DNA from: Pseudoalteromonas viridis
GTDB lineage: Bacteria; Pseudomonadota; Gammaproteobacteria; Enterobacterales; Alteromonadaceae
Length of the DNA: 64,000 nucleotides
Reading direction: 5' to 3'
Assembly (NCBI RefSeq): GCF_017742995.1
Contig: NZ_CP072425.1
Coordinates: forward strand, 248,001 to 312,000
Part shown: positions 1-64,000 of the stretch, piece after piece
Layout: each line of letters starts with the position of its first letter
Numbering within the stretch: position 1 is the stretch's first letter
The notes under the pieces: model-generated
Databases searched by the model: none
What the model was told of the DNA's origin: nothing
What the model saw: the letters and a program-made list of their open reading frames with translations, nothing else
Made by a program: the position numbers and the translations under genes

Positions 1-449
1 TGGTGATCAACTATCACATTGCCCACGACCCGGAAGTGCACGTTCATCGTATCGGCCGCACCGGTCGGGCAGGCAAAACCGGCGTAGCCTGCTCACTGAT
101 GAGCTATAAAGAGTCTCACAAAGTGAATATGCTCGAAGACTACCTAAACCTGCGTATCGAGCCGACGCCGCTGCCTGGCGAACAGGTACTTTCGAACCAG
201 GTGCATCGTGCGCCTATGGTCACAATACAAATTGACGGTGGTAAAAAGGCCAAACTGCGTCCTGGCGACATTTTGGGTGCACTTACGGCCAATCAAGCCT
301 TGCGCGGCGATCAGATTGGTAAGATTAAAGTCACCGCCATGTCTTCCTATGTGGCGGTAGAGCGCAAATACGCCAATCAGGCGGTGAAAGTGATCGGCGA
401 AGGAAAAATGAAGGGTCGTAATTTCCGCGCTCGCAAGCTAACCCGCTAA
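1..449 (+). CDS. dbpA: ATP-dependent RNA helicase DbpA, C-terminal part (cut by window edge)
   Basis: This is the last 148 or so residues of a DEAD-box RNA helicase that acts on 23S rRNA during large-subunit assembly. Helicase motif VI is visible at the start (HRIGRTGRAG), followed by the DbpA-specific RNA-binding domain (about residues 70-145 of the visible part) with KKAKLRPGDILGAL and the segment IGKIKVTAMSSYVAVER. That C-terminal domain is what separates DbpA from RhlE or SrmB. The ATPase motifs lie outside the window. The reading frame is open from base 1, so the start is not visible. A strong GC hairpin follows the stop codon, so transcription probably ends before the ribosomal protein pair. 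Confidence 0.95.
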   Translation, partial: VINYHIAHDPEVHVHRIGRTGRAGKTGVACSLMSYKESHKVNMLEDYLNLRIEPTPLPGEQVLSNQVHRAPMVTIQIDGGKKAKLRPGDILGALTANQALRGDQIGKIKVTAMSSYVAVERKYANQAVKVIGEGKMKGRNFRARKLTR

Positions 450-470
450 CACGCAACATCCTTAGAGGTT

Positions 471-497
471 GCAGCAGCGCCGAACCGGCGCTGCTGC
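471..497 (+). terminator. Hairpin downstream of dbpA
   Basis: An 11-bp perfect GC-rich stem (GCAGCAGCGCC / GGCGCTGCTGC) with loop GAACC starts 21 nt after the dbpA stop. There is no clear T-run, so it may act as a terminator or as a 3' end stabiliser. Confidence 0.6.
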
Positions 498-571
498 AAG
501 GCGCCTAATCCAGCCCCAACCACAAAGACACTATTACGAATTATTTTCATTTACCATTTTCATTACGGTTT

Positions 572-586
572 TGTTATGATATAACA
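572..586 (+). promoter_or_regulatory. Zur box upstream of the L31/L36 paralogue operon
   Basis: The sequence TGTTATGATATAACA matches the core of the gammaproteobacterial Zur operator (TGTTATANTATAACA) at all but one informative position. It sits 27 nt before the ATG of the L31 paralogue, where a bound repressor would block the promoter. This arrangement is known for ykgM/ykgO in other enterobacteria and vibrios; here it is read from the sequence only. Confidence 0.85.
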
Positions 587-613
587 CACGCATTCAATAA
601 ATTGGAGAAGAAA

Positions 614-871
614 ATGAAGCCAGATATCCACCCTGATTACCACTTAGTTGCCTTTCACGATACCTCAGTAGACAAGTATTTTATTGTGGGCTCCACCATC
701 AAGACCGACCGCACGGTAGAGGTGGACGGCGTGACTTATCCATACGTACCTATCGATGTATCGAGCGAGTCTCACCCTTTCTATACCGGTAAACAAAAAC
801 TGGTTGCCAGCGATGGTCGGGTGGCCCAGTTTAACCGCCGCTTTAAGAATCTGGCTGGTAAAAAAGGATAA
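614..871 (+). CDS. rpmE2: 50S ribosomal protein L31 type B (zinc-free paralogue)
   Basis: An 85-residue L31 of the type B (YkgM) family. It has no cysteine at all, so it cannot hold the zinc ribbon of the housekeeping L31. Family knowledge says such copies replace zinc-binding L31 under zinc starvation and release zinc from ribosomes. The family hallmark start [10 protein letters not shown] follows ATG at 614, with GGAG seven bases upstream; a TTG four codons earlier is less likely. The Zur box at 572-586 fits zinc-responsive repression. The L36 paralogue follows after 5 nt, so the two are one operon. Confidence 0.95.
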
Positions 872-876
872 TCACC

Positions 877-1014
877 ATGAAAGTACTCAGCTCACTGAAA
901 AGTGCCAAATCTCGCCCGGGTTGCCAGGTGGTTAAACGCCGTGGCCGGGTATATGTGATCTGCAAAGATAACCCGCGCTTTAAAGCGGTTCAGGGTAAGA
1001 AGAAAAAGCGCTAA
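877..1014 (+). CDS. rpmJ2: 50S ribosomal protein L36 type B (zinc-free paralogue)
   Basis: A 45-residue protein of the YkgO type of L36: [20 protein letters not shown] at the N-terminus and a KKKKR tail. The ordinary L36 binds zinc with three cysteines and a histidine. Here only two cysteines remain (positions 16 and 29), and asparagine and phenylalanine stand in the region of the other ligands, so zinc binding is probably lost. It lies 5 nt after rpmE2 and shares its Zur-box promoter. With L31 type B it forms the zinc-sparing ribosomal set. The gene is short but its sequence is unmistakable. Confidence 0.93.
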
Positions 1015-1030
1015 GCGAGATTAATAGTGC

Positions 1031-1058
1031 CGCCGGTTGTTATTCAACCGGCGATTTA
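1031..1058 (+). terminator. Terminator of the rpmE2-rpmJ2 operon
   Basis: A perfect 9-bp stem CGCCGGTTG / CAACCGGCG with loop TTATT, 16 nt after the L36 stop; the T-tail is short (ATTT). Confidence 0.65.
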
Positions 1059-1098
1059 GAACGTATTCCTTTCACACAACAGAGCAGATTGTCACACC

Positions 1099-1839
1099 TT
1101 ATAGCTGCCTGGCATTGCGCTGTAACTGCTCGCCAATGTTATCCACCAGCGTAAACTGATTGAGCCTGGCATCACCCAGTCTGACTTGCTCATTATCCTG
1201 GCTGCTTTGTTCCATCAGGGCTTTAAAATCAATGATGTCGGCAAAATTGCTGCGGTCAATATCGTATTTAGCCCAGTAGCCTCCGCGCTCATTAGGCCCT
1301 TTTAGCAGCTCAATCCCTTCCATCATGGTATCCTGAAAGGCTTGTGCCAGAGCCACCAGGTCCTGATTTTCATTAAGCTTCTGCTCGAGCAACAGCTTTT
1401 CACTGTCTGTCAAGTCATCACCACTGACAACCAAAGCCCCTTCCTCATTGACAGAGAATCCCCATGCCTTGTCGTTCAATCCCGGCGCAAGCCGCTCCAC
1501 CTCTTGCTCCACTTTGGCAAACTCGGCACTCATGTCCTCGGCAATTTTAGGAATAGAAACGGCAAACAACATCCCAGTGGCGGCATCCATACGCTCGCTA
1601 TATTGCTCTGGTGTTTCCTGCTCATCAGAGGCGGTGATCACTAAGGGTCGGTCATAAACCAGTGCCGGTGATGGCGCTTGCGCACCGTGGTATACGTCTT
1701 TGGCTAACACTTGCCCATCATTGTTGGCGGTCGGTGTATCGGCCTGTTTGGCCGCCTTGAGGTTGCTACTGGTCGCTACCTTGTTTTGCACGTCAAACTG
1801 CGCGCTTGCTCCCCCACTGCTGGGTGTGGTCACTTTCAT
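1099..1839 (-). CDS. Hypothetical protein, acidic, no recognised domain
   Basis: A 246-residue protein that I do not recognise. The first 80 residues are Ser/Thr/Ala/Gln rich and probably disordered; the rest is acidic and likely helical (IPKIAEDMSAEFAKVEQEVERL, then SEKLLLEQKLNENQDL). There is no signal peptide or membrane segment. I chose the ATG at 1839 because AAGGA lies 7 nt upstream; an ATG nine codons earlier has no comparable ribosome binding site. The N-terminal low-complexity region followed by a compact helical part resembles uncharacterised flagellar or phage-like accessory proteins, but that is only an impression. It is transcribed alone, convergent to the L31/L36 operon. Confidence 0.75.
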   Translation of the reverse strand: MKVTTPSSGGASAQFDVQNKVATSSNLKAAKQADTPTANNDGQVLAKDVYHGAQAPSPALVYDRPLVITASDEQETPEQYSERMDAATGMLFAVSIPKIAEDMSAEFAKVEQEVERLAPGLNDKAWGFSVNEEGALVVSGDDLTDSEKLLLEQKLNENQDLVALAQAFQDTMMEGIELLKGPNERGGYWAKYDIDRSNFADIIDFKALMEQSSQDNEQVRLGDARLNQFTLVDNIGEQLQRNARQL

Positions 1840-2112
1840 CCTATTTTCCTTATAGATATCTGGCATGTACGGCTTAAAGACACTCTAACGAATAAAGTGC
1901 CGTACTTTCAATAAGTCATCGGCCGATGACGGCAATACTTGAGCACGATATGCAGCGTCAGAGCGCACGACTCAACAGCAACCAAGCTGCAACGCTGACA
2001 CCCGCCTTTGCACGCCCAAAGTAAAAATTTGTAAACATTAACGGAACATTAAATTCAAAGTTACAACTGCGGTCTAGGCTCTAAGAGCAACAATAAAAAA
2101 GGACCTGTCATT

Positions 2113-2517
2113 ATGATAAAAACTGCACATCAACGTATACCTTCTGACGTCACAGTCGATATGAACCCCATGCTGGATATTGTATTTATTTTGCTGATAT
2201 TTTTTATTGTCACGGCCAGCTTTATGCGAGAAACCGCGCTGCCGCTCAACCGAACCGATCAAGCTGTGACTGCGGTTGTGCCTAACCTGACACCGGTATT
2301 TTCAATCGATGCCAAAAATCAGGTCTACCTGAACAATCGGCAAATCGATCTCGACAGTGTGAGTATTAACGTCGCCCGCCTGGGTGCACAGGGAGAGATC
2401 ACCAGTATTAGTCTGCGTGCTCACCCAAACAGCCAGCATGCCACACTGGTAAGCGTACTCGATGCAATTAAAGCCCAGACCAGTGCCCCGGTTTCTTTAG
2501 GTGAAACACTGAAGTAA
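2113..2517 (+). CDS. ExbD/TolR-family biopolymer transport protein (orphan)
   Basis: A 134-residue ExbD/TolR-like protein. One N-terminal membrane helix contains the family's key aspartate (MLDIVFILLIFFIVTASF, about residues 20-37), followed by a periplasmic domain of about 90 residues. Such proteins couple the proton motive force to TonB- or Tol-type machines together with an ExbB/TolQ partner. No exbB, tonB or receptor gene is adjacent: the neighbours are unrelated genes on the other strand. It may serve a partner elsewhere or a paralogous TonB system. RBS AGGA is 9 nt before the ATG. A hairpin follows the stop. Confidence 0.88.
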   Translation: MIKTAHQRIPSDVTVDMNPMLDIVFILLIFFIVTASFMRETALPLNRTDQAVTAVVPNLTPVFSIDAKNQVYLNNRQIDLDSVSINVARLGAQGEITSISLRAHPNSQHATLVSVLDAIKAQTSAPVSLGETLK

Positions 2518-2523
2518 TCACCG

Positions 2524-2546
2524 TGACCCGGCAGCCTGCCGGGTCA
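2524..2546 (+). terminator. Hairpin after the ExbD-like gene
   Basis: A 9-bp stem TGACCCGGC / GCCGGGTCA with a 5-nt loop begins 6 nt after the stop codon; a TTTT run follows about 10 nt later, so termination may be inefficient. Confidence 0.55.
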
Positions 2547-2625
2547 GGATCACTGTTTTACAACCTGAACATAGTTAAACCACTTTGCAAATTACAAAAC
2601 AGTCTATGCTAATCCTGATGTACAA

Positions 2626-3012
2626 TTAACGGACTTTCTTCCAGATCTCTCGTTCGACAAACTGGCCATTTTCGTACAGCTCATGGTGCCATAAATCACC
2701 TTCTACTTTGTAGCTAAAGGCCATGGTTCTGCCCAGTAATGACGTAACGTTGCCGTACTCATAGGTTTCGATAAACTGATCGCCCTTTAACACATAAGTG
2801 CCACCTCCCGCATATTTAAACTTACCCTGACTCTGGGTGATATAGCTATGGTGTGTTGGGGTGATCAATTTCACCGAGGTTAATTGCGGTGCTTTGGCAG
2901 ACACTATGCCCTCTGCTGTGGCGTACTGTCCTTCAACAAACTCCCAGCTACCCAGTAACGGGTTTGCCAATGCCGTGCCACTCACCAGAGCGGTTAAGAT
3001 CAGAGATTTCAT
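2626..3012 (-). CDS. Secreted lipocalin-like small protein
   Basis: A 128-residue protein with a short Sec signal peptide (MKSLILTALVSGTALA, cleavage near residue 16) and then LLGSWEFVEGQYATAEG, a start typical of lipocalin-like beta-barrel domains that open with a G-x-W motif. The rest is beta-rich (YITQSQGKFKYAGGGTYVLK, FIETYEYGN). A periplasmic small-molecule or stress role is possible, but no substrate can be inferred. It is divergent from the spondin-N lipoprotein, with a 213-nt gap. Similar exported proteins are common in marine Alteromonadales and are mostly uncharacterised. Confidence 0.75.
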   Translation of the reverse strand: MKSLILTALVSGTALANPLLGSWEFVEGQYATAEGIVSAKAPQLTSVKLITPTHHSYITQSQGKFKYAGGGTYVLKGDQFIETYEYGNVTSLLGRTMAFSYKVEGDLWHHELYENGQFVEREIWKKVR

Positions 3013-3225
3013 ATAAATTCCTTTAATAGCGTCATGTTTTTACGAGTCTTACATATCTGGGATGGAAAAACAGTTGAGGATCTCTCAAGTCGGTACACCT
3101 CGGTTTACTTTATCCGAGTGACACAGACCGAGGATAACCTGTACATTTTTTACACTAAACGTGAAATAGCACGGCCATTGCTCAGGTCTTGTTACCAGAC
3201 CCTGACTCACTTACACGAGGCTAAT

Positions 3226-4071
3226 ATGAGCACAGCTAACACATCACTTTGCGCACTTATTCTGTTTACGTTGACGGCCTGCGGCGGCGGAGGCGGAGGG
3301 GAGACAACTCAGGCGAATACCAGCAACAACACAAGCGGTGAAACAAGTGCAGAGACATCCAGCGCTGATACAAGTTCGAATACCAGCACTGACACAAGTA
3401 CGAATACCAACACTGACACAAATACAGATACCAGCACTGATACAGCAACCAACGAGCAGGCTGAGGACACTGCCACCTATCAGCTGACCTTTACCCGCAC
3501 CTGGGAAGCCGACAACTTTGCCACTAACTTCCCGGCGAACTCGCACTTCTCTCCCCTGGTTGGACTCACTCACAATGCAGACGGCTTCATCTTTAAACCC
3601 GACCTCACCGCCTCTGCAGGCATGATCAGCATGGCCGAAACGGGCTCCAAGTCCCAGCTCAAAGACGAGATCAGCGCCATCCAAAATGCCGGTCATTCAA
3701 ATTACCTGATTGACGAATCGGGTGTCCCAAACAGCGCCAAAAGCATTTCCTTTACTTTCGAAGCCAGTCAGCAATTTCCGCTGCTGAGTGTGGTGTCTAT
3801 GGTTGCGCCCAGCCCTGACTGGTTTATCGGTCTTCAAGGCGTGCCTTTGTTTACAGACAATCAGTGGCTGGACAGTCAAACCATTCAGCTCAAGGTTTAC
3901 GATGCCGGCAGTGACAGCGGGTCACGCTTTGGCTCGGCTAACCAGGCTACCAGCCCCGCAGAGCCGGTAATGCTGCTCACCAGTGACCCCGCTGACAGCG
4001 ATTTTGCGGCAGGTGTGCACCGCGAGTCTGGTGCCTACATAGGTATGATTGAAATCAAGCGTATGCAATAG
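3226..4071 (+). CDS. Spondin N-domain lipoprotein
   Basis: A 281-residue lipoprotein. A signal peptide ends in a lipobox (LTLTACGGGG) with a poly-Gly tail after the lipidated cysteine. Residues 25-80 are a Thr/Ser/Asn/Asp linker that includes three 8-residue repeats. From about residue 85 a spondin_N-type domain follows: YQLTFTRTWEADNF, HFSPLVGLTHNADGFIF, VSMVAPSPDWFIGLQGVPLF, DAGSDSGSRFGSANQAT. In animals this fold is in extracellular matrix proteins; bacterial versions are exported and poorly understood, probably calcium binding. The ATG at 3226 was chosen because it begins the signal peptide, with ACGAGG upstream; an in-frame ATG at 3034 would add 64 residues that do not fit export. Confidence 0.85.
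   Translation: MSTANTSLCALILFTLTACGGGGGGETTQANTSNNTSGETSAETSSADTSSNTSTDTSTNTNTDTNTDTSTDTATNEQAEDTATYQLTFTRTWEADNFATNFPANSHFSPLVGLTHNADGFIFKPDLTASAGMISMAETGSKSQLKDEISAIQNAGHSNYLIDESGVPNSAKSISFTFEASQQFPLLSVVSMVAPSPDWFIGLQGVPLFTDNQWLDSQTIQLKVYDAGSDSGSRFGSANQATSPAEPVMLLTSDPADSDFAAGVHRESGAYIGMIEIKRMQ
3370..3441 (+). repeat. Three 24-bp in-frame tandem repeats in the spondin lipoprotein
   Basis: Three direct 24-bp units (3370-3393, 3394-3417, 3418-3441) differ by a few bases and encode the octapeptides TSSNTSTD, TSTNTNTD and TNTDTSTD. They form the flexible linker between the lipid anchor and the folded domain. Repeats of this kind can change copy number without a frameshift. Confidence 0.85.
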
Positions 4072-4085
4072 TCATTAGCACTCAG

Positions 4086-4132
4086 GAATAGACTGATGCT
4101 CCTCCTGTTGAAGGGGAAGCGTCAGCCTATTC
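4086..4132 (+). terminator. Imperfect hairpin downstream of the spondin lipoprotein
   Basis: GAATAG at 4086 pairs with CTATTC ending at 4132, and the stem continues with a few mismatches and wobbles to a GTTGA loop (about 18 pairs). No T-run follows. It could be a rho-independent-like end or an RNA structure in the 194-nt gap before the hexosaminidase; nothing else was seen in that gap. Confidence 0.4.
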
Positions 4133-4265
4133 TGCACCTTACTCATGATTGCAGCCCTGGATCCGCGACTGAACACATCAGATTGAAAATCTCTCATTTG
4201 CACTGTTCCCATAAACACGATTTTATAGCGTTATTGTTGTTCTGTATTTCAGGGAAAAGATCATT

Positions 4266-6710
4266 ATGTTGGCTCGATTTAAGCCTTTGCTGTGTGGCGT
4301 GTTTATAAGTTTACTGGTGATCCCTGCCGTTCAGGCGCAACCATTTGACCAGACGCCCATTTTGATGCCTATGCCAGCTTCCTTGGTGCAGTCGGCGCAA
4401 ACGCTGGCATTAGATAAGCCGCTGACACTCTCGCTTAACGGCTTGTCGCCACAGCGCAGCGCGTTTATTAAAACCTACTATCAGCAACAATTCTCCGATT
4501 TTGGGTATCAGGTGTCGCCGGTCACCACCGAAGCGGCTTTGCCCATAGTCGTAGCAGTCGGACACTCACAGGCCTCCACTTATCGCCTCCCAATGCTTAA
4601 CCAGAATGAGCAGTATCAGCTGAGTATCAGCAAAACAGGCGTAGTTATTAGCGCACCTGCTGAGTTTGGTGCTCTCAATGCGCTGGCAACGCTCAGCCAG
4701 TTATTATATTTCGCCCGTGACAGCCGTGAACTGGCGCTGTTGCAGATAGAAGATAGCCCCCGCTTTCCCTGGCGTGGACTGCTGCTCGACAGCGTCCGCC
4801 ATTTTATTTCCGTCGCAGCGATTAAACGCCAACTGCGCGGCATGGCTGCGGCCAAGCTGAATGTGTTTCACTGGCACCTGACAGACGATCAGGGCTGGCG
4901 TTTTGCCTCCAAAGCGTATCCAAAACTACATAAGCTTGCCTCAGACGGTCAGTACTATACGCAGGCAGAGATCAAAGAGGTGGTGCAGTACGCCAGTCAT
5001 CTGGGGATCCGGGTGGTGCCGGAGCTTGATGTGCCCGGACATGCCTCTGCCATTGCGGTTGCCTATCCGGAGTTAATGACTCAGGTTAAGCCTTATCAGA
5101 TGGAAGATGGCTGGGGGGTGTTTGAACCGCTGCTCGACCCAAGCAAACCCCAAGTATATGACTTTATCGACGCCATGGTTGCTGAGCTTGCCACGCTTTT
5201 TCCGGATCCTTACTTGCACATAGGCGGAGACGAAGTTCATCCAAAACACTGGCAGGAAAGTAAACGGGTGCAGGCCTATATGGACAAACATCAGCTCGCC
5301 ACAAGCGCCGACTTACAAGCACATTTCAACGCTAAGGTGCAGGCTATCTTGCGCCGTCATAACAAAAAAATGATGGGCTGGGATGAGATTTTCCACCCGG
5401 CACTGGACAAAGATGTAATGATCCAGTCGTGGCGCGGCAAGGCCAGCCTGAGCCAGATCGCCGCCCAAGGCTATCCCGCCCTGTTGTCAGCCGGTTTTTA
5501 CATCGACCAGCCACAGCCGACTGACTACCATTATCGCAATGAGCCGTTTGATACCGGTTTGCATCGCGCGCATCCGCTTGAAGAGAGTGAGACCTTTCAG
5601 GCCTGGGACTTCACTATGCCCCGGCTCAAAGGCAGTGCGGTGACAGGCAAACTGGTGCTGGTGTCTGAGCAAAACACGCTGCGCCATGCCTATATCCAAC
5701 TCAACGACCAGCCATTTAAGCAGGCGCAACTCGATAGCCACTTAATACCCTATGATGCCGGTATGTCACGGCTCAACGCCATCATCGACAGCTGGATGGG
5801 TCCGACCCGGGCACAGCTGACACTGAGTCCTGAGGCTGGGTTGTCGGGCCGGATCCTTATCGGTAACGCCGTTTATCCGGTCTCGGGAAACTTAGATCCA
5901 CATTTTACTCATGCTGACTTGACCAATATGCCATTCCTGAGCGCGATGAGTGCCCAGGCGCAGCGCAATATTCTCGGTGGCGAGGCGACCCTCTGGAGTG
6001 AGCTGGTGACTGAACAAAACCTGGATGTACGCAGCTGGCCACGTTTGTTTGCCATCGCAGAACGGCTTTGGTCTGAGCGTACTCGGACAGACACAGAGCA
6101 CATGTACCAAAGGTTGTTACCTGTCTCAGACTTTGCCGATGCCATTGGCCTGCACCATAAAAAGCAGTTCAGACACGGGCTCAGTAGCGTGCTGGCACAG
6201 CACAACAGCCCTGGCAACCTGGCGTTGCTGATGCGCTTTGCGGAGCAACTTGAACCTGCCAGTTATTACACGCGCCATCACATAAAATATCAGCAGGGCT
6301 TGTATCATCAAAATGCACCATTGACTCAGCTGGTCGACTTTCTGCCGGTAGAAAGCCCGGCTCTGATCCAGCTCTATCAGCAATTAGCACAATTCAGACG
6401 CGGTGATCGCAACATGTTGCAGCGCATAGAGAGCCAGCTGACAATCTGGCAAGCAGACTATCGCCAGTTAGCGCATTTGCTGCGACAGATCCCGGAGCTG
6501 AACGCACTTTCAAAACCACTAGAGCAGGCACAGGAAGTTAATGACATCAGCCTGGCAGTGATCCGTAGCTGCATAGTGCAGAAATCTATACCAGAAACCG
6601 AAGTACAGCAATTGGCGACTCGATTGCACAGCATTCAGCGTCACGGCGTGGAAGTGGTGGTCGCGACCGGACTATTCAGCGAGCATTTACTAAACGCTTG
6701 CCGGGACTAA
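4266..6710 (+). CDS. Beta-N-acetylhexosaminidase, glycoside hydrolase family 20
   Basis: An 814-residue exported enzyme that releases GlcNAc from chitooligosaccharides or other N-acetylhexosaminides by substrate-assisted catalysis. The signal peptide covers about residues 1-24 (cleavage near VQAQP). An N-terminal GH20b-like domain (25-165) precedes the GH20 barrel, which opens with FPWRGLLLDSVRHF and KLNVFHWHLTDDQGWRF. The catalytic Asp-Glu pair is D322-E323 in LHIGGDEVHPKHW. A later WGP/WSE segment (GGEATLWSELV) is also conserved in the family. The C-terminal 200 residues are helical. It stands alone and faces the LysR gene tail to tail with a 29-nt gap. Chitin turnover is typical of marine heterotrophs. 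Confidence 0.95.
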   Translation: MLARFKPLLCGVFISLLVIPAVQAQPFDQTPILMPMPASLVQSAQTLALDKPLTLSLNGLSPQRSAFIKTYYQQQFSDFGYQVSPVTTEAALPIVVAVGHSQASTYRLPMLNQNEQYQLSISKTGVVISAPAEFGALNALATLSQLLYFARDSRELALLQIEDSPRFPWRGLLLDSVRHFISVAAIKRQLRGMAAAKLNVFHWHLTDDQGWRFASKAYPKLHKLASDGQYYTQAEIKEVVQYASHLGIRVVPELDVPGHASAIAVAYPELMTQVKPYQMEDGWGVFEPLLDPSKPQVYDFIDAMVAELATLFPDPYLHIGGDEVHPKHWQESKRVQAYMDKHQLATSADLQAHFNAKVQAILRRHNKKMMGWDEIFHPALDKDVMIQSWRGKASLSQIAAQGYPALLSAGFYIDQPQPTDYHYRNEPFDTGLHRAHPLEESETFQAWDFTMPRLKGSAVTGKLVLVSEQNTLRHAYIQLNDQPFKQAQLDSHLIPYDAGMSRLNAIIDSWMGPTRAQLTLSPEAGLSGRILIGNAVYPVSGNLDPHFTHADLTNMPFLSAMSAQAQRNILGGEATLWSELVTEQNLDVRSWPRLFAIAERLWSERTRTDTEHMYQRLLPVSDFADAIGLHHKKQFRHGLSSVLAQHNSPGNLALLMRFAEQLEPASYYTRHHIKYQQGLYHQNAPLTQLVDFLPVESPALIQLYQQLAQFRRGDRNMLQRIESQLTIWQADYRQLAHLLRQIPELNALSKPLEQAQEVNDISLAVIRSCIVQKSIPETEVQQLATRLHSIQRHGVEVVVATGLFSEHLLNACRD

Positions 6711-6739
6711 GATGAGGCCAGACACATTACTGCAAGCAG

Positions 6740-7681
6740 CTAGCACTCAGCCATTTGAACAGGCTCAGAGATCGCGCCCTGCACCAGAGTTCTGAGCCAA
6801 CTATTTTTGTCATCCGTGCTGCGCTTGCTCAGCCACAGCATGGCAATATCAAAATCCGGCACCGGCAGCGGTGGGGCAAAGTATGTCAGGCCAGCCTCAT
6901 CGCATGCCAGCTGGGCCATTTTTAACGGCACTATGGCCACCAGACGTCGCCCAATGAGTAAACGCTGTATCGTCAGGAAGTTACGACTTGCAACCGTGAC
7001 CCGACGCGTCAGCCCGGTGCTGGCAAGTAACTGATCTACCTGAGTCGTGAGTCGACCGTCTGGGCTTACCAGCGCATGTTCGATCTGGGCGAAAGTGGTC
7101 AGGCTCAGGGGGATCTCTGCGGCAAATACGCCCGGATCGGCCAGGCAAACATGGCGCTCGGTATACAGCACCTGGCGTTCAAAGGCTTCTCCCGGCTCTG
7201 TGATACTGCCAATCACCAGATCCAGCTTTTCCTGCTCACTCAGCGCTATATAGTTGCTGCGATTGACATTCACAAAGCTGACCTGGGCATGGGGTGCCTC
7301 AGCGCGAATACGGTCGTAAATCAAAGGAGCAAAGTTAAGCTCAGCATAATCTGTCAGACCAATACGACACACTCCCTGGTACTCACCAGGAACAAACTGT
7401 GGCGTATGCAGTAAGTTGTCCGACACCATATCCAGCAGCTGCTCTATCACAGGCGCAACCTGGTTTGCGTAATCGGTGGGTTCCATGATGTGCCCCTTGC
7501 GCTCAAACAGCACATCGTCCAGTAACCGGCGCAGTCGCGCCAGAGAATGGCTCATTGCTGACTGACTGACACACGCCTGCTCGGCCGCCACACTGACACT
7601 GCGACAACGATACAAATAGGCAAAGGCCACCAGTAAATTTAAATCTATCTGCCGCCACGGCACATCATCAAAGCGCATCAC
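6740..7681 (-). CDS. LysR-family transcriptional regulator
   Basis: A 313-residue LysR-type regulator. The N-terminal winged helix is clear (DLNLLVAFAYLYRCRSVSVAAEQACVSQSAMSHSLARLRRLLDD), followed by a substrate-binding domain from about residue 95. The form 'QIDLNLL..' and the RxLLDDVLFER segment place it in the NodD/SyrM-like branch. It is divergent from the chromate transporter with a 103-nt gap that holds an inverted repeat of LysR type (7700-7719), so control of chrA and autoregulation are likely but not proven. The ligand cannot be inferred. Confidence 0.92.
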   Translation of the reverse strand: MMRFDDVPWRQIDLNLLVAFAYLYRCRSVSVAAEQACVSQSAMSHSLARLRRLLDDVLFERKGHIMEPTDYANQVAPVIEQLLDMVSDNLLHTPQFVPGEYQGVCRIGLTDYAELNFAPLIYDRIRAEAPHAQVSFVNVNRSNYIALSEQEKLDLVIGSITEPGEAFERQVLYTERHVCLADPGVFAAEIPLSLTTFAQIEHALVSPDGRLTTQVDQLLASTGLTRRVTVASRNFLTIQRLLIGRRLVAIVPLKMAQLACDEAGLTYFAPPLPVPDFDIAMLWLSKRSTDDKNSWLRTLVQGAISEPVQMAEC

Positions 7682-7699
7682 CCAAATCCCATATTATTC

Positions 7700-7719
7700 A
7701 TAGTTACAATCAAAACTAT
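7700..7719. promoter_or_regulatory. Candidate LysR operator between the LysR gene and chrA
   Basis: ATAGTT and AACTAT form a 6-bp inverted repeat with an 8-nt AT-rich spacer in the middle of the divergent gap. Size and dyad fit the T-N11-A type of LysR site. Binding is inferred from position only. Confidence 0.45.
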
Positions 7720-7784
7720 TAATTTGAATCATTCTACGTCATTTTTTACCCTAGCGGCAGTCGTGATAACAGAGCATCGATACT

Positions 7785-8933
7785 ATGTTTGCTATTTTTA
7801 AAACCTTCTTTTTGCTGGGCTGGATTAGCTTTGGCGGCCCGGCTGCGCACATCGGCTATTTTCGGCAAACCTTTGTGGAGAAGCGCAAGTGGCTGGATGA
7901 TGCAGACTATGCCCAAGTGGTGGCGCTGAGCCAGTTTTTACCCGGCCCCGGGTCGAGCCAGGTTGGTTTTGCACTCGGCTATAAGCGCGGGGGACTAGGC
8001 GGCGCCTGTGCTGCCTTTGTCGGTTTTACTTTACCCTCAGTCATTATCATGGTGGCCCTTGCCCTGATGGCCAGTCAGGTAACCGACACCAGTGTCTTTC
8101 AAAACCTGGTGCATGGGCTGAAATTACTGGCCATTGTGGTGGTCGCCGATGCCGCCTGGGGGATGTACAAAAACTTTTGCCAAAGTCGCCTTACCGTCAG
8201 CCTGTGTCTGGGTACGGCAATCGCCTTGCTGTTGTTGCCTGGTATTGCCACCCAAATGGCGGTGCTGCTGTTGGCGGCGCTGATTGGCGTACTTTATCTG
8301 AAGGGACAAGCACAGCCAAGCCCAGACAGCACGGCGTTTAAAGCAAGCTGGCTGCCTTTACTGATCTTTGTTGGGTTATTTATAGTCCTGCCATTTGTTG
8401 CCCACCTGAGTCCTTCCACCACCCTGTTTAATGATTTTTATCAGGCTGGCAGCTTAGTGTTCGGTGGCGGTCATGTGGTGCTACCGCTGCTGCAAAATAT
8501 TGTCGGTGACAGCCTCACTCAGGATACCTTTTTGACCGGTTACGCCGCCGCTCAGGCTGTGCCTGGCCCGATGTTTACGTTTGCCACTTATCTGGGCTAT
8601 GCATTGATGCCGGCAAACCCCATCGCAGGCGCCTTGATTGCAACCCTGGCTGTATTTTTACCCGGCTTCTTACTGCTGCTGGGAGTGCTAAAAAACTGGC
8701 AACTGCTCGCCAGCCGCCCTGCTGTGGCGGGTGCACTGAGCGGTGTCAATGCCGCCGTGGTTGGTCTGCTGGTTGCCGCTCTGTATCAGCCGGTATTTAC
8801 CAGCGCAGCCACCAGTGCGCAGGATATTGCACTGGTGCTGGTCGGTTTTTACCTGCTTAAACACCTTAAGCTACACATAGTCTGGCTGGTCGCCACCTTT
8901 ATGCTGGCCGGTGTGATTATGGGACTTGTCTGA
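7785..8933 (+). CDS. chrA: Chromate transporter ChrA, long-chain type
   Basis: A 382-residue membrane protein of the CHR family, which exports chromate and in some members may carry other oxyanions. It contains two homologous halves with about 10 to 12 membrane segments. The first half has the family signature GGPAAHIGYFRQTFVEKRKWL and PGPGSSQVGFALGY; the second has GSLVFGGGHVVLPLLQ and AVPGPMFTFATYLGY. Fused length is normal for the long-chain group. It is divergent from a LysR regulator that may control it. A short GC hairpin (8945-8966) lies just after the stop. Confidence 0.93.
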   Translation: MFAIFKTFFLLGWISFGGPAAHIGYFRQTFVEKRKWLDDADYAQVVALSQFLPGPGSSQVGFALGYKRGGLGGACAAFVGFTLPSVIIMVALALMASQVTDTSVFQNLVHGLKLLAIVVVADAAWGMYKNFCQSRLTVSLCLGTAIALLLLPGIATQMAVLLLAALIGVLYLKGQAQPSPDSTAFKASWLPLLIFVGLFIVLPFVAHLSPSTTLFNDFYQAGSLVFGGGHVVLPLLQNIVGDSLTQDTFLTGYAAAQAVPGPMFTFATYLGYALMPANPIAGALIATLAVFLPGFLLLLGVLKNWQLLASRPAVAGALSGVNAAVVGLLVAALYQPVFTSAATSAQDIALVLVGFYLLKHLKLHIVWLVATFMLAGVIMGLV

Positions 8934-8944
8934 CACTCAACAGC

Positions 8945-8966
8945 CAGGTGGCCTCAGTGCCACCTG
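8945..8966 (+). terminator. Hairpin after chrA
   Basis: A perfect 8-bp stem CAGGTGGC / GCCACCTG with a 6-nt loop, 12 nt after the chrA stop. It lacks a T-run. Confidence 0.45.
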
Positions 8967-9083
8967 CACCGACTGCCTGTTTAGCTTGCATTGAGGTTGA
9001 ACTATCTCCTCTGTGCAACTAACTTTTAAGCGCATCACTGCACACGCTCTGCAACTCTTTTAACCTTTAACCGAGGTCGGTGT

Positions 9084-9917
9084 ATGGACAGCTTTCTGGA
9101 AAAAATCGATATAAATCAATATTTACCTGTTGCCGTTGACTGGGCTACCAATCTGGTGCTGGCTCTGTTAATTCTGCTCATTGGGGTCTGGCTGGCGGGC
9201 AAAGCCTACAAGGCCGTTGTGTCTGTGGCGAACCGCTACGACAAACTGGATGATACCTTGTTTAAGTTTTTTGGCAGTGTTGCCAAATATACCGTGCTGG
9301 CTTTTGTCGGTATCGCAGTACTCAACCGCTTTGGCGTGCAAACCGCCTCAATCATCGCCCTGCTCGGCGCCGCCGGACTGGCTGTGGGGCTGGCCTTACA
9401 GGGTACTTTGTCTAACCTCGCAGCTGGCGTCATGTTATTGATTTTCAGACCTTACAAAGTCAATGACTTTATCGACACCGCAGATCAGTTTGGCAAAGTG
9501 ACTGAAATCGACATGTTTACCACGATATTGCAGACCTTTGATAACCAGCAAATTGTGATCCCCAACAGTCACATCTGGGGCAGCAAAATAGTGAATCACT
9601 CTCACCATGCGGTTCGCGGTGTTGATATGCGCTTTGGCATTGCCTACGACGAAAGCATTGATGATGCTAAGGCCGTGATCCTCTCTGTGTTGCAGGCTCA
9701 CCCTCATATTTTGTCCGAGCCTGCGCCTTTTGTTGAAGTAGAGTCGCTGAATAACAGCTCTGTGGACTTTCTGGTCAGGCCATTTTGCGATGGCGCGCAT
9801 TATTTTGACGTACTGTATTCCGTGCCTGAGCAGGTTAAAAAAGCCCTGGATGACGCAAATATAGAGATCCCCTTCCCGCACCGTAAGGTCATTTTGGTCA
9901 ACGAAAGCGACACCTGA
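9084..9917 (+). CDS. mscS: Small-conductance mechanosensitive channel, MscS family
   Basis: A 277-residue inner-membrane channel, close in length to E. coli MscS (286). There are three predicted membrane helices; TM3, the pore helix, carries the Gly/Ala-rich stretch ([24 protein letters not shown], about residues 93-116). It is followed by the MscS beta domain ([25 protein letters not shown]) and the C-terminal alpha/beta domain. It opens on membrane tension and protects against hypoosmotic shock, which fits a marine lifestyle. It is transcribed alone, with a GC hairpin right after the stop. Confidence 0.95.
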
Positions 9918-9929
9918 TACCGATATTTC

Positions 9930-9957
9930 GGGGCCGCTTGCCCTCTGGCGGCCCCTT
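9930..9957 (+). terminator. Terminator hairpin after mscS
   Basis: A perfect 8-bp stem GGGGCCGC / GCGGCCCC starts 13 nt after the mscS stop; only a short TT tail follows. Confidence 0.6.
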
Positions 9958-10045
9958 GGAAACACTTTCTGCGCTGCAATCTTTGGGGGGCGGTTATTCC
10001 TTGTCTATAGTTTTAGTGTTAAATGACAACTTACCAGGATGTGAT

Positions 10046-12766
10046 ATGGCGCTCTTCGGCTTTTCCGGCACAAAAAAAACTGAACCACAAATTACCCTAC
10101 CGCAGACCTTACCCTGGCTGAAGTTAGACAGGCAAGGGGATATCACAGCCACCAGCGAGGCCTTTTTAAGCATGCTGGCTTTTTCTCACAGCGCAGCACC
10201 AAAAACACTGGCGTCGCTGTGCAATAACAAACGCGACTACCAGATACTGCATGCAGCACTGCAAAACGCCGAGCAAAATGGCGCGCAGATCTGCGCCATG
10301 CACAATACCGAGGGCACGCTGTATTATGTCTCCGTACAGATCTGTCCGGCAGACCATGCGCAGTGCTTTGCCATACTTCAGGATGTGACTGCCCAGTACC
10401 GTCCGCTACTGGATAGCAACCTCACCACACAGGCGCTGTCCAACGCACAAGCCCGGCTTGAGCTGGACCTGCAAGGCACTGTGCTCAGTGCCAATGAGGC
10501 GTTTTTAGCCTTAGTCGGAACAGCAAAAGAGCAAGTGATTAGCCGCCAGTGTCAGCAATTTGTCACCAATGAGCAATTGACTGCCGCCAGCTGGGACACG
10601 CTCAGTGCAGGTCAGGCCGTTGAGTGTGACTTACAATGGCAAAGCGATGAACACATGTCATTCTGGTTGCATGCCTGGCTGGTGCCAGTGCGCGACGCCG
10701 AGCAGCGCATCGCAAAAGTCGTGTTACTAGCCTGTGACGTGTCGAAACAGCACCAGACTTTGCTCAATCTGCACAGTCAGATTAACGGTATACAGCAGGC
10801 TCAGGCTGTGATTGAGTTTACCCTCGATGGCACCATAGTGACCGCAAACCAGAATTTTCTCGATGTGATGGGCTACCAGCTTGACGAGATCCAGGGTCAG
10901 CATCACCGCTTATTTGTCACCGCCAAAGAGGCAGCCAGTAATGAATACGCCGCATTCTGGCAGGCGCTGGGCCGTGGCGAGTTGCAGTCCGGGGAGTTTA
11001 AGCGCATCAACAAACATGGCGAGGCGGTGTGGATCCAGGCGCACTATACCCCCCTGTTTGATGAAAACGGCCAGCTCTGTAAGATCATGAAGTTTGCCTC
11101 GGATATTAGCGCAGAAAAACTCAAAGCCTTTGAAGCGCAGGGGCAGATAGACGCCATTAACCGCTCAGGCGCCGTGATCCAATTCGACTTAGAGGGCAAC
11201 ATTCTAGATGCCAACGACAACTTTCTTGCTGCCATGGGATACAGCAAAGCGGAAATTGTCGGGCAACATCACAGGATCTTCGTTGAGTCCAAATATGCCC
11301 AAAGTGACGAATATCAGCAGTTCTGGGCTGATTTAAGAGCTGGCCGGTTTAATGCGGGCGAGTTCTGCCGCATTCGCAAAGGAGGCAAAGAGATCTGGAT
11401 CAGTGCAACCTACAACCTGATCCGCGATGATGAGGGTAACCCGCTTAAGGTGGTCAAATATGCCATGGACATTACACGCCAGAAGGAAATCGCGGCCGAT
11501 CTGGAAGGTCAGGTGCAGGCCATCCACAAATCGCAGGCGGTAATTGAGTTTGACATGGATGGCACCATATTGTGGGCCAACGAATTATTCCTGACCACCA
11601 TGGGTTACACTCTCGATGAAGTCAAAGGTCAGCATCACCGTATCTTTGCCACCGAAGAGCAGGCACAAAGCGACGAGTATCAACAATTCTGGGCGCAGCT
11701 GAATCGCGGCCAGTTCGATGCGGGGCAATATATGCGCATCGCCAAAAGTGGCCAGGAAGTGTGGATCCAGGCAACCTATAACCCCATTCTCGACCAGCAT
11801 GGCCGGCCAGTCAAAGTCGTTAAATATGCCACGGATATAACAGCGCAAAAACAAGCCGTTCAGCATATTCAGGAGGCCATTTTTGCCCTGGAGCAAGGCG
11901 ATTTAACCCACCGTATCAACGCAGATCTGGGCGCCGATTTCTCTGTGTTAACGCAGGCAATGAATGGCCTGTTTGATAAGCTCAGCGAGCTGGTTCAGAC
12001 CATCAACAATGGCGCGGCACAGGTGTTTGAGATAGCCGGGCAGATAGCCACTAACAATGATGAGCTCAATAGTCGGGTGGAAAGCCAGGCAGCCAGCCTG
12101 GAAGAAACGGCCGCCACAATGGAGCAATTAACGGCAACAGTTAAAAACAATGCGATCAGTGCAACCACCGCATCTGAGCGCGCAGCCATAGTGCGCGAAA
12201 AAGCGCTCAGTGGTAAGCACACCATCGAAGATGCCATCAGTGCCGTTGGCAACATTGAAGACTACAGCCGCAAAATCGCCGATATCGTGGGGGTGATAGA
12301 TGAGATTGCCTTTCAGACTAACCTGCTGGCACTCAATGCATCCGTTGAAGCCGCAAGGGCCGGTGAAGCAGGCAGAGGATTTGCGGTGGTGGCCAGCGAG
12401 GTGCGTAACCTGGCGCAGCGCAGTGCCAGTGCGGCTAAAGAGATCAAAGACTTGATCAAAAACAGTGTGGATGCAGTCACCGAAGGCAGCAAGCTGGTTT
12501 ATGATTCTGGCACCACCTTCGATGAACTGACCCTGTCAATCTCGCAGGTTAGCGAAATGGTTGCCAACATTGACGATGCCAGCAAAGAGCAGGCATCCGG
12601 TATCGCGGCCGTTTGCTCAACCATAGCGCAGATGGATGGTATTACCCAGCAAAACGTTTCTTTGGTCGAGACCACCTCCAGGTCGGGTAAAACCATGGAG
12701 GATCAGGCTCGGGTATTGACCGATCAGGTGGCCTTTTTCCAGCTGGAAGAAAGCCGCTTACCTTAG
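10046..12766 (+). CDS. Soluble multi-PAS methyl-accepting chemotaxis protein
   Basis: A 906-residue chemoreceptor with no signal peptide and no membrane helix, so it should be cytoplasmic. It has about five PAS domains (residues 15-620); the last three are near copies with an exact period of 122 residues (starting near A254, A376 and A498), each with a GQHHR[IL]F motif and a C-terminal MKFASDI/VKYATDI edge. A short HAMP-like linker (EQGDLTHRI) leads into the MCP signalling domain, whose hairpin tip ([22 protein letters not shown]) is around residue 750. The plan resembles BdlA-type PAS-MCP proteins in biofilm dispersal. The PAS domains may bind haem or flavin. ATG at 10046 was chosen for its AGGA site. 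Confidence 0.92.
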
Positions 12767-12783
12767 TGGCTGATACGCACCAA

Positions 12784-12803
12784 TAAAGCGGTGCATCGCT
12801 TTA
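12784..12803 (+). terminator. Weak hairpin after the chemotaxis gene
   Basis: A 7-bp stem TAAAGCG / CGCTTTA with a 6-nt loop lies 18 nt after the stop; no long T-run. Confidence 0.35.
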
Positions 12804-12930
12804 AGTTAAGTGCCTGGTAACAGCGTCAGGGCCTGGCTCAGAATGATGTAAACTCTGCAGCCTCAGGCATTATCATGCCAGAGCTTTGGCCACACAGGCC
12901 CGCCCTGCGTGCCTGCTCAGTCGTCGGGTT

Positions 12931-13179
12931 TTAGTGCGCTTTATTCGGCCCCTGACGGACCAGTTCTTTGCCGTTATCGAACACTTCCTGAGTCACCCAG
13001 CGACCCAGGATCAGCTGATGATTATCGTCCAGTACTGCCACGAAGGGACGACCATTGCTGTTATTGGTTGCCAGTGCCACACCCGCTGCGTTGTTCAGGC
13101 CCAGCCCGCCAGTCTCTACCAGTCTCAAAAAGGCTTCCAGTTCGTCCAGTGTGCTGATCAATTCTTTATCGTCAATCAT
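12931..13179 (-). CDS. Small hypothetical protein
   Basis: An 82-residue acidic protein with no recognised domain. Its sequence (KELISTLDELEAFLRLVETGG, then FVAVLDDNHQLILGRWVTQEVFDNGKELV) reads like a small folded alpha/beta protein and has normal codon use. It lies 83 nt downstream of the KefB/C-type antiporter on the same strand and may be co-transcribed. There is no export signal. I cannot assign a function; it could be dismissed only if orthologues are absent in related genomes. Confidence 0.65.
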   Translation of the reverse strand: MIDDKELISTLDELEAFLRLVETGGLGLNNAAGVALATNNSNGRPFVAVLDDNHQLILGRWVTQEVFDNGKELVRQGPNKAH

Positions 13180-13262
13180 GTTTTGTACTCAGTTGTCGCT
13201 AAAAGCGCGTAGCATATCAGGTCTGGCGCCCTCTGCACCAGTACCGAAGCTGACTTACTTGC

Positions 13263-15143
13263 TCAGCCTTGTTTAGTGGCATCATCCCGGCTTTGCTCAC
13301 CCGTTTTATCAGCCTGCATGGCTGCTCTGATGGCTTCTTCAGTCTGAATAAACAGCTTACGATAGTCATGATCATATTGCTGACCTTCGCTACCATGTTG
13401 CCAGGTATCATAGAGCTGCTCGGAGGCTGCTTTTTCGGTTTCGCGAAAGGCACGCTTTTTCTGCTCGGCGACTTCAGGGGCAAAGCCCAGACAGGTGAGT
13501 GCCCTGGCACCCAGGTGCAGCGCAGAATGGTAGGTTTCACTGACAATCACATCGGCACCGGCGTGTTTCAGCTCATAATGGTGGCCCCTGTCGAATGCTC
13601 TGGCCAGTACTTTTACGCCGGGATGGCTCTGCTTAACGGCGTGCACCAGTGCCTTCGCGCTTTCCCGGTCATCAATAGCAACAACCAGCAGTGCCGCTTG
13701 TTCAATTCCGGCGGTGTGCAACAACTCCGGACGGGTGGCATCGCCAAAGTAGGCCTTAACCTGTATTCGGCGCATTGACTCAACCTGGGTTGCATCCAGG
13801 TCCATCACCACGGTATGGACGCCGTTGGCTATCAGCAAACGATTGACAATCTGACCGAAACGACCAATACCCGCAATGATCACCTGCCCTTGCTCATCAA
13901 TATCATCGAAAGCCTGCTGATTGCTTGTGTGCTGATACCGCGGCAAAATCACTTTGTCATAAAGAATAAACAAGGTCGGCGTCAAAAACATCGAGAGGGC
14001 CACAACCAGTTGCAACAAGCTGACTGTTTCGGGTGGGATAACATGATTTTGCAACGCATAGCTTAACAGCACAAAACCAAATTCACCGGCCTGAGACAGA
14101 CTCAGGGCAAACAGCCAGCGGTCACTGTTGCGGATTTTAAACAACATAGCCAGTCCCCACAGCACAGCGGCTTTAACCAGCATCACAGTGAGAGTCAGCG
14201 CCAGGATCAAAAGGACCTGCTCAGACAGTATAGTGAAGTTAATGCCCGCGCCCACCGTAATAAAAAACAACCCCAGCAACAGGCCTTTAAAGGGCTCAAT
14301 ATTGGATTCAAGCTCGTGACGGAACTCGCTGTTAGCCAGCACCACCCCGGCCAGAAAAGTCCCCAGGGCTGGAGAGAGCCCAACCAGGCTCATCAAGGTC
14401 GCGATACCAATGACGAGCAACAAAGCCGTTGCGACAAAAATCTCCCTAAGCCCGGAGTTAGCAACGTAATGGAATAAGGGGCGGCTCAGATAGTGGCCAA
14501 TCACGACCACCCCCGCGATGCTGGCAAAAATAACACCCGCATAGGCCCAGGCTGGCAAACCGGCAACCAGGCTCAGAGATTCGTGGTGCTGCGCCGTGGT
14601 TTGCATATCCCGAGCCGCTTCCACTAACTCGGGCAAGGCCAGCATGGGAATAAAGGCCAGTATGGGAATAACTGCAATATCCTGCATCAGTAAAACAGAA
14701 AATGCATTTTGTCCGCCCTCGGTTTTTGTCAGTCCTTTTTCGTTTAATGTTTGCAGCACAATCGCCGTAGACGACAAGGAAAACACCAGGCCGATTGCGA
14801 GCGCAACCGACACAGGCTGCCCCAAAAGCCAGGCTATAAGCGCCAGCAGAAGTGCGCTCACCACTACCTGTAACCCACCCAGCCCTAACAACCGGTGGCG
14901 CATTTGCCAGAGCATCTGAGGGTGCAACTCCAGCCCCACCAGGAACAGCATCATCACCACGCCAAACTCTGCAAAATGCTGAATTGTCGCGGTTTCCTTG
15001 CCTACCATACCAGCCACAGGGCCTATTAACACCCCGGCGATCAGATACCCAAGTACCGAGCCCAGCCCTAACCGTTTTGCCAGCGGCACCATCACGACGG
15101 CAGCGGCCAGATAGATAAAAGCCTGAATAAAATAACCGGTCAT
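13263..15143 (-). CDS. CPA2-family monovalent cation:proton antiporter with TrkA-N domain (KefB/KefC type)
   Basis: A 626-residue inner-membrane antiporter. The first 380 residues form about 12 to 13 membrane helices of the Na/H exchanger fold (GYLIAGVLIGP, FSLSSTAIVLQTL, LLMQDIAVIPIL with the conserved QD pair). A Rossmann TrkA-N domain follows from about residue 405 (QVIIAGIGRFGQIVNRLL, GDATRPELL), which binds nucleotides or glutathione adducts in Kef systems. The C-terminal 80 residues are charged and helical. It probably exchanges K+ for H+, for example in response to electrophiles. No kefF/kefG-type oxidoreductase is adjacent, so the regulated Kef label is unproven. The ATG at 15143 starts the first helix; an upstream TTG would add nine polar residues. 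Confidence 0.9.
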   Translation of the reverse strand: MTGYFIQAFIYLAAAVVMVPLAKRLGLGSVLGYLIAGVLIGPVAGMVGKETATIQHFAEFGVVMMLFLVGLELHPQMLWQMRHRLLGLGGLQVVVSALLLALIAWLLGQPVSVALAIGLVFSLSSTAIVLQTLNEKGLTKTEGGQNAFSVLLMQDIAVIPILAFIPMLALPELVEAARDMQTTAQHHESLSLVAGLPAWAYAGVIFASIAGVVVIGHYLSRPLFHYVANSGLREIFVATALLLVIGIATLMSLVGLSPALGTFLAGVVLANSEFRHELESNIEPFKGLLLGLFFITVGAGINFTILSEQVLLILALTLTVMLVKAAVLWGLAMLFKIRNSDRWLFALSLSQAGEFGFVLLSYALQNHVIPPETVSLLQLVVALSMFLTPTLFILYDKVILPRYQHTSNQQAFDDIDEQGQVIIAGIGRFGQIVNRLLIANGVHTVVMDLDATQVESMRRIQVKAYFGDATRPELLHTAGIEQAALLVVAIDDRESAKALVHAVKQSHPGVKVLARAFDRGHHYELKHAGADVIVSETYHSALHLGARALTCLGFAPEVAEQKKRAFRETEKAASEQLYDTWQHGSEGQQYDHDYRKLFIQTEEAIRAAMQADKTGEQSRDDATKQG

Positions 15144-15392
15144 GAGATGTTTACCTCGCCAGCCAGGCAAAGCGGCTCAAAGCTCACTCCAGAGATCGAA
15201 TTCGCTCGTTGTTGATTAGTTTTTTTCATTTTCAGGTATCTCAGATTAACGCACAGACCTTCTAAACTTTAGTACGAAACGGATGGCTGTGCCGACAGAT
15301 GGCGCTCGTGAAGTCGTAATGGTGCCTTGCCCGAACGTTAACCCCGCTTTAACTGTCAGCAAAGTAGTGTGATTAAAAAAAGGACACTTGTT

Positions 15393-15917
15393 ATGACTCA
15401 CCCGACCGATGCCGCAAAGTTTGATTGCACAGCGCGTGCTTTGCACTGGATCTCAGCCAGCGTGATCCTGTGGGCGTTATTGTCGGGCTTTTACATGGCA
15501 GTATTTGAGCTGGACACCCCCACAAAAACCACGCTCAGTCGGTTTAATGTCGCTTTAACCTTTGTCTATTGCCCGGTATTTATCTGGCGTGTGGTGCACA
15601 GGGTATTGTGTCCGCCCCCAGCTCAGATTGCCACGCTCACGCCACATCAAGCTCGGCTGGCAAGCACCGCACATGTTGCCATTTACCTGCTCACCGCCCT
15701 TGTACTGTGCTCGGGCGTGCTGATGATGGAGCACCCGTTTAGCATCTTTGGCTGGATTTTAGTGCCGCCCCTACTTTCAGACGCCCAGACGCTGGATTGG
15801 TTTGCCCGGCTCCACCTGATCAGCAATATATTGCTGCTGGTGATAGTGACACTACATATTCTGGCTGTGATAAAGCACCAGCTTGCTGGCCGGGCGGTAT
15901 TGCAAAGAATGTTGTAA
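15393..15917 (+). CDS. Cytochrome b561 family protein
   Basis: A 174-residue inner-membrane protein with four predicted helices and the prokaryotic cytochrome b561 layout. Histidines that fit haem b ligation are in RALHWISAS (helix 1), HVAIYLLTALVL, and HLISNILLLVIVTLHILAVIKH (helix 4). Members oxidise ubiquinol or reduce superoxide and serve as small diffusible-electron carriers. The ATG at 15393 has AAGGA 8 nt upstream; an ATG eight codons earlier lacks a good site. It is a single gene; the 249-nt gap before it showed nothing beyond AT-rich promoter-like sequence. Confidence 0.9.
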   Translation: MTHPTDAAKFDCTARALHWISASVILWALLSGFYMAVFELDTPTKTTLSRFNVALTFVYCPVFIWRVVHRVLCPPPAQIATLTPHQARLASTAHVAIYLLTALVLCSGVLMMEHPFSIFGWILVPPLLSDAQTLDWFARLHLISNILLLVIVTLHILAVIKHQLAGRAVLQRML

Positions 15918-16042
15918 GGATGACAGACTGGTAGTTGTGCCAGGGTGGATAACTTTCAGCCACATCGTGTTCCTATATAGGTATGCTCTCAAGACAATTG
16001 ATGTTAATCTGTTCAAAGTGGCAGTTTTTAAGGATAAACGTT

Positions 16043-17224
16043 ATGCACACTTCTCCTCGTTTTCATTATATAGATAATCTGCGTAGCCTGGCCCTTTTAC
16101 TGGGTGTGGTATTTCATGCCGCGCTGGCCTACGGACCTTACTTCTCAAACATCTGGTTTACTGCCGATTCGACAAATCACGTCGCCTTCGATTACTTTGC
16201 TATCTGGTCACACTTATTCAGAATGCCGCTGTTTTTTGCTATTGCCGGGTTTTGTGCCGCGCTATTGATCAGTAAACGCGGTGGTAATGGCTTTATGACC
16301 AACCGGCTTAAGCGAGTATTACTGCCATTTGTCCTGTTTTACCCCTTAACCATGCTGGTACTGTTCCATGCGCTCGGCTGGGGAGCAGACATCATGCATG
16401 AAAGCCCCGCCCTGTTTACGGTTTTTGAGGCTGTCAAAGAACCCGTTATCTCAACGATGCACTTATGGTTTTTGTGGAATCTGACCCAGCTCTGTTTGCT
16501 ATTCTGGCTGCTGCAAAAACACACCAGCCTGTATCAGTCGATATTGGCCGTGGTGGTAAGGCCCGCTTTTTTACTCGTTGCATTACCCATTTTGCTTACC
16601 GTGGCCCTGTATCATCAGCTGGTGCCATTCCCGGCGCCGGATAAGCTTTACCCACAGTTGTGGTCCTATGGCTTTTACGGTGTGTTGTTTTTAATCGGTG
16701 CCGGGCTTTATCACCACCATACCAAAGTAGTGCAATATGCCCGCTACTTTACGCCTTTACTGATAGTAGCGTGCCTGTCGTTAGTGCCTTATTTTTATCT
16801 GATGCCACCCGCGCCTTCTTTAGACGCGGTGATCCGAGCGGCCAACACCGGCGTCACAACCCCCGATCACATCGATATTTACGTTGTTATCGCTCAGTCG
16901 ATTGCGATTGTCAGCTGGACCGGGGTTGCCTTTTTAGCAGGCTTTAAGTGGCTTAATCGATTCAGCCAACTGAATAAGTATATATCGGATGCTTCTTACT
17001 GGATCTACCTCATCCATGTACCTGTATTAATGTATATCCAGTTCCCGCTGAGCAATACCGCTCTGTCGCCCTGGCTTAAAGTGCTCATTGCCATTTCTGC
17101 GACCATGGCACTGGGCCTGGTGAGCTACCAGCTGCTGGTCAGGCACACATGGCTGGGGGTTTTATTGAATGGGAAAAAAGTCAAAACTGCGGCTGTTCAA
17201 CACCAGACAACCACAGCATCATAG
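16043..17224 (+). CDS. Membrane acyltransferase, acyltransferase-3 family (OpgC-like)
   Basis: A 393-residue membrane protein with about 10 helices. The N-terminal part has the family motif with the catalytic-type histidine (YIDNLRSLALLLGVVFHAALAYG) and FAIAGFCAALL. Members move acyl groups, for example acetyl or succinyl, onto membrane or periplasmic glycans; the arrangement is closest to OpgC/MdoC, which succinylates osmoregulated glucans. No opgGH genes are adjacent, so the acceptor is unknown. The ATG at 16043 has AAGGA 9 nt upstream; an earlier in-frame ATG would add 20 residues without support. It ends at a strong shared terminator with the convergent peptidase gene. Confidence 0.88.
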   Translation: MHTSPRFHYIDNLRSLALLLGVVFHAALAYGPYFSNIWFTADSTNHVAFDYFAIWSHLFRMPLFFAIAGFCAALLISKRGGNGFMTNRLKRVLLPFVLFYPLTMLVLFHALGWGADIMHESPALFTVFEAVKEPVISTMHLWFLWNLTQLCLLFWLLQKHTSLYQSILAVVVRPAFLLVALPILLTVALYHQLVPFPAPDKLYPQLWSYGFYGVLFLIGAGLYHHHTKVVQYARYFTPLLIVACLSLVPYFYLMPPAPSLDAVIRAANTGVTTPDHIDIYVVIAQSIAIVSWTGVAFLAGFKWLNRFSQLNKYISDASYWIYLIHVPVLMYIQFPLSNTALSPWLKVLIAISATMALGLVSYQLLVRHTWLGVLLNGKKVKTAAVQHQTTTAS

Positions 17225-17235
17225 CAGTCAATAGG

Positions 17236-17269
17236 AAAGCAGCACGGTATATCCACCGTGCTGCTTTTT
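17236..17269. terminator. Strong bidirectional terminator
   Basis: A 13-bp perfect stem AAAGCAGCACGGT / ACCGTGCTGCTTT with a 6-nt loop and a T-run, between the acyltransferase gene and the convergent S9 peptidase gene. Confidence 0.92.
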
Positions 17270-17274
17270 ATCAC

Positions 17275-19350
17275 TCAGAGCTTATCCAGATTAACACGTA
17301 AAGTATCAAGGTGTGCTGTGATGGCCGGGTCAACCTGCTTCGATGCACTGCCCCCCAGGTGCTTGGCAAAGAACTGCTCCATCGCCACAATCGAGGCCAG
17401 TTTATTATTTTGTTTTCTAAAACCATGCCCTTCATCCTTAGCCAGAATATACTCAAGGGGGTGATTTTTAGCAGCCAGTGCTCGGGCAATATTGTCCGAC
17501 TCACTCTGTGTCACGCGGGGGTCGTTTGCCCCTTGCAGCAGCATCAAAGGTGCCTTGATTTGGTCCACAAAGTTAATCGGCGAGCGTGCGTGCATATCGA
17601 CTCTGTCTTGCGCCACTTCAGGATCTCCCACTGCCACAAACCAGGTACCCAGATAAGGGCGGAAATGCGCAGGGAAGGATTCCATCAAAGTGATTAGGCT
17701 GGACGGACCAACATAAGAAATCACCGCTTTATACACATCTGGCGTAAATGTCGCACCCGCCAGTGCAGCATAGCCGCCATAAGAGGCTCCCATAATGCCA
17801 ACGCGCTGTTTATCAGCAATGCCTTGCTCGACCAAGTAGTTTACGCCATCGGTCAGATCTTGTTGCATCGTGCCTGTGCCCCAGTTTTTCTCAGCCAGCT
17901 GAACAAAGCGCTTGCCAAACCCGAGTGAGCCGCGAAAGTTAGGTTGCAATACGGCATAGCCACGGTTAGCAAAATAATGGGCTACGGGCACAAAGTAATC
18001 GCTGCTGTAACCCCAGTGATCGCGTGCCCAGGGCCCGCCATGCGGCAGTACTATGGTTGGCAAATTCTTTTTAACATGTTTGGGCAAAGTCAGATAAGCC
18101 TGAATTTCAACGCCGTCAGAGGCCGTATAGGTAATCGACTTTCTGTCTCCTAACAATGCCGGGTCAAACTCAGGTGCGTCATTGAGCATCCCTGTCAGGG
18201 TATTCTGAGCCGGAGAATAGGTATACTTCTCATCAGGCCTGTTTGCATAGGACACAGTCACCATCCACTGCCCTTCTTTATTCACTTCTTCCACTTTAAT
18301 TTCAACGTCTTCAGTGAAATGGCTTTCAATGTGCGCCAATGTCTTGGCCGCCTCGTCTGTCATAGCGTAATTACGCAGTCTCCCCCCGTAATAGGACGCT
18401 ATCAGAAGCTGTCCTTGCTCATCGAATACCACATGATGAAGATCCGATTCTCCCAATGGATCCCTGTGCTCAGTCACAATCGTTTTGTCTGCCAGATTGA
18501 CTCGCAGCAGCTCCAGCTTATCCCGCCCTTCAATAGCGGCCGCGATATAGGCCGTATTGGTGTCCTCATCAAAGCTGATGATATCCAGCAATTCACCACT
18601 TTGTGTTCTCAGTACGCTTTGCCACGCTTTTCCGTCAAACTGATACAAGCTGAAGGAATTATCATCATTCATGCCTGCACCAAGGATAACCTTACCTGTG
18701 CTGCTAAGCTGAGCATCAGACAGATTGAGGTCATTGATTTGAGTTTGCTCAAGGTGCCCCGTGTCCATCGCCAGATGGAAGAAGTCCCTGCGCGCCGCAA
18801 CAAGGTGGTTTGCTGCCACGACCAATGTATTGGCATCGTGCTGTGACTGTTCAAGTAATTTGTAATCCACCTTGTCATTATGTGTCAGGCGGGTCATTGC
18901 ACTGATCGCCGGGTTTTGGCTATTTAACGATAGTTTATATAACTGGCGATTCTCATTGCCCTGATGGTCTTTGCTAAAAATGATCTCATTTTTGCGCGCT
19001 GACCAGATAAAGCTGTCAACAGAATCCGTCAGAGTCGTTACAGCAATAGGCGTTGCGTCAGGCGTATCGGCTGCGACTAAAAACAAGTTTTGCGCACCGT
19101 TATGCATCTTTAAAAACGCAATCCATTTGCCATCGGGAGAGAGTGTTACTGCACTTTTATCACCACTACTGAACAAGCTTGCAACATCCACTAAAGCCGG
19201 GGCCTGAACCAATGCGCTTTGCTGAGCAGTCGCTTGTACAGCCTGTTGTGCATTGTTTTGCGCACACCCCGACAACATAGCAGTACCCAGTATGGCACTT
19301 AAGGCTGCACTTAATGTCAATCGAGTTATTTGTTTTTGATTCTTCATCAT
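17275..19350 (-). CDS. S9 family peptidase (prolyl oligopeptidase/acylaminoacyl peptidase type), lipoprotein
   Basis: A 691-residue exported serine peptidase. A lipoprotein signal (TAMLSGCAQ) gives a lipidated cysteine near residue 30. A seven-bladed beta-propeller follows (about 50-420; motifs such as VTLSPDGKWIAFLK), then an alpha/beta hydrolase catalytic domain. The nucleophile is S523 in GASYGGYAAL; the acid is in GANDPRVTQSESD and the histidine in KDEGHGF. Substrates are short peptides trimmed at the N-terminus or after proline. AAGGAG lies 5 nt before ATG 19350. It faces the DUF2975 gene across a 139-nt gap with a 20-bp palindrome. Confidence 0.93.
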   Translation of the reverse strand: MMKNQKQITRLTLSAALSAILGTAMLSGCAQNNAQQAVQATAQQSALVQAPALVDVASLFSSGDKSAVTLSPDGKWIAFLKMHNGAQNLFLVAADTPDATPIAVTTLTDSVDSFIWSARKNEIIFSKDHQGNENRQLYKLSLNSQNPAISAMTRLTHNDKVDYKLLEQSQHDANTLVVAANHLVAARRDFFHLAMDTGHLEQTQINDLNLSDAQLSSTGKVILGAGMNDDNSFSLYQFDGKAWQSVLRTQSGELLDIISFDEDTNTAYIAAAIEGRDKLELLRVNLADKTIVTEHRDPLGESDLHHVVFDEQGQLLIASYYGGRLRNYAMTDEAAKTLAHIESHFTEDVEIKVEEVNKEGQWMVTVSYANRPDEKYTYSPAQNTLTGMLNDAPEFDPALLGDRKSITYTASDGVEIQAYLTLPKHVKKNLPTIVLPHGGPWARDHWGYSSDYFVPVAHYFANRGYAVLQPNFRGSLGFGKRFVQLAEKNWGTGTMQQDLTDGVNYLVEQGIADKQRVGIMGASYGGYAALAGATFTPDVYKAVISYVGPSSLITLMESFPAHFRPYLGTWFVAVGDPEVAQDRVDMHARSPINFVDQIKAPLMLLQGANDPRVTQSESDNIARALAAKNHPLEYILAKDEGHGFRKQNNKLASIVAMEQFFAKHLGGSASKQVDPAITAHLDTLRVNLDKL

Positions 19351-19425
19351 GTCACTCCTTCCGTTTGTTGAAAAACATCATTACACGACCTTTTATTATT
19401 GTAAAACGATAATTTATTTTATTTT

Positions 19426-19445
19426 TACAGAAATTAGTTTCTGTA
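19426..19445. promoter_or_regulatory. 20-bp palindromic operator candidate upstream of the DUF2975-XRE pair
   Basis: TACAGAAATTAGTTTCTGTA has two perfect 8-nt arms around TTAG. It lies 44 nt before the DUF2975 start and 75 nt from the divergent peptidase start, where the + strand promoter should be. It suits a dimeric Cro/C1-type repressor, and such a protein is encoded just downstream; the match of protein to site is inference. Confidence 0.6.
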
Positions 19446-19489
19446 TGGTAAGATTGTTATCAGTAACAACATCGAAAGAAGGGATCTTT

Positions 19490-20005
19490 ATGGTCAAATC
19501 GACAGACAAAATTCAGCGCTGGTGCGGCGCCTTTCGTGCCGCGGTATTGGGGCTCAGTAGCATCGTCTTTTCGTTTCTCGCATATCAGCTGGTTGTCAAT
19601 GGACAGGTACGTTATATCGAAAGCGAATCATTTGATTTACTTTGGCAAAGTGAACAGGCAAGCAACGGGATATTGTTTGGTCTGAGTGTGCCATTGCTGG
19701 CTGGCATGCTACTCAGTGTGTACTGGATCATTCGGCTACTGAAACACTTCAGCAACGGACAGTTTTTCCATCACAGCTGTTATACCTGCTATCTGGGCTT
19801 TATCTGGACCAAAATTGCCCTGGTACTCTATTCGTCAGGCCTGACTTTTGCGCTGGATTATTGGCATCACACGCTCTATGACTCGCACCAGGTGGTACTG
19901 AAAATCCCCTTTGGTGAACTTATGACACTCGGATTATTTGCCGTAGTGGCCTATCTGCTAAAAGCCGCGAAAGAAATAGAAGATGAAAACAAGGAGTTTA
20001 TCTAA
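19490..20005 (+). CDS. DUF2975 membrane protein
   Basis: A 171-residue protein with four predicted membrane helices (for example VLGLSSIVFSFLAYQLVV, ILFGLSVPLLAGMLLSVYWIIRLL, IALVLYSSGLTFAL, LGLFAVVAYLLKAAKEIEDE). The layout, with the tail AKEIEDENKEFI, is characteristic of DUF2975. These proteins are nearly always encoded directly before a small XRE regulator, as here (3-nt gap), and are of unknown function, probably a membrane-linked control of the regulator. ATG 19490 was chosen for its AAGGGA site and because it begins the conserved region. Confidence 0.85.
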   Translation: MVKSTDKIQRWCGAFRAAVLGLSSIVFSFLAYQLVVNGQVRYIESESFDLLWQSEQASNGILFGLSVPLLAGMLLSVYWIIRLLKHFSNGQFFHHSCYTCYLGFIWTKIALVLYSSGLTFALDYWHHTLYDSHQVVLKIPFGELMTLGLFAVVAYLLKAAKEIEDENKEFI

Positions 20006-20008
20006 GCC

Positions 20009-20221
20009 ATGGAAATTGTTGTCAACTTAGATGTGGTGATGGCAATGCGCAAAGTGTCATCTAAAGAGCTCGCCAAAGCCATCGGGATCACCGAAGCTAA
20101 TTTGTCTTTGCTAAAACGCGGTAAAGTTAAAGGAGTGCGCTTTGAAACGCTGGCACAGATCTGTCATTACTTAGATTGTCAGCCAGGCGATCTGCTGGCA
20201 TTTAAACCAGATGGAGAATAA
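20009..20221 (+). CDS. XRE/Cro-C1-type helix-turn-helix regulator (YozG-like)
   Basis: A 70-residue protein that is essentially one helix-turn-helix domain: MRKVSSKELAKAIGITEANLSLLKRGKVKGVRFETLAQICHYLDCQPGDLL. This is the small HTH_26 type that accompanies DUF2975 proteins. It begins 3 nt after the DUF2975 stop, so the two are translated from one message. It probably binds its own promoter, where a 20-bp palindrome lies (19426-19445). A 12-bp perfect hairpin terminates the operon. Confidence 0.92.
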   Translation: MEIVVNLDVVMAMRKVSSKELAKAIGITEANLSLLKRGKVKGVRFETLAQICHYLDCQPGDLLAFKPDGE

Positions 20222-20225
20222 ACAT

Positions 20226-20252
20226 TTAGGGTTGCAGGGGCTGCAACCCTAA
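20226..20252. terminator. Bidirectional hairpin between the XRE gene and the porin gene
   Basis: A perfect 12-bp stem TTAGGGTTGCAG / CTGCAACCCTAA with a GGG loop, between convergent genes. Its AT ends give weak T-runs both ways. Confidence 0.75.
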
Positions 20253-20268
20253 GCTTCACGAATGCGCT

Positions 20269-21063
20269 TTAAAACTGAGCGACAAACTTTAAGCTGGTCT
20301 CTTCACCGGCATCGCGGTCAACATACTCGGCTGTAAGATAGTAGCTGTCGTTGAAGAAGTACTTACCCTGCAACGCCAAATCAGAGTCATAAGAACCCAC
20401 GCCCACAGCAATGTTGCGATTAAAGTAGAAATTAACCAGAGCGTTGTTATACGAGAAATCTGTGGAACCTAAATCGATCTCGTGGTGAGATACATCAACG
20501 CTGATATAGCGCTCTGCATCCAGATGCATAAAGTAGCGGCCAGATACTGTGTAGGTGTCCATTTCATCATCGGTATCAATTGTGACACCTAAATAATCGG
20601 TATCATTGAGCTGATGATTATACTCAGCTTTTAACCAGGTACTGTCGGCCCCCAGGTCAGATTCATTGCGACGAATACTGAGCTTCAGCTTGTCGTTATA
20701 CAGGTAGCCTACCCCGTAAGTGTAATGGTCGTCTATTTCACCCAGGTCACTGACTTGACCCACCACGAATACTTCTTTGCTAAAGTAACCCTCACCGGCA
20801 AAAGAGAAGCGGTTCATATACTCATCGTTGTAGTAACTAAGGCCAACATTGCTGTCGGTATCCAGGTAACCATAATCATCCCAAACACCTGAACTCTGCT
20901 GAGGTGCAAAGAAATAACGGCTGCTCAGCATCAACGCATCGTTATCAAAAGTACGGTCCTGATCGGTATAGGTTGCACTGTTAAACCATTGTTTGGTTTC
21001 AGTAGCGTGAGCGGATGTGGCGGTAACAACGGCGAGTGCCGCAAGTGTGAGTAGCTTTTTCAT
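20269..21063 (-). CDS. Putative outer-membrane porin/beta-barrel protein
   Basis: A 264-residue exported protein. The signal peptide MKKLLTLAALAVVTATSAHA ends at residue 20. The mature part is acidic and made of alternating beta strands (YMNRFSFAGEGYF, YTYGVGYLYNDKLKLSIRR, YTVSGRYFMHLD), ending in VAQF with the C-terminal phenylalanine recognised by the BAM complex. This fits a 12- to 16-strand barrel of the 'putative porin' group of Alteromonadales. The solute is not inferable. AAGGG lies 6 nt before the ATG. The 289-nt gap upstream is AT-rich and presumably holds its promoter; nothing else was seen there. Confidence 0.8.
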   Translation of the reverse strand: MKKLLTLAALAVVTATSAHATETKQWFNSATYTDQDRTFDNDALMLSSRYFFAPQQSSGVWDDYGYLDTDSNVGLSYYNDEYMNRFSFAGEGYFSKEVFVVGQVSDLGEIDDHYTYGVGYLYNDKLKLSIRRNESDLGADSTWLKAEYNHQLNDTDYLGVTIDTDDEMDTYTVSGRYFMHLDAERYISVDVSHHEIDLGSTDFSYNNALVNFYFNRNIAVGVGSYDSDLALQGKYFFNDSYYLTAEYVDRDAGEETSLKFVAQF

Positions 21064-21352
21064 AAAAACCCTTTATTTCCATATAGTAAAGCGGTAATGC
21101 TCACCACCTTAGTGAGCGCGGCGGATGGTATAAGAACGAAACTGAACGCGCAATGACTTTTTCAATGTTTTACTTCCTTAGAGCAGACAGTAAATTATAT
21201 TAGAGCAGAATTAAAAGTATGTTCAGTAGCTATAATCGCTAATGAATAGTCTACAAAGCAGAGCTGGGTGGTTTTCCGTGACAGAGCGCTGGTTGAGTGC
21301 TCATATTAACAAAGATATACTACAATTTTTCCCTATTTAAGGACCTTACCCT

Positions 21353-21703
21353 GTGAAATACATCCTAGTGCTCATGTTAGTTCTGACATCATTTACTACT
21401 CTTGCAAACAAAACCAAACAATACTCACACACCTATATCGGCACTATAGAAGAGTTATTTGTCTGGGTAAGTGGTAGCGACCAAAACGGAATCAGAGTAG
21501 TACTGAGCAAAAATGGAGGTGGACAATGCCAAAAAGGCTATTACCTTCCTCACACATCTGATAATAAAGAGCTTGTATTTAGCACTCTGCTCGCAGCAAG
21601 AATGTCTCAGCAACCCGTTGCACTGCAAACAGCAGGAGGACCAAATGGTGAGTACTTGCAAATAGATGGTTACTGTCGGATTAATTACGTCAAGTTATAT
21701 TAA
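21353..21703 (+). CDS. Small exported protein, unknown function
   Basis: A 116-residue protein with a signal peptide (MKYILVLMLVLTSFTTLA, cleavage near residue 18). The mature part has two cysteines (in GGGQCQKGYYLP and DGYCRINYVKLY) that could form a disulfide, with beta-rich sequence between. I do not recognise the family with certainty; the C-terminal pattern resembles small secreted proteins that recur in vibrios and Pseudoalteromonas. The start is GTG at 21353 with AAGGA 9 nt upstream. It is flanked by 289-nt gaps on both sides and is probably monocistronic. Confidence 0.75.
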   Translation: MKYILVLMLVLTSFTTLANKTKQYSHTYIGTIEELFVWVSGSDQNGIRVVLSKNGGGQCQKGYYLPHTSDNKELVFSTLLAARMSQQPVALQTAGGPNGEYLQIDGYCRINYVKLY

Positions 21704-21991
21704 AACGCAACAAACTGAAATACTTTGGCTGGGACCTCACCCCCACCAAAGTATGTAATCATTACATATGAACCTACCACTAGTAGAAAAGTCAAACTTT
21801 AAAACAGTTGAAACATGTATTACAACAGGATCCTCGTTAACTTAGTAACTTACTGGAGACCGTTTGCTCGCTTACCTACCAGAGCTTGAAACTTCCCGGC
21901 TACCTGAGTAAAGTTATCCCGTCCAAACTCATTATTCCTCCATATTTTTGCGATATACTCAACATTGGGTAAGAATAGAGTAGGAAATACA

Positions 21992-23869
21992 ATGCGCCAT
22001 TTTACACGTGCCATATTAGCCGGAGCGATGCTAACCACGCTGTCGGGCTGTGAACTTGGGGGGAATGATAAGCAACCTATCGTTATCCCGGTTGAACAAA
22101 GCAAAAGCAATATTGCTATCACCAAAATATCTACGGGTCCACTGGAAACGCTTGAACCTAACACCGCTGTGCAGGTTTTCTATGATGTTGATATCAGCGG
22201 CTTCAACGACATTGACGTTGATGTACACTTTTACATGGTTCATGCCACCGAGCTGGATACCAGCAACGGTGAAGAAGCCGAAATTGAAGAAGTACACAAA
22301 GTGGGCGCTCTGGAGCTGACTCAGATCAGTGAAGGCAGTCACAGCTTTGAAACCGAGATCACCATTCCGGATACCCTGCTGGGTGGCCACTATCACTTAA
22401 TCGCACAGATTGACCCTCATGATGAACATGTGGAAGACGTCGAAGAAGACAACCACCCATCGGTTGATCATGCGCCTTTTGCTGATGGCGAATTTCCATT
22501 TGCAGACGTACACGTGCGTGTCTTAGAAAGCCATGATTACAAACTGCTGGATGCACAGTTTGGTCAGCAGGCTTTGATCCTGGATGTGCCTGACAATACC
22601 GATGGCACCAGTGACCATCATTCGGACTTAGTGGGCTACCTGAGCGCAGATTATGAAGGTGCTAATCTGGGCAGTACCGCTATCACTGCAGAAGTGTTGG
22701 TAAACGGTAACTGGCAACCAACCCATTTCTGGAATGCCGAAAGTACCGCATACGAGGCGCAACTCACGCACAACTTTACTGCCGGCTTGCACGATGAGCA
22801 CATTGGTTTTGACATTGCCCTGGATGACGCCCTGCTTAGCCAGATTTATCAGGGTTATGACGCAACTGTGGAGCAGTCTTTGCAAGTTCGTTTTACCTTA
22901 ACGGATCTGGCGCAAAATGCAGAGACCATCACAGACAACAATGTGATCGAAACTGAGATCCCTTTGTACTTCTTTACTGGTGAGAGCACAGATACGGAGC
23001 AAAGCCTGGCAAAGCGTGATGCCCAGTATTCAGTGGGTCTGGCGAATATCAAGCTTGAGAAAGAATTTGATAAATCTTACGGTAACAAGTCTAAGTTCAG
23101 TGTTGGCGTGGATTTAAGCGGCCAGCTGTTTATTGTACCGACCGGCGATCCGGGCGGGCGTATTGCAGGTGAAGGCGTGGTCGAGGCTTACTTCTTCAAC
23201 GCACAAAACACCCTGTTCAGTATTTCCTACGATGGCAGCGCTTATGTCAGTGGCCAAAACACCGGCTACGCGTCTGAAATGATCATCTTTAATAACGTGG
23301 CGTTTGAAGATGAGAAATACACCACTAAGTACGAAAAGTCCTGGGAAAAGTCCTGGGAAGAAGAAAAAGTACTGGCAAAGGCCCGCTTTACTATAGGTCC
23401 GGTGCCTATGAGTGTTGAAGCCGGTGTTACCGGTAACCTGGGTTTTGAGCTGACAGTCGGCTACAACGCAGAGCTCTATGCTGAAGGTGACTTGTTCCAT
23501 GTCGACTTTGGCGCCTTCGGCCGAGGTGGTGTGAACCTGGGCCTGGTCTCAGCCGGAATCCAGGCGATTTTGACCTTAATCGACAACACCTTTGCCATGG
23601 AGTCCAATGCAGGCTTTGCTCTGGTTTCAACCGGTAACAAAGCACCGCACATTTATTACGGTATTGAACTGAAGAACGACCTGGATGTGATCTCAGGTAA
23701 ATTTGGTTTATACGCCGAAACCATTGGCGTAAAGTGGTGTAAAAAGTGGGGGATCCCTTATCCATGTGGTAAGAAGACTCACCGTTACGACCTGTGGCTA
23801 TACCAAACGCCAAGCGTGTATAACAAATCCTGGACTTTATATTCCAAAGAGGACGAAATCGAACTATGA
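21992..23869 (+). CDS. Large exported lipoprotein, unknown function, partner of the HEAT-repeat protein
   Basis: A 625-residue lipoprotein. The lipobox is LTTLSGCELGG, with the cysteine near residue 18. Residues 30-170 look like a beta-sandwich (FNDIDVDVHFYMVHATELD), rich in His, Asp and Glu (DPHDEHVEDVEEDNHPSVDH), a possible metal-binding patch. The C-terminal 250 residues are Gly-rich beta structure (GAFGRGGVNLGLVSAGIQAIL, then KWCKKWGIPYPCGKK with two cysteines). I recognise no family. The stop overlaps an ATG of the downstream leader (ATGA), pointing to coupling with the HEAT-repeat gene. ATG 21992 has GTAGGA 6 nt upstream; an earlier TTG is less likely. Confidence 0.8.
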   Translation: MRHFTRAILAGAMLTTLSGCELGGNDKQPIVIPVEQSKSNIAITKISTGPLETLEPNTAVQVFYDVDISGFNDIDVDVHFYMVHATELDTSNGEEAEIEEVHKVGALELTQISEGSHSFETEITIPDTLLGGHYHLIAQIDPHDEHVEDVEEDNHPSVDHAPFADGEFPFADVHVRVLESHDYKLLDAQFGQQALILDVPDNTDGTSDHHSDLVGYLSADYEGANLGSTAITAEVLVNGNWQPTHFWNAESTAYEAQLTHNFTAGLHDEHIGFDIALDDALLSQIYQGYDATVEQSLQVRFTLTDLAQNAETITDNNVIETEIPLYFFTGESTDTEQSLAKRDAQYSVGLANIKLEKEFDKSYGNKSKFSVGVDLSGQLFIVPTGDPGGRIAGEGVVEAYFFNAQNTLFSISYDGSAYVSGQNTGYASEMIIFNNVAFEDEKYTTKYEKSWEKSWEEEKVLAKARFTIGPVPMSVEAGVTGNLGFELTVGYNAELYAEGDLFHVDFGAFGRGGVNLGLVSAGIQAILTLIDNTFAMESNAGFALVSTGNKAPHIYYGIELKNDLDVISGKFGLYAETIGVKWCKKWGIPYPCGKKTHRYDLWLYQTPSVYNKSWTLYSKEDEIEL

Positions 23870-23904
23870 CCTTGTGTCGATTGACTCTGCTTGCAGCGCC
23901 CTAG
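23866..23904 (+). other. Leader codons with in-frame amber stop before the HEAT-repeat gene
   Basis: The ATG at 23866 overlaps the stop of the upstream lipoprotein gene. It reads MTLCRLTLLAAP, then TAG at 23902-23904, and then continues in frame as VALTNTQVMAGTLCQPQ into the HEAT-repeat protein. Read through the TAG, the whole looks like a signal peptide with cleavage near VMA. A hairpin CAGCGCC/GGCGCTG spans the TAG. So the exported protein seems to have lost the front of its signal peptide, or there is a sequence error or recoding. Confidence 0.65.
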
Positions 23905-25563
23905 GTGGCGCTGACAAACACTCAGGTAATGGCTGGCACACTGTGCCAGCCACAATACCAGTTTGATATCCAAACCCAGACTTCCTTTGATTACATTAAG
24001 CTGCAAAGTGCCCCGCAAATGTCGACTGTGCATTTGCAGGGCAAGCTGTCGCTTAAAGCCGCGAAAAAAGGCGACGAGAAAAACTGGTGGGCCATCAAGG
24101 CCGATCAGGTTGCTGCCGTTCAGGGTAAAACGCGTATTCCGCTACCCAGTTATGAACATGCTTTTGCCTTTAAATTAACGGACAAGGGGCTTATCAGCGA
24201 CTTCTACTTTGCCGCTGAGCTCGACCAGCAAACTCAGGACAAGCTCAAAGGGCTGGCTTATTATCTGCAATATCAACGTGATATCAGTCAGGTAAGCAAA
24301 GAGCCCGATACCCTTGGACAATACCAGCCGGCATACCAGCAAGCCGATAAGCAACTAAAAATGGTCAAACAACACTACAGCGACTTTGACCGCACTGTGC
24401 TGAGCACCTTTAATCGCATTGAGGTGCTCGATTCAGCCCACCTGATCACCCCGGATAGCTGTTTTTTAGCACACCGCGAAGGCAATGAAGTGCTGGCGCT
24501 GAGCGGGACCGACCTGCGTTTTGGCTCCCGGCAAAACTATACGCTGACACGTGTTGCCCAGACTTTTAACACCCCCTTGTACGAACTGGACGACGACCTG
24601 ACACGCTGGCAGCACACCCAGGTTGAACTCAGTGAAGCCGAAAAAGCGCGCCTAGCCGCCGAATTGCAACAGCTGATCACAGGCCAGGACATCACCCAAA
24701 TCGATGCTCATACCCTGTCGATTTTGCTGAAAAAATACGATGCTGTAATTGGCACCCTGGGCCCATTAATGCTCTCTGGCACGCTGAACGACAAAGCTCA
24801 GATGCGGCTGTTTAATGCACTCGGACAGCTGGACTCAGCAACCAGCCAGCTCTTACTCAGCAGCCTGCTGCAAGCCGAGAAGCAACCACTCACTCAGTTT
24901 CGTGCACTGCGTGCTCTAACTCAAGGCAATGCGCCGCTGTCACAGCAAGCCACGGATATGCTGCTGGAGATGCTGGTCAATGGGTTTAGCACTTTAGATG
25001 CGGAAGTTGAATCCAGTTTCTACATGACACTGGGCATTTTACTCAACAATCGCGACACCTCTGCTACTTCCGCGCAAATAAGTCAGGCTATCACAGAGCA
25101 AATCACGCTTGGCGAGAGCAAGGGAAAAACCGCCAACCTGCTCACCGCTTTGGGGAACAGTCGCGACCCGCAGCATGAGCCATTGCTCGCTGCTCACTTG
25201 TCTGACAACAGCGCCCGTATTGAAAAAGCTTCTATTCGTGCGCTGGGCATGATGCAAACCGATACGGCCTATCAAAACCTGGAACAGCACTTCTTCAAGT
25301 CGCCTGAGCGTAATAAAAAAGCGTTGCTCAGTGCCCTGGGGAATTATCAGATGAGTGCGAAAACCAGTGACACTGTGCTGAATATGGCAGTTAATGAGCA
25401 GGACGATGCAGTTCGCCTGGCCGCAATCAAAGCCTTAGCGACTCAAAAGCAAAAAGACGGTATTAAGCCCATACTGCGTCAGGCACTGAAAAACGAAACC
25501 TCACGGCGTAATTTTAAGGCCATCATTAAACTGCTACACAGCAAAGAAGAAAAGGCGCAATAG
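23905..25563 (+). CDS. HEAT-repeat protein with vitellogenin-N-like layout (leader interrupted by amber codon)
   Basis: A 552-residue protein. An N-terminal beta-rich part (about 15-130; FDIQTQTSFDYIKLQSAPQ, FAFKLTDKGLISDFYFAAEL) precedes an alpha-helical solenoid (about 235-550) with HEAT-like units such as TANLLTALGNSRDPQHEPLL and DDAVRLAAIKALATQKQKDG. Beta-barrel plus helical solenoid with 'ALGN' turns recalls the lipovitellin N-module of large lipid transfer proteins; this is an impression from layout, not a proven homology. GTG 23905 is the first start after the amber codon; ATG 23944 is an alternative. Neither has a good Shine-Dalgarno site or a full signal peptide. It follows the lipoprotein gene directly and ends in a terminator. 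Confidence 0.7.
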   Translation: MALTNTQVMAGTLCQPQYQFDIQTQTSFDYIKLQSAPQMSTVHLQGKLSLKAAKKGDEKNWWAIKADQVAAVQGKTRIPLPSYEHAFAFKLTDKGLISDFYFAAELDQQTQDKLKGLAYYLQYQRDISQVSKEPDTLGQYQPAYQQADKQLKMVKQHYSDFDRTVLSTFNRIEVLDSAHLITPDSCFLAHREGNEVLALSGTDLRFGSRQNYTLTRVAQTFNTPLYELDDDLTRWQHTQVELSEAEKARLAAELQQLITGQDITQIDAHTLSILLKKYDAVIGTLGPLMLSGTLNDKAQMRLFNALGQLDSATSQLLLSSLLQAEKQPLTQFRALRALTQGNAPLSQQATDMLLEMLVNGFSTLDAEVESSFYMTLGILLNNRDTSATSAQISQAITEQITLGESKGKTANLLTALGNSRDPQHEPLLAAHLSDNSARIEKASIRALGMMQTDTAYQNLEQHFFKSPERNKKALLSALGNYQMSAKTSDTVLNMAVNEQDDAVRLAAIKALATQKQKDGIKPILRQALKNETSRRNFKAIIKLLHSKEEKAQ

Positions 25564-25575
25564 CGCCTTTTCTTA
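25547..25575 (+). terminator. Terminator of the lipoprotein-HEAT operon
   Basis: A perfect 12-bp stem AAGAAAAGGCGC / GCGCCTTTTCTT with loop AATA overlaps the stop codon and ends in a T-rich run. Confidence 0.92.
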
Positions 25576-25701
25576 CTTTTTTCCAATTAAGAACTCAAAA
25601 CCTAGCCTTCGCCCTTGTAACTAAATTGTAAATATTGCATAAAGGTATTTATCGTATTGTAAAGTGGCCTATGTGTTAAATCGGCATGGCAAGGAGTGAC
25701 T

Positions 25702-26538
25702 ATGGAAATGTTTTCACACATCCCCGGTTTTGTGAAATATCTCACTGCGGGTCTGGGGGCGCTCCTGGCAATACTGGGGTTATTTATAGACAAAGAAGCC
25801 CCCTACTTTAAGCTCATCGCGCCACTGTTCATTCTGCTCGTCATTTTGCTCAGTGGCGTTCAGGCCGTCGAGGGGATTGCAGCCGATAACAGCAGCAAAC
25901 AAGCTGCAAAGCAAAGAGAGAGGTTACTTGTATTACTCGACTCAACCTCAACGTCCTCACTAAAAACTTCTTCCTACTTATCGGATATTCTGCTCTCTCA
26001 GCCTCAAATATTGCGAGATTTTGGGATAAGTGAAAAAAGAGCAGGTAAACAACTGGATGAACTCTCCACCTCGGAGCTGGTAGAGGGCCAGATCCTTGAA
26101 GCAAATCGCTACAGGGGAGAACTTATCGCCCAACGTGCACCTTCAAAACGATTACAAACAACAGTCTGGTATTACAACAAAGAGCTCGACTCTGCTCAGT
26201 TACAAAGCGCATTAAAAGAGACTGGATTAAACATCACCAACAAAATAGCACAACGTTATCAAGCTGATGACCCAACCAATGCAGTCTGGTTTGGCCCTAA
26301 TGTGAACTTCAATGACTATAAAGTTGTACTGGTCAGTCTAATCAGAGCTGGCATAGATATAAAAAGAACCGGGCCTGCCTGTAAAGCCCTGCACAACAAG
26401 GTCGGCGTCATTGAAGTGGGATCCAGTGATCTAGCCGCAGGGCTGGCCGATGGTATCGTCAGGCCGACGAAATCTATTGAGCAGATCCGTAACGCGACAA
26501 GCTTTACCGATCTCAGTGACTTTACCTGCCCACCATAA
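25702..26538 (+). CDS. Membrane-anchored hypothetical protein
   Basis: A 278-residue protein with two close membrane helices near the N-terminus (about residues 8-28 and 36-58), then a helical linker (KQAAKQRERLLVLLDSTST) and a soluble C-terminal domain (about 150-278). The C-terminal part (LQTTVWYYNKELDSAQLQSALKETG, VWFGPNVNFNDYKVVLVSLIRAGIDIK) has the shape of LytR_C or SPOR-like alpha/beta modules, but no family is certain. Two cysteines are near the end. AAGGAG lies 5 nt before the ATG. It stands alone between two terminated regions. Confidence 0.7.
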   Translation: MEMFSHIPGFVKYLTAGLGALLAILGLFIDKEAPYFKLIAPLFILLVILLSGVQAVEGIAADNSSKQAAKQRERLLVLLDSTSTSSLKTSSYLSDILLSQPQILRDFGISEKRAGKQLDELSTSELVEGQILEANRYRGELIAQRAPSKRLQTTVWYYNKELDSAQLQSALKETGLNITNKIAQRYQADDPTNAVWFGPNVNFNDYKVVLVSLIRAGIDIKRTGPACKALHNKVGVIEVGSSDLAAGLADGIVRPTKSIEQIRNATSFTDLSDFTCPP

Positions 26539-26617
26539 CAGCCTTACGCAACACGCTCGCCCGCGAAAACGAGGCACTCTGCATATTGAGTCTACCCCTA
26601 TATGGGTTACTATTATA

Positions 26618-26637
26618 TACTATGTGTAATTATAGTA
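26618..26637. promoter_or_regulatory. Candidate HxlR operator and promoter region
   Basis: TACTAT and ATAGTA form an inverted repeat with an 8-nt spacer, 69 nt before the hxlR-type gene. HxlR-family regulators such as YodB bind TACT-N-AGTA dyads, so autoregulation is plausible. The gap here is otherwise AT-rich. Confidence 0.45.
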
Positions 26638-26705
26638 CTGACGTAAGCATTCAGGCGTAGATCTCGTATCCGCAGCAGAGCTTTAACCACTCAAGGAATC
26701 ACACA

Positions 26706-27092
26706 ATGGCCAATATTACCTCACCCGCTCGCCGGGTCTTTGAGCAAAACGAACGTTGCCCGATCCGCAATGTGGTCGCCCAGATAGGTGACAAATGGTC
26801 GATTTTAATTCTGTTTGCACTGGTCGATGGTCCCGATCGCTTCAACGCCCTGAAGTCACGGATCAAGGGCATATCACAGCGGATGCTGACACAGACCTTG
26901 CGTGATATGGAACGCGACGGCTATGTTAAGCGCACGGTTTATGCTGAGGTTCCCGTCAAGGTCGAATATGAGCTCACTGAGCTGGGACGCGGGCTTGCCA
27001 AATCCGCCTGGCAACTAGTCTCCTGGGCCGACGATCACTTCGATGAAATAAGCGCAGCCCGTACTCGATATGACGAGGCCAATAAGCAATAG
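26706..27092 (+). CDS. HxlR-family transcriptional regulator
   Basis: A 128-residue winged-helix regulator. The HxlR signature is complete: CPIRNVVAQIGDKWSILIL, FNALKSRIKGISQRMLTQTLRDMERDGYV, VEYELTELGRGL. A cysteine at residue 18 is at the place used for thiol or electrophile sensing in YodB and related proteins. It faces tail to tail, with a 3-nt gap, an operon for a GST, an NTF2-like protein and a tautomerase. That set suits an electrophile or aromatic stress response; control by this regulator is inferred. Confidence 0.93.
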   Translation: MANITSPARRVFEQNERCPIRNVVAQIGDKWSILILFALVDGPDRFNALKSRIKGISQRMLTQTLRDMERDGYVKRTVYAEVPVKVEYELTELGRGLAKSAWQLVSWADDHFDEISAARTRYDEANKQ

Positions 27093-27095
27093 CTG

Positions 27096-27299
27096 TTATG
27101 CTTGTCGCTGCCTGAGCGCCGTGACCTGCTCAAAGCCAATCCCCCAGTTGTCAGTAGGGACTTCGTCAATGACCACAAAGGTCGTCTGTGGATTCTTACC
27201 CAGTACATCGACCATCAGCTGGGTAGCGCCTTTGATCAGTGACTGCTTCTGCGCGTTTGTCACGCCTTCATCGGTGACTTGAATATGAATATAAGGCAT
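27096..27299 (-). CDS. 4-oxalocrotonate tautomerase family protein
   Basis: A 67-residue tautomerase. After removal of the initiator Met, the catalytic Pro-1 of the family is exposed (MPYIHIQVTDEGVTNAQKQSL). Its length and the motif TFVVIDEVPTDNWGIG fit the 4-OT-like enzymes that work as hexamers on keto-enol substrates. ATG 27299 has AGGAG 6 nt upstream; it starts 2 nt after the stop of the NTF2-like gene. It is the last gene of the GST operon. The substrate is unknown. Confidence 0.9.
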   Translation of the reverse strand: MPYIHIQVTDEGVTNAQKQSLIKGATQLMVDVLGKNPQTTFVVIDEVPTDNWGIGFEQVTALRQRQA

Positions 27300-27301
27300 A
27301 G

Positions 27302-27685
27302 TTACTCCTGAACTGTGTGTGGTAAATTTGCATACATTTTGTTGACTATCCGCCACTGCCCCTGTTCTTTCAGCAGGCCCAGAAAGTCGATATAGTGATG
27401 TTCAAACAGCGGGCATAACACCTTGACCATGGCCTGCTGCCCAAGCCAGTCTATCGCCAGTATCTGATAGGCAAATTCATCGCCTTTTTCTGCCGGTGAC
27501 GTGCGTTCGCTGACCAGTTTTAGCCATTCATCCCGAGTGCGCCTCAAACCCGGTGCTTTGAGCCAGCAGTCGGGGTGAAACAGGTTTCGTAATGTCTCAC
27601 TATCGCCCTCATGTAGCCCTGTAAAGTAACATTGCACCATGGCCCGGATCTCACTCAGCTCCCTTTTCATCTCGACGTGATCCAT
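27302..27685 (-). CDS. Nuclear transport factor 2-like (SnoaL/lumazine-binding type) protein
   Basis: A 127-residue protein with an NTF2-like cone fold: a helical start (EIRAMVQCYFTGLHEGDSETLRNLFHPDC) and C-terminal strands (AMVKVLCPLFEHHYIDFLGLLKEQGQWRIVNKMY). Such proteins bind or isomerise small hydrophobic molecules. The ATG overlaps the GST stop by one base (TAATG), and the tautomerase follows after 2 nt, so the three are a tight operon. The exact role is unknown; the set suggests detoxification of an electrophile. Confidence 0.88.
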   Translation of the reverse strand: MDHVEMKRELSEIRAMVQCYFTGLHEGDSETLRNLFHPDCWLKAPGLRRTRDEWLKLVSERTSPAEKGDEFAYQILAIDWLGQQAMVKVLCPLFEHHYIDFLGLLKEQGQWRIVNKMYANLPHTVQE

Positions 27686-28293
27686 TATGCCCCCTGCGCC
27701 TGTTCAGCCTGTAAGGCCGCAACAAAACCTGGCATGCAAGTTACCGCTTCAATCATGCTCGCAGTGCGCGGGGGTATTATGATGTCGACAGGAAAGGCTA
27801 CTCCCCAGCGCGAGTAAACAGCCAGCAAAATATCAGCGACACAGGCATGCTCGCCACCCAGAAATGGTTGAGATTGCAACTGAGATTCAACCTGCTCCCA
27901 TAACTGATTGATCGCCTTTGCGGCCGCCTCAAACAACTGCTGACGTACTGGCCCCTCCTCAGCAACGTGCGCAACAAAAAACAATTTGGAATAGGCTGGA
28001 TGCATGGTGGCATTGGCAAACAGTAAGTGCTCCACTGCACGGCGACGAGCAGGCCCCTGCTCTGTGGGAAACAAACGGCTGGGGTGCTTGCTGGTAAGGT
28101 GCAACATAATCGCAGCCCCTTCAACCAGCTTCTCGTCTCCATCTATCAGTACCGGTACCTGTAGCCCAGAGTTCACGGCGGCAAAATCACTGAGGCTGTC
28201 GACGCGGATAAGCATCACATCCTGCCTAAGCTCACGTAATACAGTGTGTACGGCCAGAGAGCAGGCTTCTTGCTTGTAGTATAGGGTGTACAT
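27685..28293 (-). CDS. Glutathione S-transferase family protein
   Basis: A 202-residue GST. The N-terminal thioredoxin-like domain begins MYTLYYKQEACSLAVHTVL, in which Ser or Cys of ACSLA would contact glutathione, and contains VPVLIDGDEKLVEGAAIMLHL (cis-Pro and the glutamyl-binding EGAAI). The C-terminal helical domain has the GGEHACVADILLAVY motif. It is the first gene of the GST/NTF2/tautomerase operon. ATG 28293 (AAGGA 8 nt upstream) begins the domain; an ATG two codons earlier is possible. It is divergent from a LysR gene. Confidence 0.92.
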   Translation of the reverse strand: MYTLYYKQEACSLAVHTVLRELRQDVMLIRVDSLSDFAAVNSGLQVPVLIDGDEKLVEGAAIMLHLTSKHPSRLFPTEQGPARRRAVEHLLFANATMHPAYSKLFFVAHVAEEGPVRQQLFEAAAKAINQLWEQVESQLQSQPFLGGEHACVADILLAVYSRWGVAFPVDIIIPPRTASMIEAVTCMPGFVAALQAEQAQGA

Positions 28294-28480
28294 AGTCATA
28301 GTCCTTCTGCTGTGTAATACAGGCGAATTCAATGTTCTTCACCTGCGGATATGTTCAACCCTGTTAGTCTATGACTTGTGCTTTGTTTGATATATAACTA
28401 CAAAAGTAACCAAGTGTTCACACACAAGAAACAGTATATCCTTGATTTGATATGCTCCATTGCCCCTAAGGATAATTTAA

Positions 28481-29383
28481 ATGAACAAGCTACGTGCCAT
28501 TGAACTCTTTGTGAAATTGGCGGAGGTTGGAAGCTTTACCCGGGTTGCTGAACAGTTCAACACATCAAAATCGATGATCAGCAAAGAGATTAGCCGCCTT
28601 GAGGATCAACTTGGTGCGCGCTTGCTCCATCGCACTACCCGCCATCTCCAGCTGACCCAAGTCGGTGAGGGCTATTTACAACGTGCCAGAGACATTCTCA
28701 GTAAACTGGAAGAAGCGGATTCCTTTGTCCTGTCAACGCAACAGGCGCCTAAGGGCAAACTAAAAATTAATTTACCTATGGTGCTTGGGATCACAGATTT
28801 GGGGAAAGTGTTTGCAGACTTTATGCAAACCTACCCGGATATAGAGCTCGACATTCATCTTGGTGATGAGGATATAGACCTGGTTGAGCAAGGGTTTGAT
28901 CTTGGTCTGCGCGCCACCAGCCGACCCATCGACAGCAATTATATTGGCCGTGAAATAACCCGTTTTGACTATCATATTTGCGCCAGCCCCGAATATCTGG
29001 CAACCAACCCAGCCATTGAACACCCGCGGGATTTAGCTCAGCATAACTGCTTTAAATACCGCTACTTTAAAGGAAAAAATATCTGGCCTTTGGATGAAGG
29101 AGTGAAGATTTCGGGCACACTAAAAGCGAACAACGTCCTGTTTATGCTGGAGTCCATTAAAGCTGGGTTGGGTATTGGTATCTTACCTGAATTTGCCTGC
29201 CGGCAAGCAATTGCGAGCAAAGAGGTAGTCAGTATTCTGCCAGACAGTAAGAAGCCACAACTCACCCTGCTGGCACTCTATCCTGCCCGCCATCACGTTC
29301 CGGCCAGCGTGTTGCAATGCATTCAGTTTTTACAGCACTGGTTTACGCATCATTATCCGGATACTGACCAGACTCTCAGCTAA
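28481..29383 (+). CDS. LysR-family transcriptional regulator (DmlR/AaeR-like)
   Basis: A 300-residue LysR regulator: HTH AIELFVKLAEVGSFTRVAEQFNTSKSMISKEISRLEDQLGARLLHRTTR, then a co-inducer domain from about residue 90 with the usual FDLGLRA and KAGLGIGILPEF segments. It belongs to the large one-domain-pair branch with DmlR and AaeR. It diverges from the GST operon across a 187-nt gap, so that operon is its likely target. The gap also holds a GTTACT half-site similar to one before the HxlR gene, so both regulators may act there. Confidence 0.92.
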   Translation: MNKLRAIELFVKLAEVGSFTRVAEQFNTSKSMISKEISRLEDQLGARLLHRTTRHLQLTQVGEGYLQRARDILSKLEEADSFVLSTQQAPKGKLKINLPMVLGITDLGKVFADFMQTYPDIELDIHLGDEDIDLVEQGFDLGLRATSRPIDSNYIGREITRFDYHICASPEYLATNPAIEHPRDLAQHNCFKYRYFKGKNIWPLDEGVKISGTLKANNVLFMLESIKAGLGIGILPEFACRQAIASKEVVSILPDSKKPQLTLLALYPARHHVPASVLQCIQFLQHWFTHHYPDTDQTLS

Positions 29384-29396
29384 CCTATGAACCTGC

Positions 29397-30104
29397 TCAA
29401 AACGCCAGCTCAATCACCCGCAATAGCTGAGATTCGTCTCCCTGCACCAGTACTTTGCCTTGCGGGTCAACAATCAGGCTGTTGCCAATAAAGCGCACTC
29501 CCGTATTACAGTCGTGATCCATCCCCAGGCGGTTGGCTGCGATCACATACACGCCGTAGTCTTTGGCCGCCTGTTTGATCACTGCCAGGCTGTCTTCTCC
29601 ACAAAAGTTCGACGGATTAAGAATGATCTGCACGCCCTGCTCTTTGAGGCTGGCCAGGCCATCTTCAAACCAGATGTCGTAACACAGCAGGACGCCTATT
29701 TTGACCCCCTGGACGTCATACACGCAGAAGTCTTTACCAGGCACAAACCGTGACTGATCAGTCGGTGCGAGGTGCACTTTGCGATGCACACCGAGCAGAC
29801 CATCGGGGCCTGCAAGCAGAGTACTGTTATAGAGCTGTCCCTCATAGCATTCGGCCAGCCCGGCAACGATACATGCCGACTTTTCCTGAGCCAGGGTTTG
29901 CAGCAGCTGTGAAGATGGCCCATGATACAGGTCTTCGGCCAATTCACTGACCTGATGGCGGTCGAAGAAAATACTCCCCGTGGTGCACAACTCAGGCAGC
30001 AGCATCAGGTCGAATTCATGACTTGTCAGCGCAGCTCGGATGGCATCACGGTTTTGCTGAGGCTCGGCGAACGCGACATCAAACTGAAAAAAACCAATTT
30101 TCAT
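29397..30104 (-). CDS. Carbon-nitrogen hydrolase (nitrilase superfamily)
   Basis: A 235-residue amidase-type enzyme. The catalytic triad is visible: E38 in LLPELCTTG, K109 in VHRKVHL and C141 in VLLCYDIWFED. The length and the 'QFDVAFAEPQQNRDAI' start fit the omega-amidase/predicted amidohydrolase branch, which removes ammonia from small amides. ATG 30104 is preferred over the adjacent ATG because AAGGA is 5 nt away. The AlkB-like gene lies 15 nt upstream on the same strand, so they may be co-transcribed. Substrate not inferable. Confidence 0.9.
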   Translation of the reverse strand: MKIGFFQFDVAFAEPQQNRDAIRAALTSHEFDLMLLPELCTTGSIFFDRHQVSELAEDLYHGPSSQLLQTLAQEKSACIVAGLAECYEGQLYNSTLLAGPDGLLGVHRKVHLAPTDQSRFVPGKDFCVYDVQGVKIGVLLCYDIWFEDGLASLKEQGVQIILNPSNFCGEDSLAVIKQAAKDYGVYVIAANRLGMDHDCNTGVRFIGNSLIVDPQGKVLVQGDESQLLRVIELAF

Positions 30105-30119
30105 CATATTCCTTACAGG

Positions 30120-30704
30120 CTAGTACGGACCAAACTGACGAAAAGTCAGGTTAAAACGGGGGCCGGCTCCGGGTGCCCTTGGCACCGCATGCTGATACTG
30201 TGTCTGAAAACCACTGCCCATGATAAACAAAGAGCCGTTTTCCAGCTCAATTGAGTGTAGATCCTGATGATCCGCCTGACTACGGACCTGAAAAGTCCGT
30301 TTTGCGCCTATGCTCAAAGACGGGATCACCTTGGTTGACCCGAATGCGGATAAATCACAGTGGAAATCCATCCACTCGTCTCCGTCTGGGTAATAAATAC
30401 ACACGCACACGGGAAAACTGAGTCCGGTGCGTTCAACAAGGCGTTGATGAATGGTATCGATTAAGGGAAACCAGGGGGATTGCCTGCCGTGGTGTCGCTC
30501 AAACTGGCCGGATGCGATGAGCTCAGGAGATAGCAGGTTCATTTTCCAGGGCAAAATTGCTACATCAGAGCCATCCGCCATCTTGATGGTTTCTGGTTGT
30601 GACAAGTCGAAGTGCTCGCTGAGCCACTGAAATAACGCCTGGCTTTCTGAGTCGCTAAGAAACCCGGGCTCGTAGCTTGATTCACATTGCAATGGCAACG
30701 TCAT
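30120..30704 (-). CDS. AlkB-like 2-oxoglutarate/Fe(II) dioxygenase
   Basis: A 194-residue member of the AlkB family, which removes alkyl groups from DNA or RNA bases by oxidation. Iron ligands are H115 and D117 in DFHCDLSAFG and H172 in QHAVPRAP; R183 in PRFNLTFRQF fits 2-oxoglutarate binding. The order and spacing follow the plant and bacterial ALKBH2-like group (PDGDEWMDFHCD). No Ada-type regulator is adjacent. The nitrilase gene follows after 15 nt. Confidence 0.9.
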   Translation of the reverse strand: MTLPLQCESSYEPGFLSDSESQALFQWLSEHFDLSQPETIKMADGSDVAILPWKMNLLSPELIASGQFERHHGRQSPWFPLIDTIHQRLVERTGLSFPVCVCIYYPDGDEWMDFHCDLSAFGSTKVIPSLSIGAKRTFQVRSQADHQDLHSIELENGSLFIMGSGFQTQYQHAVPRAPGAGPRFNLTFRQFGPY

Positions 30705-30858
30705 AGCTCATTCCTTTTTGCGCGTCTGGTAACCTGCACTGTTACCGATCCCCGTGCAACTGTCAATAACACCCCGTTACACATTTTGTGATTGGCGTTT
30801 TCGCCTGTCGCTAGGTAAAATGTCGGCCCTTGAAGTCGATGCCAGTTGCAGGTTATTT

Positions 30859-31512
30859 GTGTTAGTCAATTACGCTCCCCCCACCGATCCTTATCTTGAT
30901 ATTCTCTATCAGGACGACCACATGCTGGTGTTAAATAAACCCAGTGGCTTGCTGAGCGTACCGGGTAAAGATCCAAAACACTGGGACAGCGTGATCAGCC
31001 GGGTGAACCTCGTCTACCCGAATGCAAAGATAGTTCATCGACTGGATATGGCCACATCTGGGGTGCTATGCCTGGCAATGCACAAAGCTGCACATCGCTT
31101 TCTCAGCATTCAGTTTCAGGACCGCCTGACCGCCAAACGCTATATTGCCCGGGTCCATGGCAGGTTAGCTCAGTCCAGCGGCTCGGTAGACCTGCCTCTG
31201 ATCTGCGACTGGCCAAACCGCCCAAAACAAATGGTCTGTCACGAGACTGGCAAGCCTTCGCTGACGCATTTTGAAGTGTTATCCCACGAGGCACACGCCA
31301 CCCGGGTTAAATTAACGCCCATCACCGGACGCTCACATCAGTTGCGTGTACACATGCTGTCTCTGGGTCACCCCATTTTGGGCGACCGGCTTTATGCGCA
31401 GGACGAGGCACTGGCAGCAGCGCCCCGGCTGCAATTGCATGCCGAGATGCTGCAGATCTGTCACCCAATATCAGAGCAAATGATGACCTTTACAGCGCCG
31501 GTGCCGTTTTAA
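30859..31512 (+). CDS. rluA: RluA family rRNA/tRNA pseudouridine synthase
   Basis: A 217-residue pseudouridine synthase very like E. coli RluA (219 residues), which modifies U746 of 23S rRNA and U32 of some tRNAs. Shared segments include LDILYQDDH, LNKPSGLLSVPGK, the catalytic motif HRLDMATSG (D63), LPLICDWPNRPKQ, PITGRSHQLRVHML and HPILGDRLYA. I chose GTG 30859 because it matches the RluA N-terminus and has CAGG 6 nt upstream; an ATG 35 codons earlier adds sequence not seen in the family. Its 3' end overlaps the convergent M20 peptidase gene by 23 nt. Confidence 0.93.
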   Translation: MLVNYAPPTDPYLDILYQDDHMLVLNKPSGLLSVPGKDPKHWDSVISRVNLVYPNAKIVHRLDMATSGVLCLAMHKAAHRFLSIQFQDRLTAKRYIARVHGRLAQSSGSVDLPLICDWPNRPKQMVCHETGKPSLTHFEVLSHEAHATRVKLTPITGRSHQLRVHMLSLGHPILGDRLYAQDEALAAAPRLQLHAEMLQICHPISEQMMTFTAPVPF

Positions 31513-32815
31513 ACAAGTCCAGCGCGCTGGCCGTCATCGCGCGCACACCGGTTTTGATAGTCAGCGGATAATCTGGCGCAAACTTGCTTGAATGCAGCGA
31601 TGGCAAAGGCTCACCCGAAAACTGGGCCTGACGATAAGCGTCTGGCTCAACGCCACCCAGCCAGAAGATGGTTGCCGGGATATTTTCCGGCGTGCGACCG
31701 TACAAACCAAAGTCTTCCCCTGCCATCACAGGCTCTGCTTTGACAACCTGTTCATCGCCCAGCTCGGCACGAATGCTTTTTTCTACCCGCACGGCCAGCT
31801 CAGGCGTATTGTAGGTTGACGGAATGCTTTCTTCTTCATGCACATACACGATGGGAGCCAGTTCTGGCGGCAGCCCCGCACTTTGTGCAATCCCTTTAGT
31901 CATGCGCTCCAGCGCGGCAATTTGCTGTTCACGTACTGCGGGGTCGTAAGAGCGCAGTGTCAGCTGGAGTTTGACTTCATTAGAAATGATATTGTGCTTC
32001 GAGCCGCCGTGAATGGACCCCACCGTGATCACTGAGGGCTTCAGTGGTGAGATCTCCCGGCTGGTAATGGTTTGCGCCGCCAGTACAATGCGTGATGCCA
32101 ACACCACAGGGTCTACCGTGGTATGAGGATAAGCACCGTGACCGCCTTTACCGCGAACTATAATGTCTACCGAGTCAACATTGGCCAGTGCATAGCCCGG
32201 TGCAATGGCCACCTGACCGGCTGGCAAAGAGGCACTGACATGCAGCCCAAGTACATGGTCGGGTTTGGCAAAGCGGCTAAATAATCCCTCTTTGAGCATG
32301 GCTTTGGCGCCCGCGCCCACTTCTTCTGCCGGTTGCGCCACCATCATTAATGTGCCCTGCCACTGATCGCGGTTATTCGCCAGCTGCTGGGCGGTGCCGA
32401 TAAAACTGGTCATATGAATGTCATGGCCACAGCCATGCATCACCCCGACTTCATTATTGCTGGCATCTTTCACCCGCACTTTAGAGGCATAGGGTTTGCC
32501 GGTTTGCTCGACAATCGGTAAGCCATCGGTATCGGCGCGGATCATCACCGTTGGCCCCTCACCGTTGCGCAGCAGTGCCACCACGCCATGACCACCAATC
32601 TGCTCGGTGACCTCAAAGCCCAGTTGTTTAAGCTCAGACGCCAGCCGCTTGGCCGTCTGCGCCTCCTGATAAGAAAGTTCGGGGTTCTGATGCAAGTGTA
32701 AATAGAGTGCTTCAAGCTCAGGTAAAGCCCGCGCAACTTCGGTATCCAGTTGATAAGCCAGCGCGCCATGGCTTGCCAGCACCAGTGATAATGCAGATAG
32801 TAGTGTTTTCATCAT
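31490..32815 (-). CDS. Exported M20 family amidohydrolase (HipO-like)
   Basis: A 441-residue zinc peptidase/amidase of family M20D. The signal peptide is MMKTLLSALSLVLASHGALA. The catalytic domain opens with LHQNPELSYQE; zinc ligands lie in MIRADTDGLP, VMHGCGHDIHM and QPAEEVGAG; a dimerisation domain follows (about 200-310), with MAGEDFGLYG late in the protein. Related enzymes cleave N-acyl amino acids, hippurate or indole-acetyl conjugates; an exported form may act on peptides or N-acyl amino acids. A paralogue with the same layout lies at 61534-62829. No clear Shine-Dalgarno site. The 3' end overlaps rluA. Confidence 0.92.
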   Translation of the reverse strand: MMKTLLSALSLVLASHGALAYQLDTEVARALPELEALYLHLHQNPELSYQEAQTAKRLASELKQLGFEVTEQIGGHGVVALLRNGEGPTVMIRADTDGLPIVEQTGKPYASKVRVKDASNNEVGVMHGCGHDIHMTSFIGTAQQLANNRDQWQGTLMMVAQPAEEVGAGAKAMLKEGLFSRFAKPDHVLGLHVSASLPAGQVAIAPGYALANVDSVDIIVRGKGGHGAYPHTTVDPVVLASRIVLAAQTITSREISPLKPSVITVGSIHGGSKHNIISNEVKLQLTLRSYDPAVREQQIAALERMTKGIAQSAGLPPELAPIVYVHEEESIPSTYNTPELAVRVEKSIRAELGDEQVVKAEPVMAGEDFGLYGRTPENIPATIFWLGGVEPDAYRQAQFSGEPLPSLHSSKFAPDYPLTIKTGVRAMTASALDLFKTAPAL

Positions 32816-32986
32816 TGTTATTCTTAGTGTTTTTAAGGGATAACCAGCTTGCGAAGAATTACTATAAAATGCAACCTCTTTGCGTTATCACGGTGGTGAT
32901 ACCGAGGATAAACATAGCGGAATATTCCTTTCTTTCTGCTTAAGCTTTGCTAAGCTTAAAGTCTGAACCACTATCTTACAGCGCCC

Positions 32987-34189
32987 GTGAAAACGATAAT
33001 AATCAGCAACTTAAAACCAGGCATGTTCGTTGTCAGCGTGACCCGACAAGCCGGTCATGTGCGCGTCAAAAGCCAGGGCTGGGTACGTACGCAGGGCGCC
33101 ATTGAGGCTTTGCAAAAAGCCGGCGTGCTGGAAGTCGAAATCGACCCGGATAAAACCTTACAGGCCAAGCAGCAAACACAACCCGAGCACAGCGAAGCTG
33201 CCCAGCAAGACAATGTCACTGTCCACGACCCCTGGCACAAAACCACCAGTGTTGACGCCGAGCTGGACCTGGCCACCGCCTTGTATGAAGAGGCTAAGGG
33301 AATTCAGGAGAGAGCCTTTGCGGATGTCAAAGCAGGCAAGGCCATCGCCGTCGAAGAATTTAAACAAACCGCGTCGGGGTTCATAGATTCGATATTTCGC
33401 AATCAGGACGCCCTGGCATGCATTGCCCGGATCCGCGAAAAAGACAGCTACCTGCTCGAACACTCTTTAAACGTCTCAATTTTAATGAGTATTTTCGCTA
33501 AACACCTTGGTCTGGAGCGAAATATTATAGAGCAGCTGGCCACCGGCGCGCTGTTACACGATATTGGCAAAATTCAAATCTCCAACGAGATCCTCAATAA
33601 GCCCGGAAAGCTCAGTGACGATGAATATAACTTAATGAAGGATCACGCCAAATACAGCTATGACATTGTTGCCCAAAGCGGGCTCGGACAGATAGCCACT
33701 GAAATTGCCGGGTTTCACCATGAACGACTGGACGGCAGTGGCTACCCATTTGGTAAAAAAGCCGACGAGCTGTCTCAGTATGTTCGCATGGCGGCCATTG
33801 TGGATGTGTATGATGCGCTGACCGCCGAGCGGGTGTATAAGGTCGGCCTGACCCCAATCCGCGCCTTTCGCATTTTAAAAGAAGGCACGCCGGATCATTA
33901 TGATGCAGATCTGCTGGCACACTTTATCAATTGCATTGGGGTCTACCCGGTGGGCACCCTGGTAAAACTCAAAAGTGAGCGTATTGGCATTGTCGCCTCA
34001 AGTAACCCAAGAGAGCCACTTAAGCCGGTGGTGAAAGTGTTTTATCACGCCAAAAACATGCTGTACACCGAAGTTAAAGACATCGACCTGGCCGACAAGC
34101 GTGTGACCGATGAGCTGGAAGCGGCGATAAAACCAGAAGAGTTCAGCATTGACCTGATCCGCTTTTTCCGCCACACCATGATGCCTTAA
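32987..34189 (+). CDS. HD-GYP domain cyclic-di-GMP phosphodiesterase with DUF3391
   Basis: A 400-residue cytoplasmic protein. Residues 1-110 are the DUF3391 domain (LKPGMFVVSVTR); residues 140-330 are the HD-GYP domain with H159, the HD pair at 191-192 (HDIGKIQIS) and HHERLDGSGYP at 244-254. The HD-GYP consensus is intact, so the protein should hydrolyse c-di-GMP and thus favour motility over biofilm. The start is GTG 32987. It ends tail to tail with gspB, 9 nt apart. In this window it is the only c-di-GMP gene, located about 6 kb from the exopolysaccharide locus. Confidence 0.93.
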   Translation: MKTIIISNLKPGMFVVSVTRQAGHVRVKSQGWVRTQGAIEALQKAGVLEVEIDPDKTLQAKQQTQPEHSEAAQQDNVTVHDPWHKTTSVDAELDLATALYEEAKGIQERAFADVKAGKAIAVEEFKQTASGFIDSIFRNQDALACIARIREKDSYLLEHSLNVSILMSIFAKHLGLERNIIEQLATGALLHDIGKIQISNEILNKPGKLSDDEYNLMKDHAKYSYDIVAQSGLGQIATEIAGFHHERLDGSGYPFGKKADELSQYVRMAAIVDVYDALTAERVYKVGLTPIRAFRILKEGTPDHYDADLLAHFINCIGVYPVGTLVKLKSERIGIVASSNPREPLKPVVKVFYHAKNMLYTEVKDIDLADKRVTDELEAAIKPEEFSIDLIRFFRHTMMP

Positions 34190-34198
34190 CAGATGTTA

Positions 34199-35299
34199 TT
34201 ACTCGCCCTCGGGCCAGTCCTGCATGGCCTGCAAGGTGAACTCGATCCCATCAAAGTCAAACAGTGCCTGCTCGGGGGTGATCTCTACCAATTGCAAAGC
34301 GCCCATGTTATCGCCCTCGTATAACTCCCTGTTATTGAGTTTTATCCAGCGTTTCTCGGCGTCAGTGGCATAAATATGTGCCTGGTAGCGCAGCCTTGGC
34401 AAGCTCTCCTGAAGCTGCGGGGGCAGTAACTCTACCGGTGTTGCCCGTGCAGATCCTTTGGTGCTGGAGAGCACCTCAGAAACAATGCGCTCCGACTTGG
34501 GCGCGGTTTTTTCCACTGCCTGTTCAAAGGCTTTTTTCAGCTCGTCTGGCACATCTGCCAGTGCCTCATCTTGCTGGCGCTGCGCTTCCTGTCGGGCGGC
34601 ATTCGCGCGGGCTTGCTCAAGTGGCACGCCCAGCACCCGATAACCACTGAGGTCGTCAAGCGGCTGCTGAGCCACTTGACCCGAATTGGCCGCAAAAACT
34701 GGGGCATTATTGGTTTGGTAAGCCGGTTGCGTAGCCGCATACTGAGCGCCTACAGGCTGTTGGATTATCTGGCCATTGGCAGACACTGGCACCAGCTGTT
34801 GCGAGTAAACGGGCTGCCCCTGGGAGTCAAACCCGACCTGAACCGACATCCACTGATAATGGATCTGACGCTGCGCACTGTGCATCACAGGATTGATTGC
34901 CGGATTAACCCCCTGATTTATCGGCTGATTTACAATTTGTCCGCCTTGTACCACGGCTGGATTGGTCGCCACTACCTGATTAACAGGCGCCGGGGCGGGT
35001 GTGTTTACCGCCTGAGGCTGTGCGCTTTGCGGTGTCTCGGCCTGCTTATCGCCAGCCACCGCAGTGACGTCAGTGTCTTTGTCTGCAACGCTTGCGATGA
35101 CCTCTGCTTGTGGCTCGTCCTGAAAGGCTTCACCGACGAAATAACCGGCTCCCAGCGCACACACGCTGATAAGTGCGCCTCCCAGAGTGAGGCTTAAACG
35201 GCGATAAAAGCGAACCTGTTGCTCATGACGTGATTGTTGGTAATCCTGCTCTGAGTCGATTTGTTGAGATTGTTTTAATGCATTGATTAGGTACGACAT
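34199..35299 (-). CDS. gspB: General secretion pathway protein B (GspB/ExeB)
   Basis: A 366-residue inner-membrane protein. A cytoplasmic start (MSYLINALKQSQQID) typical of GspB, one membrane helix near residues 35-53, a long Pro/Gln/Asn/Ala-rich periplasmic linker (about 60-230), and the C-terminal GspB domain (about 300-366; LRYQAHIYATDAEKRWIKLN). With GspA it helps insert the type II secretion secretin into the outer membrane by remodelling peptidoglycan. It lies 9 nt after gspA. The linker's composition creates long false reading frames on the other strand. Confidence 0.9.
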   Translation of the reverse strand: MSYLINALKQSQQIDSEQDYQQSRHEQQVRFYRRLSLTLGGALISVCALGAGYFVGEAFQDEPQAEVIASVADKDTDVTAVAGDKQAETPQSAQPQAVNTPAPAPVNQVVATNPAVVQGGQIVNQPINQGVNPAINPVMHSAQRQIHYQWMSVQVGFDSQGQPVYSQQLVPVSANGQIIQQPVGAQYAATQPAYQTNNAPVFAANSGQVAQQPLDDLSGYRVLGVPLEQARANAARQEAQRQQDEALADVPDELKKAFEQAVEKTAPKSERIVSEVLSSTKGSARATPVELLPPQLQESLPRLRYQAHIYATDAEKRWIKLNNRELYEGDNMGALQLVEITPEQALFDFDGIEFTLQAMQDWPEGE

Positions 35300-35308
35300 A
35301 TCACACCA

Positions 35309-36223
35309 CTAAAAAATATACGAAAGACCGAAGCCACACACAAACATGGCAGCTACCCAGCCTGAAACCAGCACCGGCATATTGACTTTTTTCTCACCGG
35401 ATTGCGGCACCAAATCAAGCGGCAACGCTTCTTTGGCGGCCTGCATGGCAATGGCCTTAGTCACAACCTGTTGCTGTGCGGAGTATGCGCCCAGTAAACA
35501 CCGGTCGGCCAGCAAGTTGATCAGCCTGGGGATCCCGGCAGTCACCTGATGCATATAGGCAATGGCCTGAGGCTCAAACAAGCTGGTCTGGCAGCCCGCC
35601 TTATTAAGACGGTGCTTCACATAAGCAAAAACCTGCGACTCGGTCAGCGGCAGCAGATGATAGCGCGCCGTAATGCGCTGTGCCAGCTGACGCAGCTCAT
35701 TGCGCTTGAGCAACTGTTGCAACTCGGGCTGACCCACCAGCACTATCTGCAGCAGTTTTTTATGGTCGGTCTCCAGATTAGTAAGTAATCGCAACTGCTC
35801 CAGCACCTCTGCCGCCAGGTGCTGTGCTTCGTCGATGATCAACATAGTGTGACCACCGCGCTGATGATTATCCAGCAGCCGCGCCTTAATCACATCGGTC
35901 AGTGATTTCAGGGTTGCGTTTTGCGCATCATAGTCGATATTCAGTTCGTCACAGATACTTGCAAGCAGCTCCATTTCCGACAACGCCGGGTTGAGAATAA
36001 ACGCCACCTGCGTGGACTCAGGTAATTGCGCCAGCATACTGCGGGTTACGGTGGTTTTACCCGTCCCCACTTCGCCGGTTAGCAGCACAAAGCCGCCGGC
36101 ATCACCCAGGCCGTAAGTCAGATGAGCAAGCGCTTCCTTATGGCGTTCGCTTAAGAACAAAAACTCCGGGTTTGGTGCTATCGAAAACGGCTTTTCGGTC
36201 AGACCAAAATAACGTAAATACAC
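35309..36223 (-). CDS. gspA: General secretion pathway protein A (GspA/ExeA), AAA ATPase
   Basis: A 304-residue ATPase of the ExeA family. The start YLRYFGLTEKPFSIAPNPEFLF is the family hallmark; Walker A is GEVGTGKTT, Walker B MLIIDEAQHL, and a C-terminal membrane helix (VLVSGWVAAMFVCGFGLSYIF) anchors it. ExeA of Aeromonas also has a periplasmic peptidoglycan-binding domain; this shorter form lacks it and stops after the helix. GTG 36223 was chosen to match the family N-terminus; an ATG 18 codons upstream lacks support. It is the first gene of gspAB and diverges from cca with a 92-nt gap. Confidence 0.9.
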   Translation of the reverse strand: MYLRYFGLTEKPFSIAPNPEFLFLSERHKEALAHLTYGLGDAGGFVLLTGEVGTGKTTVTRSMLAQLPESTQVAFILNPALSEMELLASICDELNIDYDAQNATLKSLTDVIKARLLDNHQRGGHTMLIIDEAQHLAAEVLEQLRLLTNLETDHKKLLQIVLVGQPELQQLLKRNELRQLAQRITARYHLLPLTESQVFAYVKHRLNKAGCQTSLFEPQAIAYMHQVTAGIPRLINLLADRCLLGAYSAQQQVVTKAIAMQAAKEALPLDLVPQSGEKKVNMPVLVSGWVAAMFVCGFGLSYIF

Positions 36224-36315
36224 GGCTCGTCTCTTTCTTGTTAGAATGGGGCCTATAATGGCAAAAAAACGGCACAAGTTAAAACCTTGTTTGCTTTTTC
36301 AATACGGAATTTACC

Positions 36316-37422
36316 ATGAAAATTTACCTGGTCGGTGGCGCAGTACGTGATCAACTCCTTGGACGTCCTATTCTGGAGCGCGATTATGTCGTGGTCGGCG
36401 CAACCCCTGAGCAAATGCAACAGCTTGGTTATCAGCAGGTTGGCAAAGACTTTCCGGTGTTCTTACACCCCGAAAGTAAAGATGAACACGCACTGGCCCG
36501 CACCGAACGAAAACAAGGACAGGGCTACACCGGGTTTATCTGTGATTTTGCCCCCAGCATTACCCTGGAAGAAGACTTAATGCGCCGCGACCTCACGGTC
36601 AATGCCATTGCCCAGGATGAAAACGGCACCCTCATCGACCCTTATCATGGCCAGCAAGACCTTAACGCCCGGGTACTGCGTCATGTCAGCGACGCATTCG
36701 GCGAAGATCCCTTGCGGGTATTGCGGGTTGCCCGCTTTGCCGCCCGCTACCATCACCTTGGATTTACCATTGCCCCCCAAACACAGGCGCTGATGCAACG
36801 CATGGTTGATAACGGTGAACTGGCCACCCTGACCAAAGAACGGGTATGGCAGGAAATTGAAAAATCCCTCAAAGATGGCGCCATCGAGGTTTTTTCCGAC
36901 GTACTGGCCAGCCTCAACGCGCTCTCCTTGGTCATGCCATGGCAGGATATCTGGACAAGCGACGACAGCCAGCGCCTTAAAGCCTGCACCAGCAAGCTGG
37001 ATAAGCAAGACGATGACTACCTGCTGACAAGCTTTGCGCTATGGCAACATCGCGCGCAGCTCAGTGGCTATAACCTGGAGCAGGACTTTAAAATCCCTAA
37101 AGCCTATAGCGAAGCACTGCGCGACCTGCAAACGGCGTTACCTTTACTGCAAAGTACTGACTGGCAGACGCACACAATAATGCAGCTTTTCAGCGCGCTG
37201 GATGCCTGGCGACGACCACAACGCCTGACACTAATGTGCAAAGCCGCCAGAACCTTGAGCGATGAGCTGGCGCAACGCTGTGACATGCTGGCACAAGCCC
37301 ATCAGCTGGGTGCCAAAGTGAATGCGCAAGAGGTTATTGCGCTCGGTTTTAAGGGCCCGCAAATTAAAACCGAAATGGACAAACTCAAAACGCAAGCCAT
37401 CAGTGCCTTGTTTGAGGGTTAG
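36316..37422 (+). CDS. cca: CCA-adding tRNA nucleotidyltransferase
   Basis: A 368-residue class II CCA enzyme that builds or repairs the 3' CCA of tRNAs. Nucleotidyltransferase motif [11 protein letters not shown] with [11 protein letters not shown], the [13 protein letters not shown] motif, DPYHGQQDL and [16 protein letters not shown] are all as in E. coli Cca. The E. coli protein has 412 residues and a C-terminal HD phosphohydrolase domain; this one is shorter and has no HD motif, so only the nucleotidyltransferase activity is expected. It is divergent from gspA and probably monocistronic. Confidence 0.95.
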
Positions 37423-37462
37423 TAAATACAATAAAAGAATAAGAAAGGCCCGCAGCAATTGT

Positions 37463-37494
37463 GCTTGATGGCAGCCCCCTTAAAGCCATCAAGC
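37463..37494 (+). terminator. Hairpin downstream of cca
   Basis: A perfect 10-bp stem GCTTGATGGC / GCCATCAAGC around a 12-nt loop, 40 nt after the cca stop; no T-run, so its function as terminator is uncertain. Confidence 0.45.
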
Positions 37495-37605
37495 GCCGCT
37501 CACATTCGTGCAAAACCCCGCTCAAAATCGCTACACTTTTATTGCAATAATAACATCAAATGGTTAAAATCCGTTCCCTTTAAAACTGCAGTGGTCTAAC
37601 CTGAT

Positions 37606-38159
37606 ATGAAAAAAGCACTACTTCCATTATTTGTTACACTGACGCTTGCTGCCTGTGGCGGCAGCTCTGGCTCAGATGACAAAGCAGCCGGTACATCGTC
37701 ACAAACACAAACGAACACCAGCACGGCTAGTACTCAGACACCGGAAAAGTCTGACGAGTTTGCGCCTATCGCTGGCGTTTACGATGCGACTTTCCAGGGC
37801 GATAAAGCGGTTGCTGTGATCTCCGCTGATGGTAAGTATCAGGTGTTTGATGATCTGAATGACAGTACCGGCGGCAACAAAGACTGTTATGCGGCGCCTT
37901 CTGCTTCAACCCCAACCAAAAGTTCGATGGCCTGAGCTTTGAATATGATGAAAACCTGCGCCACTTTAAGCTTAAAGACGCAGATCCCAGCCTGGCGTTT
38001 GAAGTGGATGAGGATAAGGCAATTCAGTTCATCATTTACGGCGGCAACATGACGGTTGGGGATACCTTAACTATCGGTTCAGCCAATGAAGTCTTTGTCA
38101 TTTCTCCTAAAAAAATGACCCTGACCGAAGCAGACATCGCTGCGAAAAAGTGTCAGTAA
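37606..38159 (+). pseudogene. Lipoprotein gene with a frameshift
   Basis: The first part reads as a lipoprotein (MKKALLPLFVTLTLAACGGSSG, lipidated Cys near residue 17) with a Ser/Thr linker and a start of a domain (FAPIAGVYDATFQGDKAVAVIS), but stops at 37935. In the frame one base earlier the reading continues from about 37890 as CFNPNQKFDGLSFEYDENL to EADIAAKKCQ and a stop at 38157-38159. The two parts together give one plausible 184-residue protein. A single-base loss between 37884 and 37902 would explain this. No slippery heptamer was seen, so I favour a mutation or sequence error. A hairpin terminator follows the second stop, which supports the longer gene. Confidence 0.75.
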
Positions 38160-38170
38160 AAAATCACGCG

Positions 38171-38196
38171 GCTGACACTTTTCGCTAAGTGTCAGC
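38171..38196 (+). terminator. Terminator after the frameshifted lipoprotein gene
   Basis: A perfect 10-bp stem GCTGACACTT / AAGTGTCAGC with a 6-nt loop, starting 12 nt after the distal stop at 38159. Confidence 0.65.
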
Positions 38197-38533
38197 ATCT
38201 CCTTTAGGCCTGCGTACTTGTTGCATCATCAGCCCACAAAAAAGCACATCGACTTGTCAATACAGATGCAGCCCTTGCAGGTTCAGCCGGTGCAATAGCA
38301 CTTTTTCACACCCATTATCCTAAATGCCAGCGCAAAACCATGATTACAAGGCATACCTCACAGACAACTCACTCCAAATTAACCTACTGATAAATTTACT
38401 TTTAATATCAAAATAAAAAACTCAGCCGAATATCAAGGAAACATCATGTGTTTTTCCGGCTGACAATTACAGTGTCGTTATCCGCGGTGACAAATTCGTT
38501 CACACCGCGACCTTAAATTACTGAGGAACGACC
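38197..38533. other. Intergenic stretch without a gene
   Basis: About 340 nt of AT-rich sequence between the frameshifted lipoprotein gene and the esterase gene. No convincing reading frame was seen. Near its end CGCGGTG and CACACCGCG (about 38490-38516) can pair around an 11-nt loop in the probable leader of the esterase message. Confidence 0.5.
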
Positions 38534-39382
38534 ATGACACAAAGCATTATTATCTTGATTTTTGCACCACTGTTGCCGATGAAGCTACTGGCCAGCAACA
38601 AGTCTGAGCCCTATGAAATACCCCGCACCCAGGTTGTTCAGCTGACTCAGGCTGGCACCGAACGGACGTATGAGCTGGTTATTCAGCTGCCCGAGAATTA
38701 TTCGGCACAAAAGCAACACCCGGTGCTGTATTACACCGATATGACCTGGCACATCGAAATGCTGGCCTCTGCCGCCTACTTTTTGATGGAAGACGCGATC
38801 CTGGTCGGTATTTCCTGGCAAACTAATATGCCAGCGCCTTTGCTCAAGGAAGAAGGCGCACATGTCAGCCGCTACCGTGATTACTCCTTCGCCCCGTCGA
38901 CTAAGCCCGAGAGTCAGGCAAAATATCAGTTTGGCGGGGCCAACGCCCATATCGACTTTATTCGCAATCAGGTCAAACCCTACATTGCACGGCATTATCG
39001 CGTTAAACCTGGCAGCGACAGTTACTTTGGCTACTCCCTGGGCGGGTTATTTGGTGCCTACACTTTACTGACCCGGCCCGATACCTTTAACAACTACCTG
39101 CTTGGCAGCCCGTCGGTGTGGCGACTGGCGCAACTACTCGAAGTGCGCAATCAGACAAACGCCAAAACAAAAACCCATGTCTATTTGTCGTACGGCAGCG
39201 AGGAAAACAAGCTGGGTCCGCATATCAAGAGCCTGTTTAACTTTCTTAAAAAACAAAACAATCCCCAACTAGATATTGAGCTGGCCGAGATAGACGGCAC
39301 CCATCAAACCGCCGCCCCGCTAACGGGGGTGCATGTAATAAAATGGTTGTCAGAGCGCACAGCACAAGGAGCAACACTATGA
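38534..39382 (+). CDS. Exported alpha/beta hydrolase, putative esterase family
   Basis: A 282-residue protein with a short signal peptide-like start (SIIILIFAPLLPMKLLAS). The esterase D/Fes-like fold shows as TYELVIQLPENYSAQKQHPVLYYTDM and the nucleophile elbow GYSLGGLFGAY; a histidine in DGTHQTAAP is a good candidate for the triad. Such enzymes cleave small esters, in some cases siderophore or feruloyl esters; nothing here proves which. GAGGA lies 6 nt before the ATG. Its stop overlaps the next start (ATGA), so the PD40 protein is translationally coupled. Confidence 0.87.
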   Translation: MTQSIIILIFAPLLPMKLLASNKSEPYEIPRTQVVQLTQAGTERTYELVIQLPENYSAQKQHPVLYYTDMTWHIEMLASAAYFLMEDAILVGISWQTNMPAPLLKEEGAHVSRYRDYSFAPSTKPESQAKYQFGGANAHIDFIRNQVKPYIARHYRVKPGSDSYFGYSLGGLFGAYTLLTRPDTFNNYLLGSPSVWRLAQLLEVRNQTNAKTKTHVYLSYGSEENKLGPHIKSLFNFLKKQNNPQLDIELAEIDGTHQTAAPLTGVHVIKWLSERTAQGATL

Positions 39383-40269
39383 AGAAATCATTAGTACTTA
39401 CGACCATCGCATTAAGCACTTTGCTCAGTGGCACGTTAGCACAGGCAAAGGATGAGTTTGGCACCATCACCGGCCCACTGATGGGCCAGAAACCACCTGG
39501 CATGACCGCAGAGCCCTTTGCCCCCGGTATTATTTCAAAGGCAGGCTGGGAACTGGAAGGCGTCTTTGCTCCCGGCATGCAGGAGTTTTACTTTACCCTT
39601 GACCGGGGTGTCTATGAAGGGCCCAACAAAACCGGTTTTCGGCCAACTGTGATTGGCTTCAGACAGCAGAACAACACCTGGGTCAAGTTCACCGAGTTTT
39701 TACGCATCGGCGAAGTAAGCTTTTCGCCCGATGGGCAGCGCATGCATATGGCCGAAGGCTACCGAGACCGCTTGGGCAACGACTGGACAGAGCGGCAAAG
39801 TCTGGGCCCCATGTTTGACCGCGAAGACTTTGGCATTATGCGCTTATCGGCATCCAGCAAGGGCACTTATGTCTTTGATGATTATAAAAATAAAGTAGTG
39901 CGTATTTCCGAGGTTAAGAACGGACAACGGCAAGCACCAAAAGTCATGAGCAAAGTGGTGAACTCAGGCGCCATGACCGCTCACCCCTTTATCTCGCCCG
40001 ATGAAAGCTACCTGATCTGGGACAGCGAACGCGAAGACGGCTTTGGCGATTCCGACCTGTATATCAGTTTTAAGCAACAGGACGGCAGCTGGGGGAAAGC
40101 AATCAATATGGGTGCAGCCGTCAATTCTGACAAATGGGATGCCTACGCCACAGTCACCCCCGATGGTAAATACCTGCTCTTTAACCGCGGTGTCAGTGAC
40201 GACAACAACAATGTTGATATCTACTGGGTCGACGCCAGCATCATAGACACCCTGAGGGCCAGACAATAA
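39379..40269 (+). CDS. Exported PD40 beta-propeller protein
   Basis: A 296-residue protein with a signal peptide (MKKSLVLTTIALSTLLSGTLAQA). The mature part has repeated PD40/WD40-like strands: EVSFSPDGQRMHMAEGYR, HPFISPDESYLIWDSERE and ATVTPDGKYLLFNRG, consistent with a five- to six-bladed propeller. It may bind or present a ligand for the esterase, since the two genes overlap by 4 nt and both products are exported. The start at 39379 is set by this overlap; an ATG 12 codons earlier would lie inside the esterase gene. It ends 5 nt from the convergent GT2 gene. Confidence 0.85.
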   Translation: MKKSLVLTTIALSTLLSGTLAQAKDEFGTITGPLMGQKPPGMTAEPFAPGIISKAGWELEGVFAPGMQEFYFTLDRGVYEGPNKTGFRPTVIGFRQQNNTWVKFTEFLRIGEVSFSPDGQRMHMAEGYRDRLGNDWTERQSLGPMFDREDFGIMRLSASSKGTYVFDDYKNKVVRISEVKNGQRQAPKVMSKVVNSGAMTAHPFISPDESYLIWDSEREDGFGDSDLYISFKQQDGSWGKAINMGAAVNSDKWDAYATVTPDGKYLLFNRGVSDDNNNVDIYWVDASIIDTLRARQ

Positions 40270-40274
40270 GGGCC

Positions 40275-41207
40275 TTACCGAATAAGCCCAAACGACACTC
40301 TGGACAAGGTGCTGCGGCATACGCTCAGCATCATATAGGCACTCCAGTGCAATGGCTTGGCACGCGCCACCGGGTTGGCCAGCAGTCGCAACGCCTGGCC
40401 ATATAAGCGATGCTTAATGTTGCGCTTGGCCAGGTCGCAGATGTGGGTCGCGACATATTTATAAGCCATCGCAGTTTGCGCCACCTCGCCGTTTTTAATG
40501 GCACTGAGCAGGCGTTCGGCAAACGGACAGAGCTGGGTGGGTGGTGTCTTATCGCAGGCACTGCCCGGCGCGCCCAGAAAATAAAAGCTCTCAATGGCCG
40601 GAGAGTATGCGATGCGTGACTTCAGGGCTGCCTGCACATAAAAACTCTGATCTTCGCCCATCCATTCACCGACGGGAAAACCGCCTAACTGGTTGAACGC
40701 GGTTTTGTCGACCACCAAACTCGACATGGTAAAGGGTAAATCACCATTCGCCGCGACCTCAAAGTAGTTGTCCATTTCATACCCTTCGGGTGCCCAGTTG
40801 GTCAGTGCGATTTTGGCGTCGATATATTCGCCATTATCCAGTACCTTTTGATAGCGCGAGGCAAACAGGCCCGCCTGCGGAAACCGCTGGATCAGCTCAG
40901 CCATACGTGTCAAAAAGAACGGGCTCCAGGTGTCATCGGCATCCAAAAATGCCACGAAGTCACTGCTTGCCGCTTTCACGCCCTTATTGCGCGCAGCAGA
41001 GACCCCCTGATTGGTCTGGCGTACCAGACGTAAATTGGGCAAGCCCAGATCAATCACTTTTTGCGGGCTATCGTCGGTCGAGCCATCATCGACTACGATG
41101 ATTTCAGCGGCCTGATGGTGCTGTGCATGAACACTTTGCAGTGCCCGGACAATGCACTCGCTTTTATTATACAGCGGAATAACGACTGTGAATTGGATGG
41201 TGTTCAT
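40275..41207 (-). CDS. Glycosyltransferase family 2 (exopolysaccharide)
   Basis: A 310-residue GT-A glycosyltransferase: FTVVIPLYNKSECIVRALQSV, EIIVVDDGSTDDSP, GVSAARNKGVKAASSDFVAFLDADDTW (the DxD-type metal site) and GGFPVGEWMGEDQSF. The C-terminal 90 residues are basic and helical, fitting membrane association. It adds one sugar to the lipid-linked repeat unit. Its start overlaps the end of the pyruvyltransferase gene by 41 nt, so the two are translationally coupled and share the sigma-54-type promoter at 42338-42354. The sugar cannot be inferred. Confidence 0.93.
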   Translation of the reverse strand: MNTIQFTVVIPLYNKSECIVRALQSVHAQHHQAAEIIVVDDGSTDDSPQKVIDLGLPNLRLVRQTNQGVSAARNKGVKAASSDFVAFLDADDTWSPFFLTRMAELIQRFPQAGLFASRYQKVLDNGEYIDAKIALTNWAPEGYEMDNYFEVAANGDLPFTMSSLVVDKTAFNQLGGFPVGEWMGEDQSFYVQAALKSRIAYSPAIESFYFLGAPGSACDKTPPTQLCPFAERLLSAIKNGEVAQTAMAYKYVATHICDLAKRNIKHRLYGQALRLLANPVARAKPLHWSAYMMLSVCRSTLSRVSFGLIR

Positions 41208-42303
41208 AGTGTTCGCTCCAGTTAGAAAGGGATAAAGTAGTGGCTTGAGCTATGGCCAGGCGCGGTGCGTCAAAGCCACGATCCAGACCTCGATAGATCA
41301 CCCGAAACAGGGTATCCGGGTTAAACTCATTGGCATCAAACGCGTACTGCTCGGGCAGACCAATTTGCTCACACCATTGCGTGCATTTGGCGTGATATTG
41401 CAGGCTGATAAAGGGCGTTTGCGTCATATAGGCATAAATTTGTGCATGTAATCGCATGCCAACGACCACCCTGAACATCGCCATACACTGCAAAATACTG
41501 GCTGGGTTCGGTACATAGCGGATCCGTTTAACCGTCACATAATCGGGCAGGCGCGCCTCGATTTCGTCGTGAATGGCCCGGTCGCTGCCCTGTGCCTGAT
41601 CGTTCAGGTCAATCAGATAGATGTCTTCGTTGGTAAAGCTCCACACCGTGGTGATCAGGTCCACCGCTTTGGCAATCCGGCGCAGCTCGTTGTGCTCATT
41701 GACCGCGCCAAATGCATCGATAGATTGCGGGCAAAAGTTAAAGGCAATGCCCTGACGCGCCACCGGATTCAGTCTCCCTTTAAGGTGATGCAACAAAGAA
41801 GGTGCAAGGTCAAAGGTGTGCTTCAGGTTGGCATGCGGGGCCAGCGCCTCTGCAATGTCGTAGCTTTGCTTATCACGCAGTGTGACCAGACCACATTCGT
41901 AAAGAAACTTTTTGCATTGCAGTTCGTCATCCAGGGTTTTGAACGGCTCAATGCCCACGCCCAGCGCCATCGCCTGGTTACGACCACTCAGTGCCATCAT
42001 GTGACGCTTTAGCGCGATATCGCGGCTACTGTGTAGCACAGAGCCACCACCAAAAATCACATGCTGTGCGCCATAGGCATGGCGATAGTGCCACAGTCGT
42101 TGATGACCCCGAAACAACAGGGGTTGTTGCCCACTGCAATTTAACTGGTTCACCAGAGGGTCCCCTGCTGGGGCACTGACTGTCACCTGCTCGCTGTTCA
42201 GAAAATGCCGGGCACCCATCACCGATGCCAGCATAAGCGCATCATCACCGCTGTTACGCATGCCGTAGTAGCCAACAATATAAGCTTTGTTTTTTGCTGC
42301 CAT
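41167..42303 (-). CDS. Polysaccharide pyruvyl transferase family protein
   Basis: A 378-residue enzyme of the CsaB/WcaK type, which puts pyruvate ketals on sugars of extracellular polysaccharides and so makes them acidic. Family marks: IVGYYGMRNSGDDALMLASVM at the start, HVIFGGGSVLHSS, and VVGMRLHAQIYAYMTQTPFISLQYHAK near the C-terminus. GAGG lies 7 nt before the ATG. It is the first gene of a two-gene unit with the GT2 at 40275. A strong sigma-54-type promoter lies about 35 nt upstream. Confidence 0.92.
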   Translation of the reverse strand: MAAKNKAYIVGYYGMRNSGDDALMLASVMGARHFLNSEQVTVSAPAGDPLVNQLNCSGQQPLLFRGHQRLWHYRHAYGAQHVIFGGGSVLHSSRDIALKRHMMALSGRNQAMALGVGIEPFKTLDDELQCKKFLYECGLVTLRDKQSYDIAEALAPHANLKHTFDLAPSLLHHLKGRLNPVARQGIAFNFCPQSIDAFGAVNEHNELRRIAKAVDLITTVWSFTNEDIYLIDLNDQAQGSDRAIHDEIEARLPDYVTVKRIRYVPNPASILQCMAMFRVVVGMRLHAQIYAYMTQTPFISLQYHAKCTQWCEQIGLPEQYAFDANEFNPDTLFRVIYRGLDRGFDAPRLAIAQATTLSLSNWSEHYEHHPIHSRYSAV

Positions 42304-42337
42304 TGTGCTGCCTCGTTAAGTTAAGATACTGAGTTAT

Positions 42338-42354
42338 TGCAGCACTCATGCCAA
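42338..42354 (-). promoter_or_regulatory. Sigma-54-type promoter of the pyruvyltransferase-GT2 unit
   Basis: On the minus strand TTGGCATG-AGTG-CTGCA matches the consensus TTGGCACG-N4-TTGCW at all but two defined positions, with GG and GC exactly 10 nt apart. Transcription would start about 25 nt before the pyruvyltransferase ATG. Confidence 0.72.
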
Positions 42355-42412
42355 AATTTACACCGCTGTTTTTATTGAACTTTTTATGTTTTTCTCGTTT
42401 TTTGTCTGGACT

Positions 42413-42424
42413 AATTTGCAAAAG
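42413..42424. promoter_or_regulatory. GCAAATT-type motif upstream of the pyruvyltransferase promoter
   Basis: The minus strand reads CTTTTGCAAATT, 60 nt upstream of the -24 element; a related copy (TTTTGCTAATTG) is at 42445-42456. It resembles motifs before the other sigma-54-type promoters of this locus and may be an activator site. Confidence 0.4.
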
Positions 42425-42474
42425 GCAACGCGTTATTTTTTCACAATTAGCAAAATAGAAATGACCCTGTTCAA

Positions 42475-42505
42475 AATAAAAAACCACCGGCTGAGCGGTG
42501 GCTTT
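42475..42505 (-). terminator. Terminator of the WecG-sugar transferase unit
   Basis: On the minus strand the stem CCACCG / CGGTGG (extended by AAAG and TTTT pairs) is followed by TTTTTTATTTTG. It lies about 46 nt after the sugar transferase stop and separates that unit from the pyruvyltransferase unit. Confidence 0.85.
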
Positions 42506-42550
42506 ATGACAAAACACAAGTTAAGTGCAACATTATCACTCCCGTTGGGG

Positions 42551-43234
42551 TTAGTAGGCTCCTTTGGCGCCCAGGACACAAGGAATGGTTTTGAGTAAAA
42601 TCGATACATCGTTCAGCGCACTTTGCTCTACGATGTACTGTTTATCCAGCTGAACCTGCTGCGCAAACGTGGTATCAGCGCGACCTGTTACCTGCCACAG
42701 ACCTGTCAGACCCTGCTCGCTGTTCAGACGTCCCAGCTCGTGTGGTTGATACGCATTGACTTCATTTTCCAGCGCCGGGCGCGGACCGATTAACAGCATG
42801 TCGCCACGTGCCACATTCATTAACTGGGGCAACTCATCAATGGAATATTTACGAATAAATGCGCCAATGCGGGTAATACGCGGGTCGTTACGATACTTTG
42901 CACAGACCCCTTCGCGGTCGCTTTGTGCCGGATCCGGATTGCGAAAGCGCGGATCGCTTGGTAGATACATAGAGCGGAACTTATACATAGTAAAGCGACG
43001 TCCCAATTTACCTACCCGAACCTGCTTGTACACACACGGGCCCTGGCTCTCCAGCTTGATCAGCACTATCACAAGCAATAAAAACGGGCTGAGCAGTAAT
43101 AATCCGCTGATCGCAGCCAGGCGTTGTAGGCAGGCCGGGATACCATGGTGACGACCGTCCAGTTTTGTCTGTTCAGAAACAGATGATGACACCGGGGTGA
43201 ACTGAGTTGCTGTGGTTTTTTTGATGCTATACAT
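42551..43234 (-). CDS. Priming sugar transferase (undecaprenyl-phosphate hexose-1-P transferase)
   Basis: A 227-residue bacterial sugar transferase of the short WcaJ/WbaP catalytic type. One N-terminal membrane hairpin (LAAISGLLLLSPFLLLVIVLIKL), then YKQVRVGKLGRRFTMYKFRSM, the catalytic Asp-Glu motif in RKYSIDELPQLMNVARGDMLLIGPRP, and GLTGLWQVTGRAD. It starts repeat-unit synthesis by moving a sugar phosphate to undecaprenyl phosphate. Its gene begins 2 nt after the WecG-type fusion gene, with which it shares a sigma-54-type promoter. Confidence 0.95.
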   Translation of the reverse strand: MYSIKKTTATQFTPVSSSVSEQTKLDGRHHGIPACLQRLAAISGLLLLSPFLLLVIVLIKLESQGPCVYKQVRVGKLGRRFTMYKFRSMYLPSDPRFRNPDPAQSDREGVCAKYRNDPRITRIGAFIRKYSIDELPQLMNVARGDMLLIGPRPALENEVNAYQPHELGRLNSEQGLTGLWQVTGRADTTFAQQVQLDKQYIVEQSALNDVSILLKTIPCVLGAKGAY

Positions 43235-43236
43235 GA

Positions 43237-44484
43237 TTAAAGTCCTCGCAAAGCTTGTTGTAAAACGTAAACACGAAAGAGAAAAATGGGGTTGCCGAGC
43301 ACATAACGATGAAACTTGGCTTTAGGTTCCTGGATAAGACGCCACACCCATTCAAGGCCCAGCTCTCTCATCCACATTGGCGCACGCGCTATGTTGCCCG
43401 AGAAAAAATCGAACAAGCCGCCAACCGCCAATGCACACTGAGCGTGGAGCTTGTGTTTGTTGCTGTCTATCCAGATCTCCTGACGTGGCGAGCCAAGCGC
43501 GACCAGCACAATGTCGGCGCCACTTTGATTGATCTGGTCGACAACGGCCTGGTCATCATCAAAGTAGCCATGCTGCACGCCCGCAATACGCAGCCCCGGA
43601 TAGGCATGGCGCAGGTTATCAGCGGCCAGGCGTGCAACGCCCGGCTGAGCACCAAGCAGGAATAACGAACGCTTGTGTATTACGGCGGCGCGACACAATA
43701 CAGGCAGCATGTCGGTGCCATTGTTGTTATCAGCCAGACTCACCCCCGCCTGACGCGCCGCGATCCGCATGCCCGAGCCGTCGATAAAATTACGGTCACT
43801 GGATTGCAAAACCCGATACAACTGCGCGTTACCGGCAGACAGATTGACCGAGTTAACATTGATGTAATAGGCTGAGCGACATGCTTGCTGCTTGCTGCCC
43901 TGCACTACCCAGTCAACCGCGTTTTGCATCTGTGTGTTGCTAAAGGGAATGCCAAATAGGGTACTGTGCTGTGGCATGTTTGCAGACTTGCGATACAGGC
44001 ACAGACACAACAGGATTTTGCTGATCAGCAGCACATCGGCTGCTGTATCCTGGCGGCTTTGTTGCTGTAATAATGTCAGTGGTGTGTCGGTATTCAGCCC
44101 GGTCAGGCTGCGCAGCCACAAGCCATCAAATAGCCCGGGCATCTGACAAGGTGAGCGCAGCCGCGTTACTTTAGGAATACTGACTCCGGCGCGCACCAAA
44201 GGATTGCCAACAAAGTGAATGGATCCGCTCAAGACATTGAACAGCGCCGCACTGCGTTTACACATGCCGACCTGCCAGCTGAGCAGACGCACGGGTCGCG
44301 CACTGATATCAATCCAGGTTTGGCGACGCAGCGGTGCTTTAAAGCACAGCAGTGCCGCAGCCGTGTTGACGATAAACAGCGGCAACAGGGCGATGACCAG
44401 TAACAGGGCTGCGCTAACACGCAGTGCTGTATTGACGCTGGTATGGCCTGCCTGTGATGACTGAGTATTAAGATAGGGTGACAT
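43237..44484 (-). CDS. WecG/TagA/CpsF glycosyltransferase fused to a degenerate sugar-transferase domain
   Basis: A 415-residue protein in two parts. Residues 170-415 are a WecG/TagA family transferase: NTQMQNAVDWVV, YYINVNSVNLSAGN, FIDGSGMRIAARQAG, GTDMLPVLCRAA, LFLLGAQPGVAR, ADIVLVALGSPRQEIWI, GGLFDFFSG. This family adds the second sugar, often N-acetylmannosamine(uronate). Residues 20-150 look like a priming sugar transferase that has lost its catalytic parts: a membrane hairpin (SAALLLVIALLPLFIVNTAAALL), LFNVLSGSIHFVGNPLV in place of NVLRGDMSLVGPRP, and PGLFDGLWLRSLTG in place of PGITGLWQVSGR; the DELPQ dyad is absent. GGAGG is 5 nt before the ATG. An intact priming enzyme follows. Confidence 0.9.
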   Translation of the reverse strand: MSPYLNTQSSQAGHTSVNTALRVSAALLLVIALLPLFIVNTAAALLCFKAPLRRQTWIDISARPVRLLSWQVGMCKRSAALFNVLSGSIHFVGNPLVRAGVSIPKVTRLRSPCQMPGLFDGLWLRSLTGLNTDTPLTLLQQQSRQDTAADVLLISKILLCLCLYRKSANMPQHSTLFGIPFSNTQMQNAVDWVVQGSKQQACRSAYYINVNSVNLSAGNAQLYRVLQSSDRNFIDGSGMRIAARQAGVSLADNNNGTDMLPVLCRAAVIHKRSLFLLGAQPGVARLAADNLRHAYPGLRIAGVQHGYFDDDQAVVDQINQSGADIVLVALGSPRQEIWIDSNKHKLHAQCALAVGGLFDFFSGNIARAPMWMRELGLEWVWRLIQEPKAKFHRYVLGNPIFLFRVYVLQQALRGL

Positions 44485-44522
44485 CGCATCCTCCGCTGTT
44501 TAGTGAATTACACTAAGGAGAT

Positions 44523-44539
44523 AGCGAAGACCGTGCCAA
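44523..44539 (-). promoter_or_regulatory. Sigma-54-type promoter of the WecG-sugar transferase unit
   Basis: Minus strand TTGGCACG-GTCT-TCGCT has a perfect -24 box (TTGGCACG) and a -12 box with one mismatch; GG and GC are 10 nt apart. It lies 39 nt before the WecG start. Confidence 0.8.
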
Positions 44540-44600
44540 ACTTTAATTTATTGTTTTATAACAACTATTTTGAATTTACCGGGAATGTGAAGAGCGTAAA

Positions 44601-44617
44601 CTGCATTGCATTTTGAG
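44601..44617. promoter_or_regulatory. GCAAAAT-type motif upstream of the WecG promoter
   Basis: Minus strand CTCAAAATGCAATGCAG shares CAAAATGC with the site at 49685-49697 before the Wzx gene. It lies about 65 nt upstream of the -24 element, a typical activator distance. Confidence 0.4.
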
Positions 44618-44627
44618 AATTTTTTTA

Positions 44628-44709
44628 TTTTGAAAAACCCTCAGCTCTTTTTGAAAAACCTTCAGCACTTTTTAAAAAACCCTCAGCTCTTTTTAAAAAC
44701 CCTCAGCAT
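44628..44709. repeat. Four 20-21-bp tandem repeats at the 3' end of the glycosyltransferase gene
   Basis: Units start at 44628, 44648, 44669 and 44690 and read TTTTTGAAAAACCCTCAGCTC with small changes. The last unit contains the stop codon (TGA on the minus strand) and the final two codons of the glycosyltransferase gene. On the minus strand each unit gives CTGAGGGTTTTT, a GA-rich block with a T-run, so the array may also act in transcription termination. Confidence 0.8.
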
Positions 44710-45452
44710 TTCGCAAAGTAATGTGGATAAAGGGTTTGGATCTGTGCCAGGGCCCCAGGGACACGTGACTGGACCACGGCCAGTTTATCTGCCTGCTCTT
44801 CGGGCCGGGACAAGCTATAGCCCAGCAGCAGGCGCGAGCATTTGAAGATCACAGTATGAAAGCACTTATCCAGCAGCGAACACTTCAGGGGGCCATAGTT
44901 AAAGTGACGAATATAGTCATCCAGCTTTGCATCAAAGGTATTGTTCCAGTGCTTTTGCAGCTCGGCCACGCCTGCGCAGCCCGTGGCATAATGGATCACA
45001 TGTCCGTTTTCGCCCCAGCCAATCCCCTGTGACTCGGCCACGGGCTCTGTCATAGAGGTGATGAGGGTATCCAGCCAGGCAATCGCCTGCGGACAGTTGC
45101 GCATTAACATGACACCTGAGTTAAACGCCCCGCTATACCCTCTGGCAAGATACAAAAACTTGTCTGGCTGATAGAGGGTATCCAGCGCCGGGCAGGCTGG
45201 CTGAATACAGGCATCGGCATCCACAAACAACACCTGCCGGTAACCGGCCTGTAGCGCCGCTTTGAGCAAAAACAATTTAAGCCAGCAACACTCAGCGCCA
45301 AGCCGGTTCAGCCAGGGACGGGTCACCACCACATAATCGTACCCCATCCGCTTTGCGTACTCACGCTGGCTGTTCAGATAACGACGGTAGCGCCACTGAT
45401 AGCCATTCAGTGCCACGGAGAATATCAAAGTGTCTGATTGAGCAAAGTGCAT
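44703..45452 (-). CDS. Glycosyltransferase (galactosyltransferase/Mnn10-like, DxD type)
   Basis: A 249-residue GT-A enzyme: FSVALNGYQWRYRRYLNSQREYAKRMGYDYVVV at the start, KAALQAGYRQVLFVDADACIQP with the DxD metal site, then GAFNSGVMLMRNCPQAIAWLD. This order matches the GMA12/MNN10 galactosyl/mannosyltransferase group found in some bacterial capsule loci. It ends within a 21-bp tandem repeat array, which suggests the C-terminus was reshaped recently. AAAGGAGG is 5 nt before the ATG. It has its own sigma-54-type promoter, divergent from the LruC gene across 276 nt. Confidence 0.87.
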   Translation of the reverse strand: MHFAQSDTLIFSVALNGYQWRYRRYLNSQREYAKRMGYDYVVVTRPWLNRLGAECCWLKLFLLKAALQAGYRQVLFVDADACIQPACPALDTLYQPDKFLYLARGYSGAFNSGVMLMRNCPQAIAWLDTLITSMTEPVAESQGIGWGENGHVIHYATGCAGVAELQKHWNNTFDAKLDDYIRHFNYGPLKCSLLDKCFHTVIFKCSRLLLGYSLSRPEEQADKLAVVQSRVPGALAQIQTLYPHYFAKC

Positions 45453-45482
45453 ACTTACCTCCTTTGTGCCTTATCCCTGTTA

Positions 45483-45499
45483 AGCAAGTATTGCACCGA
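45483..45499 (-). promoter_or_regulatory. Sigma-54-type promoter of the DxD glycosyltransferase gene
   Basis: Minus strand TCGGTGCA-ATAC-TTGCT: the -12 box is perfect and GG/GC are 10 nt apart, but the -24 box is weak. Position is 31 nt before the start codon. Confidence 0.5.
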
Positions 45500-45576
45500 T
45501 CATTGAAAATATCCTGCGGCGCGCTACAGGCAGGCTGCTTTGGTTGTTTTACCGCCCTACCTGCGCGGTTTTTTTG

Positions 45577-45607
45577 TTTGCAAAGCGCAATGCAGTGCAA
45601 TTTGCGA
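45577..45607. promoter_or_regulatory. Shared GCAAATT-type motif between the glycosyltransferase and LruC promoters
   Basis: TGCAATTTGCGA at 45596-45607 is the exact reverse complement of TCGCAAATTGCA at 49664-49675. TTTGCAAA lies just upstream (45577-45584). The site is roughly midway between two divergent sigma-54-type promoters, so one bound activator could serve both. Confidence 0.5.
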
Positions 45608-45666
45608 AAAACCCGAGAACAACAAGGGTAAAAAACATAACCCACTGAAAATAAAAAGATTAAATT

Positions 45667-45683
45667 TTGGCACGCTTCATGAA
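45667..45683 (+). promoter_or_regulatory. Sigma-54-type promoter of the LruC-lipoprotein unit
   Basis: TTGGCACG-CTTC-ATGAA has a perfect -24 box. The -12 box is degenerate (TG kept, GA in place of GC). It lies 46 nt before the LruC start. Confidence 0.55.
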
Positions 45684-45728
45684 ATATCGAACTCAGATAG
45701 AAAAAACTGACTTTCAATCGGAGCGAAT

Positions 45729-47369
45729 ATGATGAAATTACCCAACACTCTTTATCCCTTAATGGCCACTGGATTAATTGCCTCAGGGCTATTATCGTTT
45801 GCAGCTGGCGCCGTAGAACAAATCGATGGTCAGTATGTCTGGCAATTCCAGTCTGGCCAGGCCTGGCCGTTTGGCTACAACCAGTCTACCGGCAAGCCTG
45901 ATTCTATGGTGTATGCACGTGAAGAATATAGCCGTGAATTTTTTCAGCGGATCCAAAACGCACTGCCCGAGGCTAAAATCAACGAGGCATTTATCACCGG
46001 TGATGCCGGCTCTACCATCCACCTGAGCGAAGATGCCGAGGTCTTCATTACCTTTATTCACGAAGGCGCGGGCTATAAAAACTCGTTTGGTTATTTTACC
46101 TTTGATCCGCAAAACCCACCGCAAACCCCTGAAGACGTGCAGGAAACCATCGTTTTCCCTAACCTCAGTTACCCTCACCTGACCAACGGGCACCGTGTCA
46201 GCATAGGTGAATTTGGGGCAGGCACCAGTATTGGCTTTTTTATCGCTGCCAATGGTTTTTGGTATGACACCGGGGTTAAGCCATTTAAAACGCCCTACTA
46301 CTACTCGCTGTCGAACCTGAACCCTGAAAGCAACGAGACACTGCGTCAGCACTGTGTTTTGCTGCTCGATGAAGCCCAGCAGGAAGTGGTCATCGGCTTT
46401 GAAGACTTGCCACGCACCTGGGGCGACAACGATTTCAACGACGCCGTATTCAGCGTGAAAAGCTCACCGGCCTCTGCCATTTCTGCACTCAACCTGACCG
46501 TTATGCCCGAGCAAAACGACAGCGACGCCGATGGCATTGAAGACGAGCTGGATGAATTCCCCAACGACTTTAACCGCGCTTACAGCCAGTACTTCCCCAG
46601 CGCACAAGGGGTAACCACTTTGGCTTTTGAAGATAACTGGCCTGCGCGAGGCGACCATGACCTCAACGACTTAGTGGTGAAGCAGCGTATTCGCATGACC
46701 TACAACGCCGATAACCAGATCAGCGGGTTTATCATCAATGGCTGGATCACTGCACGCGGCGCCGCCTATCAAAATGGCTTTGGTCTGCGATTGATGAACA
46801 GTGAGCCCGGGCTCATCAAACAAGCCAGCCTGACCATCGACGGCCAAAGCTTCGACAAAACCGCTGAAAGCGGACAGAGCAACGCGGTTTTATCGCTGTG
46901 GAGTAACACCCATGTATTCACCACCACCGGGCAATCTGGCCAGTGTCAGCACTTTAATACGGTGATGACCTGTGATTACTTTGAGCCGGTGCCTTACACC
47001 TTTGATGTGAGTTTTGAACAAGGGCTGGATGCACTCAGTATCAGTGATTTTGATTTCTTCTTGTATCGTACCCAGGATCGCTCACTGGAGATCCACCTGG
47101 CTGACTACCCGCCAACAGACAAGTTTGATACCAGTCGCTTCGGCACTGCCGATGACACCTCAAATGCGCAATCCAACCGCTATTTCAGAACCGCCGAAAA
47201 CCTGCCATGGGCACTGATGATCAGTAACGACTGGCACTACCCCAGAGAATATCTTGATGTCATCTGGGCCTATCCTGCCTATGAAACTTGGGTAGAAAGC
47301 AACGGCGAACAGGCGCAGGACTGGTTTATGACCAACGAACGCACCACCCACACATTCAGCGCACACTAA
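45729..47369 (+). CDS. LruC domain-containing exported protein with DUF4114
   Basis: A 546-residue exported protein (signal peptide about residues 1-28, cleavage near AAGAV). Residues 95-245 are a DUF4114-type domain that ends in FEDLPRTWGDNDFNDAVF (225-241). A calcium-binding-like loop follows (DSDADGIEDELDEFPND, 264-280), then an LruC domain from about 295 to the end, opening with LAFEDNWPARGDHDLNDLV. Acidic GDxDxND motifs suggest calcium-dependent surface folding. Such proteins are known from Leptospira and Vibrio outer surfaces. Placed among exopolysaccharide genes with a sigma-54-type promoter, it is a candidate matrix protein. CGGAG precedes the ATG. Confidence 0.88.
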   Translation: MMKLPNTLYPLMATGLIASGLLSFAAGAVEQIDGQYVWQFQSGQAWPFGYNQSTGKPDSMVYAREEYSREFFQRIQNALPEAKINEAFITGDAGSTIHLSEDAEVFITFIHEGAGYKNSFGYFTFDPQNPPQTPEDVQETIVFPNLSYPHLTNGHRVSIGEFGAGTSIGFFIAANGFWYDTGVKPFKTPYYYSLSNLNPESNETLRQHCVLLLDEAQQEVVIGFEDLPRTWGDNDFNDAVFSVKSSPASAISALNLTVMPEQNDSDADGIEDELDEFPNDFNRAYSQYFPSAQGVTTLAFEDNWPARGDHDLNDLVVKQRIRMTYNADNQISGFIINGWITARGAAYQNGFGLRLMNSEPGLIKQASLTIDGQSFDKTAESGQSNAVLSLWSNTHVFTTTGQSGQCQHFNTVMTCDYFEPVPYTFDVSFEQGLDALSISDFDFFLYRTQDRSLEIHLADYPPTDKFDTSRFGTADDTSNAQSNRYFRTAENLPWALMISNDWHYPREYLDVIWAYPAYETWVESNGEQAQDWFMTNERTTHTFSAH

Positions 47370-47381
47370 GAGGACACGACC

Positions 47382-47993
47382 ATGACAACATTTAACCAAC
47401 TTTCGACCCTGACCCTACTGTGTTTAACCTTGTGCGCCTGCGGTGGCGGTGGTGGTGAAGGCAGCTCATCCGGGCCTGCCAGCACCAGTCCGGCAAGTTC
47501 ATCCAGTAGCACGGTTACGACACCGGCACCGACTGCGAACACGCAGCCACAGGCGCAAACAGATGACAGTGCCGCAACCCCGGCACAACCTGCCGAGCCT
47601 GCGCCAAATTACGACCCGGATCCAGCACGGCTGGACAGTGCAGCCGAAACGTCCAACGACTTGCACGTCAAAGCCGATTTTAACTTCAGCACCAGTAAAT
47701 CCGTGACTCTGGACCTGGGCGGAGAGGATGTTTTTGGCGACTCTCTGGCCAATAAAATGGTCAAAATCTACGCCCTGCATGAGGTGATTGAAAGCTATGA
47801 AGATCAAGCGCTGGCCGATAAAGCGCTGCTGGCAACCACGCGCTTTAACAGTGCAGGCCAGCTCACGTTAACACTGGATGTGCCGGTCAATTACCAGACC
47901 CTGCTGATAAGCGTTGATGGCATGTTGCAAAGCAATCATTTGCTGAGCGAACTGACGATGCAGGCAACCACAGTAGCACACCAGTTTAACTGA
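47382..47993 (+). CDS. Lipoprotein of unknown function, partner of the LruC protein
   Basis: A 203-residue lipoprotein (lipobox LCLTLCACGGGGG). A Ser/Thr/Pro/Ala/Gln linker spans about residues 25-85; the C-terminal 110 residues form a beta-rich domain (LHVKADFNFSTSKSVTLDL, LTLTLDVPVNYQTLLISVDG). The gene starts 12 nt after the LruC gene and ends at a strong terminator, so the two are a dedicated operon. It may anchor the LruC protein or polysaccharide at the outer membrane. No family is recognised with certainty. Confidence 0.82.
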   Translation: MTTFNQLSTLTLLCLTLCACGGGGGEGSSSGPASTSPASSSSSTVTTPAPTANTQPQAQTDDSAATPAQPAEPAPNYDPDPARLDSAAETSNDLHVKADFNFSTSKSVTLDLGGEDVFGDSLANKMVKIYALHEVIESYEDQALADKALLATTRFNSAGQLTLTLDVPVNYQTLLISVDGMLQSNHLLSELTMQATTVAHQFN

Positions 47994-48015
47994 GCCGTTT
48001 AATCGCTTCCTCGCC

Positions 48016-48052
48016 AAACCGCTGCTCAGTGACTACTGAGCAGCGGTTTTCT
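48016..48052 (+). terminator. Terminator of the LruC-lipoprotein unit
   Basis: A perfect 15-bp stem AAACCGCTGCTCAGT / ACTGAGCAGCGGTTT with loop GACT and a T-rich tail, 22 nt after the stop codon. Confidence 0.92.
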
Positions 48053-48141
48053 CATTGTGCTGTTGCTTGTTTATTAATGCTTCAATTTGTCTAAGACTGT
48101 GTAATACTTCTATTAACACGCGTTAACTCAGGCAGGATTAC

Positions 48142-49635
48142 ATGGAACCGGTTACTAACATCACCTTGCTGTTCGTCGACGACGAGCCCCTTATTCTACG
48201 TTCACTTACGCGGGCGCTAAAACACGAGCCCTACACTGTGTATACCGCGCAAAGTGGCGAGGAAGGCCTGGCCTTGTTAGAACAACACCCCATCGATGTG
48301 GTGGTATCGGATAAAATGATGCCCAATATGTCGGGGATAGAATTTCTCGCTCAGGTTGCGGAGCGCTTTCCGGATACCATTCGCATGATGCTCACCGCCT
48401 TTACCGAGGTTGAAGACCTCATTGATGCCATTAACCAGGGCAAGGTCTGGGGCTATATGCAAAAGCCCTTCGAGATGAGCAATATCAAACTCACGCTTGA
48501 GCAGGCGGTGCAAACCAAAATGCTGGTAGCCGAACGCAACATGTTACGTGCCAGCCTGCAACGTTATCGCAGCTCGATCAAGTCGCAATTTTACCGCTTT
48601 GTGGGTGACTCCATCGCCATGCAAATGGTCTACAAGGCGATTGAAAAAGCCGGTCCCAGCCAGGCCAATGTGTTTATCACCGGGCCCAGTGGTACCGGTA
48701 AGGAATTGGCCGCCGACGCCATTCACCGCGCCAGCACCCGCAAAGATAAACCATTGGTGTGCATTAACTGCGCCGCCATCCCCAGCGAGCTGATGGAGTC
48801 TGAGATCTTCGGTCATATCAAGGGCGCCTTCTCGGGGGCGGTTACCAACCGCGATGGGGCTGCGACTCAGGCCGATGGCGGCACCCTGTTTCTCGATGAA
48901 ATTGGCGAAATGGATATGAACCTGCAAGCCAAGATCTTACGCTTTGTGCAGTCTGGCACCTTTCAGAAGGTGGGCAGCGGTAAAGAGGAAAAGGTCGATG
49001 TACGATTTATCTGTGCCACCAACCGCGAGCCGCATCAGGCGATTGCGGATCAGCGTTTGCGGGAAGACTTATTTTATCGCTTGAATGTGATTGCCATTGA
49101 TTTACCGGCGCTGCATGAGCGGGATCACGATGCGCTGCAAATTGCACAGCATTTTTTAAGTAAGTTCAGCGAAGTTGAAAACAAAGTGTTTGTGGGCTTC
49201 TCACCCGCCGCCGAGCAGCTGATCTTACGCTATGACTGGCCGGGCAACGTACGCCAGCTCGAAAACCTCATCCACAGCTGTGTGGTGATGTCCGACGGGC
49301 CGCTGATCACCGAAGACACGTTGCAAATGCAGCTTAAACTTAAACCCAGCGATGCCCAGGCACTGCTCAATGGTCAATCAGGCGCGATGCGCAGCAGCCC
49401 ACCGCAGCCATCACTGAGCGTGCAGCAAAGCGGTTATGCACCATCTCAACAGGCTGCCGAGATCCCATCTGAAAGTCAGATCTGCTCGCTGGCCGAAGTC
49501 GAACGTATCGCCATTGAAAAAGCCATTGCCGCATGCGACGACAACGTAGTAAAAGCCGCCAGCTTGTTGCAAGTCAGCCCCTCGACCCTATACCGCAAAA
49601 TGCAGCAATGGGGAGATAAAAATACCGGAGCCTGA
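48142..49635 (+). CDS. Sigma-54-dependent response regulator (REC-AAA+-Fis HTH)
   Basis: A 497-residue NtrC-type activator. REC domain at 1-125 with phosphoacceptor D57 (VVVSDKMMPNMSG) and acidic pair DDE at 13-15; AAA+ domain at about 152-385 with Walker A GPSGTGKE, the sigma-54 contact loop GAFSGA (consensus GAFTGA), Walker B GGTLFLDEIGEM and arginine finger region REDLFYRLNV; a Fis-type HTH at the C-terminus (DDNVVKAASLLQVSPSTLYRKM). No sensor kinase is adjacent. It sits in the middle of the exopolysaccharide locus, whose six units have sigma-54-like promoters, so it is the likely activator. The plan recalls SypG of Vibrio fischeri. Confidence 0.95.
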   Translation: MEPVTNITLLFVDDEPLILRSLTRALKHEPYTVYTAQSGEEGLALLEQHPIDVVVSDKMMPNMSGIEFLAQVAERFPDTIRMMLTAFTEVEDLIDAINQGKVWGYMQKPFEMSNIKLTLEQAVQTKMLVAERNMLRASLQRYRSSIKSQFYRFVGDSIAMQMVYKAIEKAGPSQANVFITGPSGTGKELAADAIHRASTRKDKPLVCINCAAIPSELMESEIFGHIKGAFSGAVTNRDGAATQADGGTLFLDEIGEMDMNLQAKILRFVQSGTFQKVGSGKEEKVDVRFICATNREPHQAIADQRLREDLFYRLNVIAIDLPALHERDHDALQIAQHFLSKFSEVENKVFVGFSPAAEQLILRYDWPGNVRQLENLIHSCVVMSDGPLITEDTLQMQLKLKPSDAQALLNGQSGAMRSSPPQPSLSVQQSGYAPSQQAAEIPSESQICSLAEVERIAIEKAIAACDDNVVKAASLLQVSPSTLYRKMQQWGDKNTGA

Positions 49636-49658
49636 TTTTATCGGGCGCTTACCTATTC

Positions 49659-49702
49659 GCAGATCGCAAATTGCAAAACCCCAGTCGCAAAATGCGATCT
49701 GC
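49659..49702. promoter_or_regulatory. Paired palindromic sites upstream of the Wzx promoter
   Basis: TCGCAAATTGCA (49664-49675) and TCGCAAAATGCGA (49685-49697) lie within a larger inverted repeat GCAGATCGCA / TGCGATCTGC (49659-49668 and 49693-49702). The first also occurs, inverted, at 45596-45607. Suggested role: binding sites of the sigma-54 activator; alternatively a terminator hairpin for the regulator gene just upstream. Confidence 0.5.
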
Positions 49703-49838
49703 ATACCTTAAGTTCTATCAAAACACCTTCTACATACACCCCTCGCGATCAAATCAGGCAATCTAAATTACAAATAAAGTATTTAAAAAACAGATAGCTA
49801 ATAGGCTTTCTTGAATTCTTTTACAGCCTCAGCTCGCC

Positions 49839-49855
49839 TTGGTACGGATTTTGGT
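49839..49855 (+). promoter_or_regulatory. Sigma-54-type promoter of the Wzx-GT2 unit
   Basis: TTGGTACG-GATT-TTGGT has one mismatch in the -24 box and one in the -12 box (GG instead of GC). It lies 35 nt before the Wzx start. Confidence 0.5.
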
Positions 49856-49889
49856 TAGTAAAAGTATCTGATAACAAGAGAGCAATGCC

Positions 49890-51143
49890 ATGACACACCC
49901 AACCAGCACCATGCGGACCCTGCTCAGCAATACCTCTTACCTGGTTGGTGCCGAGGTGGTTGCTAAGGCCTCGCGGCTGATCAGCATCATGGCGATGGCG
50001 GCCTGTTTGTCTGCCACTGAGTATGGCACGGCCATGCTGGCGCTGACCGTGCACGAAGTGCTGAGGCTGCTACTGCGCTCTGGTGCTGGCGCACAGGTGA
50101 TCCGGGCCAGCGATGACGAATTACCCGCTTTTTTGAAAAACGGTCGGTTATTACAGTGGCTGCTGTGTGTTGCCTTATGTCTGGTGCAAATTCTGGTGGC
50201 ACTGGCCAGCAGCTGGCTTTTTCCAGGTCAGGACATGACTGTGCTGATTGCCTTGATGGCGCTGACCTATCTGGTCTTTCCGCTGGTCTGTAACCAGGTT
50301 TTCCTGATGCAACGGCGCAACCAAATGGGCCTGTTCGGTCTGATCAGCAGCGTCTGTATTATCACCGAAAACTTAGCCCTGGCTGTTGCGCTGTATCTCG
50401 ACGCCGGATTACTGGCCGTGGTGATTGGCAAATGGGCCTTCACCTTACTGTGGCTTGGCTGCTTTGCCTTTGTCCCCACTTCGGCCATGACGGGCCAGTT
50501 CAGCAAAGCCGTATTTACCCGGTTGCTTAAAGCATCGACCCAACTCGCTGGCAGCGAAATCCTGCGCTCGCTGCGTGTCAATATGGACATGTTTGTCGCC
50601 GCACGTTTGCTAAGCCCGGAACTGTTCGGCCTGTACAGCTTTGCCAAAAGTGTGGGCGTTGGGCTGGCGATATCGGTTGCTCAGGCTTACACCACTGCCC
50701 TCTACCCCTTTGTTTGCAAACTGAAAAACGCAGGCAATTTTGGTAGCAGACACAGCCAGCTGCTGATCGCCATTACGACGGCTGTGTCTGCCATTTTTAT
50801 TGTTCAGGCGATGCTCGTGCCCTGGTACGTGCCAGTGCTATTCAGTGAACACTGGCAGGGCAGCTTTACCACCAGCGCGCTGCTGTGCCTGATAGCCACC
50901 AGCACAGTGTGGACCGACAGCTACGCCGTAATGCAACGTGCCAATGGCCGTTTTGCCCGAGAGTGCCAACTGAATGCTTATTGCTTACTGATTTCACTGG
51001 CCGGGCTGTTAATGCTACAGCCTGACCAACCCGTTTTACTTGCCGCCGTATTGGTGAGTTGCAGCGCACTGTGGCTGCTCTTCCCTTTGGCAGACTTTGC
51101 GCTGAGACGCTGTGATGTCGGCGCAGCAAAATCTTCCTCATGA
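49890..51143 (+). CDS. Polysaccharide flippase, Wzx/MATE-like (MOP superfamily)
   Basis: A 417-residue membrane protein with about 12 helices and the lipopolysaccharide-exporter layout: TLLSNTSYLVGAEVVAKASRLISIMAMA at the N-terminus, a charged loop with MQRRNQMG, and LAGSEILRSLRVNMDMFVAARLLSPELFGLYSFAKSVG in the middle. It moves lipid-linked repeat units across the inner membrane. The following GT2 gene starts 13 nt after its stop. It is the first gene of a unit behind a sigma-54-like promoter. Confidence 0.9.
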   Translation: MTHPTSTMRTLLSNTSYLVGAEVVAKASRLISIMAMAACLSATEYGTAMLALTVHEVLRLLLRSGAGAQVIRASDDELPAFLKNGRLLQWLLCVALCLVQILVALASSWLFPGQDMTVLIALMALTYLVFPLVCNQVFLMQRRNQMGLFGLISSVCIITENLALAVALYLDAGLLAVVIGKWAFTLLWLGCFAFVPTSAMTGQFSKAVFTRLLKASTQLAGSEILRSLRVNMDMFVAARLLSPELFGLYSFAKSVGVGLAISVAQAYTTALYPFVCKLKNAGNFGSRHSQLLIAITTAVSAIFIVQAMLVPWYVPVLFSEHWQGSFTTSALLCLIATSTVWTDSYAVMQRANGRFARECQLNAYCLLISLAGLLMLQPDQPVLLAAVLVSCSALWLLFPLADFALRRCDVGAAKSSS

Positions 51144-51156
51144 TCCGGAGCCCATT

Positions 51157-52179
51157 ATGACTAACTATGTGATTAACTCGAAACCCGTTGTCAGTATCGT
51201 CATCCCTATGTACAACGTTGAAAAATATATTGATAAATGCATCTGCTCGGTGCTCAACCAGACCTATCACAACTTTGAAGTGATCTGCGTTGATGACGGC
51301 TGTAGCGATAACACACTCAACTACCTGAGAGACTATAAAGATCACCGGATCCATATTATTCGTCAGCAAAACCGCGGCCTGTCCGGAGCACGTAATACCG
51401 GGATCCGCAACGCCCGTGGCGTCTATATTGCTTTACTGGACGCCGACGACTACTGGGCGGTCGATAAACTCGAAAAACATATTGCCCATCTGAATCGCAA
51501 CCCTCATGTTGACGTCAGCTACTGTCCATCCTTGTTTGTTGACGATGACAATAAACAACTGGGGATTGGTCAGTTTCCAAAATTAGACAATATAGATGCC
51601 AAAACCATTTTTTGTCGCAACCCGGTGGGCAATGGCTCCGCACCGGTAATACGTGCAGCCGCGCTGGAAAAAGTCGCCTTTCACGACGAGACGCGCAGCT
51701 GGCGCCAGTATTTTGATGAAAACCTCAGACAGTCTGAAGACATTGAAATGTGGCTACGCCTGGCGCTGTACAGCGATGCCGTTTTTGCCGGGATCCCTGA
51801 GCCGCTGACCTTTTATCGCGTTAATGCCAGTGGCTTATCCGCCAATCTGCAAAAGCAATATCAGAGCTGGGAAAGCGCGGTTAACAAACATAGACGCAGC
51901 CATGCGCAGTTTTTTAAACAGTGCGGTTCGCTTGCACGTGCTTATCAGCTCAGATACCTGAGCCGCCGTGCCGTGCAATCGCGCAATACCGCAGCCGCAC
52001 TTAAGCTCATCCATAAAGCGCTGTTTACCGATATTCGGATTTTATTGGAAGAACCTGGCCGCACCGCATTGACCTGGTGCTGTGCCCTGACCAGTCTGCT
52101 GCCAAAATCTTTGTACGACCGTGCCGAGAAGCTGGCCATGCGTACTCTTGGTCAGGCGAACAAGCACCCAACCAGCTAA
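51157..52179 (+). CDS. Glycosyltransferase family 2 (exopolysaccharide)
   Basis: A 340-residue GT-A glycosyltransferase: VVSIVIPMYNVEKYIDKCICSVLNQTY, EVICVDDGCSDNTL, GLSGARNTGIRNARGVYIALLDADDYW (metal site) and RQSEDIEMWLRLALYSD. The C-terminal part is basic and helical. ATG 51157 was chosen because CGGAG is 6 nt upstream and the GT2 core starts right after; an earlier ATG would overlap the flippase gene. It is the second gene of the Wzx unit and ends at a strong terminator. Confidence 0.93.
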   Translation: MTNYVINSKPVVSIVIPMYNVEKYIDKCICSVLNQTYHNFEVICVDDGCSDNTLNYLRDYKDHRIHIIRQQNRGLSGARNTGIRNARGVYIALLDADDYWAVDKLEKHIAHLNRNPHVDVSYCPSLFVDDDNKQLGIGQFPKLDNIDAKTIFCRNPVGNGSAPVIRAAALEKVAFHDETRSWRQYFDENLRQSEDIEMWLRLALYSDAVFAGIPEPLTFYRVNASGLSANLQKQYQSWESAVNKHRRSHAQFFKQCGSLARAYQLRYLSRRAVQSRNTAAALKLIHKALFTDIRILLEEPGRTALTWCCALTSLLPKSLYDRAEKLAMRTLGQANKHPTS

Positions 52180-52202
52180 CCCTTCGCTCCCGGGCCTGCA
52201 CC

Positions 52203-52269
52203 GTTATCAGGCAACTGATAACGCACCTCGCATCAATGGCCCTTAAGCCAGCATTTGCTGGCTTTTTTT
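52203..52269 (+). terminator. Tandem hairpins and terminator of the Wzx-GT2 unit
   Basis: GTTATCAG/CTGATAAC (52203-52222) is followed by AAGCCAGC/GCTGGCTT (52245-52264) with a 7-base T-run, a canonical rho-independent terminator. Confidence 0.92.
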
Positions 52270-52283
52270 CATTTTGAAATTGC

Positions 52284-52293
52284 TTTGCAAAAT
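52284..52293. promoter_or_regulatory. GCAAAAT-type motif upstream of the Wza promoter
   Basis: TTTGCAAAAT lies 80 nt upstream of the -24 element of the Wza promoter and resembles motifs before the other units of the locus. Confidence 0.35.
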
Positions 52294-52306
52294 ACAAAAA
52301 AACACC

Positions 52307-52341
52307 GTTAAAAACGCAGTTAAAAACGCAGTTAAAAAACC
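52307..52341. repeat. 12-bp direct repeats upstream of the Wza promoter
   Basis: GTTAAAAACGCA occurs twice head to tail (52307-52318, 52319-52330) and partly a third time (GTTAAAAAACC). Spacing near one helical turn would put repeats on the same DNA face; a regulatory role is possible. Confidence 0.55.
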
Positions 52342-52372
52342 ATAGACATATGATTAATAAGGAATAATAAAG

Positions 52373-52389
52373 TTGGCTTAGATTATGCT
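52373..52389 (+). promoter_or_regulatory. Sigma-54-type promoter of the Wza-Wzz-Wzy unit
   Basis: TTGGCTTAGATTATGCT has GG and GC 10 nt apart, TTGGC of the -24 box and TGCT of the -12 box; the ACG of the -24 box is replaced by TTA. It lies 49 nt before the Wza start. Confidence 0.6.
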
Positions 52390-52437
52390 CCAGTCATGCT
52401 AACAACACTGAGTAAGACCACTGCCAAGGAGCAAACC

Positions 52438-53706
52438 ATGACACAAGCGACTTCAACAACTCCCCTGATGACCCGCATCTCTGCGCTTGTACTGTGTGTG
52501 CTTGGCACTGGCTGCACACTCAGCCCCGATTACGACGAGGACGATTTCTATGGCATGCCACATGCCACTGGCACTCAGTTCAACCAGTCACACTCGGTGT
52601 TTGCATCACGTTTAAGCTGCACCGATGCCGACAACTTTGCAGCGGCGGCGAACTTTCGGGTTGACCAGCCGATCCCACTAGCCGCGCCGGGCCTGAGCCC
52701 CAATGAATCAAGCTACCGAGGCGCATTCGGTGCAGCACCGTTAAGCCCGGGCGACCTTATTCAGGTCAGAATGGAGTACGGCGAAGGCTTTAACGGCGAC
52801 TATGTGCTGGACAGCTCGGGCGCACTGACATTGCCCGTGATTGAACCCATCTACGCCGCAGGTTTAACCACCAAGGCCCTGGCGCAAAAAGTGGAGCTGG
52901 CGCTTATTCGTGCCAAAATCTTCCGTGCTCAGACGCTGGATGTCACAGTCAAAGTGAAAACCTGGGCCGCCATTGAAGTGCCTGTCTCAGGCGCAGTCTT
53001 TTCGCCGGGCCGGGTCACCATCAATGCCAAGTTACCGGAACAGCTGCTAGATCAGCAGGTGGCGGCGTCGGGCGACCATTCAAAACAGCGCCTGCTGTCA
53101 GAGGCCATTCGGGCTGCGGCCGGTGTCCGCCCCGATGCCAAACTGGACCAGGTGATCCTGGTTCGTCAGGGCTGGCGCATCGAAGCGGATCTGACCGGTA
53201 TTATGACTGGCCAGCCGGTCAAAGATCATGTCCTCATTGCCGGCGATCAGGTGATAGTACCCAGCACTGGCTGTTTTCAGCCCAACCTGGTGAAGCCGTC
53301 ACAGATCACGCCAAAAGGTTTCCGGGTATTTATGTCTAACCTGATTGACTCGTCAATGAGTAATGCCAATGCCGCCATCGGCCGCTTCTCTAGCAACCTG
53401 CCTTACGGCACCCGGTTGTTGCAGGCCGCCATTTCTGCCAACTGTGTGGGCGGCAAAGAGTATACCAATGCACCGCGTCGCATTGTGTTGGTCAGCAACC
53501 ACCCGCTGACCGGCAAAACCCAGGTGATAGAGCGTTCGGTAGAAGAGCTGATGCGTAAGTCTTATCGTGACCACATTAACCCTTATGTTATGCCGAACGA
53601 TGCCATCGCCTGCTATGATTCAAATATCACCAATCTACGTGATATCGCCCGGACGCTGTTAGATATCGTTTCACCCTTCTCTTTGCTGAGTAAGGAGGAC
53701 TCATGA
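52438..53706 (+). CDS. Polysaccharide export lipoprotein, Wza-like outer-membrane exporter
   Basis: A 422-residue lipoprotein (lipobox CVLGTGCTLS, Cys near residue 24). A Poly_export domain follows (about 95-180): LSPGDLIQVRMEYGEGFNGDYVLDSSGALTLPVIEPI, then SLBB-like parts (AIEVPVSGAVFSPGRVTI, DKVILVRQG-like strands). It forms the outer-membrane channel for the exopolysaccharide. ATG 52438 has AAGGAG 6 nt upstream; an ATG 14 codons earlier gives a poorer signal peptide. Its stop overlaps the next start (ATGA), so the exporter and the co-polymerase are coupled. Confidence 0.92.
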   Translation: MTQATSTTPLMTRISALVLCVLGTGCTLSPDYDEDDFYGMPHATGTQFNQSHSVFASRLSCTDADNFAAAANFRVDQPIPLAAPGLSPNESSYRGAFGAAPLSPGDLIQVRMEYGEGFNGDYVLDSSGALTLPVIEPIYAAGLTTKALAQKVELALIRAKIFRAQTLDVTVKVKTWAAIEVPVSGAVFSPGRVTINAKLPEQLLDQQVAASGDHSKQRLLSEAIRAAAGVRPDAKLDQVILVRQGWRIEADLTGIMTGQPVKDHVLIAGDQVIVPSTGCFQPNLVKPSQITPKGFRVFMSNLIDSSMSNANAAIGRFSSNLPYGTRLLQAAISANCVGGKEYTNAPRRIVLVSNHPLTGKTQVIERSVEELMRKSYRDHINPYVMPNDAIACYDSNITNLRDIARTLLDIVSPFSLLSKEDS

Positions 53707-55094
53707 ACACGCAACTTCAGGTAACCACGCCCTATTCACGCTTCAGGGCCACGATTTACCGTACCCTGCGCAAGCCCTATCTGGTCACTTGCCTGGTAAG
53801 CTACGCGATTATTTTACTGCTGGTGTTTGCCTACCTGCAGCAGCCAGCTAAATACCGTAGCGACCTGGATATGGTGTTGCCCGGCACTGGCGCCAACAGC
53901 AATGTCTCGCTTGATGAGGTGGGCCAGGTGGTGTCATCCACCAGTGCACCGTTTGGCAAAGGCTATAACCCCAGAGTCAATTACAAAGAAATGCTGATGA
54001 GTAAAAACCTCATCGACAATGCAGCAAGTTCAATGGGCCTGTCGGCTAAAGAATTTGGCCGCCCTAAAGTGCGCCTGACCGAGCAAACCTCAATTTTAAA
54101 TATTGAGATCACCGGTGCCAGTCCGCGTATTGCCGAGAAAAAAGCCTGGGCTTTGTACAACGCATTGCAGGACCAGCTGGACCACCTGCGTGCCGACGAA
54201 GTACAGCGTCGCGATGCCAGCATCAAATCTGTGCTGGACCAGTACCGAGAACGCCTTAATCTGACCCGCAGTAACATCACAGACTTTCAGCAGCGCTCTT
54301 TGCTGATCAGCCGCGACCAGCTTGATCAGCAAATGCGCACCCTGTCTAACCTTAAAGAGCAGGTGGCCATCGTTAAAGCCGAAATTGGCCGCGCTGAGTA
54401 TTTTGTTAGCCAGCTCAGTGTTGACTTAGGGGTATCGCCCTCCATGGCGGGCCAGGCCTTTGTGCTGCAATCGGACGGAGAATTCAGAGCTTACCTGTCT
54501 GAGCTGGACAAAAGCGCCGCCCAGCTGAGCGAATACCGGTCTCGCTGGGATGATGGTCATCCTATGGTAAAAGCCGAGCTGGCGCGCTTTGAGCAGTCGA
54601 AAATGGCGCTCAGAACCCGCTCAGAAGGCCTGGTTGGGATCAACGCCGCCCATGCTTTTCACACCACAGATCTTGCCTCTAACCCCAATCGCGCGCAATT
54701 GTTTGCCGATCTGATCAGCGCCTTTGCGGCTAAAAAAGGCTCGGAAGCAAAACTGCTTGAGCTGGAAAACGAAGTACAGCTGCTGAATGAAAAACTTAAG
54801 GTCTACGCAAGAGAAGCGGCAGAGCTGGAGCGTCTGGAGCGTGAGTTTGATTTGGCCAAAGCCGTATTCACCTCAGCCGTGGCACGCCTCGAGGCCGGTA
54901 AAGCGGATATTTTTGCCTCTTATCCGGTGATCCAGTTAATGTCGCCACCGTCGTTGCCCACCAACTCGTTCACTCCGAAAAAGTCCATTGCCGTTGCCGC
55001 AGCACTGGCCGCGATGATCTTCTTATCAATGGGCGTGTTAATGATCAACAAACGTCGGGTGATCATCTCGGCGGTGATGAAACAACCTGACTAG
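53703..55094 (+). CDS. Wzz/GumC-like polysaccharide co-polymerase without kinase domain
   Basis: A 463-residue inner-membrane protein with a helix near residues 29-47, a long periplasmic coiled-coil part (about 150-410, e.g. AELERLEREFDLAKAVFTSAVARLEAGKADIFASYPVIQLM) and a second helix near 430-450. The PSLPT-like motif (SPPSLPTNSFTPKK) before helix 2 is the Pro-rich segment of PCP proteins. It controls chain length and links synthesis to the Wza channel. No tyrosine kinase domain follows helix 2, and no separate kinase or phosphatase gene is nearby, unlike many Wza/Wzc systems. Start overlaps wza-like stop by 4 nt. Confidence 0.9.
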   Translation: MNTQLQVTTPYSRFRATIYRTLRKPYLVTCLVSYAIILLLVFAYLQQPAKYRSDLDMVLPGTGANSNVSLDEVGQVVSSTSAPFGKGYNPRVNYKEMLMSKNLIDNAASSMGLSAKEFGRPKVRLTEQTSILNIEITGASPRIAEKKAWALYNALQDQLDHLRADEVQRRDASIKSVLDQYRERLNLTRSNITDFQQRSLLISRDQLDQQMRTLSNLKEQVAIVKAEIGRAEYFVSQLSVDLGVSPSMAGQAFVLQSDGEFRAYLSELDKSAAQLSEYRSRWDDGHPMVKAELARFEQSKMALRTRSEGLVGINAAHAFHTTDLASNPNRAQLFADLISAFAAKKGSEAKLLELENEVQLLNEKLKVYAREAAELERLEREFDLAKAVFTSAVARLEAGKADIFASYPVIQLMSPPSLPTNSFTPKKSIAVAAALAAMIFLSMGVLMINKRRVIISAVMKQPD

Positions 55095-55105
55095 CGGAGG
55101 CCAGC

Positions 55106-56389
55106 ATGCTATTCACCGCCTATTTACCCTTTAAGGACAAGCGCTTTATCAGCACAGAAGAAAAGCTGGTCTGGGCAGGTCTGGTACTTACCTACCCCAC
55201 TTTTATGCTGGGCATGCTGTATGTGATGGGCTCGATCATTGGTTGGCTGATTTTTATGGTGGTACTGATGCGCTGCTACTTGGACTTAAATGCCAAGCCC
55301 CGGCCGCTGTCGCCGATGATCTGGATGTGGATAGTCGCCATGTTACTGATGCTGGTGGCTTTGCTGATCGCCCACAGCGACTGGTCTTTGGGCGTTGGGC
55401 AAACCATAAAATCGACCATCGGCTGGATGAAAGGCTGGGCGCTGCTGGCAATTTTCCCTGTGATTGCCGCTTTGGCAAAAATTCGCAAAGAAGTAGTGAT
55501 CCGCGGAGTCTGCATTATTGCCATTCACACGCTGATCTTCTCACTGATCTCCGTCGCGTTTTATGTGGTCAAGTTACCGGGTGATATCTTCCTGTCGCCG
55601 CTGAAAGTAATTGGGGGGCCGGGTGAGAGCTTTTTTATGGTCAGTTTTTACGGCATCAATCCCGAAACAGGTGCCGGACGCTGGCGCTTCTTTACCCCCT
55701 GGGCACCAGCCGCCGGCTTTATGGCCTGCATCTACCTGGTGTTTTGCCTGCAGGAAAAAAACACTCAGGTTCGCCGCTGGGCCATCGCAGGCTGCTGGGC
55801 CATGCTGATCTTGTCGCAATCGCGCGCCGGTATCGCGATTTTCATTATGTTGTTTCCGCTGGTGCTGTTCAGCGATAAGTTTAAGGAGCCCTGGATGCTG
55901 CTGCTGCTCGGGATCACCATCCCGCTGATTTTACTGCTGGGCGAGCCCATTTATAATGCAGTGATGGACTCCTACGAGGCGGTAAAACAACAACGTCCGG
56001 GCTCTACCCGGGTGCGCAAAGCGCTGGCCAATATTGCCATTCAGCGCTGGCAAGCCGAAGCGCCCATTTGGGGGCACGGGATTGTTGAGCGTGGCCCTAA
56101 AATGGTGGAATTTATGCCCATCGGCTCGCACCACAGCTGGTACGGACTGTTGTTTGTCAAAGGCCTTGTCGGGGCAGTAGCGCTGGCCATTCCTATGCTG
56201 GTATCGAGTGTTTATTTACTGTGGGCGTCGCAGGACTCTAAAACTGCACAGACCGCTTTGTGCCTGATGGCGGTGCTGATCTGCTACAGTTTCTTTGAGA
56301 ATTTAGAGATTTTATCGTATCTCTACTGGCCGGCCTTATTGTGGTTTGGCTTTGCATTTAGCAATAAGCGCTCGTCAATGACCATGTAA
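55106..56389 (+). CDS. O-antigen ligase/polymerase family membrane protein (Wzy-like)
   Basis: A 427-residue membrane protein with about 11 helices. It has the family's large periplasmic loop before the last helices, with GSTRVRKALANIAIQRWQAEAPIWGHGIVERGP and IGSHHSWYGLLFVKGLVGA; GHG and SHHSW are the typical Wzy_C marks. In this setting it most likely polymerises repeat units outside the inner membrane. It starts 11 nt after the co-polymerase gene. Its 3' end overlaps the convergent NYN gene by 67 nt. Confidence 0.9.
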   Translation: MLFTAYLPFKDKRFISTEEKLVWAGLVLTYPTFMLGMLYVMGSIIGWLIFMVVLMRCYLDLNAKPRPLSPMIWMWIVAMLLMLVALLIAHSDWSLGVGQTIKSTIGWMKGWALLAIFPVIAALAKIRKEVVIRGVCIIAIHTLIFSLISVAFYVVKLPGDIFLSPLKVIGGPGESFFMVSFYGINPETGAGRWRFFTPWAPAAGFMACIYLVFCLQEKNTQVRRWAIAGCWAMLILSQSRAGIAIFIMLFPLVLFSDKFKEPWMLLLLGITIPLILLLGEPIYNAVMDSYEAVKQQRPGSTRVRKALANIAIQRWQAEAPIWGHGIVERGPKMVEFMPIGSHHSWYGLLFVKGLVGAVALAIPMLVSSVYLLWASQDSKTAQTALCLMAVLICYSFFENLEILSYLYWPALLWFGFAFSNKRSSMTM

Positions 56390-56829
56390 CGGGTGGCCGC
56401 GCGCTTGAGCGAGTTGGCAGTCAGCTGGGGCACTCCGTACACCTCGACCTCACAGTTATGGCGGCTTTGAATACGCTCGGCCAGCAAGTCAAAGTCACCA
56501 TCCCCGGTCAGCAGCACCACCACATCGCAATGAGGTGCGCACTCCATGGCATCCAGGGTGATCCCCACATCCCAGTCACACTTGGCGGAGCCATCCGCTC
56601 TTTGAATATAGGGTTTTTGTTTGACCTCAAAGCCGATGGCTCTGAGAATATTCTGAAACTGTTGCTGCTTGGGCGCATTGGGCTCGCTGGAATACGCCAA
56701 AGCCCGGTATAAAGTACGGTCTTTAAGCACTTGCTGCCAAAAGCCGTTGTAATCAAAGCTTCTGCCATAGGCCTGGCGGGTGGTGTAGTAAATATTCTGG
56801 ACATCGACCAGAATAGCGATTTTTTTCAT
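56323..56829 (-). CDS. NYN domain protein (LabA/DUF88 family, PIN-like nuclease)
   Basis: A 168-residue protein with the NYN fold: KIAILVDVQNIYYTTRQ at the start (D8 and N11), KCDWDVGITLDAM (D residues) and VVVLLTGDGDFDLLAERIQ. These acidic residues fit a PIN-like metal-dependent RNase site. Bacterial LabA-type proteins are thought to process RNA, but few targets are known. Its last 22 codons overlap the 3' end of the polymerase gene in antiparallel orientation, so the two transcripts share a complementary stretch. Confidence 0.92.
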   Translation of the reverse strand: MKKIAILVDVQNIYYTTRQAYGRSFDYNGFWQQVLKDRTLYRALAYSSEPNAPKQQQFQNILRAIGFEVKQKPYIQRADGSAKCDWDVGITLDAMECAPHCDVVVLLTGDGDFDLLAERIQSRHNCEVEVYGVPQLTANSLKRAATRYMVIDERLLLNAKPNHNKAGQ

Positions 56830-57051
56830 GGTATTACGGACCTTTTAACTTGTTTGAGGAGAAGGCCGCGAACGATACAGAGTGTTAATGAACGCATGAA
56901 TGCCCTGGTGGTAAAAGTGGCTGTCACTATATCACAGAACCCAGACGATGCGGGTCATAAATAAGACGTTAAAAATTCACACCGTTTACACTTTTAATAC
57001 ATCTATTCCCCGGATAATCCCGCATTTCGTTCAAATACCAAGGAAACCAAC

Positions 57052-59700
57052 ATGACATTGAATCTGCGGATACTGTCGCTCAGTGTGTTACTGGCGGCAG
57101 GTCAGGCGCACGCCCACACCGAAGGGCTGGCAGTCCACCCCTATTTGCAATCGGCCACCCCCACCAGCATCTGGATCAAATGGGAAACCAGCAGTGGTGA
57201 TGAGTCCATTGTTGAATGGGGCACCACGGCACAGCTGGGCCAGCAAGCCAGCGGCTCCAGCGAAACGGGTTATCTGCTGAGCCGCATTCACGAAGTTCAG
57301 CTCACTAACCTGGCACCCGATACTGTGTATTTCTACCGGGTGAGAACGGGTGATACCTACAGCCATGTTCATAAATTCAGAACCCCGCCGCTGGCCTCTG
57401 CCGAGAAGCGCAGTCGCATTCTGGCAATCAGTGATATGCAACGCGACTCCAGCAATCCGGGTAAGTTCAGCGAAATCATTAATCAGGGCGTGTTACCTTA
57501 TGTGCAACAGGCACTGGGGCTCGAATTACACGATGGTTTGAATATGACGCTGATCCCCGGCGACTTAGTCGACAATGGCCAGGATTACAATAGCTGGCGC
57601 ACCAGCTTCTTTTCACCCATTGCGGCGCTGGCCAGCTCAGTGCCGCTATACCCGGCTCCCGGCAATCACGAGCGTGATACTCCAACCTACTTTAAATACT
57701 TCCGCCTGCCGGAAAACGGCACGCCGGGCTATGAAGAACACTGGTGGTATCAGGACCATTCCAATATCCGGGTGCTGTCGCTCGACACCAATACCAATTA
57801 CCGTATTGATGAACAGCTCGTCTGGCTGGACAAGGTACTGGCCGACACCTGCCTGCGTGCGCAAACCGATTTTGTCTTCGCCCAGATGCACCACCCACAT
57901 AAATCAGAAATGTGGATTGCTGGTGAAACCGACTACAGCGGTAAAATTGTTGAACGCCTCGAGGCCTTTTCAACGCGCTGCAACAAACCAAGTATTCACT
58001 TTTTTGGCCACACACATGCCTATTCACGCGGCACCAGCCGGGATCACAATCACACTATGGTGAATGTGGCCTCCGCCGGGGGTAACCTGGATTATTTTGG
58101 TGAATTTGCCCAGCGCGACTACACCGAGTTTTCGGTCAGTGAAGACGAATACGGCTTTGTGGTGGTGGATGTTACCGCAGGTGACGACCCGGCCTTCGAA
58201 CTCAAACGCATTTCAATGGGCGATGAGCAGGTGCCACTGAACAGCCAAATCAAGGACACCCTGACGGTAAGATTAAACAACACTGCACCCTTTACCCCTG
58301 AAATACTCGCGCCCACAGGACAAATCCCGGCCAGCTGTGGCAACGCAGTTGCCACCTTATTTGCCGATCCCGACAAAGACCTGTTTGGCGCTGCCCACTG
58401 GCAACTCAGTAACCACTGTGACGATTTCAGCCAGCCGCTGCTGGACACCTGGTATCAGCACGAAAATATCTGGGATGGCGTTGATACGCGAGCCGGGCTG
58501 GCGCCAAACCGCTTTGCACTCGGTCAGCTGGCACCCGGCGCTCAATACTGCGTGCGCATGCGTATGCGGGACCGCTCACTGGCCTGGAGTGACTGGTCAC
58601 AGCCACACCCATTTACCACCACAGACAGCACACACCTGACCGATAACCTGCTGCAAAACCCCGGTGCAGAGCTGGGCATCGACAGCTGGCAAGGCGCAGG
58701 ACCGCTGGAAAGCCTGACAGATAAAGCTTGTGGCTCAGTGTCACCCCATCAGGGTGAACGTTTCTTTGCCGTCGGGGGCGTATGTGACAATGAAAGCAAC
58801 AGTGGCCGCGCATATCAGCGTGTTGATGTCAGCAACTGGGCGGCCAGCATAGACAATGGCACACTCAAAGCCCTGTACGCAGGCTGGCTGCGCAGCTGGG
58901 GTGGCAGCGATATCCCTGCTTTTGCGCTTGAATTTCGCGATGCAGATCTGGCGCTGCTGAGCACCACCACCGAGGTCAGAGGCGCTACGGCCAGCTGGCA
59001 AAGTTATGCTAAGGAAGCGGCGCTGCCTGCCAATACCCGCTATATTGATTTTGTGCTGACGGGCCTGCGCACCAGTGGTACCGACAATGACAGCTATTTT
59101 GACAACTTAGCACTGAGGCTTGCCGAGCAAAGTGATTGTGCTACAGTCTCTGACAGAGGGCCTGATGGCGTGGCGGATGACCTTATTACTCAGCAACCGG
59201 GCAATTCGGGCAATCTACTGCAAAACCCGGGCGCAGAAGCCGGTATTCAGGGCTGGAGCGGAACAGGTCCGGTGGAGTCTTTAACAAATAAACAATGTGA
59301 CTCAATTCCCCCGGCAACTGGTGAGCGGTTTTTCGCCGTTGGTGGTGTCTGCAATGGAGAATCGGCTCAGGGCCAGGTAGGCCAAACTATCTCAGTGCAG
59401 CACTACAGCCGTTTAATTGCAGCGGGCCGGGTTAGCGCCCGTTATGGTGGCCAATTACGTAACTACAGCGGCAAAGATATCCCCGCACTACAACTGCGCT
59501 ACCAGGATAACCGTGGTCAGCTGCTGGGTGAAAGTGAAAAACTCAGCACCGTAGCGGCACAATGGACAGCGCTATCCGAGCAAACACCACTGCCCAAAGA
59601 CACGGCCTATATCGAGTTTGTTCTGCTGGGAACACGTAATCACGGCAGCGATAACGACAGCTATTTTGATGACTTGATATTGCAAATACTGGTGGATTAA
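57052..59700 (+). CDS. Purple acid phosphatase-like metallophosphoesterase with duplicated C-terminal module
   Basis: An 882-residue exported protein (signal peptide about 1-21, cleavage near AHAHT). An N-terminal purple acid phosphatase Fn-like domain (VHPYLQSATPTSIWIKWET) precedes the metallophosphatase domain with metal motifs DMQRD, GDLVDNGQDY, GNHERD, MHHPH and FGHTHAYSRG. A fibronectin-like segment lies at about 415-525. Two homologous modules follow (about 530-695 and 718-882), each opening with NLLQNPGAE.GI..W.G.GP.ESLT and ending with a DNDSYFD[DN]L strand, as in carbohydrate-binding jelly-roll domains. It may release phosphate from surface-bound organic phosphate. AAGGA is 7 nt before the ATG. 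Confidence 0.9.
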   Translation: MTLNLRILSLSVLLAAGQAHAHTEGLAVHPYLQSATPTSIWIKWETSSGDESIVEWGTTAQLGQQASGSSETGYLLSRIHEVQLTNLAPDTVYFYRVRTGDTYSHVHKFRTPPLASAEKRSRILAISDMQRDSSNPGKFSEIINQGVLPYVQQALGLELHDGLNMTLIPGDLVDNGQDYNSWRTSFFSPIAALASSVPLYPAPGNHERDTPTYFKYFRLPENGTPGYEEHWWYQDHSNIRVLSLDTNTNYRIDEQLVWLDKVLADTCLRAQTDFVFAQMHHPHKSEMWIAGETDYSGKIVERLEAFSTRCNKPSIHFFGHTHAYSRGTSRDHNHTMVNVASAGGNLDYFGEFAQRDYTEFSVSEDEYGFVVVDVTAGDDPAFELKRISMGDEQVPLNSQIKDTLTVRLNNTAPFTPEILAPTGQIPASCGNAVATLFADPDKDLFGAAHWQLSNHCDDFSQPLLDTWYQHENIWDGVDTRAGLAPNRFALGQLAPGAQYCVRMRMRDRSLAWSDWSQPHPFTTTDSTHLTDNLLQNPGAELGIDSWQGAGPLESLTDKACGSVSPHQGERFFAVGGVCDNESNSGRAYQRVDVSNWAASIDNGTLKALYAGWLRSWGGSDIPAFALEFRDADLALLSTTTEVRGATASWQSYAKEAALPANTRYIDFVLTGLRTSGTDNDSYFDNLALRLAEQSDCATVSDRGPDGVADDLITQQPGNSGNLLQNPGAEAGIQGWSGTGPVESLTNKQCDSIPPATGERFFAVGGVCNGESAQGQVGQTISVQHYSRLIAAGRVSARYGGQLRNYSGKDIPALQLRYQDNRGQLLGESEKLSTVAAQWTALSEQTPLPKDTAYIEFVLLGTRNHGSDNDSYFDDLILQILVD

Positions 59701-59707
59701 CCCAAGC

Positions 59708-59733
59708 GCCGCCGAGTCCATCGGCGGCATCTT
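59708..59733 (+). terminator. Terminator after the phosphatase gene
   Basis: A perfect 8-bp stem GCCGCCGA / TCGGCGGC with loop GTCCA, 7 nt after the stop; followed by ATCTTG, a weak T-run. Confidence 0.7.
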
Positions 59734-59867
59734 GAACTTTTCGCATCATGACACTTTTTTGATTATTTTTTACACTCCCCCGGTCCTATATCTGATACAT
59801 TCAAACTGAACAAAGAACAACCAAGTTACATTCCCCCTACTGATACAACATAAAAAAGGATGTGTTT

Positions 59868-61490
59868 ATGGAACAAGACAAAAAGCAGTCAGGTATCAAC
59901 CACGATGTCACTTCCAGACGTCAATTTCTCAAATCGTCCCTGGCAATCGGTGGTGCAATGGGTGCAACCCCCTTAATGCTTAGCCATTCTGCCGCCGCCC
60001 ACTCGCAGTATGATCAGTACCATAAAGTGTTTGCCGACGATCCCAGATATGGTTCTATGCTGACGGGCTCTAACCTGCGGTTTCCCAACCAACCCGGTTA
60101 TATTGCGGTATGTAGTTCTGCTTATGAAGTTTATATGGCGGCCAGAGAAGCCATCGCAAACGACCATCGCATCACAGTGCGCTCTGGCGGTCACTGCTAT
60201 GAAGGGTTTGTGGTGAATGACAAGGGTGTCGTTATCGATCTCAGCAACATGGATCGCATCTATCGCAGCAATGGTCACTATGTCGTCGAGGCGGGCGCCT
60301 CGTTAGGGCATACCTACAAAACCCTATTTAAGGAATTTGGCGTGATCATGCCTGGTGGTTCCTGCTTTGGCGTGGGCGTTGGTGGCCATGTTTGTGGTGG
60401 CGGGTTTGGTATTCATTCCCGGCAATATGGCTTGAGTAGCGATTATCTGGTTGGTGTGGAGCTTATCACTTTTAACGAATGGGGCGGGCAGGCCAATTAT
60501 CCGCGCACCTACTTTAAAGGCCAGTCGGCAATCGCAGATGAGATTGTCTGGGCACATCAGGGCGGAGGGGGCGGTAACTTTGGCATAGTGACCAAATACT
60601 TTTTCAGGGACCTCCCCCAGGTACCTGAGTCTCTGCATTTGCAGGAAATCGCCCTGCCCTGGCACCTGTTTGATTATGAGCAGTTTGCCAGCTTACTGCG
60701 CAACTATGGTGCGTTCTGGCAACAGCATAACGGCCCGCACAGCCGCTTTAACGCGCTGCATTCATCAATGGCCATTCCTAACTCAGTAGGCGGCAGCGGT
60801 GAAATTCGACTCTCTCTTTATTGTAGCGGCGACCCCAATCTGATTGATGAGTTTATCGACGCCCTGTTCACCCCCGAACAACTTCAGGATGCTAAAAAAG
60901 GCTTACGCACCACCAATCATATGGGCTTGCAGGAGCAAGAAAACGCCCCGCAGCGTCCGGTACCGCCGGGCAGTTATTTCAGCATGCCCTGGTGGTATGG
61001 CACCCAATATGGCGCGGGCACTTTGGTGGGAGCCCGGGGCAAAAATAAATCCGCTTACATGAAACAGCCATTTCCGGAGGCGCAAATACAAACGCTCTGG
61101 CAAACACTGCGCCATGGCGACTATCTGAGCCCCGCCGGAATGCTACAGTTGTCCTCTTATGGCGGGCAGATAAACGCCCTGTCAGAGTCCGATACCGCCG
61201 TGTCGCATCGTGATTCGATCATGAAATTGCAATATCAAACTTACTGGTTTGAGGCCGTGCAGGACCCTTATCATATTGGCTGGATCACAGGCTTTTACCA
61301 TGCCATGTATGGCGCACAAGGCCCAGTGCCCGATGAGGTGATGGATGGGTGTTATGTCAATTATGCCGATGTCGATATTCCGAACTGGCAGCATTTATAC
61401 TACAAACACAACTACAACAGACTTAAACAGGTGAAGCGTAGGCTGGATCCGTATAACCGACTTCATCATGCCCAGTCGGTGGAGGTGTAG
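59868..61490 (+). CDS. Tat-exported FAD-linked oxidase, berberine bridge enzyme-like, predicted bicovalent flavin
   Basis: A 540-residue oxidase of the VAO/BBE family. The N-terminus has a clear Tat signal (SRRQFLK at residues 16-22, then LAIGGAMGATPLML), so the folded flavoprotein goes to the periplasm or outside. The FAD domain has VRSGGHCYEG with H109 and GGSCFGVGVGGHVCGGG with C166, the two residues that hold FAD covalently in gluco-oligosaccharide oxidase-type enzymes. The C-terminal BBE segment is present (DVDIPNWQHLYYKHNYNRLKQVKRRLDPYNRLHHAQSVEV). Likely substrates are sugars or alcohols with H2O2 as by-product. ATG 59868 has AAGGA 7 nt upstream. Confidence 0.93.
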   Translation: MEQDKKQSGINHDVTSRRQFLKSSLAIGGAMGATPLMLSHSAAAHSQYDQYHKVFADDPRYGSMLTGSNLRFPNQPGYIAVCSSAYEVYMAAREAIANDHRITVRSGGHCYEGFVVNDKGVVIDLSNMDRIYRSNGHYVVEAGASLGHTYKTLFKEFGVIMPGGSCFGVGVGGHVCGGGFGIHSRQYGLSSDYLVGVELITFNEWGGQANYPRTYFKGQSAIADEIVWAHQGGGGGNFGIVTKYFFRDLPQVPESLHLQEIALPWHLFDYEQFASLLRNYGAFWQQHNGPHSRFNALHSSMAIPNSVGGSGEIRLSLYCSGDPNLIDEFIDALFTPEQLQDAKKGLRTTNHMGLQEQENAPQRPVPPGSYFSMPWWYGTQYGAGTLVGARGKNKSAYMKQPFPEAQIQTLWQTLRHGDYLSPAGMLQLSSYGGQINALSESDTAVSHRDSIMKLQYQTYWFEAVQDPYHIGWITGFYHAMYGAQGPVPDEVMDGCYVNYADVDIPNWQHLYYKHNYNRLKQVKRRLDPYNRLHHAQSVEV

Positions 61491-61498
61491 TTAAATAA

Positions 61499-61525
61499 AT
61501 ATGAGGCCATATTATGGCCTCATAT
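61499..61525. terminator. Bidirectional terminator between the oxidase and M20 genes
   Basis: A perfect 12-bp stem ATATGAGGCCAT / ATGGCCTCATAT with an ATT loop between convergent genes. Confidence 0.85.
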
Positions 61526-61533
61526 CCGAGGGG

Positions 61534-62829
61534 TTATTGTGCCTGAGTCATATAATCCAGCGTAAATTCAGTCAGCGCCCGCGTGCCCAATTTGAATGCC
61601 GATTCATCTGCAATAAAGTAAGGAGAATGATTACTGGCCGCGTTTTTGGGGTCGGTCCCCTTGGCTGTGCCACCTAAAAACACGAATAACCCGGGCACTT
61701 CCATGGCGTAAAACGAGAAGTCCTCAGCCCCGGTCACCTTAGGCATTTCAATCATGCCCTGTGCGCCGAATACCTTCTCCAGGGTAGGCAACATTTGCGC
61801 AGTCAGGGCCGGGTCGTTCACCGTCACCGGATAGCCCTCGATGATCTTTACATCAGCCCTGTTGCCAGAAGCCAGTGCAATATGCTCGGCGGTATGGGTG
61901 ATCTTTTCAAAGATCTGCGCACGGTTGTCCATATCAAAATTACGTATGGTGCCGACCATATTCACCTCTTCGGGAATGATGTTGTTACGCACCCCTCCGG
62001 CAATTTTACCGAACGAGACTATCGCCGGCTCTTTGGTAATATTGATCTGACGACTGACAATGTGGTTTACCCCGGACACTATCTGCGCCGCAGCAGCAAT
62101 TGGGTCGGCGCCGGCCCAGGGCGTCGAGCCATGGGTTTGCTCTCCCTTCACACTGATCTCAAAGCGATCTGCACTGGCCATGGTTGGGCCACTGCGATAT
62201 CCCAGCTGGCCCACATTGAGCTTAGAGGTAATATGCAAACCAAACGCCACATCGGGCTGATACTTTTTAAAGATCCCTTCTTTGAGCATTAACTCTGCAC
62301 CGCCCTCTTCGCCTTCAGGCGCGCCTTCTTCGGCAGGCTGGAAGACAAACATCACATTACCAGCGAGCTCATCACGCATGCCCGCCAGCACCTCAGCCGC
62401 GCCCATCAACATGGCCACATGGGTATCATGACCACAGGCATGCATAATACCCACATCTACCCCACGGTAATTGGTGGTTTTGGTGGATTTAAACGGCAGA
62501 TCGTTCTTCTCGGTCACCGGTAGCGCATCCATATCGGCACGCAGCATCACGGTTGGTCCAGGCTTGGCCCCTTTGAGCATGCCTACCACACCGGTGTAAG
62601 CAATCCCGGTTTCTACTTCCATACCCAGCGCTTTAAGGTGTTTAGCCACCTTAGCTGCGGTGCGCACCTCACGATTTCCCAGCTCAGGATTTTGGTGAAT
62701 ATCCCGGCGCCACTCAATCACTTTAGGCTCCACCTGTTTAAGCAAACTGGCATGATCCGACGCCTGAGCGCCCATAGTCACGGCTCCCAGAATCGATGCC
62801 AAACTCAGACTCAGTATAGATTTGTTCAT
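61534..62829 (-). CDS. Exported M20 family amidohydrolase (HipO-like)
   Basis: A 431-residue M20D zinc amidohydrolase with a signal peptide (MNKSILSLSLASILGAVTMGAQA). Motifs: WRRDIHQNPELGNRE, MLRADMDALPV, IMHACGHDTHVAMLMGAA (zinc ligands), QPAEEGAPEGEEGGAELM and VTGAEDFSFYA. It shares layout with the protein at 31490-32815 but differs in an insert (APEGEEGG) after the catalytic Glu pair, so the two are old paralogues rather than a recent copy. Activity on N-acyl amino acids or peptides is likely. AAGGAAGGGG lies before the ATG. Transcribed alone. Confidence 0.92.
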   Translation of the reverse strand: MNKSILSLSLASILGAVTMGAQASDHASLLKQVEPKVIEWRRDIHQNPELGNREVRTAAKVAKHLKALGMEVETGIAYTGVVGMLKGAKPGPTVMLRADMDALPVTEKNDLPFKSTKTTNYRGVDVGIMHACGHDTHVAMLMGAAEVLAGMRDELAGNVMFVFQPAEEGAPEGEEGGAELMLKEGIFKKYQPDVAFGLHITSKLNVGQLGYRSGPTMASADRFEISVKGEQTHGSTPWAGADPIAAAAQIVSGVNHIVSRQINITKEPAIVSFGKIAGGVRNNIIPEEVNMVGTIRNFDMDNRAQIFEKITHTAEHIALASGNRADVKIIEGYPVTVNDPALTAQMLPTLEKVFGAQGMIEMPKVTGAEDFSFYAMEVPGLFVFLGGTAKGTDPKNAASNHSPYFIADESAFKLGTRALTEFTLDYMTQAQ

Positions 62830-63161
62830 ACCCCTTCCTTTTATATTTGTTATTAGTCGTCAAACAAAATAACAGACAAAGTTATTAGATAAAGAGATTT
62901 GCGACAGGGCTGGGATGAGCGCGATGAGCTAGACTGAACAGGCAGGACAGTAACCACTCCTTGGCTCAATTGAGGCGTATTGGGCGTCAACCATCACAAT
63001 TTGTGGCTGTTGACGACATAGAAGCAGATACAACGAAGACGATCCGGACGATTTTGACCACACCTTACACCCAAAGCTGACAAAAATTTTATTGCCAAAA
63101 TTTTTGACAATAAAATTATTGTCACTACACTTTAGCTATAAATATTTTGTCAGGAGGCATT
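62830..63161. other. Intergenic stretch with promoter and operator candidates
   Basis: No gene was seen in these 332 nt between divergent genes. There is a 29-nt inverted repeat (GTCAAC at 62986-62991 with GTTGAC at 63009-63014, and inner CACA/TGTG). The last 90 nt hold two AT-rich palindromes and a likely promoter for the ATPase gene, listed separately. Confidence 0.6.
63079..63131 (+). promoter_or_regulatory. Promoter with two copies of an AT-rich palindromic operator upstream of the ATPase gene
   Basis: GACAAAAATTTTATTGCC (63079-63096) and GACAATAAAATTATTGTC (63106-63123) are related 18-bp dyads with centres 27 nt apart; the second is a near-perfect palindrome. The second overlaps a -35 element TTGACA (63104-63109), followed after 16 nt by TACACT as -10 (63126-63131). 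This is the form of a repressor-controlled promoter. Confidence 0.6.
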
Positions 63162-64000
63162 ATGGCGGGTCAGGTGGTTCGGGGTGATAAATATTTCCCC
63201 AGGGAAACAGATCAAAATAAGCTGTTGCGGCGGCTCAGAGACGGGAGCCACTTGCTGGTCCTTGCCCCGCGGCGTGTCGGTAAAACGTCTATGCTGTTTT
63301 ACCTGCAAGACAACCCACCAGATGGCTACGTGTTTCTCTATAATATTGTACAATCCTGTGCAACCGAGCACGAATACTACAAACAGATCATAGATAACCT
63401 GTTCCGCTCCGAGTTTACCGACCAACTGAGTAGCCTGTTTAAATGGGGCAAAGATCAAATTGACAAGTTTCGCAGCAGCATTACCGGCGTATCAGTCGGC
63501 GCCACGGGTATCACGTTTGATCAACAGGACCGTCAGCTCACTCACCGAGATCTCAGCGCCGCCCTCAATGCACTGACACTGGACAAAAAACTGGTGCTAA
63601 TCATTGACGAGTTCCCGGATGTTGTTGAGAAAATCTATGATCTGCAAGATCACAAAAGCGCGGAGTCATTTTTATCTGGTTGTCGTGAATTGTGGTCAGA
63701 GCAAAGACTCAACCAACATGTGCAGTTTGTGCTGACGGGCTCAATTGGGCTGGACACGCTGGTGAGCAAAATGGCACTGTCAGATCTCATCAATGTGCTC
63801 ATCCCGGTGTCTATTGCGCCACTAAGCCAGGCTCAGGGCCGCGAGTTTATCAACACGCTCAACCATCGTGAACTGGAGCCCATCCAGATTGATGCCACAG
63901 CGCAGGATTATCTGCTCGACAAGGTTGGCTGGCTGATGCCCTATTACATCGAGATCCTGTGGATGCAGCTGGTTGATGTGTATTTTGATGACGGACTGGA
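63162..64000 (+). CDS. AAA-type ATPase (archaeal ATPase/STAND-like), 5' part, cut by window edge
   Basis: The first 279 or so residues of an ATPase. It opens MAGQVVRGDKYFPRETDQNKLLRRL, has Walker A in LVLAPRRVGKTSMLFYL (about residues 32-48), Walker B in KLVLIIDEFPDVVEKI and an Arg/Thr sensor segment FVLTGSIGLDTL. This order is that of the AAA_14/ATPase_2-type NTPases, some of which work in defence or toxin systems while others are of unknown role. AGGAGG is 4 nt before the ATG. It lies behind a promoter with two operator-like palindromes. The C-terminal part, which would reveal the partner domain, is outside the window. Confidence 0.85.
   Translation, partial: MAGQVVRGDKYFPRETDQNKLLRRLRDGSHLLVLAPRRVGKTSMLFYLQDNPPDGYVFLYNIVQSCATEHEYYKQIIDNLFRSEFTDQLSSLFKWGKDQIDKFRSSITGVSVGATGITFDQQDRQLTHRDLSAALNALTLDKKLVLIIDEFPDVVEKIYDLQDHKSAESFLSGCRELWSEQRLNQHVQFVLTGSIGLDTLVSKMALSDLINVLIPVSIAPLSQAQGREFINTLNHRELEPIQIDATAQDYLLDKVGWLMPYYIEILWMQLVDVYFDDGL

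Follow-up and report, generated by a model that had tools for sequence, protein, structure and literature searches.

A predicted sigma-54 exopolysaccharide regulon under a LuxO/SypG-type response regulator in Pseudoalteromonas viridis

How might the six transcription units of an exopolysaccharide locus in Pseudoalteromonas viridis be controlled together, and by which regulator? We addressed this question in a 64-kb window, the whole stretch of DNA analysed (GCF_017742995.1, NZ_CP072425.1, positions 248,001-312,000 of the forward strand). The original prediction was of one exopolysaccharide regulon run by the response regulator encoded at 48142-49635. Site scores, recurrence in relatives, a shared palindrome and a LuxO-type helix together support this at the level of sequence, and we assign a probability of roughly 0.87 to the locus being one sigma-54 regulon under a LuxO/SypG-type response regulator. 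A non-exhaustive search of the open-access literature found no publication on the locus or its control. The genes and associated features are as follows.

40275..42303, minus: unit 1, pyruvyl transferase (pyv, 41167-42303) and GT2 (gt2a, 40275-41207); Pfam
42505-42480: terminator-like hairpin after unit 2
42551..44484, minus: unit 2, WecG/TagA (wecG, 43237-44484) and sugar transferase (wcaJ, 42551-43234); Pfam
44703..45452, minus: unit 3, glycosyltransferase (gt34), weak GT34 match (23.6 bits, cut-off 23)
45729..47993, plus: unit 4, LruC-domain protein (lruC, 45729-47369) and small Gly-rich probable lipoprotein (47382-47993)
48016..48049: 15-bp inverted repeat between unit 4 and the regulator (fold of -28.4 kcal/mol for 75 nt)
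48142..49635, plus: activator of 497 aa with receiver, AAA+ (GAFSGA) and Fis-type HTH (VSPSTLYRK); Pfam, NCBIfam, tree and motifs
49890..52179, plus: unit 5, Wzx-type flippase (wzx, 49890-51143) and GT2 (gt2b, 51112-52179); Pfam
52245-52264: terminator-like hairpin after unit 5
52438..56389, plus: unit 6, Wza-type exporter (wza, 52438-53706), chain-length-like protein (orf463, 53703-55094) and Wzy-type polymerase (wzy, 55106-56389); Pfam and NCBIfam

The LruC-domain protein, a putative matrix component, scores 260.7 bits against TIGR04456 (cut-off 36); the lipoprotein was called by eye and the chain-length-like protein has below-cut-off matches only.

Promoter elements and their conservation

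Six -24/-12 elements had been predicted around the regulator, and all six 17-mers are present at the expected coordinates and on the expected strands.

42338..42354, minus: promoter of pyv-gt2a, TTGGCATG-AGTG-CTGCA, conserved in relatives
44523..44539, minus: promoter of wecG-wcaJ, TTGGCACG-GTCT-TCGCT, conserved in relatives
45483..45499, minus: weak promoter of gt34, TCGGTGCA-ATAC-TTGCT
45667..45683, plus: promoter of lruC-lipoprotein, TTGGCACG-CTTC-ATGAA, conserved in relatives
49839..49855, plus: promoter of wzx-gt2b, TTGGTACG-GATT-TTGGT, non-GC -12, conserved
52373..52389, plus: promoter of wza-orf463-wzy, TTGGCTTA-GATT-ATGCT, conserved in relatives

Their finer features are also as described: exact GG-N10-GC spacing in four of the six (42338, 44523, 45483 and 52373), TTGG in five, and two weak -12 boxes, GA at 45667 (lruC) and GG at 49839 (wzx). 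The -12 end lies 30-48 nt before the start codon in all six units, with the wza start taken as 52438; we set it there and not at the first ATG of the ORF (52396) because the latter precedes the expected transcription start.

Candidate promoters were ranked using an approximate sigma-54 matrix. Among the 127,968 positions of the window (both strands, flat background), the sites of wecG, pyv, lruC, wzx, wza and gt34 rank 1, 2, 4, 5, 11 and 76, respectively, placing four of the six among the five best; with another background the wza site ranks 23. Applied to 520 upstream regions (drawn from 1.24 Mb of this genome), the same matrix places the six at 3, 4, 20, 24, 41 and 95. The gene of the regulator itself, said to carry no such element, ranks 334 of 520 and no palindrome of the kind described below was found there; it is probably transcribed from a promoter outside the regulon. 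Transcription from sigma-70 promoters had been named as a refuting outcome. Between 40000 and 57200, sigma-70-like sites show no enrichment (12, against 13.9 expected in shuffles), which favours the sigma-54 reading, but one of the 12 matches (44591-44564, minus) lies upstream of wecG and counts the other way.

Conservation, another test proposed for the sites, was borne out: throughout Pseudoalteromonas, and in further genera, the same genes are preceded by such sites at comparable distances. The gene-by-gene check took in loci whose protein is at least 36% identical, and part of it was made without 12 near-identical loci. In 27 loci outside Pseudoalteromonas, a sigma-54 score of at least 10 precedes 38 of 59 leading cluster genes, compared with 11/112 other leading genes, 5/72 internal cluster genes and 3/25 regulator genes. 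In these other genera the promoters track operon starts: in three Colwellia loci where wzy leads the unit (L059, L063 and L064), its site scores 12.5-15.6, while pyv scores 3.9-7.3, with no site of note. The weak -12 box of the wzx promoter is conserved in the sequences compared. It reads GC in none of 22 scored loci (masked scoring, omitting 21 near-duplicate loci and loci whose protein is less than 36% identical), and two of seven further loci whose site was chosen unmasked (L067, L070, L072, L075, L076, L077 and L079) have wzx sites that end in GC. To our knowledge, promoters that break the usual -12 GC are rare elsewhere, and the conserved wzx box offers a natural case for sigma-54 promoter tuning.

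Upstream palindromes and the joint score

The palindrome TTYGCA-N3-TGCRAA, mostly paired, precedes each of the six -24 boxes at a distance of 66-176 bp. It was derived solely from genomes other than this one and was modelled with a Markov background and a capped number of sites, an earlier free motif fit having collapsed to AT-rich sequence.

42415..42482: predicted activator sites of pyv, 15-mers at 42415, 42447 and 42468, 68, 100 and 121 bp upstream of the -24 box
44605..44636: predicted pair of wecG, sites 44605 and 44622, 73 and 90 bp upstream
45577..45608: predicted pair common to the divergent gt34 and lruC promoters, sites 45577 and 45594
49656..49698: predicted sites of wzx, 49656/49663 overlapping and 49684, 148-176 bp upstream
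52266..52298: predicted pair of wza, sites 52266 and 52284, 82 and 100 bp upstream

Could these likenesses be compositional, with AT-rich intergenic stretches mimicking palindromes beside a chance GG...GC? The intergenic stretches are indeed AT-rich (54-60%) and some activator sites consist mostly of A/T, but the comparison with composition-matched stretches contradicts this explanation. A held-out test used for training only other units, taken from 21 of the 27 non-Pseudoalteromonas loci; for every unit, the summed score of its two best sites then exceeded nearly all null stretches (0/3583 to P 0.0017). Individually, none of 1476 null stretches reached the scores of wecG or wzx and none of 3583 that of wza; the pair shared by gt34 and lruC gave P 0.0017 and 0.0002, and pyv, whose sites are imperfect, gave P 0.0009 for the two-site sum and 0.017 for its best single site.

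Joint scores combined the sigma-54 matrix with one for the activator sites; the rubra group was excluded from the training of the latter, to which orthologous promoters from other Pseudoalteromonas contributed in part. On this basis the six sites hold ranks 1-6 among the window's 110 candidates. None of 200 column-permuted matrices reached the rank sum of 21 (nearest 22, median 89.5). The promoter pattern is far from chance. Given these permutations, the low scores of internal and unrelated leading genes, and the recurrence of the sites at similar places across genera, a compositional origin is scarcely credible. (Joint sigma-54/activator counts for the 27 outside loci are partly in-sample.) Among the 520 upstream regions, the six rank 1, 2, 3, 4, 5 and 10 jointly and the regulator's gene ranks 453. 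The matrix scan proposed in the original prediction has therefore been performed: the six sites outscore nearly all other upstream regions, gt34 (rank 10) only when its activator sites are counted.

It is this last promoter that raises the most serious doubt about the extent of the regulon, which might comprise only pyv, wecG, lruC, wzx and wza, the gt34 site being a chance match and the gene being read from elsewhere. The rank of 95 by the sigma-54 matrix alone fits that view, as do the luteoviolacea group, which has no site at that place, and the 12 of 18 loci without a gt34 site under masked scoring. Against it, a site in a similar position with a good TTGC -12 occurs in the rubra group, the 72%-identity group and several other genera, gt34 shares the activator pair of lruC, and its site is the window's sixth best jointly. 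Exclusion of gt34 is on balance unlikely, though a real minority possibility, and we retain all six promoters.

Two further candidates were rejected. The window's seventh-best site, a -24/-12-like element at 2428 (minus), is accompanied by a good palindrome at 2584, but lies inside an opposite-strand ORF and was judged a chance match; for a second LruC gene (C1:2855483), a palindrome-like site was seen with no convincing sigma-54 element. We also dropped a regulon definition based on genome-wide pattern counts as too noisy: the sigma-54 pattern occurs 65 and 70 times by strand (control 48 and 38), and the palindrome, with at most one mismatch, at 70 places (35 for the reversed control), several of which are one repeated sequence.

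The regulator and its assignment to the promoters

The regulator contains a sigma-54 AAA+ domain (PF00158, 220 bits), in which GAFSGA replaces GAFTGA, together with a receiver (PF00072) and a Fis-type HTH (PF02954). Its likeness to LuxO is manifold. The best NCBIfam model is LuxO (NF041946; 467.2 bits, below the equivalog cut-off of 800), the nearest PDB chain is LuxO 5ep0, and the recognition helix SPSTLYRKM fits the LuxO type SxIYRKL with I/L and L/M differences, in agreement with the residues named in PMC11407668. The palindrome itself matches the published LuxO site, UAS_LuxO being given as TTGCAWWWTGCAA in PMC10162802, so that both helix and palindrome point to LuxO-type DNA recognition. 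PMC11407668 likewise places two LuxO sites ~100 bp ahead of the sigma-54 element. The regulator nevertheless differs from LuxO in its bit score, its polysaccharide neighbours, its variant loop, which is clade-wide, and its separate clade beside LuxO-like proteins (support 100/99 in a tree that omits near-copies and short proteins and includes four of the 16 further strong activators encoded in the genome).

We tie the promoters to this regulator because of the shared activator site and the LuxO-type helix. The genome has one rpoN match, four weak activator matches and 17 strong activator genes, the strong ones being those covered by the helix comparison, and another of these might drive the six promoters while the regulator has some other job; LuxO-type sites could suit another protein, and binding by the regulator is itself a prediction. 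However, the helix is absent from all 16 other strong activators, the palindrome is that of LuxO, the regulator adjoins wzx-gt2b in 22 of 27 loci outside Pseudoalteromonas, and the 24 genomes with the regulator, out of 108 examined in the genus, are also those with wzy. A different activator is accordingly improbable.

Although sequence does not reveal whether control is positive or negative, repression of the units by the regulator would be more surprising still, and we regard it as very improbable. Sigma-54 promoters require an activator, the AAA+ domain is complete, the paired sites lie at enhancer distances, and GAFSGA is listed in PMC4641369 among the loop variants expected to keep activity.

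Under the preferred reading of one activated regulon, dimers of the regulator would bind the palindromes and, by looping the DNA and hydrolysing ATP, open the RNA polymerase-sigma-54 poised at each of the six -24/-12 elements, with one common site pair serving the divergent gt34 and lruC promoters. The six promoters share a two-part design of sigma-54 element and upstream sites, and the whole matrix cluster is therefore probably switched on together, the Wzx/Wzy machinery along with the LruC-domain protein. For Pseudoalteromonas and its relatives, this provides a complete, testable wiring of an exopolysaccharide locus, with activator, enhancer sites, promoters and targets.

Known systems and a possible nitric oxide input

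The comparison with SypG made in the original prediction is apt as a way of working, not as a family assignment. The syp locus of Vibrio fischeri likewise combines an NtrC-type response regulator with sigma-54 promoters in a polysaccharide locus, and SypG has LuxO-like activator sites (UAS_SypG, TTCTCANNNTGMDWN; PMC10162802). The present locus differs in its GAFSGA clade, full LuxO-like palindromes and an LruC-domain protein in the regulon. Judged by its sites, SypG-like logic recurs in another lineage, here with a polysaccharide cluster carrying such a protein. LruC-domain proteins thereby gain a context other than Leptospira, the organism with which the 'LruC domain' literature found is concerned, by its titles.

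PrsR, the PEP-CTERM response regulator, is also a sigma-54 activator beside exopolysaccharide genes, but our regulator scores 358.7 bits against TIGR02915 (cut-off 502.6). VpsR of Vibrio cholerae is likewise an NtrC-like regulator of polysaccharide production; part of its GAFTGA stretch is deleted, and doubt attaches to its dependence on sigma-54 (PMC3162934), whereas the regulator here retains the motif as GAFSGA.

The regulator had also been called an orphan. This holds within the window, where a pattern scan found no kinase, but an H-NOX/kinase partner is suggested by relatives: among the 27 loci from other genera, 8 carry genes for H-NOX and a histidine kinase close to the regulator and 15 carry the kinase family, compared with 0 of 28 Pseudoalteromonas loci (some being the same genome twice). 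H-NOX occurs in 24/24 genus genomes with the regulator and in 51/84 without it, which is suggestive, if not independent of kinship. In P. viridis itself the H-NOX module is unlinked, on the second contig, with no joint promoter/palindrome site of note at that locus. The best match in this genome to the partner kinase is the H-NOX-linked kinase there (308 bits against 170 for the next), which remains a lead because it is 36% identical to the kinase of locus L060 and has its own REC-HD neighbour.

Known H-NOX/HnoK circuits similarly combine H-NOX with a neighbouring histidine kinase and receiver proteins, and H-NOX has been tied to biofilm; here, by contrast, the neighbour in other genera is a predicted sigma-54 activator of a polysaccharide regulon, and the H-NOX module of P. 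viridis is on the other contig. In V. fischeri, NO-controlled HnoX-HahK is placed upstream of SypG in PMC12369376. Judging by the genes that surround the regulator in other genera, its input may come from a nitric-oxide sensor, an H-NOX-associated-type kinase phosphorylating the regulator such that nitric oxide, as a possible input, would tune polysaccharide production. A plausible but tentative extension is an NO-gated sigma-54 switch for the whole regulon in several marine gammaproteobacterial families, in which H-NOX and kinase would set phosphorylation of a GAFSGA-type LuxO relative driving all units, and the wzx promoter would be held weak by its conserved non-GC -12, tuning export against synthesis. 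If so, the clade-wide GAFSGA loop and the non-GC -12 would form a natural system for co-adaptation of activator loop and -12 element.

Organisation of the exopolysaccharide locus

Six sigma-54-type promoters around the NtrC-type regulator gene were originally predicted to form one exopolysaccharide regulon, and this interpretation is right as far as sequence can show: the six promoters would be controlled together by the regulator, in a SypG-like manner. The window covers positions 248001-312000 of the first contig in a 5.55 Mb genome of two contigs, and the regulator is surrounded by Wzx/Wzy-type exopolysaccharide genes, as identified with Pfam and NCBIfam profiles.

Features of the locus
42338, minus strand: -24/-12 element before pyv (unit pyv-gt2a)
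44523, minus strand: -24/-12 element before wecG (wecG-wcaJ)
45483, minus strand: -24/-12 element before gt34
45667, plus strand: -24/-12 element before lruC (lruC-lipoprotein)
49839, plus strand: -24/-12 element before wzx (wzx-gt2b)
52373, plus strand: -24/-12 element before wza (wza-orf463-wzy)
48142-49635, plus strand: regulator gene
42505-42480: terminator-like hairpin, 3' of wcaJ
52245-52264: terminator-like hairpin, 3' of gt2b
Between lipoprotein gene and regulator: inverted repeat, 15 bp
Around the regulator, profile matches: pyruvyl transferase, sugar transferase, WecG-type and further glycosyltransferases; flippase, Wza-type exporter, polymerase; LruC-domain protein
Around the regulator, below-cut-off matches only: chain-length-like protein

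The two hairpins and the inverted repeat fit separate units, each with its own promoter. An imperfect tandem repeat of AAAACCCTCAGCTCTTTTT-like units (by eye) occupies 44630-44703, in the interval that separates the gt34 end from the wecG activator sites. TTTGCAAACTCCGAA occurs at about ten places among the matches listed on the first contig and probably belongs to a repeated element. A second LruC-domain gene on that contig (2855483-2856238), part of a larger open frame, is without a convincing sigma-54 site.

Promoter elements and shared putative activator sites

All six -24/-12 sequences are present at the predicted coordinates. Scored with an approximate sigma-54 matrix, they rank 1, 2, 4, 5, 11 and 76 among the 127,968 positions on both strands of the window. 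Against 520 upstream regions (1.24 Mb of the P. viridis genome; ORFs of about 100 amino acids or more with a non-coding stretch of 80 nt or longer ahead of them), they rank 3, 4, 20, 24, 41 and 95, a harsh comparison because these stretches were partly picked for other sigma-54 candidates. The regulator gene's own upstream region ranks 334. On these ranks the gt34 site is unconvincing by itself.

Dyads in the upstream regions gave the first indication of a palindrome, and a model trained without the rubra group learned the putative activator site TTTGCA-N3-TGCAAA. Eight of its 12 best matches in the window, and 16 of the best 30 (some mutually overlapping), have one of the six -24 boxes 30-260 bp downstream of them. 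Paired palindromes are spaced 17-21 bp centre to centre in the window; many relatives have a 22-25 bp spacing at wzx. Under a strict test, with training confined to loci outside Pseudoalteromonas and to other units, the two-best-site sum was reached by fractions of 0.0009 (pyv), 0.0017 (gt34) and 0.0002 (lruC) of composition-matched genome stretches, the gt34 and lruC values being non-independent since both share one region, and by 0/1476 for wecG, 0/1476 for wzx and 0/3583 for wza. When sigma-54 and activator scores are joined, the six sites take ranks 1-6 in the window. The seventh, a -24/-12-like site at 2428-2444 (minus strand) with a palindrome at 2584-2598, is probably a chance match, its -24/-12-like part lying within an ORF on the opposite strand. 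A further good palindrome (50713-50727) lies within the wzx coding sequence, away from the six promoters.

Conservation among relatives

Near-identical regulators (97-98% identity) are present in Pseudoalteromonas rubra S2471 and Pseudoalteromonas sp. OOF1S-7. Of 108 genomes of the genus, 24 carry the regulator, and wzy is found in exactly these 24. The corresponding genes carry the sites at comparable distances upstream in the rubra group and in a group whose regulators are 72% identical; this also holds for the luteoviolacea group, except at gt34. Gene order differs in the 27 loci outside Pseudoalteromonas, where a site with a sigma-54 score of at least 10 precedes 38 of 59 leading cluster genes, against 11/112 other leading genes and 5/72 internal cluster genes as controls, and 3/25 regulator genes. 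Three Colwellia loci (L059, L063, L064) have a promoter before wzy, the unit leader there, and none before pyv. Joint sites also precede small-protein genes at two loci of relatives (L055, 14551, plus strand; L070, 17950, minus strand), whose products have, by eye, signal-like N-termini and PEP-CTERM-looking C-termini; they suggest that the regulon may extend to further secreted proteins in Paraglaciecola and Alteromonas.

The weak -12 box at wzx, originally a point of doubt, is a conserved feature of this one promoter. With site choice blind to the final two -12 positions, GC was found there in 0/22 wzx loci (TGA in 15, TGG in six, TGT in one; two additional loci were without a site), and in 18/18 for wza, 15/17 for wecG, 12/14 for pyv, 9/13 for lruC and 5/6 for gt34 (12 loci without a site). 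Seven further loci outside the masked test include two wzx sites with GC.

Regulator identity and a possible nitric-oxide input

Pfam profiles identify a receiver, an AAA+ and a Fis-type HTH domain in the regulator. LuxO is both its closest PDB chain and its closest NCBIfam model (467 bits vs a cut-off of 800); by the tested models it is an equivalog of neither LuxO nor PrsR. Its recognition helix, SPSTLYRK, matches the LuxO helix residues reported as critical in PMC11407668, and the learned palindrome matches the UAS_LuxO site given in PMC10162802. No helix of this type occurs in the genome's 16 other strong activators. In a tree, the regulator clade separates from LuxO-like proteins with 100/99 support; all 38 regulator-clade rows read (window included) carry GAFSGA except one with GSFSGA, and 29 of the 30 LuxO-like rows read carry GAFTGA or GSFTGA, L106 alone having GAFSGA.

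A pattern scan of the window found no kinase. One kinase family is present at 15 of the 27 regulator loci outside Pseudoalteromonas, and H-NOX genes (six Pfam-confirmed, two by tblastn) occur at eight, always adjoining a kinase of that family. H-NOX, kinase and regulator are consecutive on one strand in L078; in L067 and L070 the first two are oriented divergently from the regulator. The intervening gene encodes a REC-HD protein in L060 and a receiver-like protein (by pattern) in L080. In Vibrio fischeri, HnoX-HahK mediates the effect of NO on SypG-dependent biofilm, according to PMC12369376. NO as an input to the P. viridis regulator is a tentative lead, to which we would give somewhat less than even odds. 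The genome's own best match is a kinase on the second contig, beside H-NOX and REC-HD genes:

L305 (the H-NOX locus) 9606-12653, second contig about 375.6-378.7 kb: genes for H-NOX and a histidine kinase, with a REC-HD gene in divergent orientation, adjoining large, probably secreted proteins
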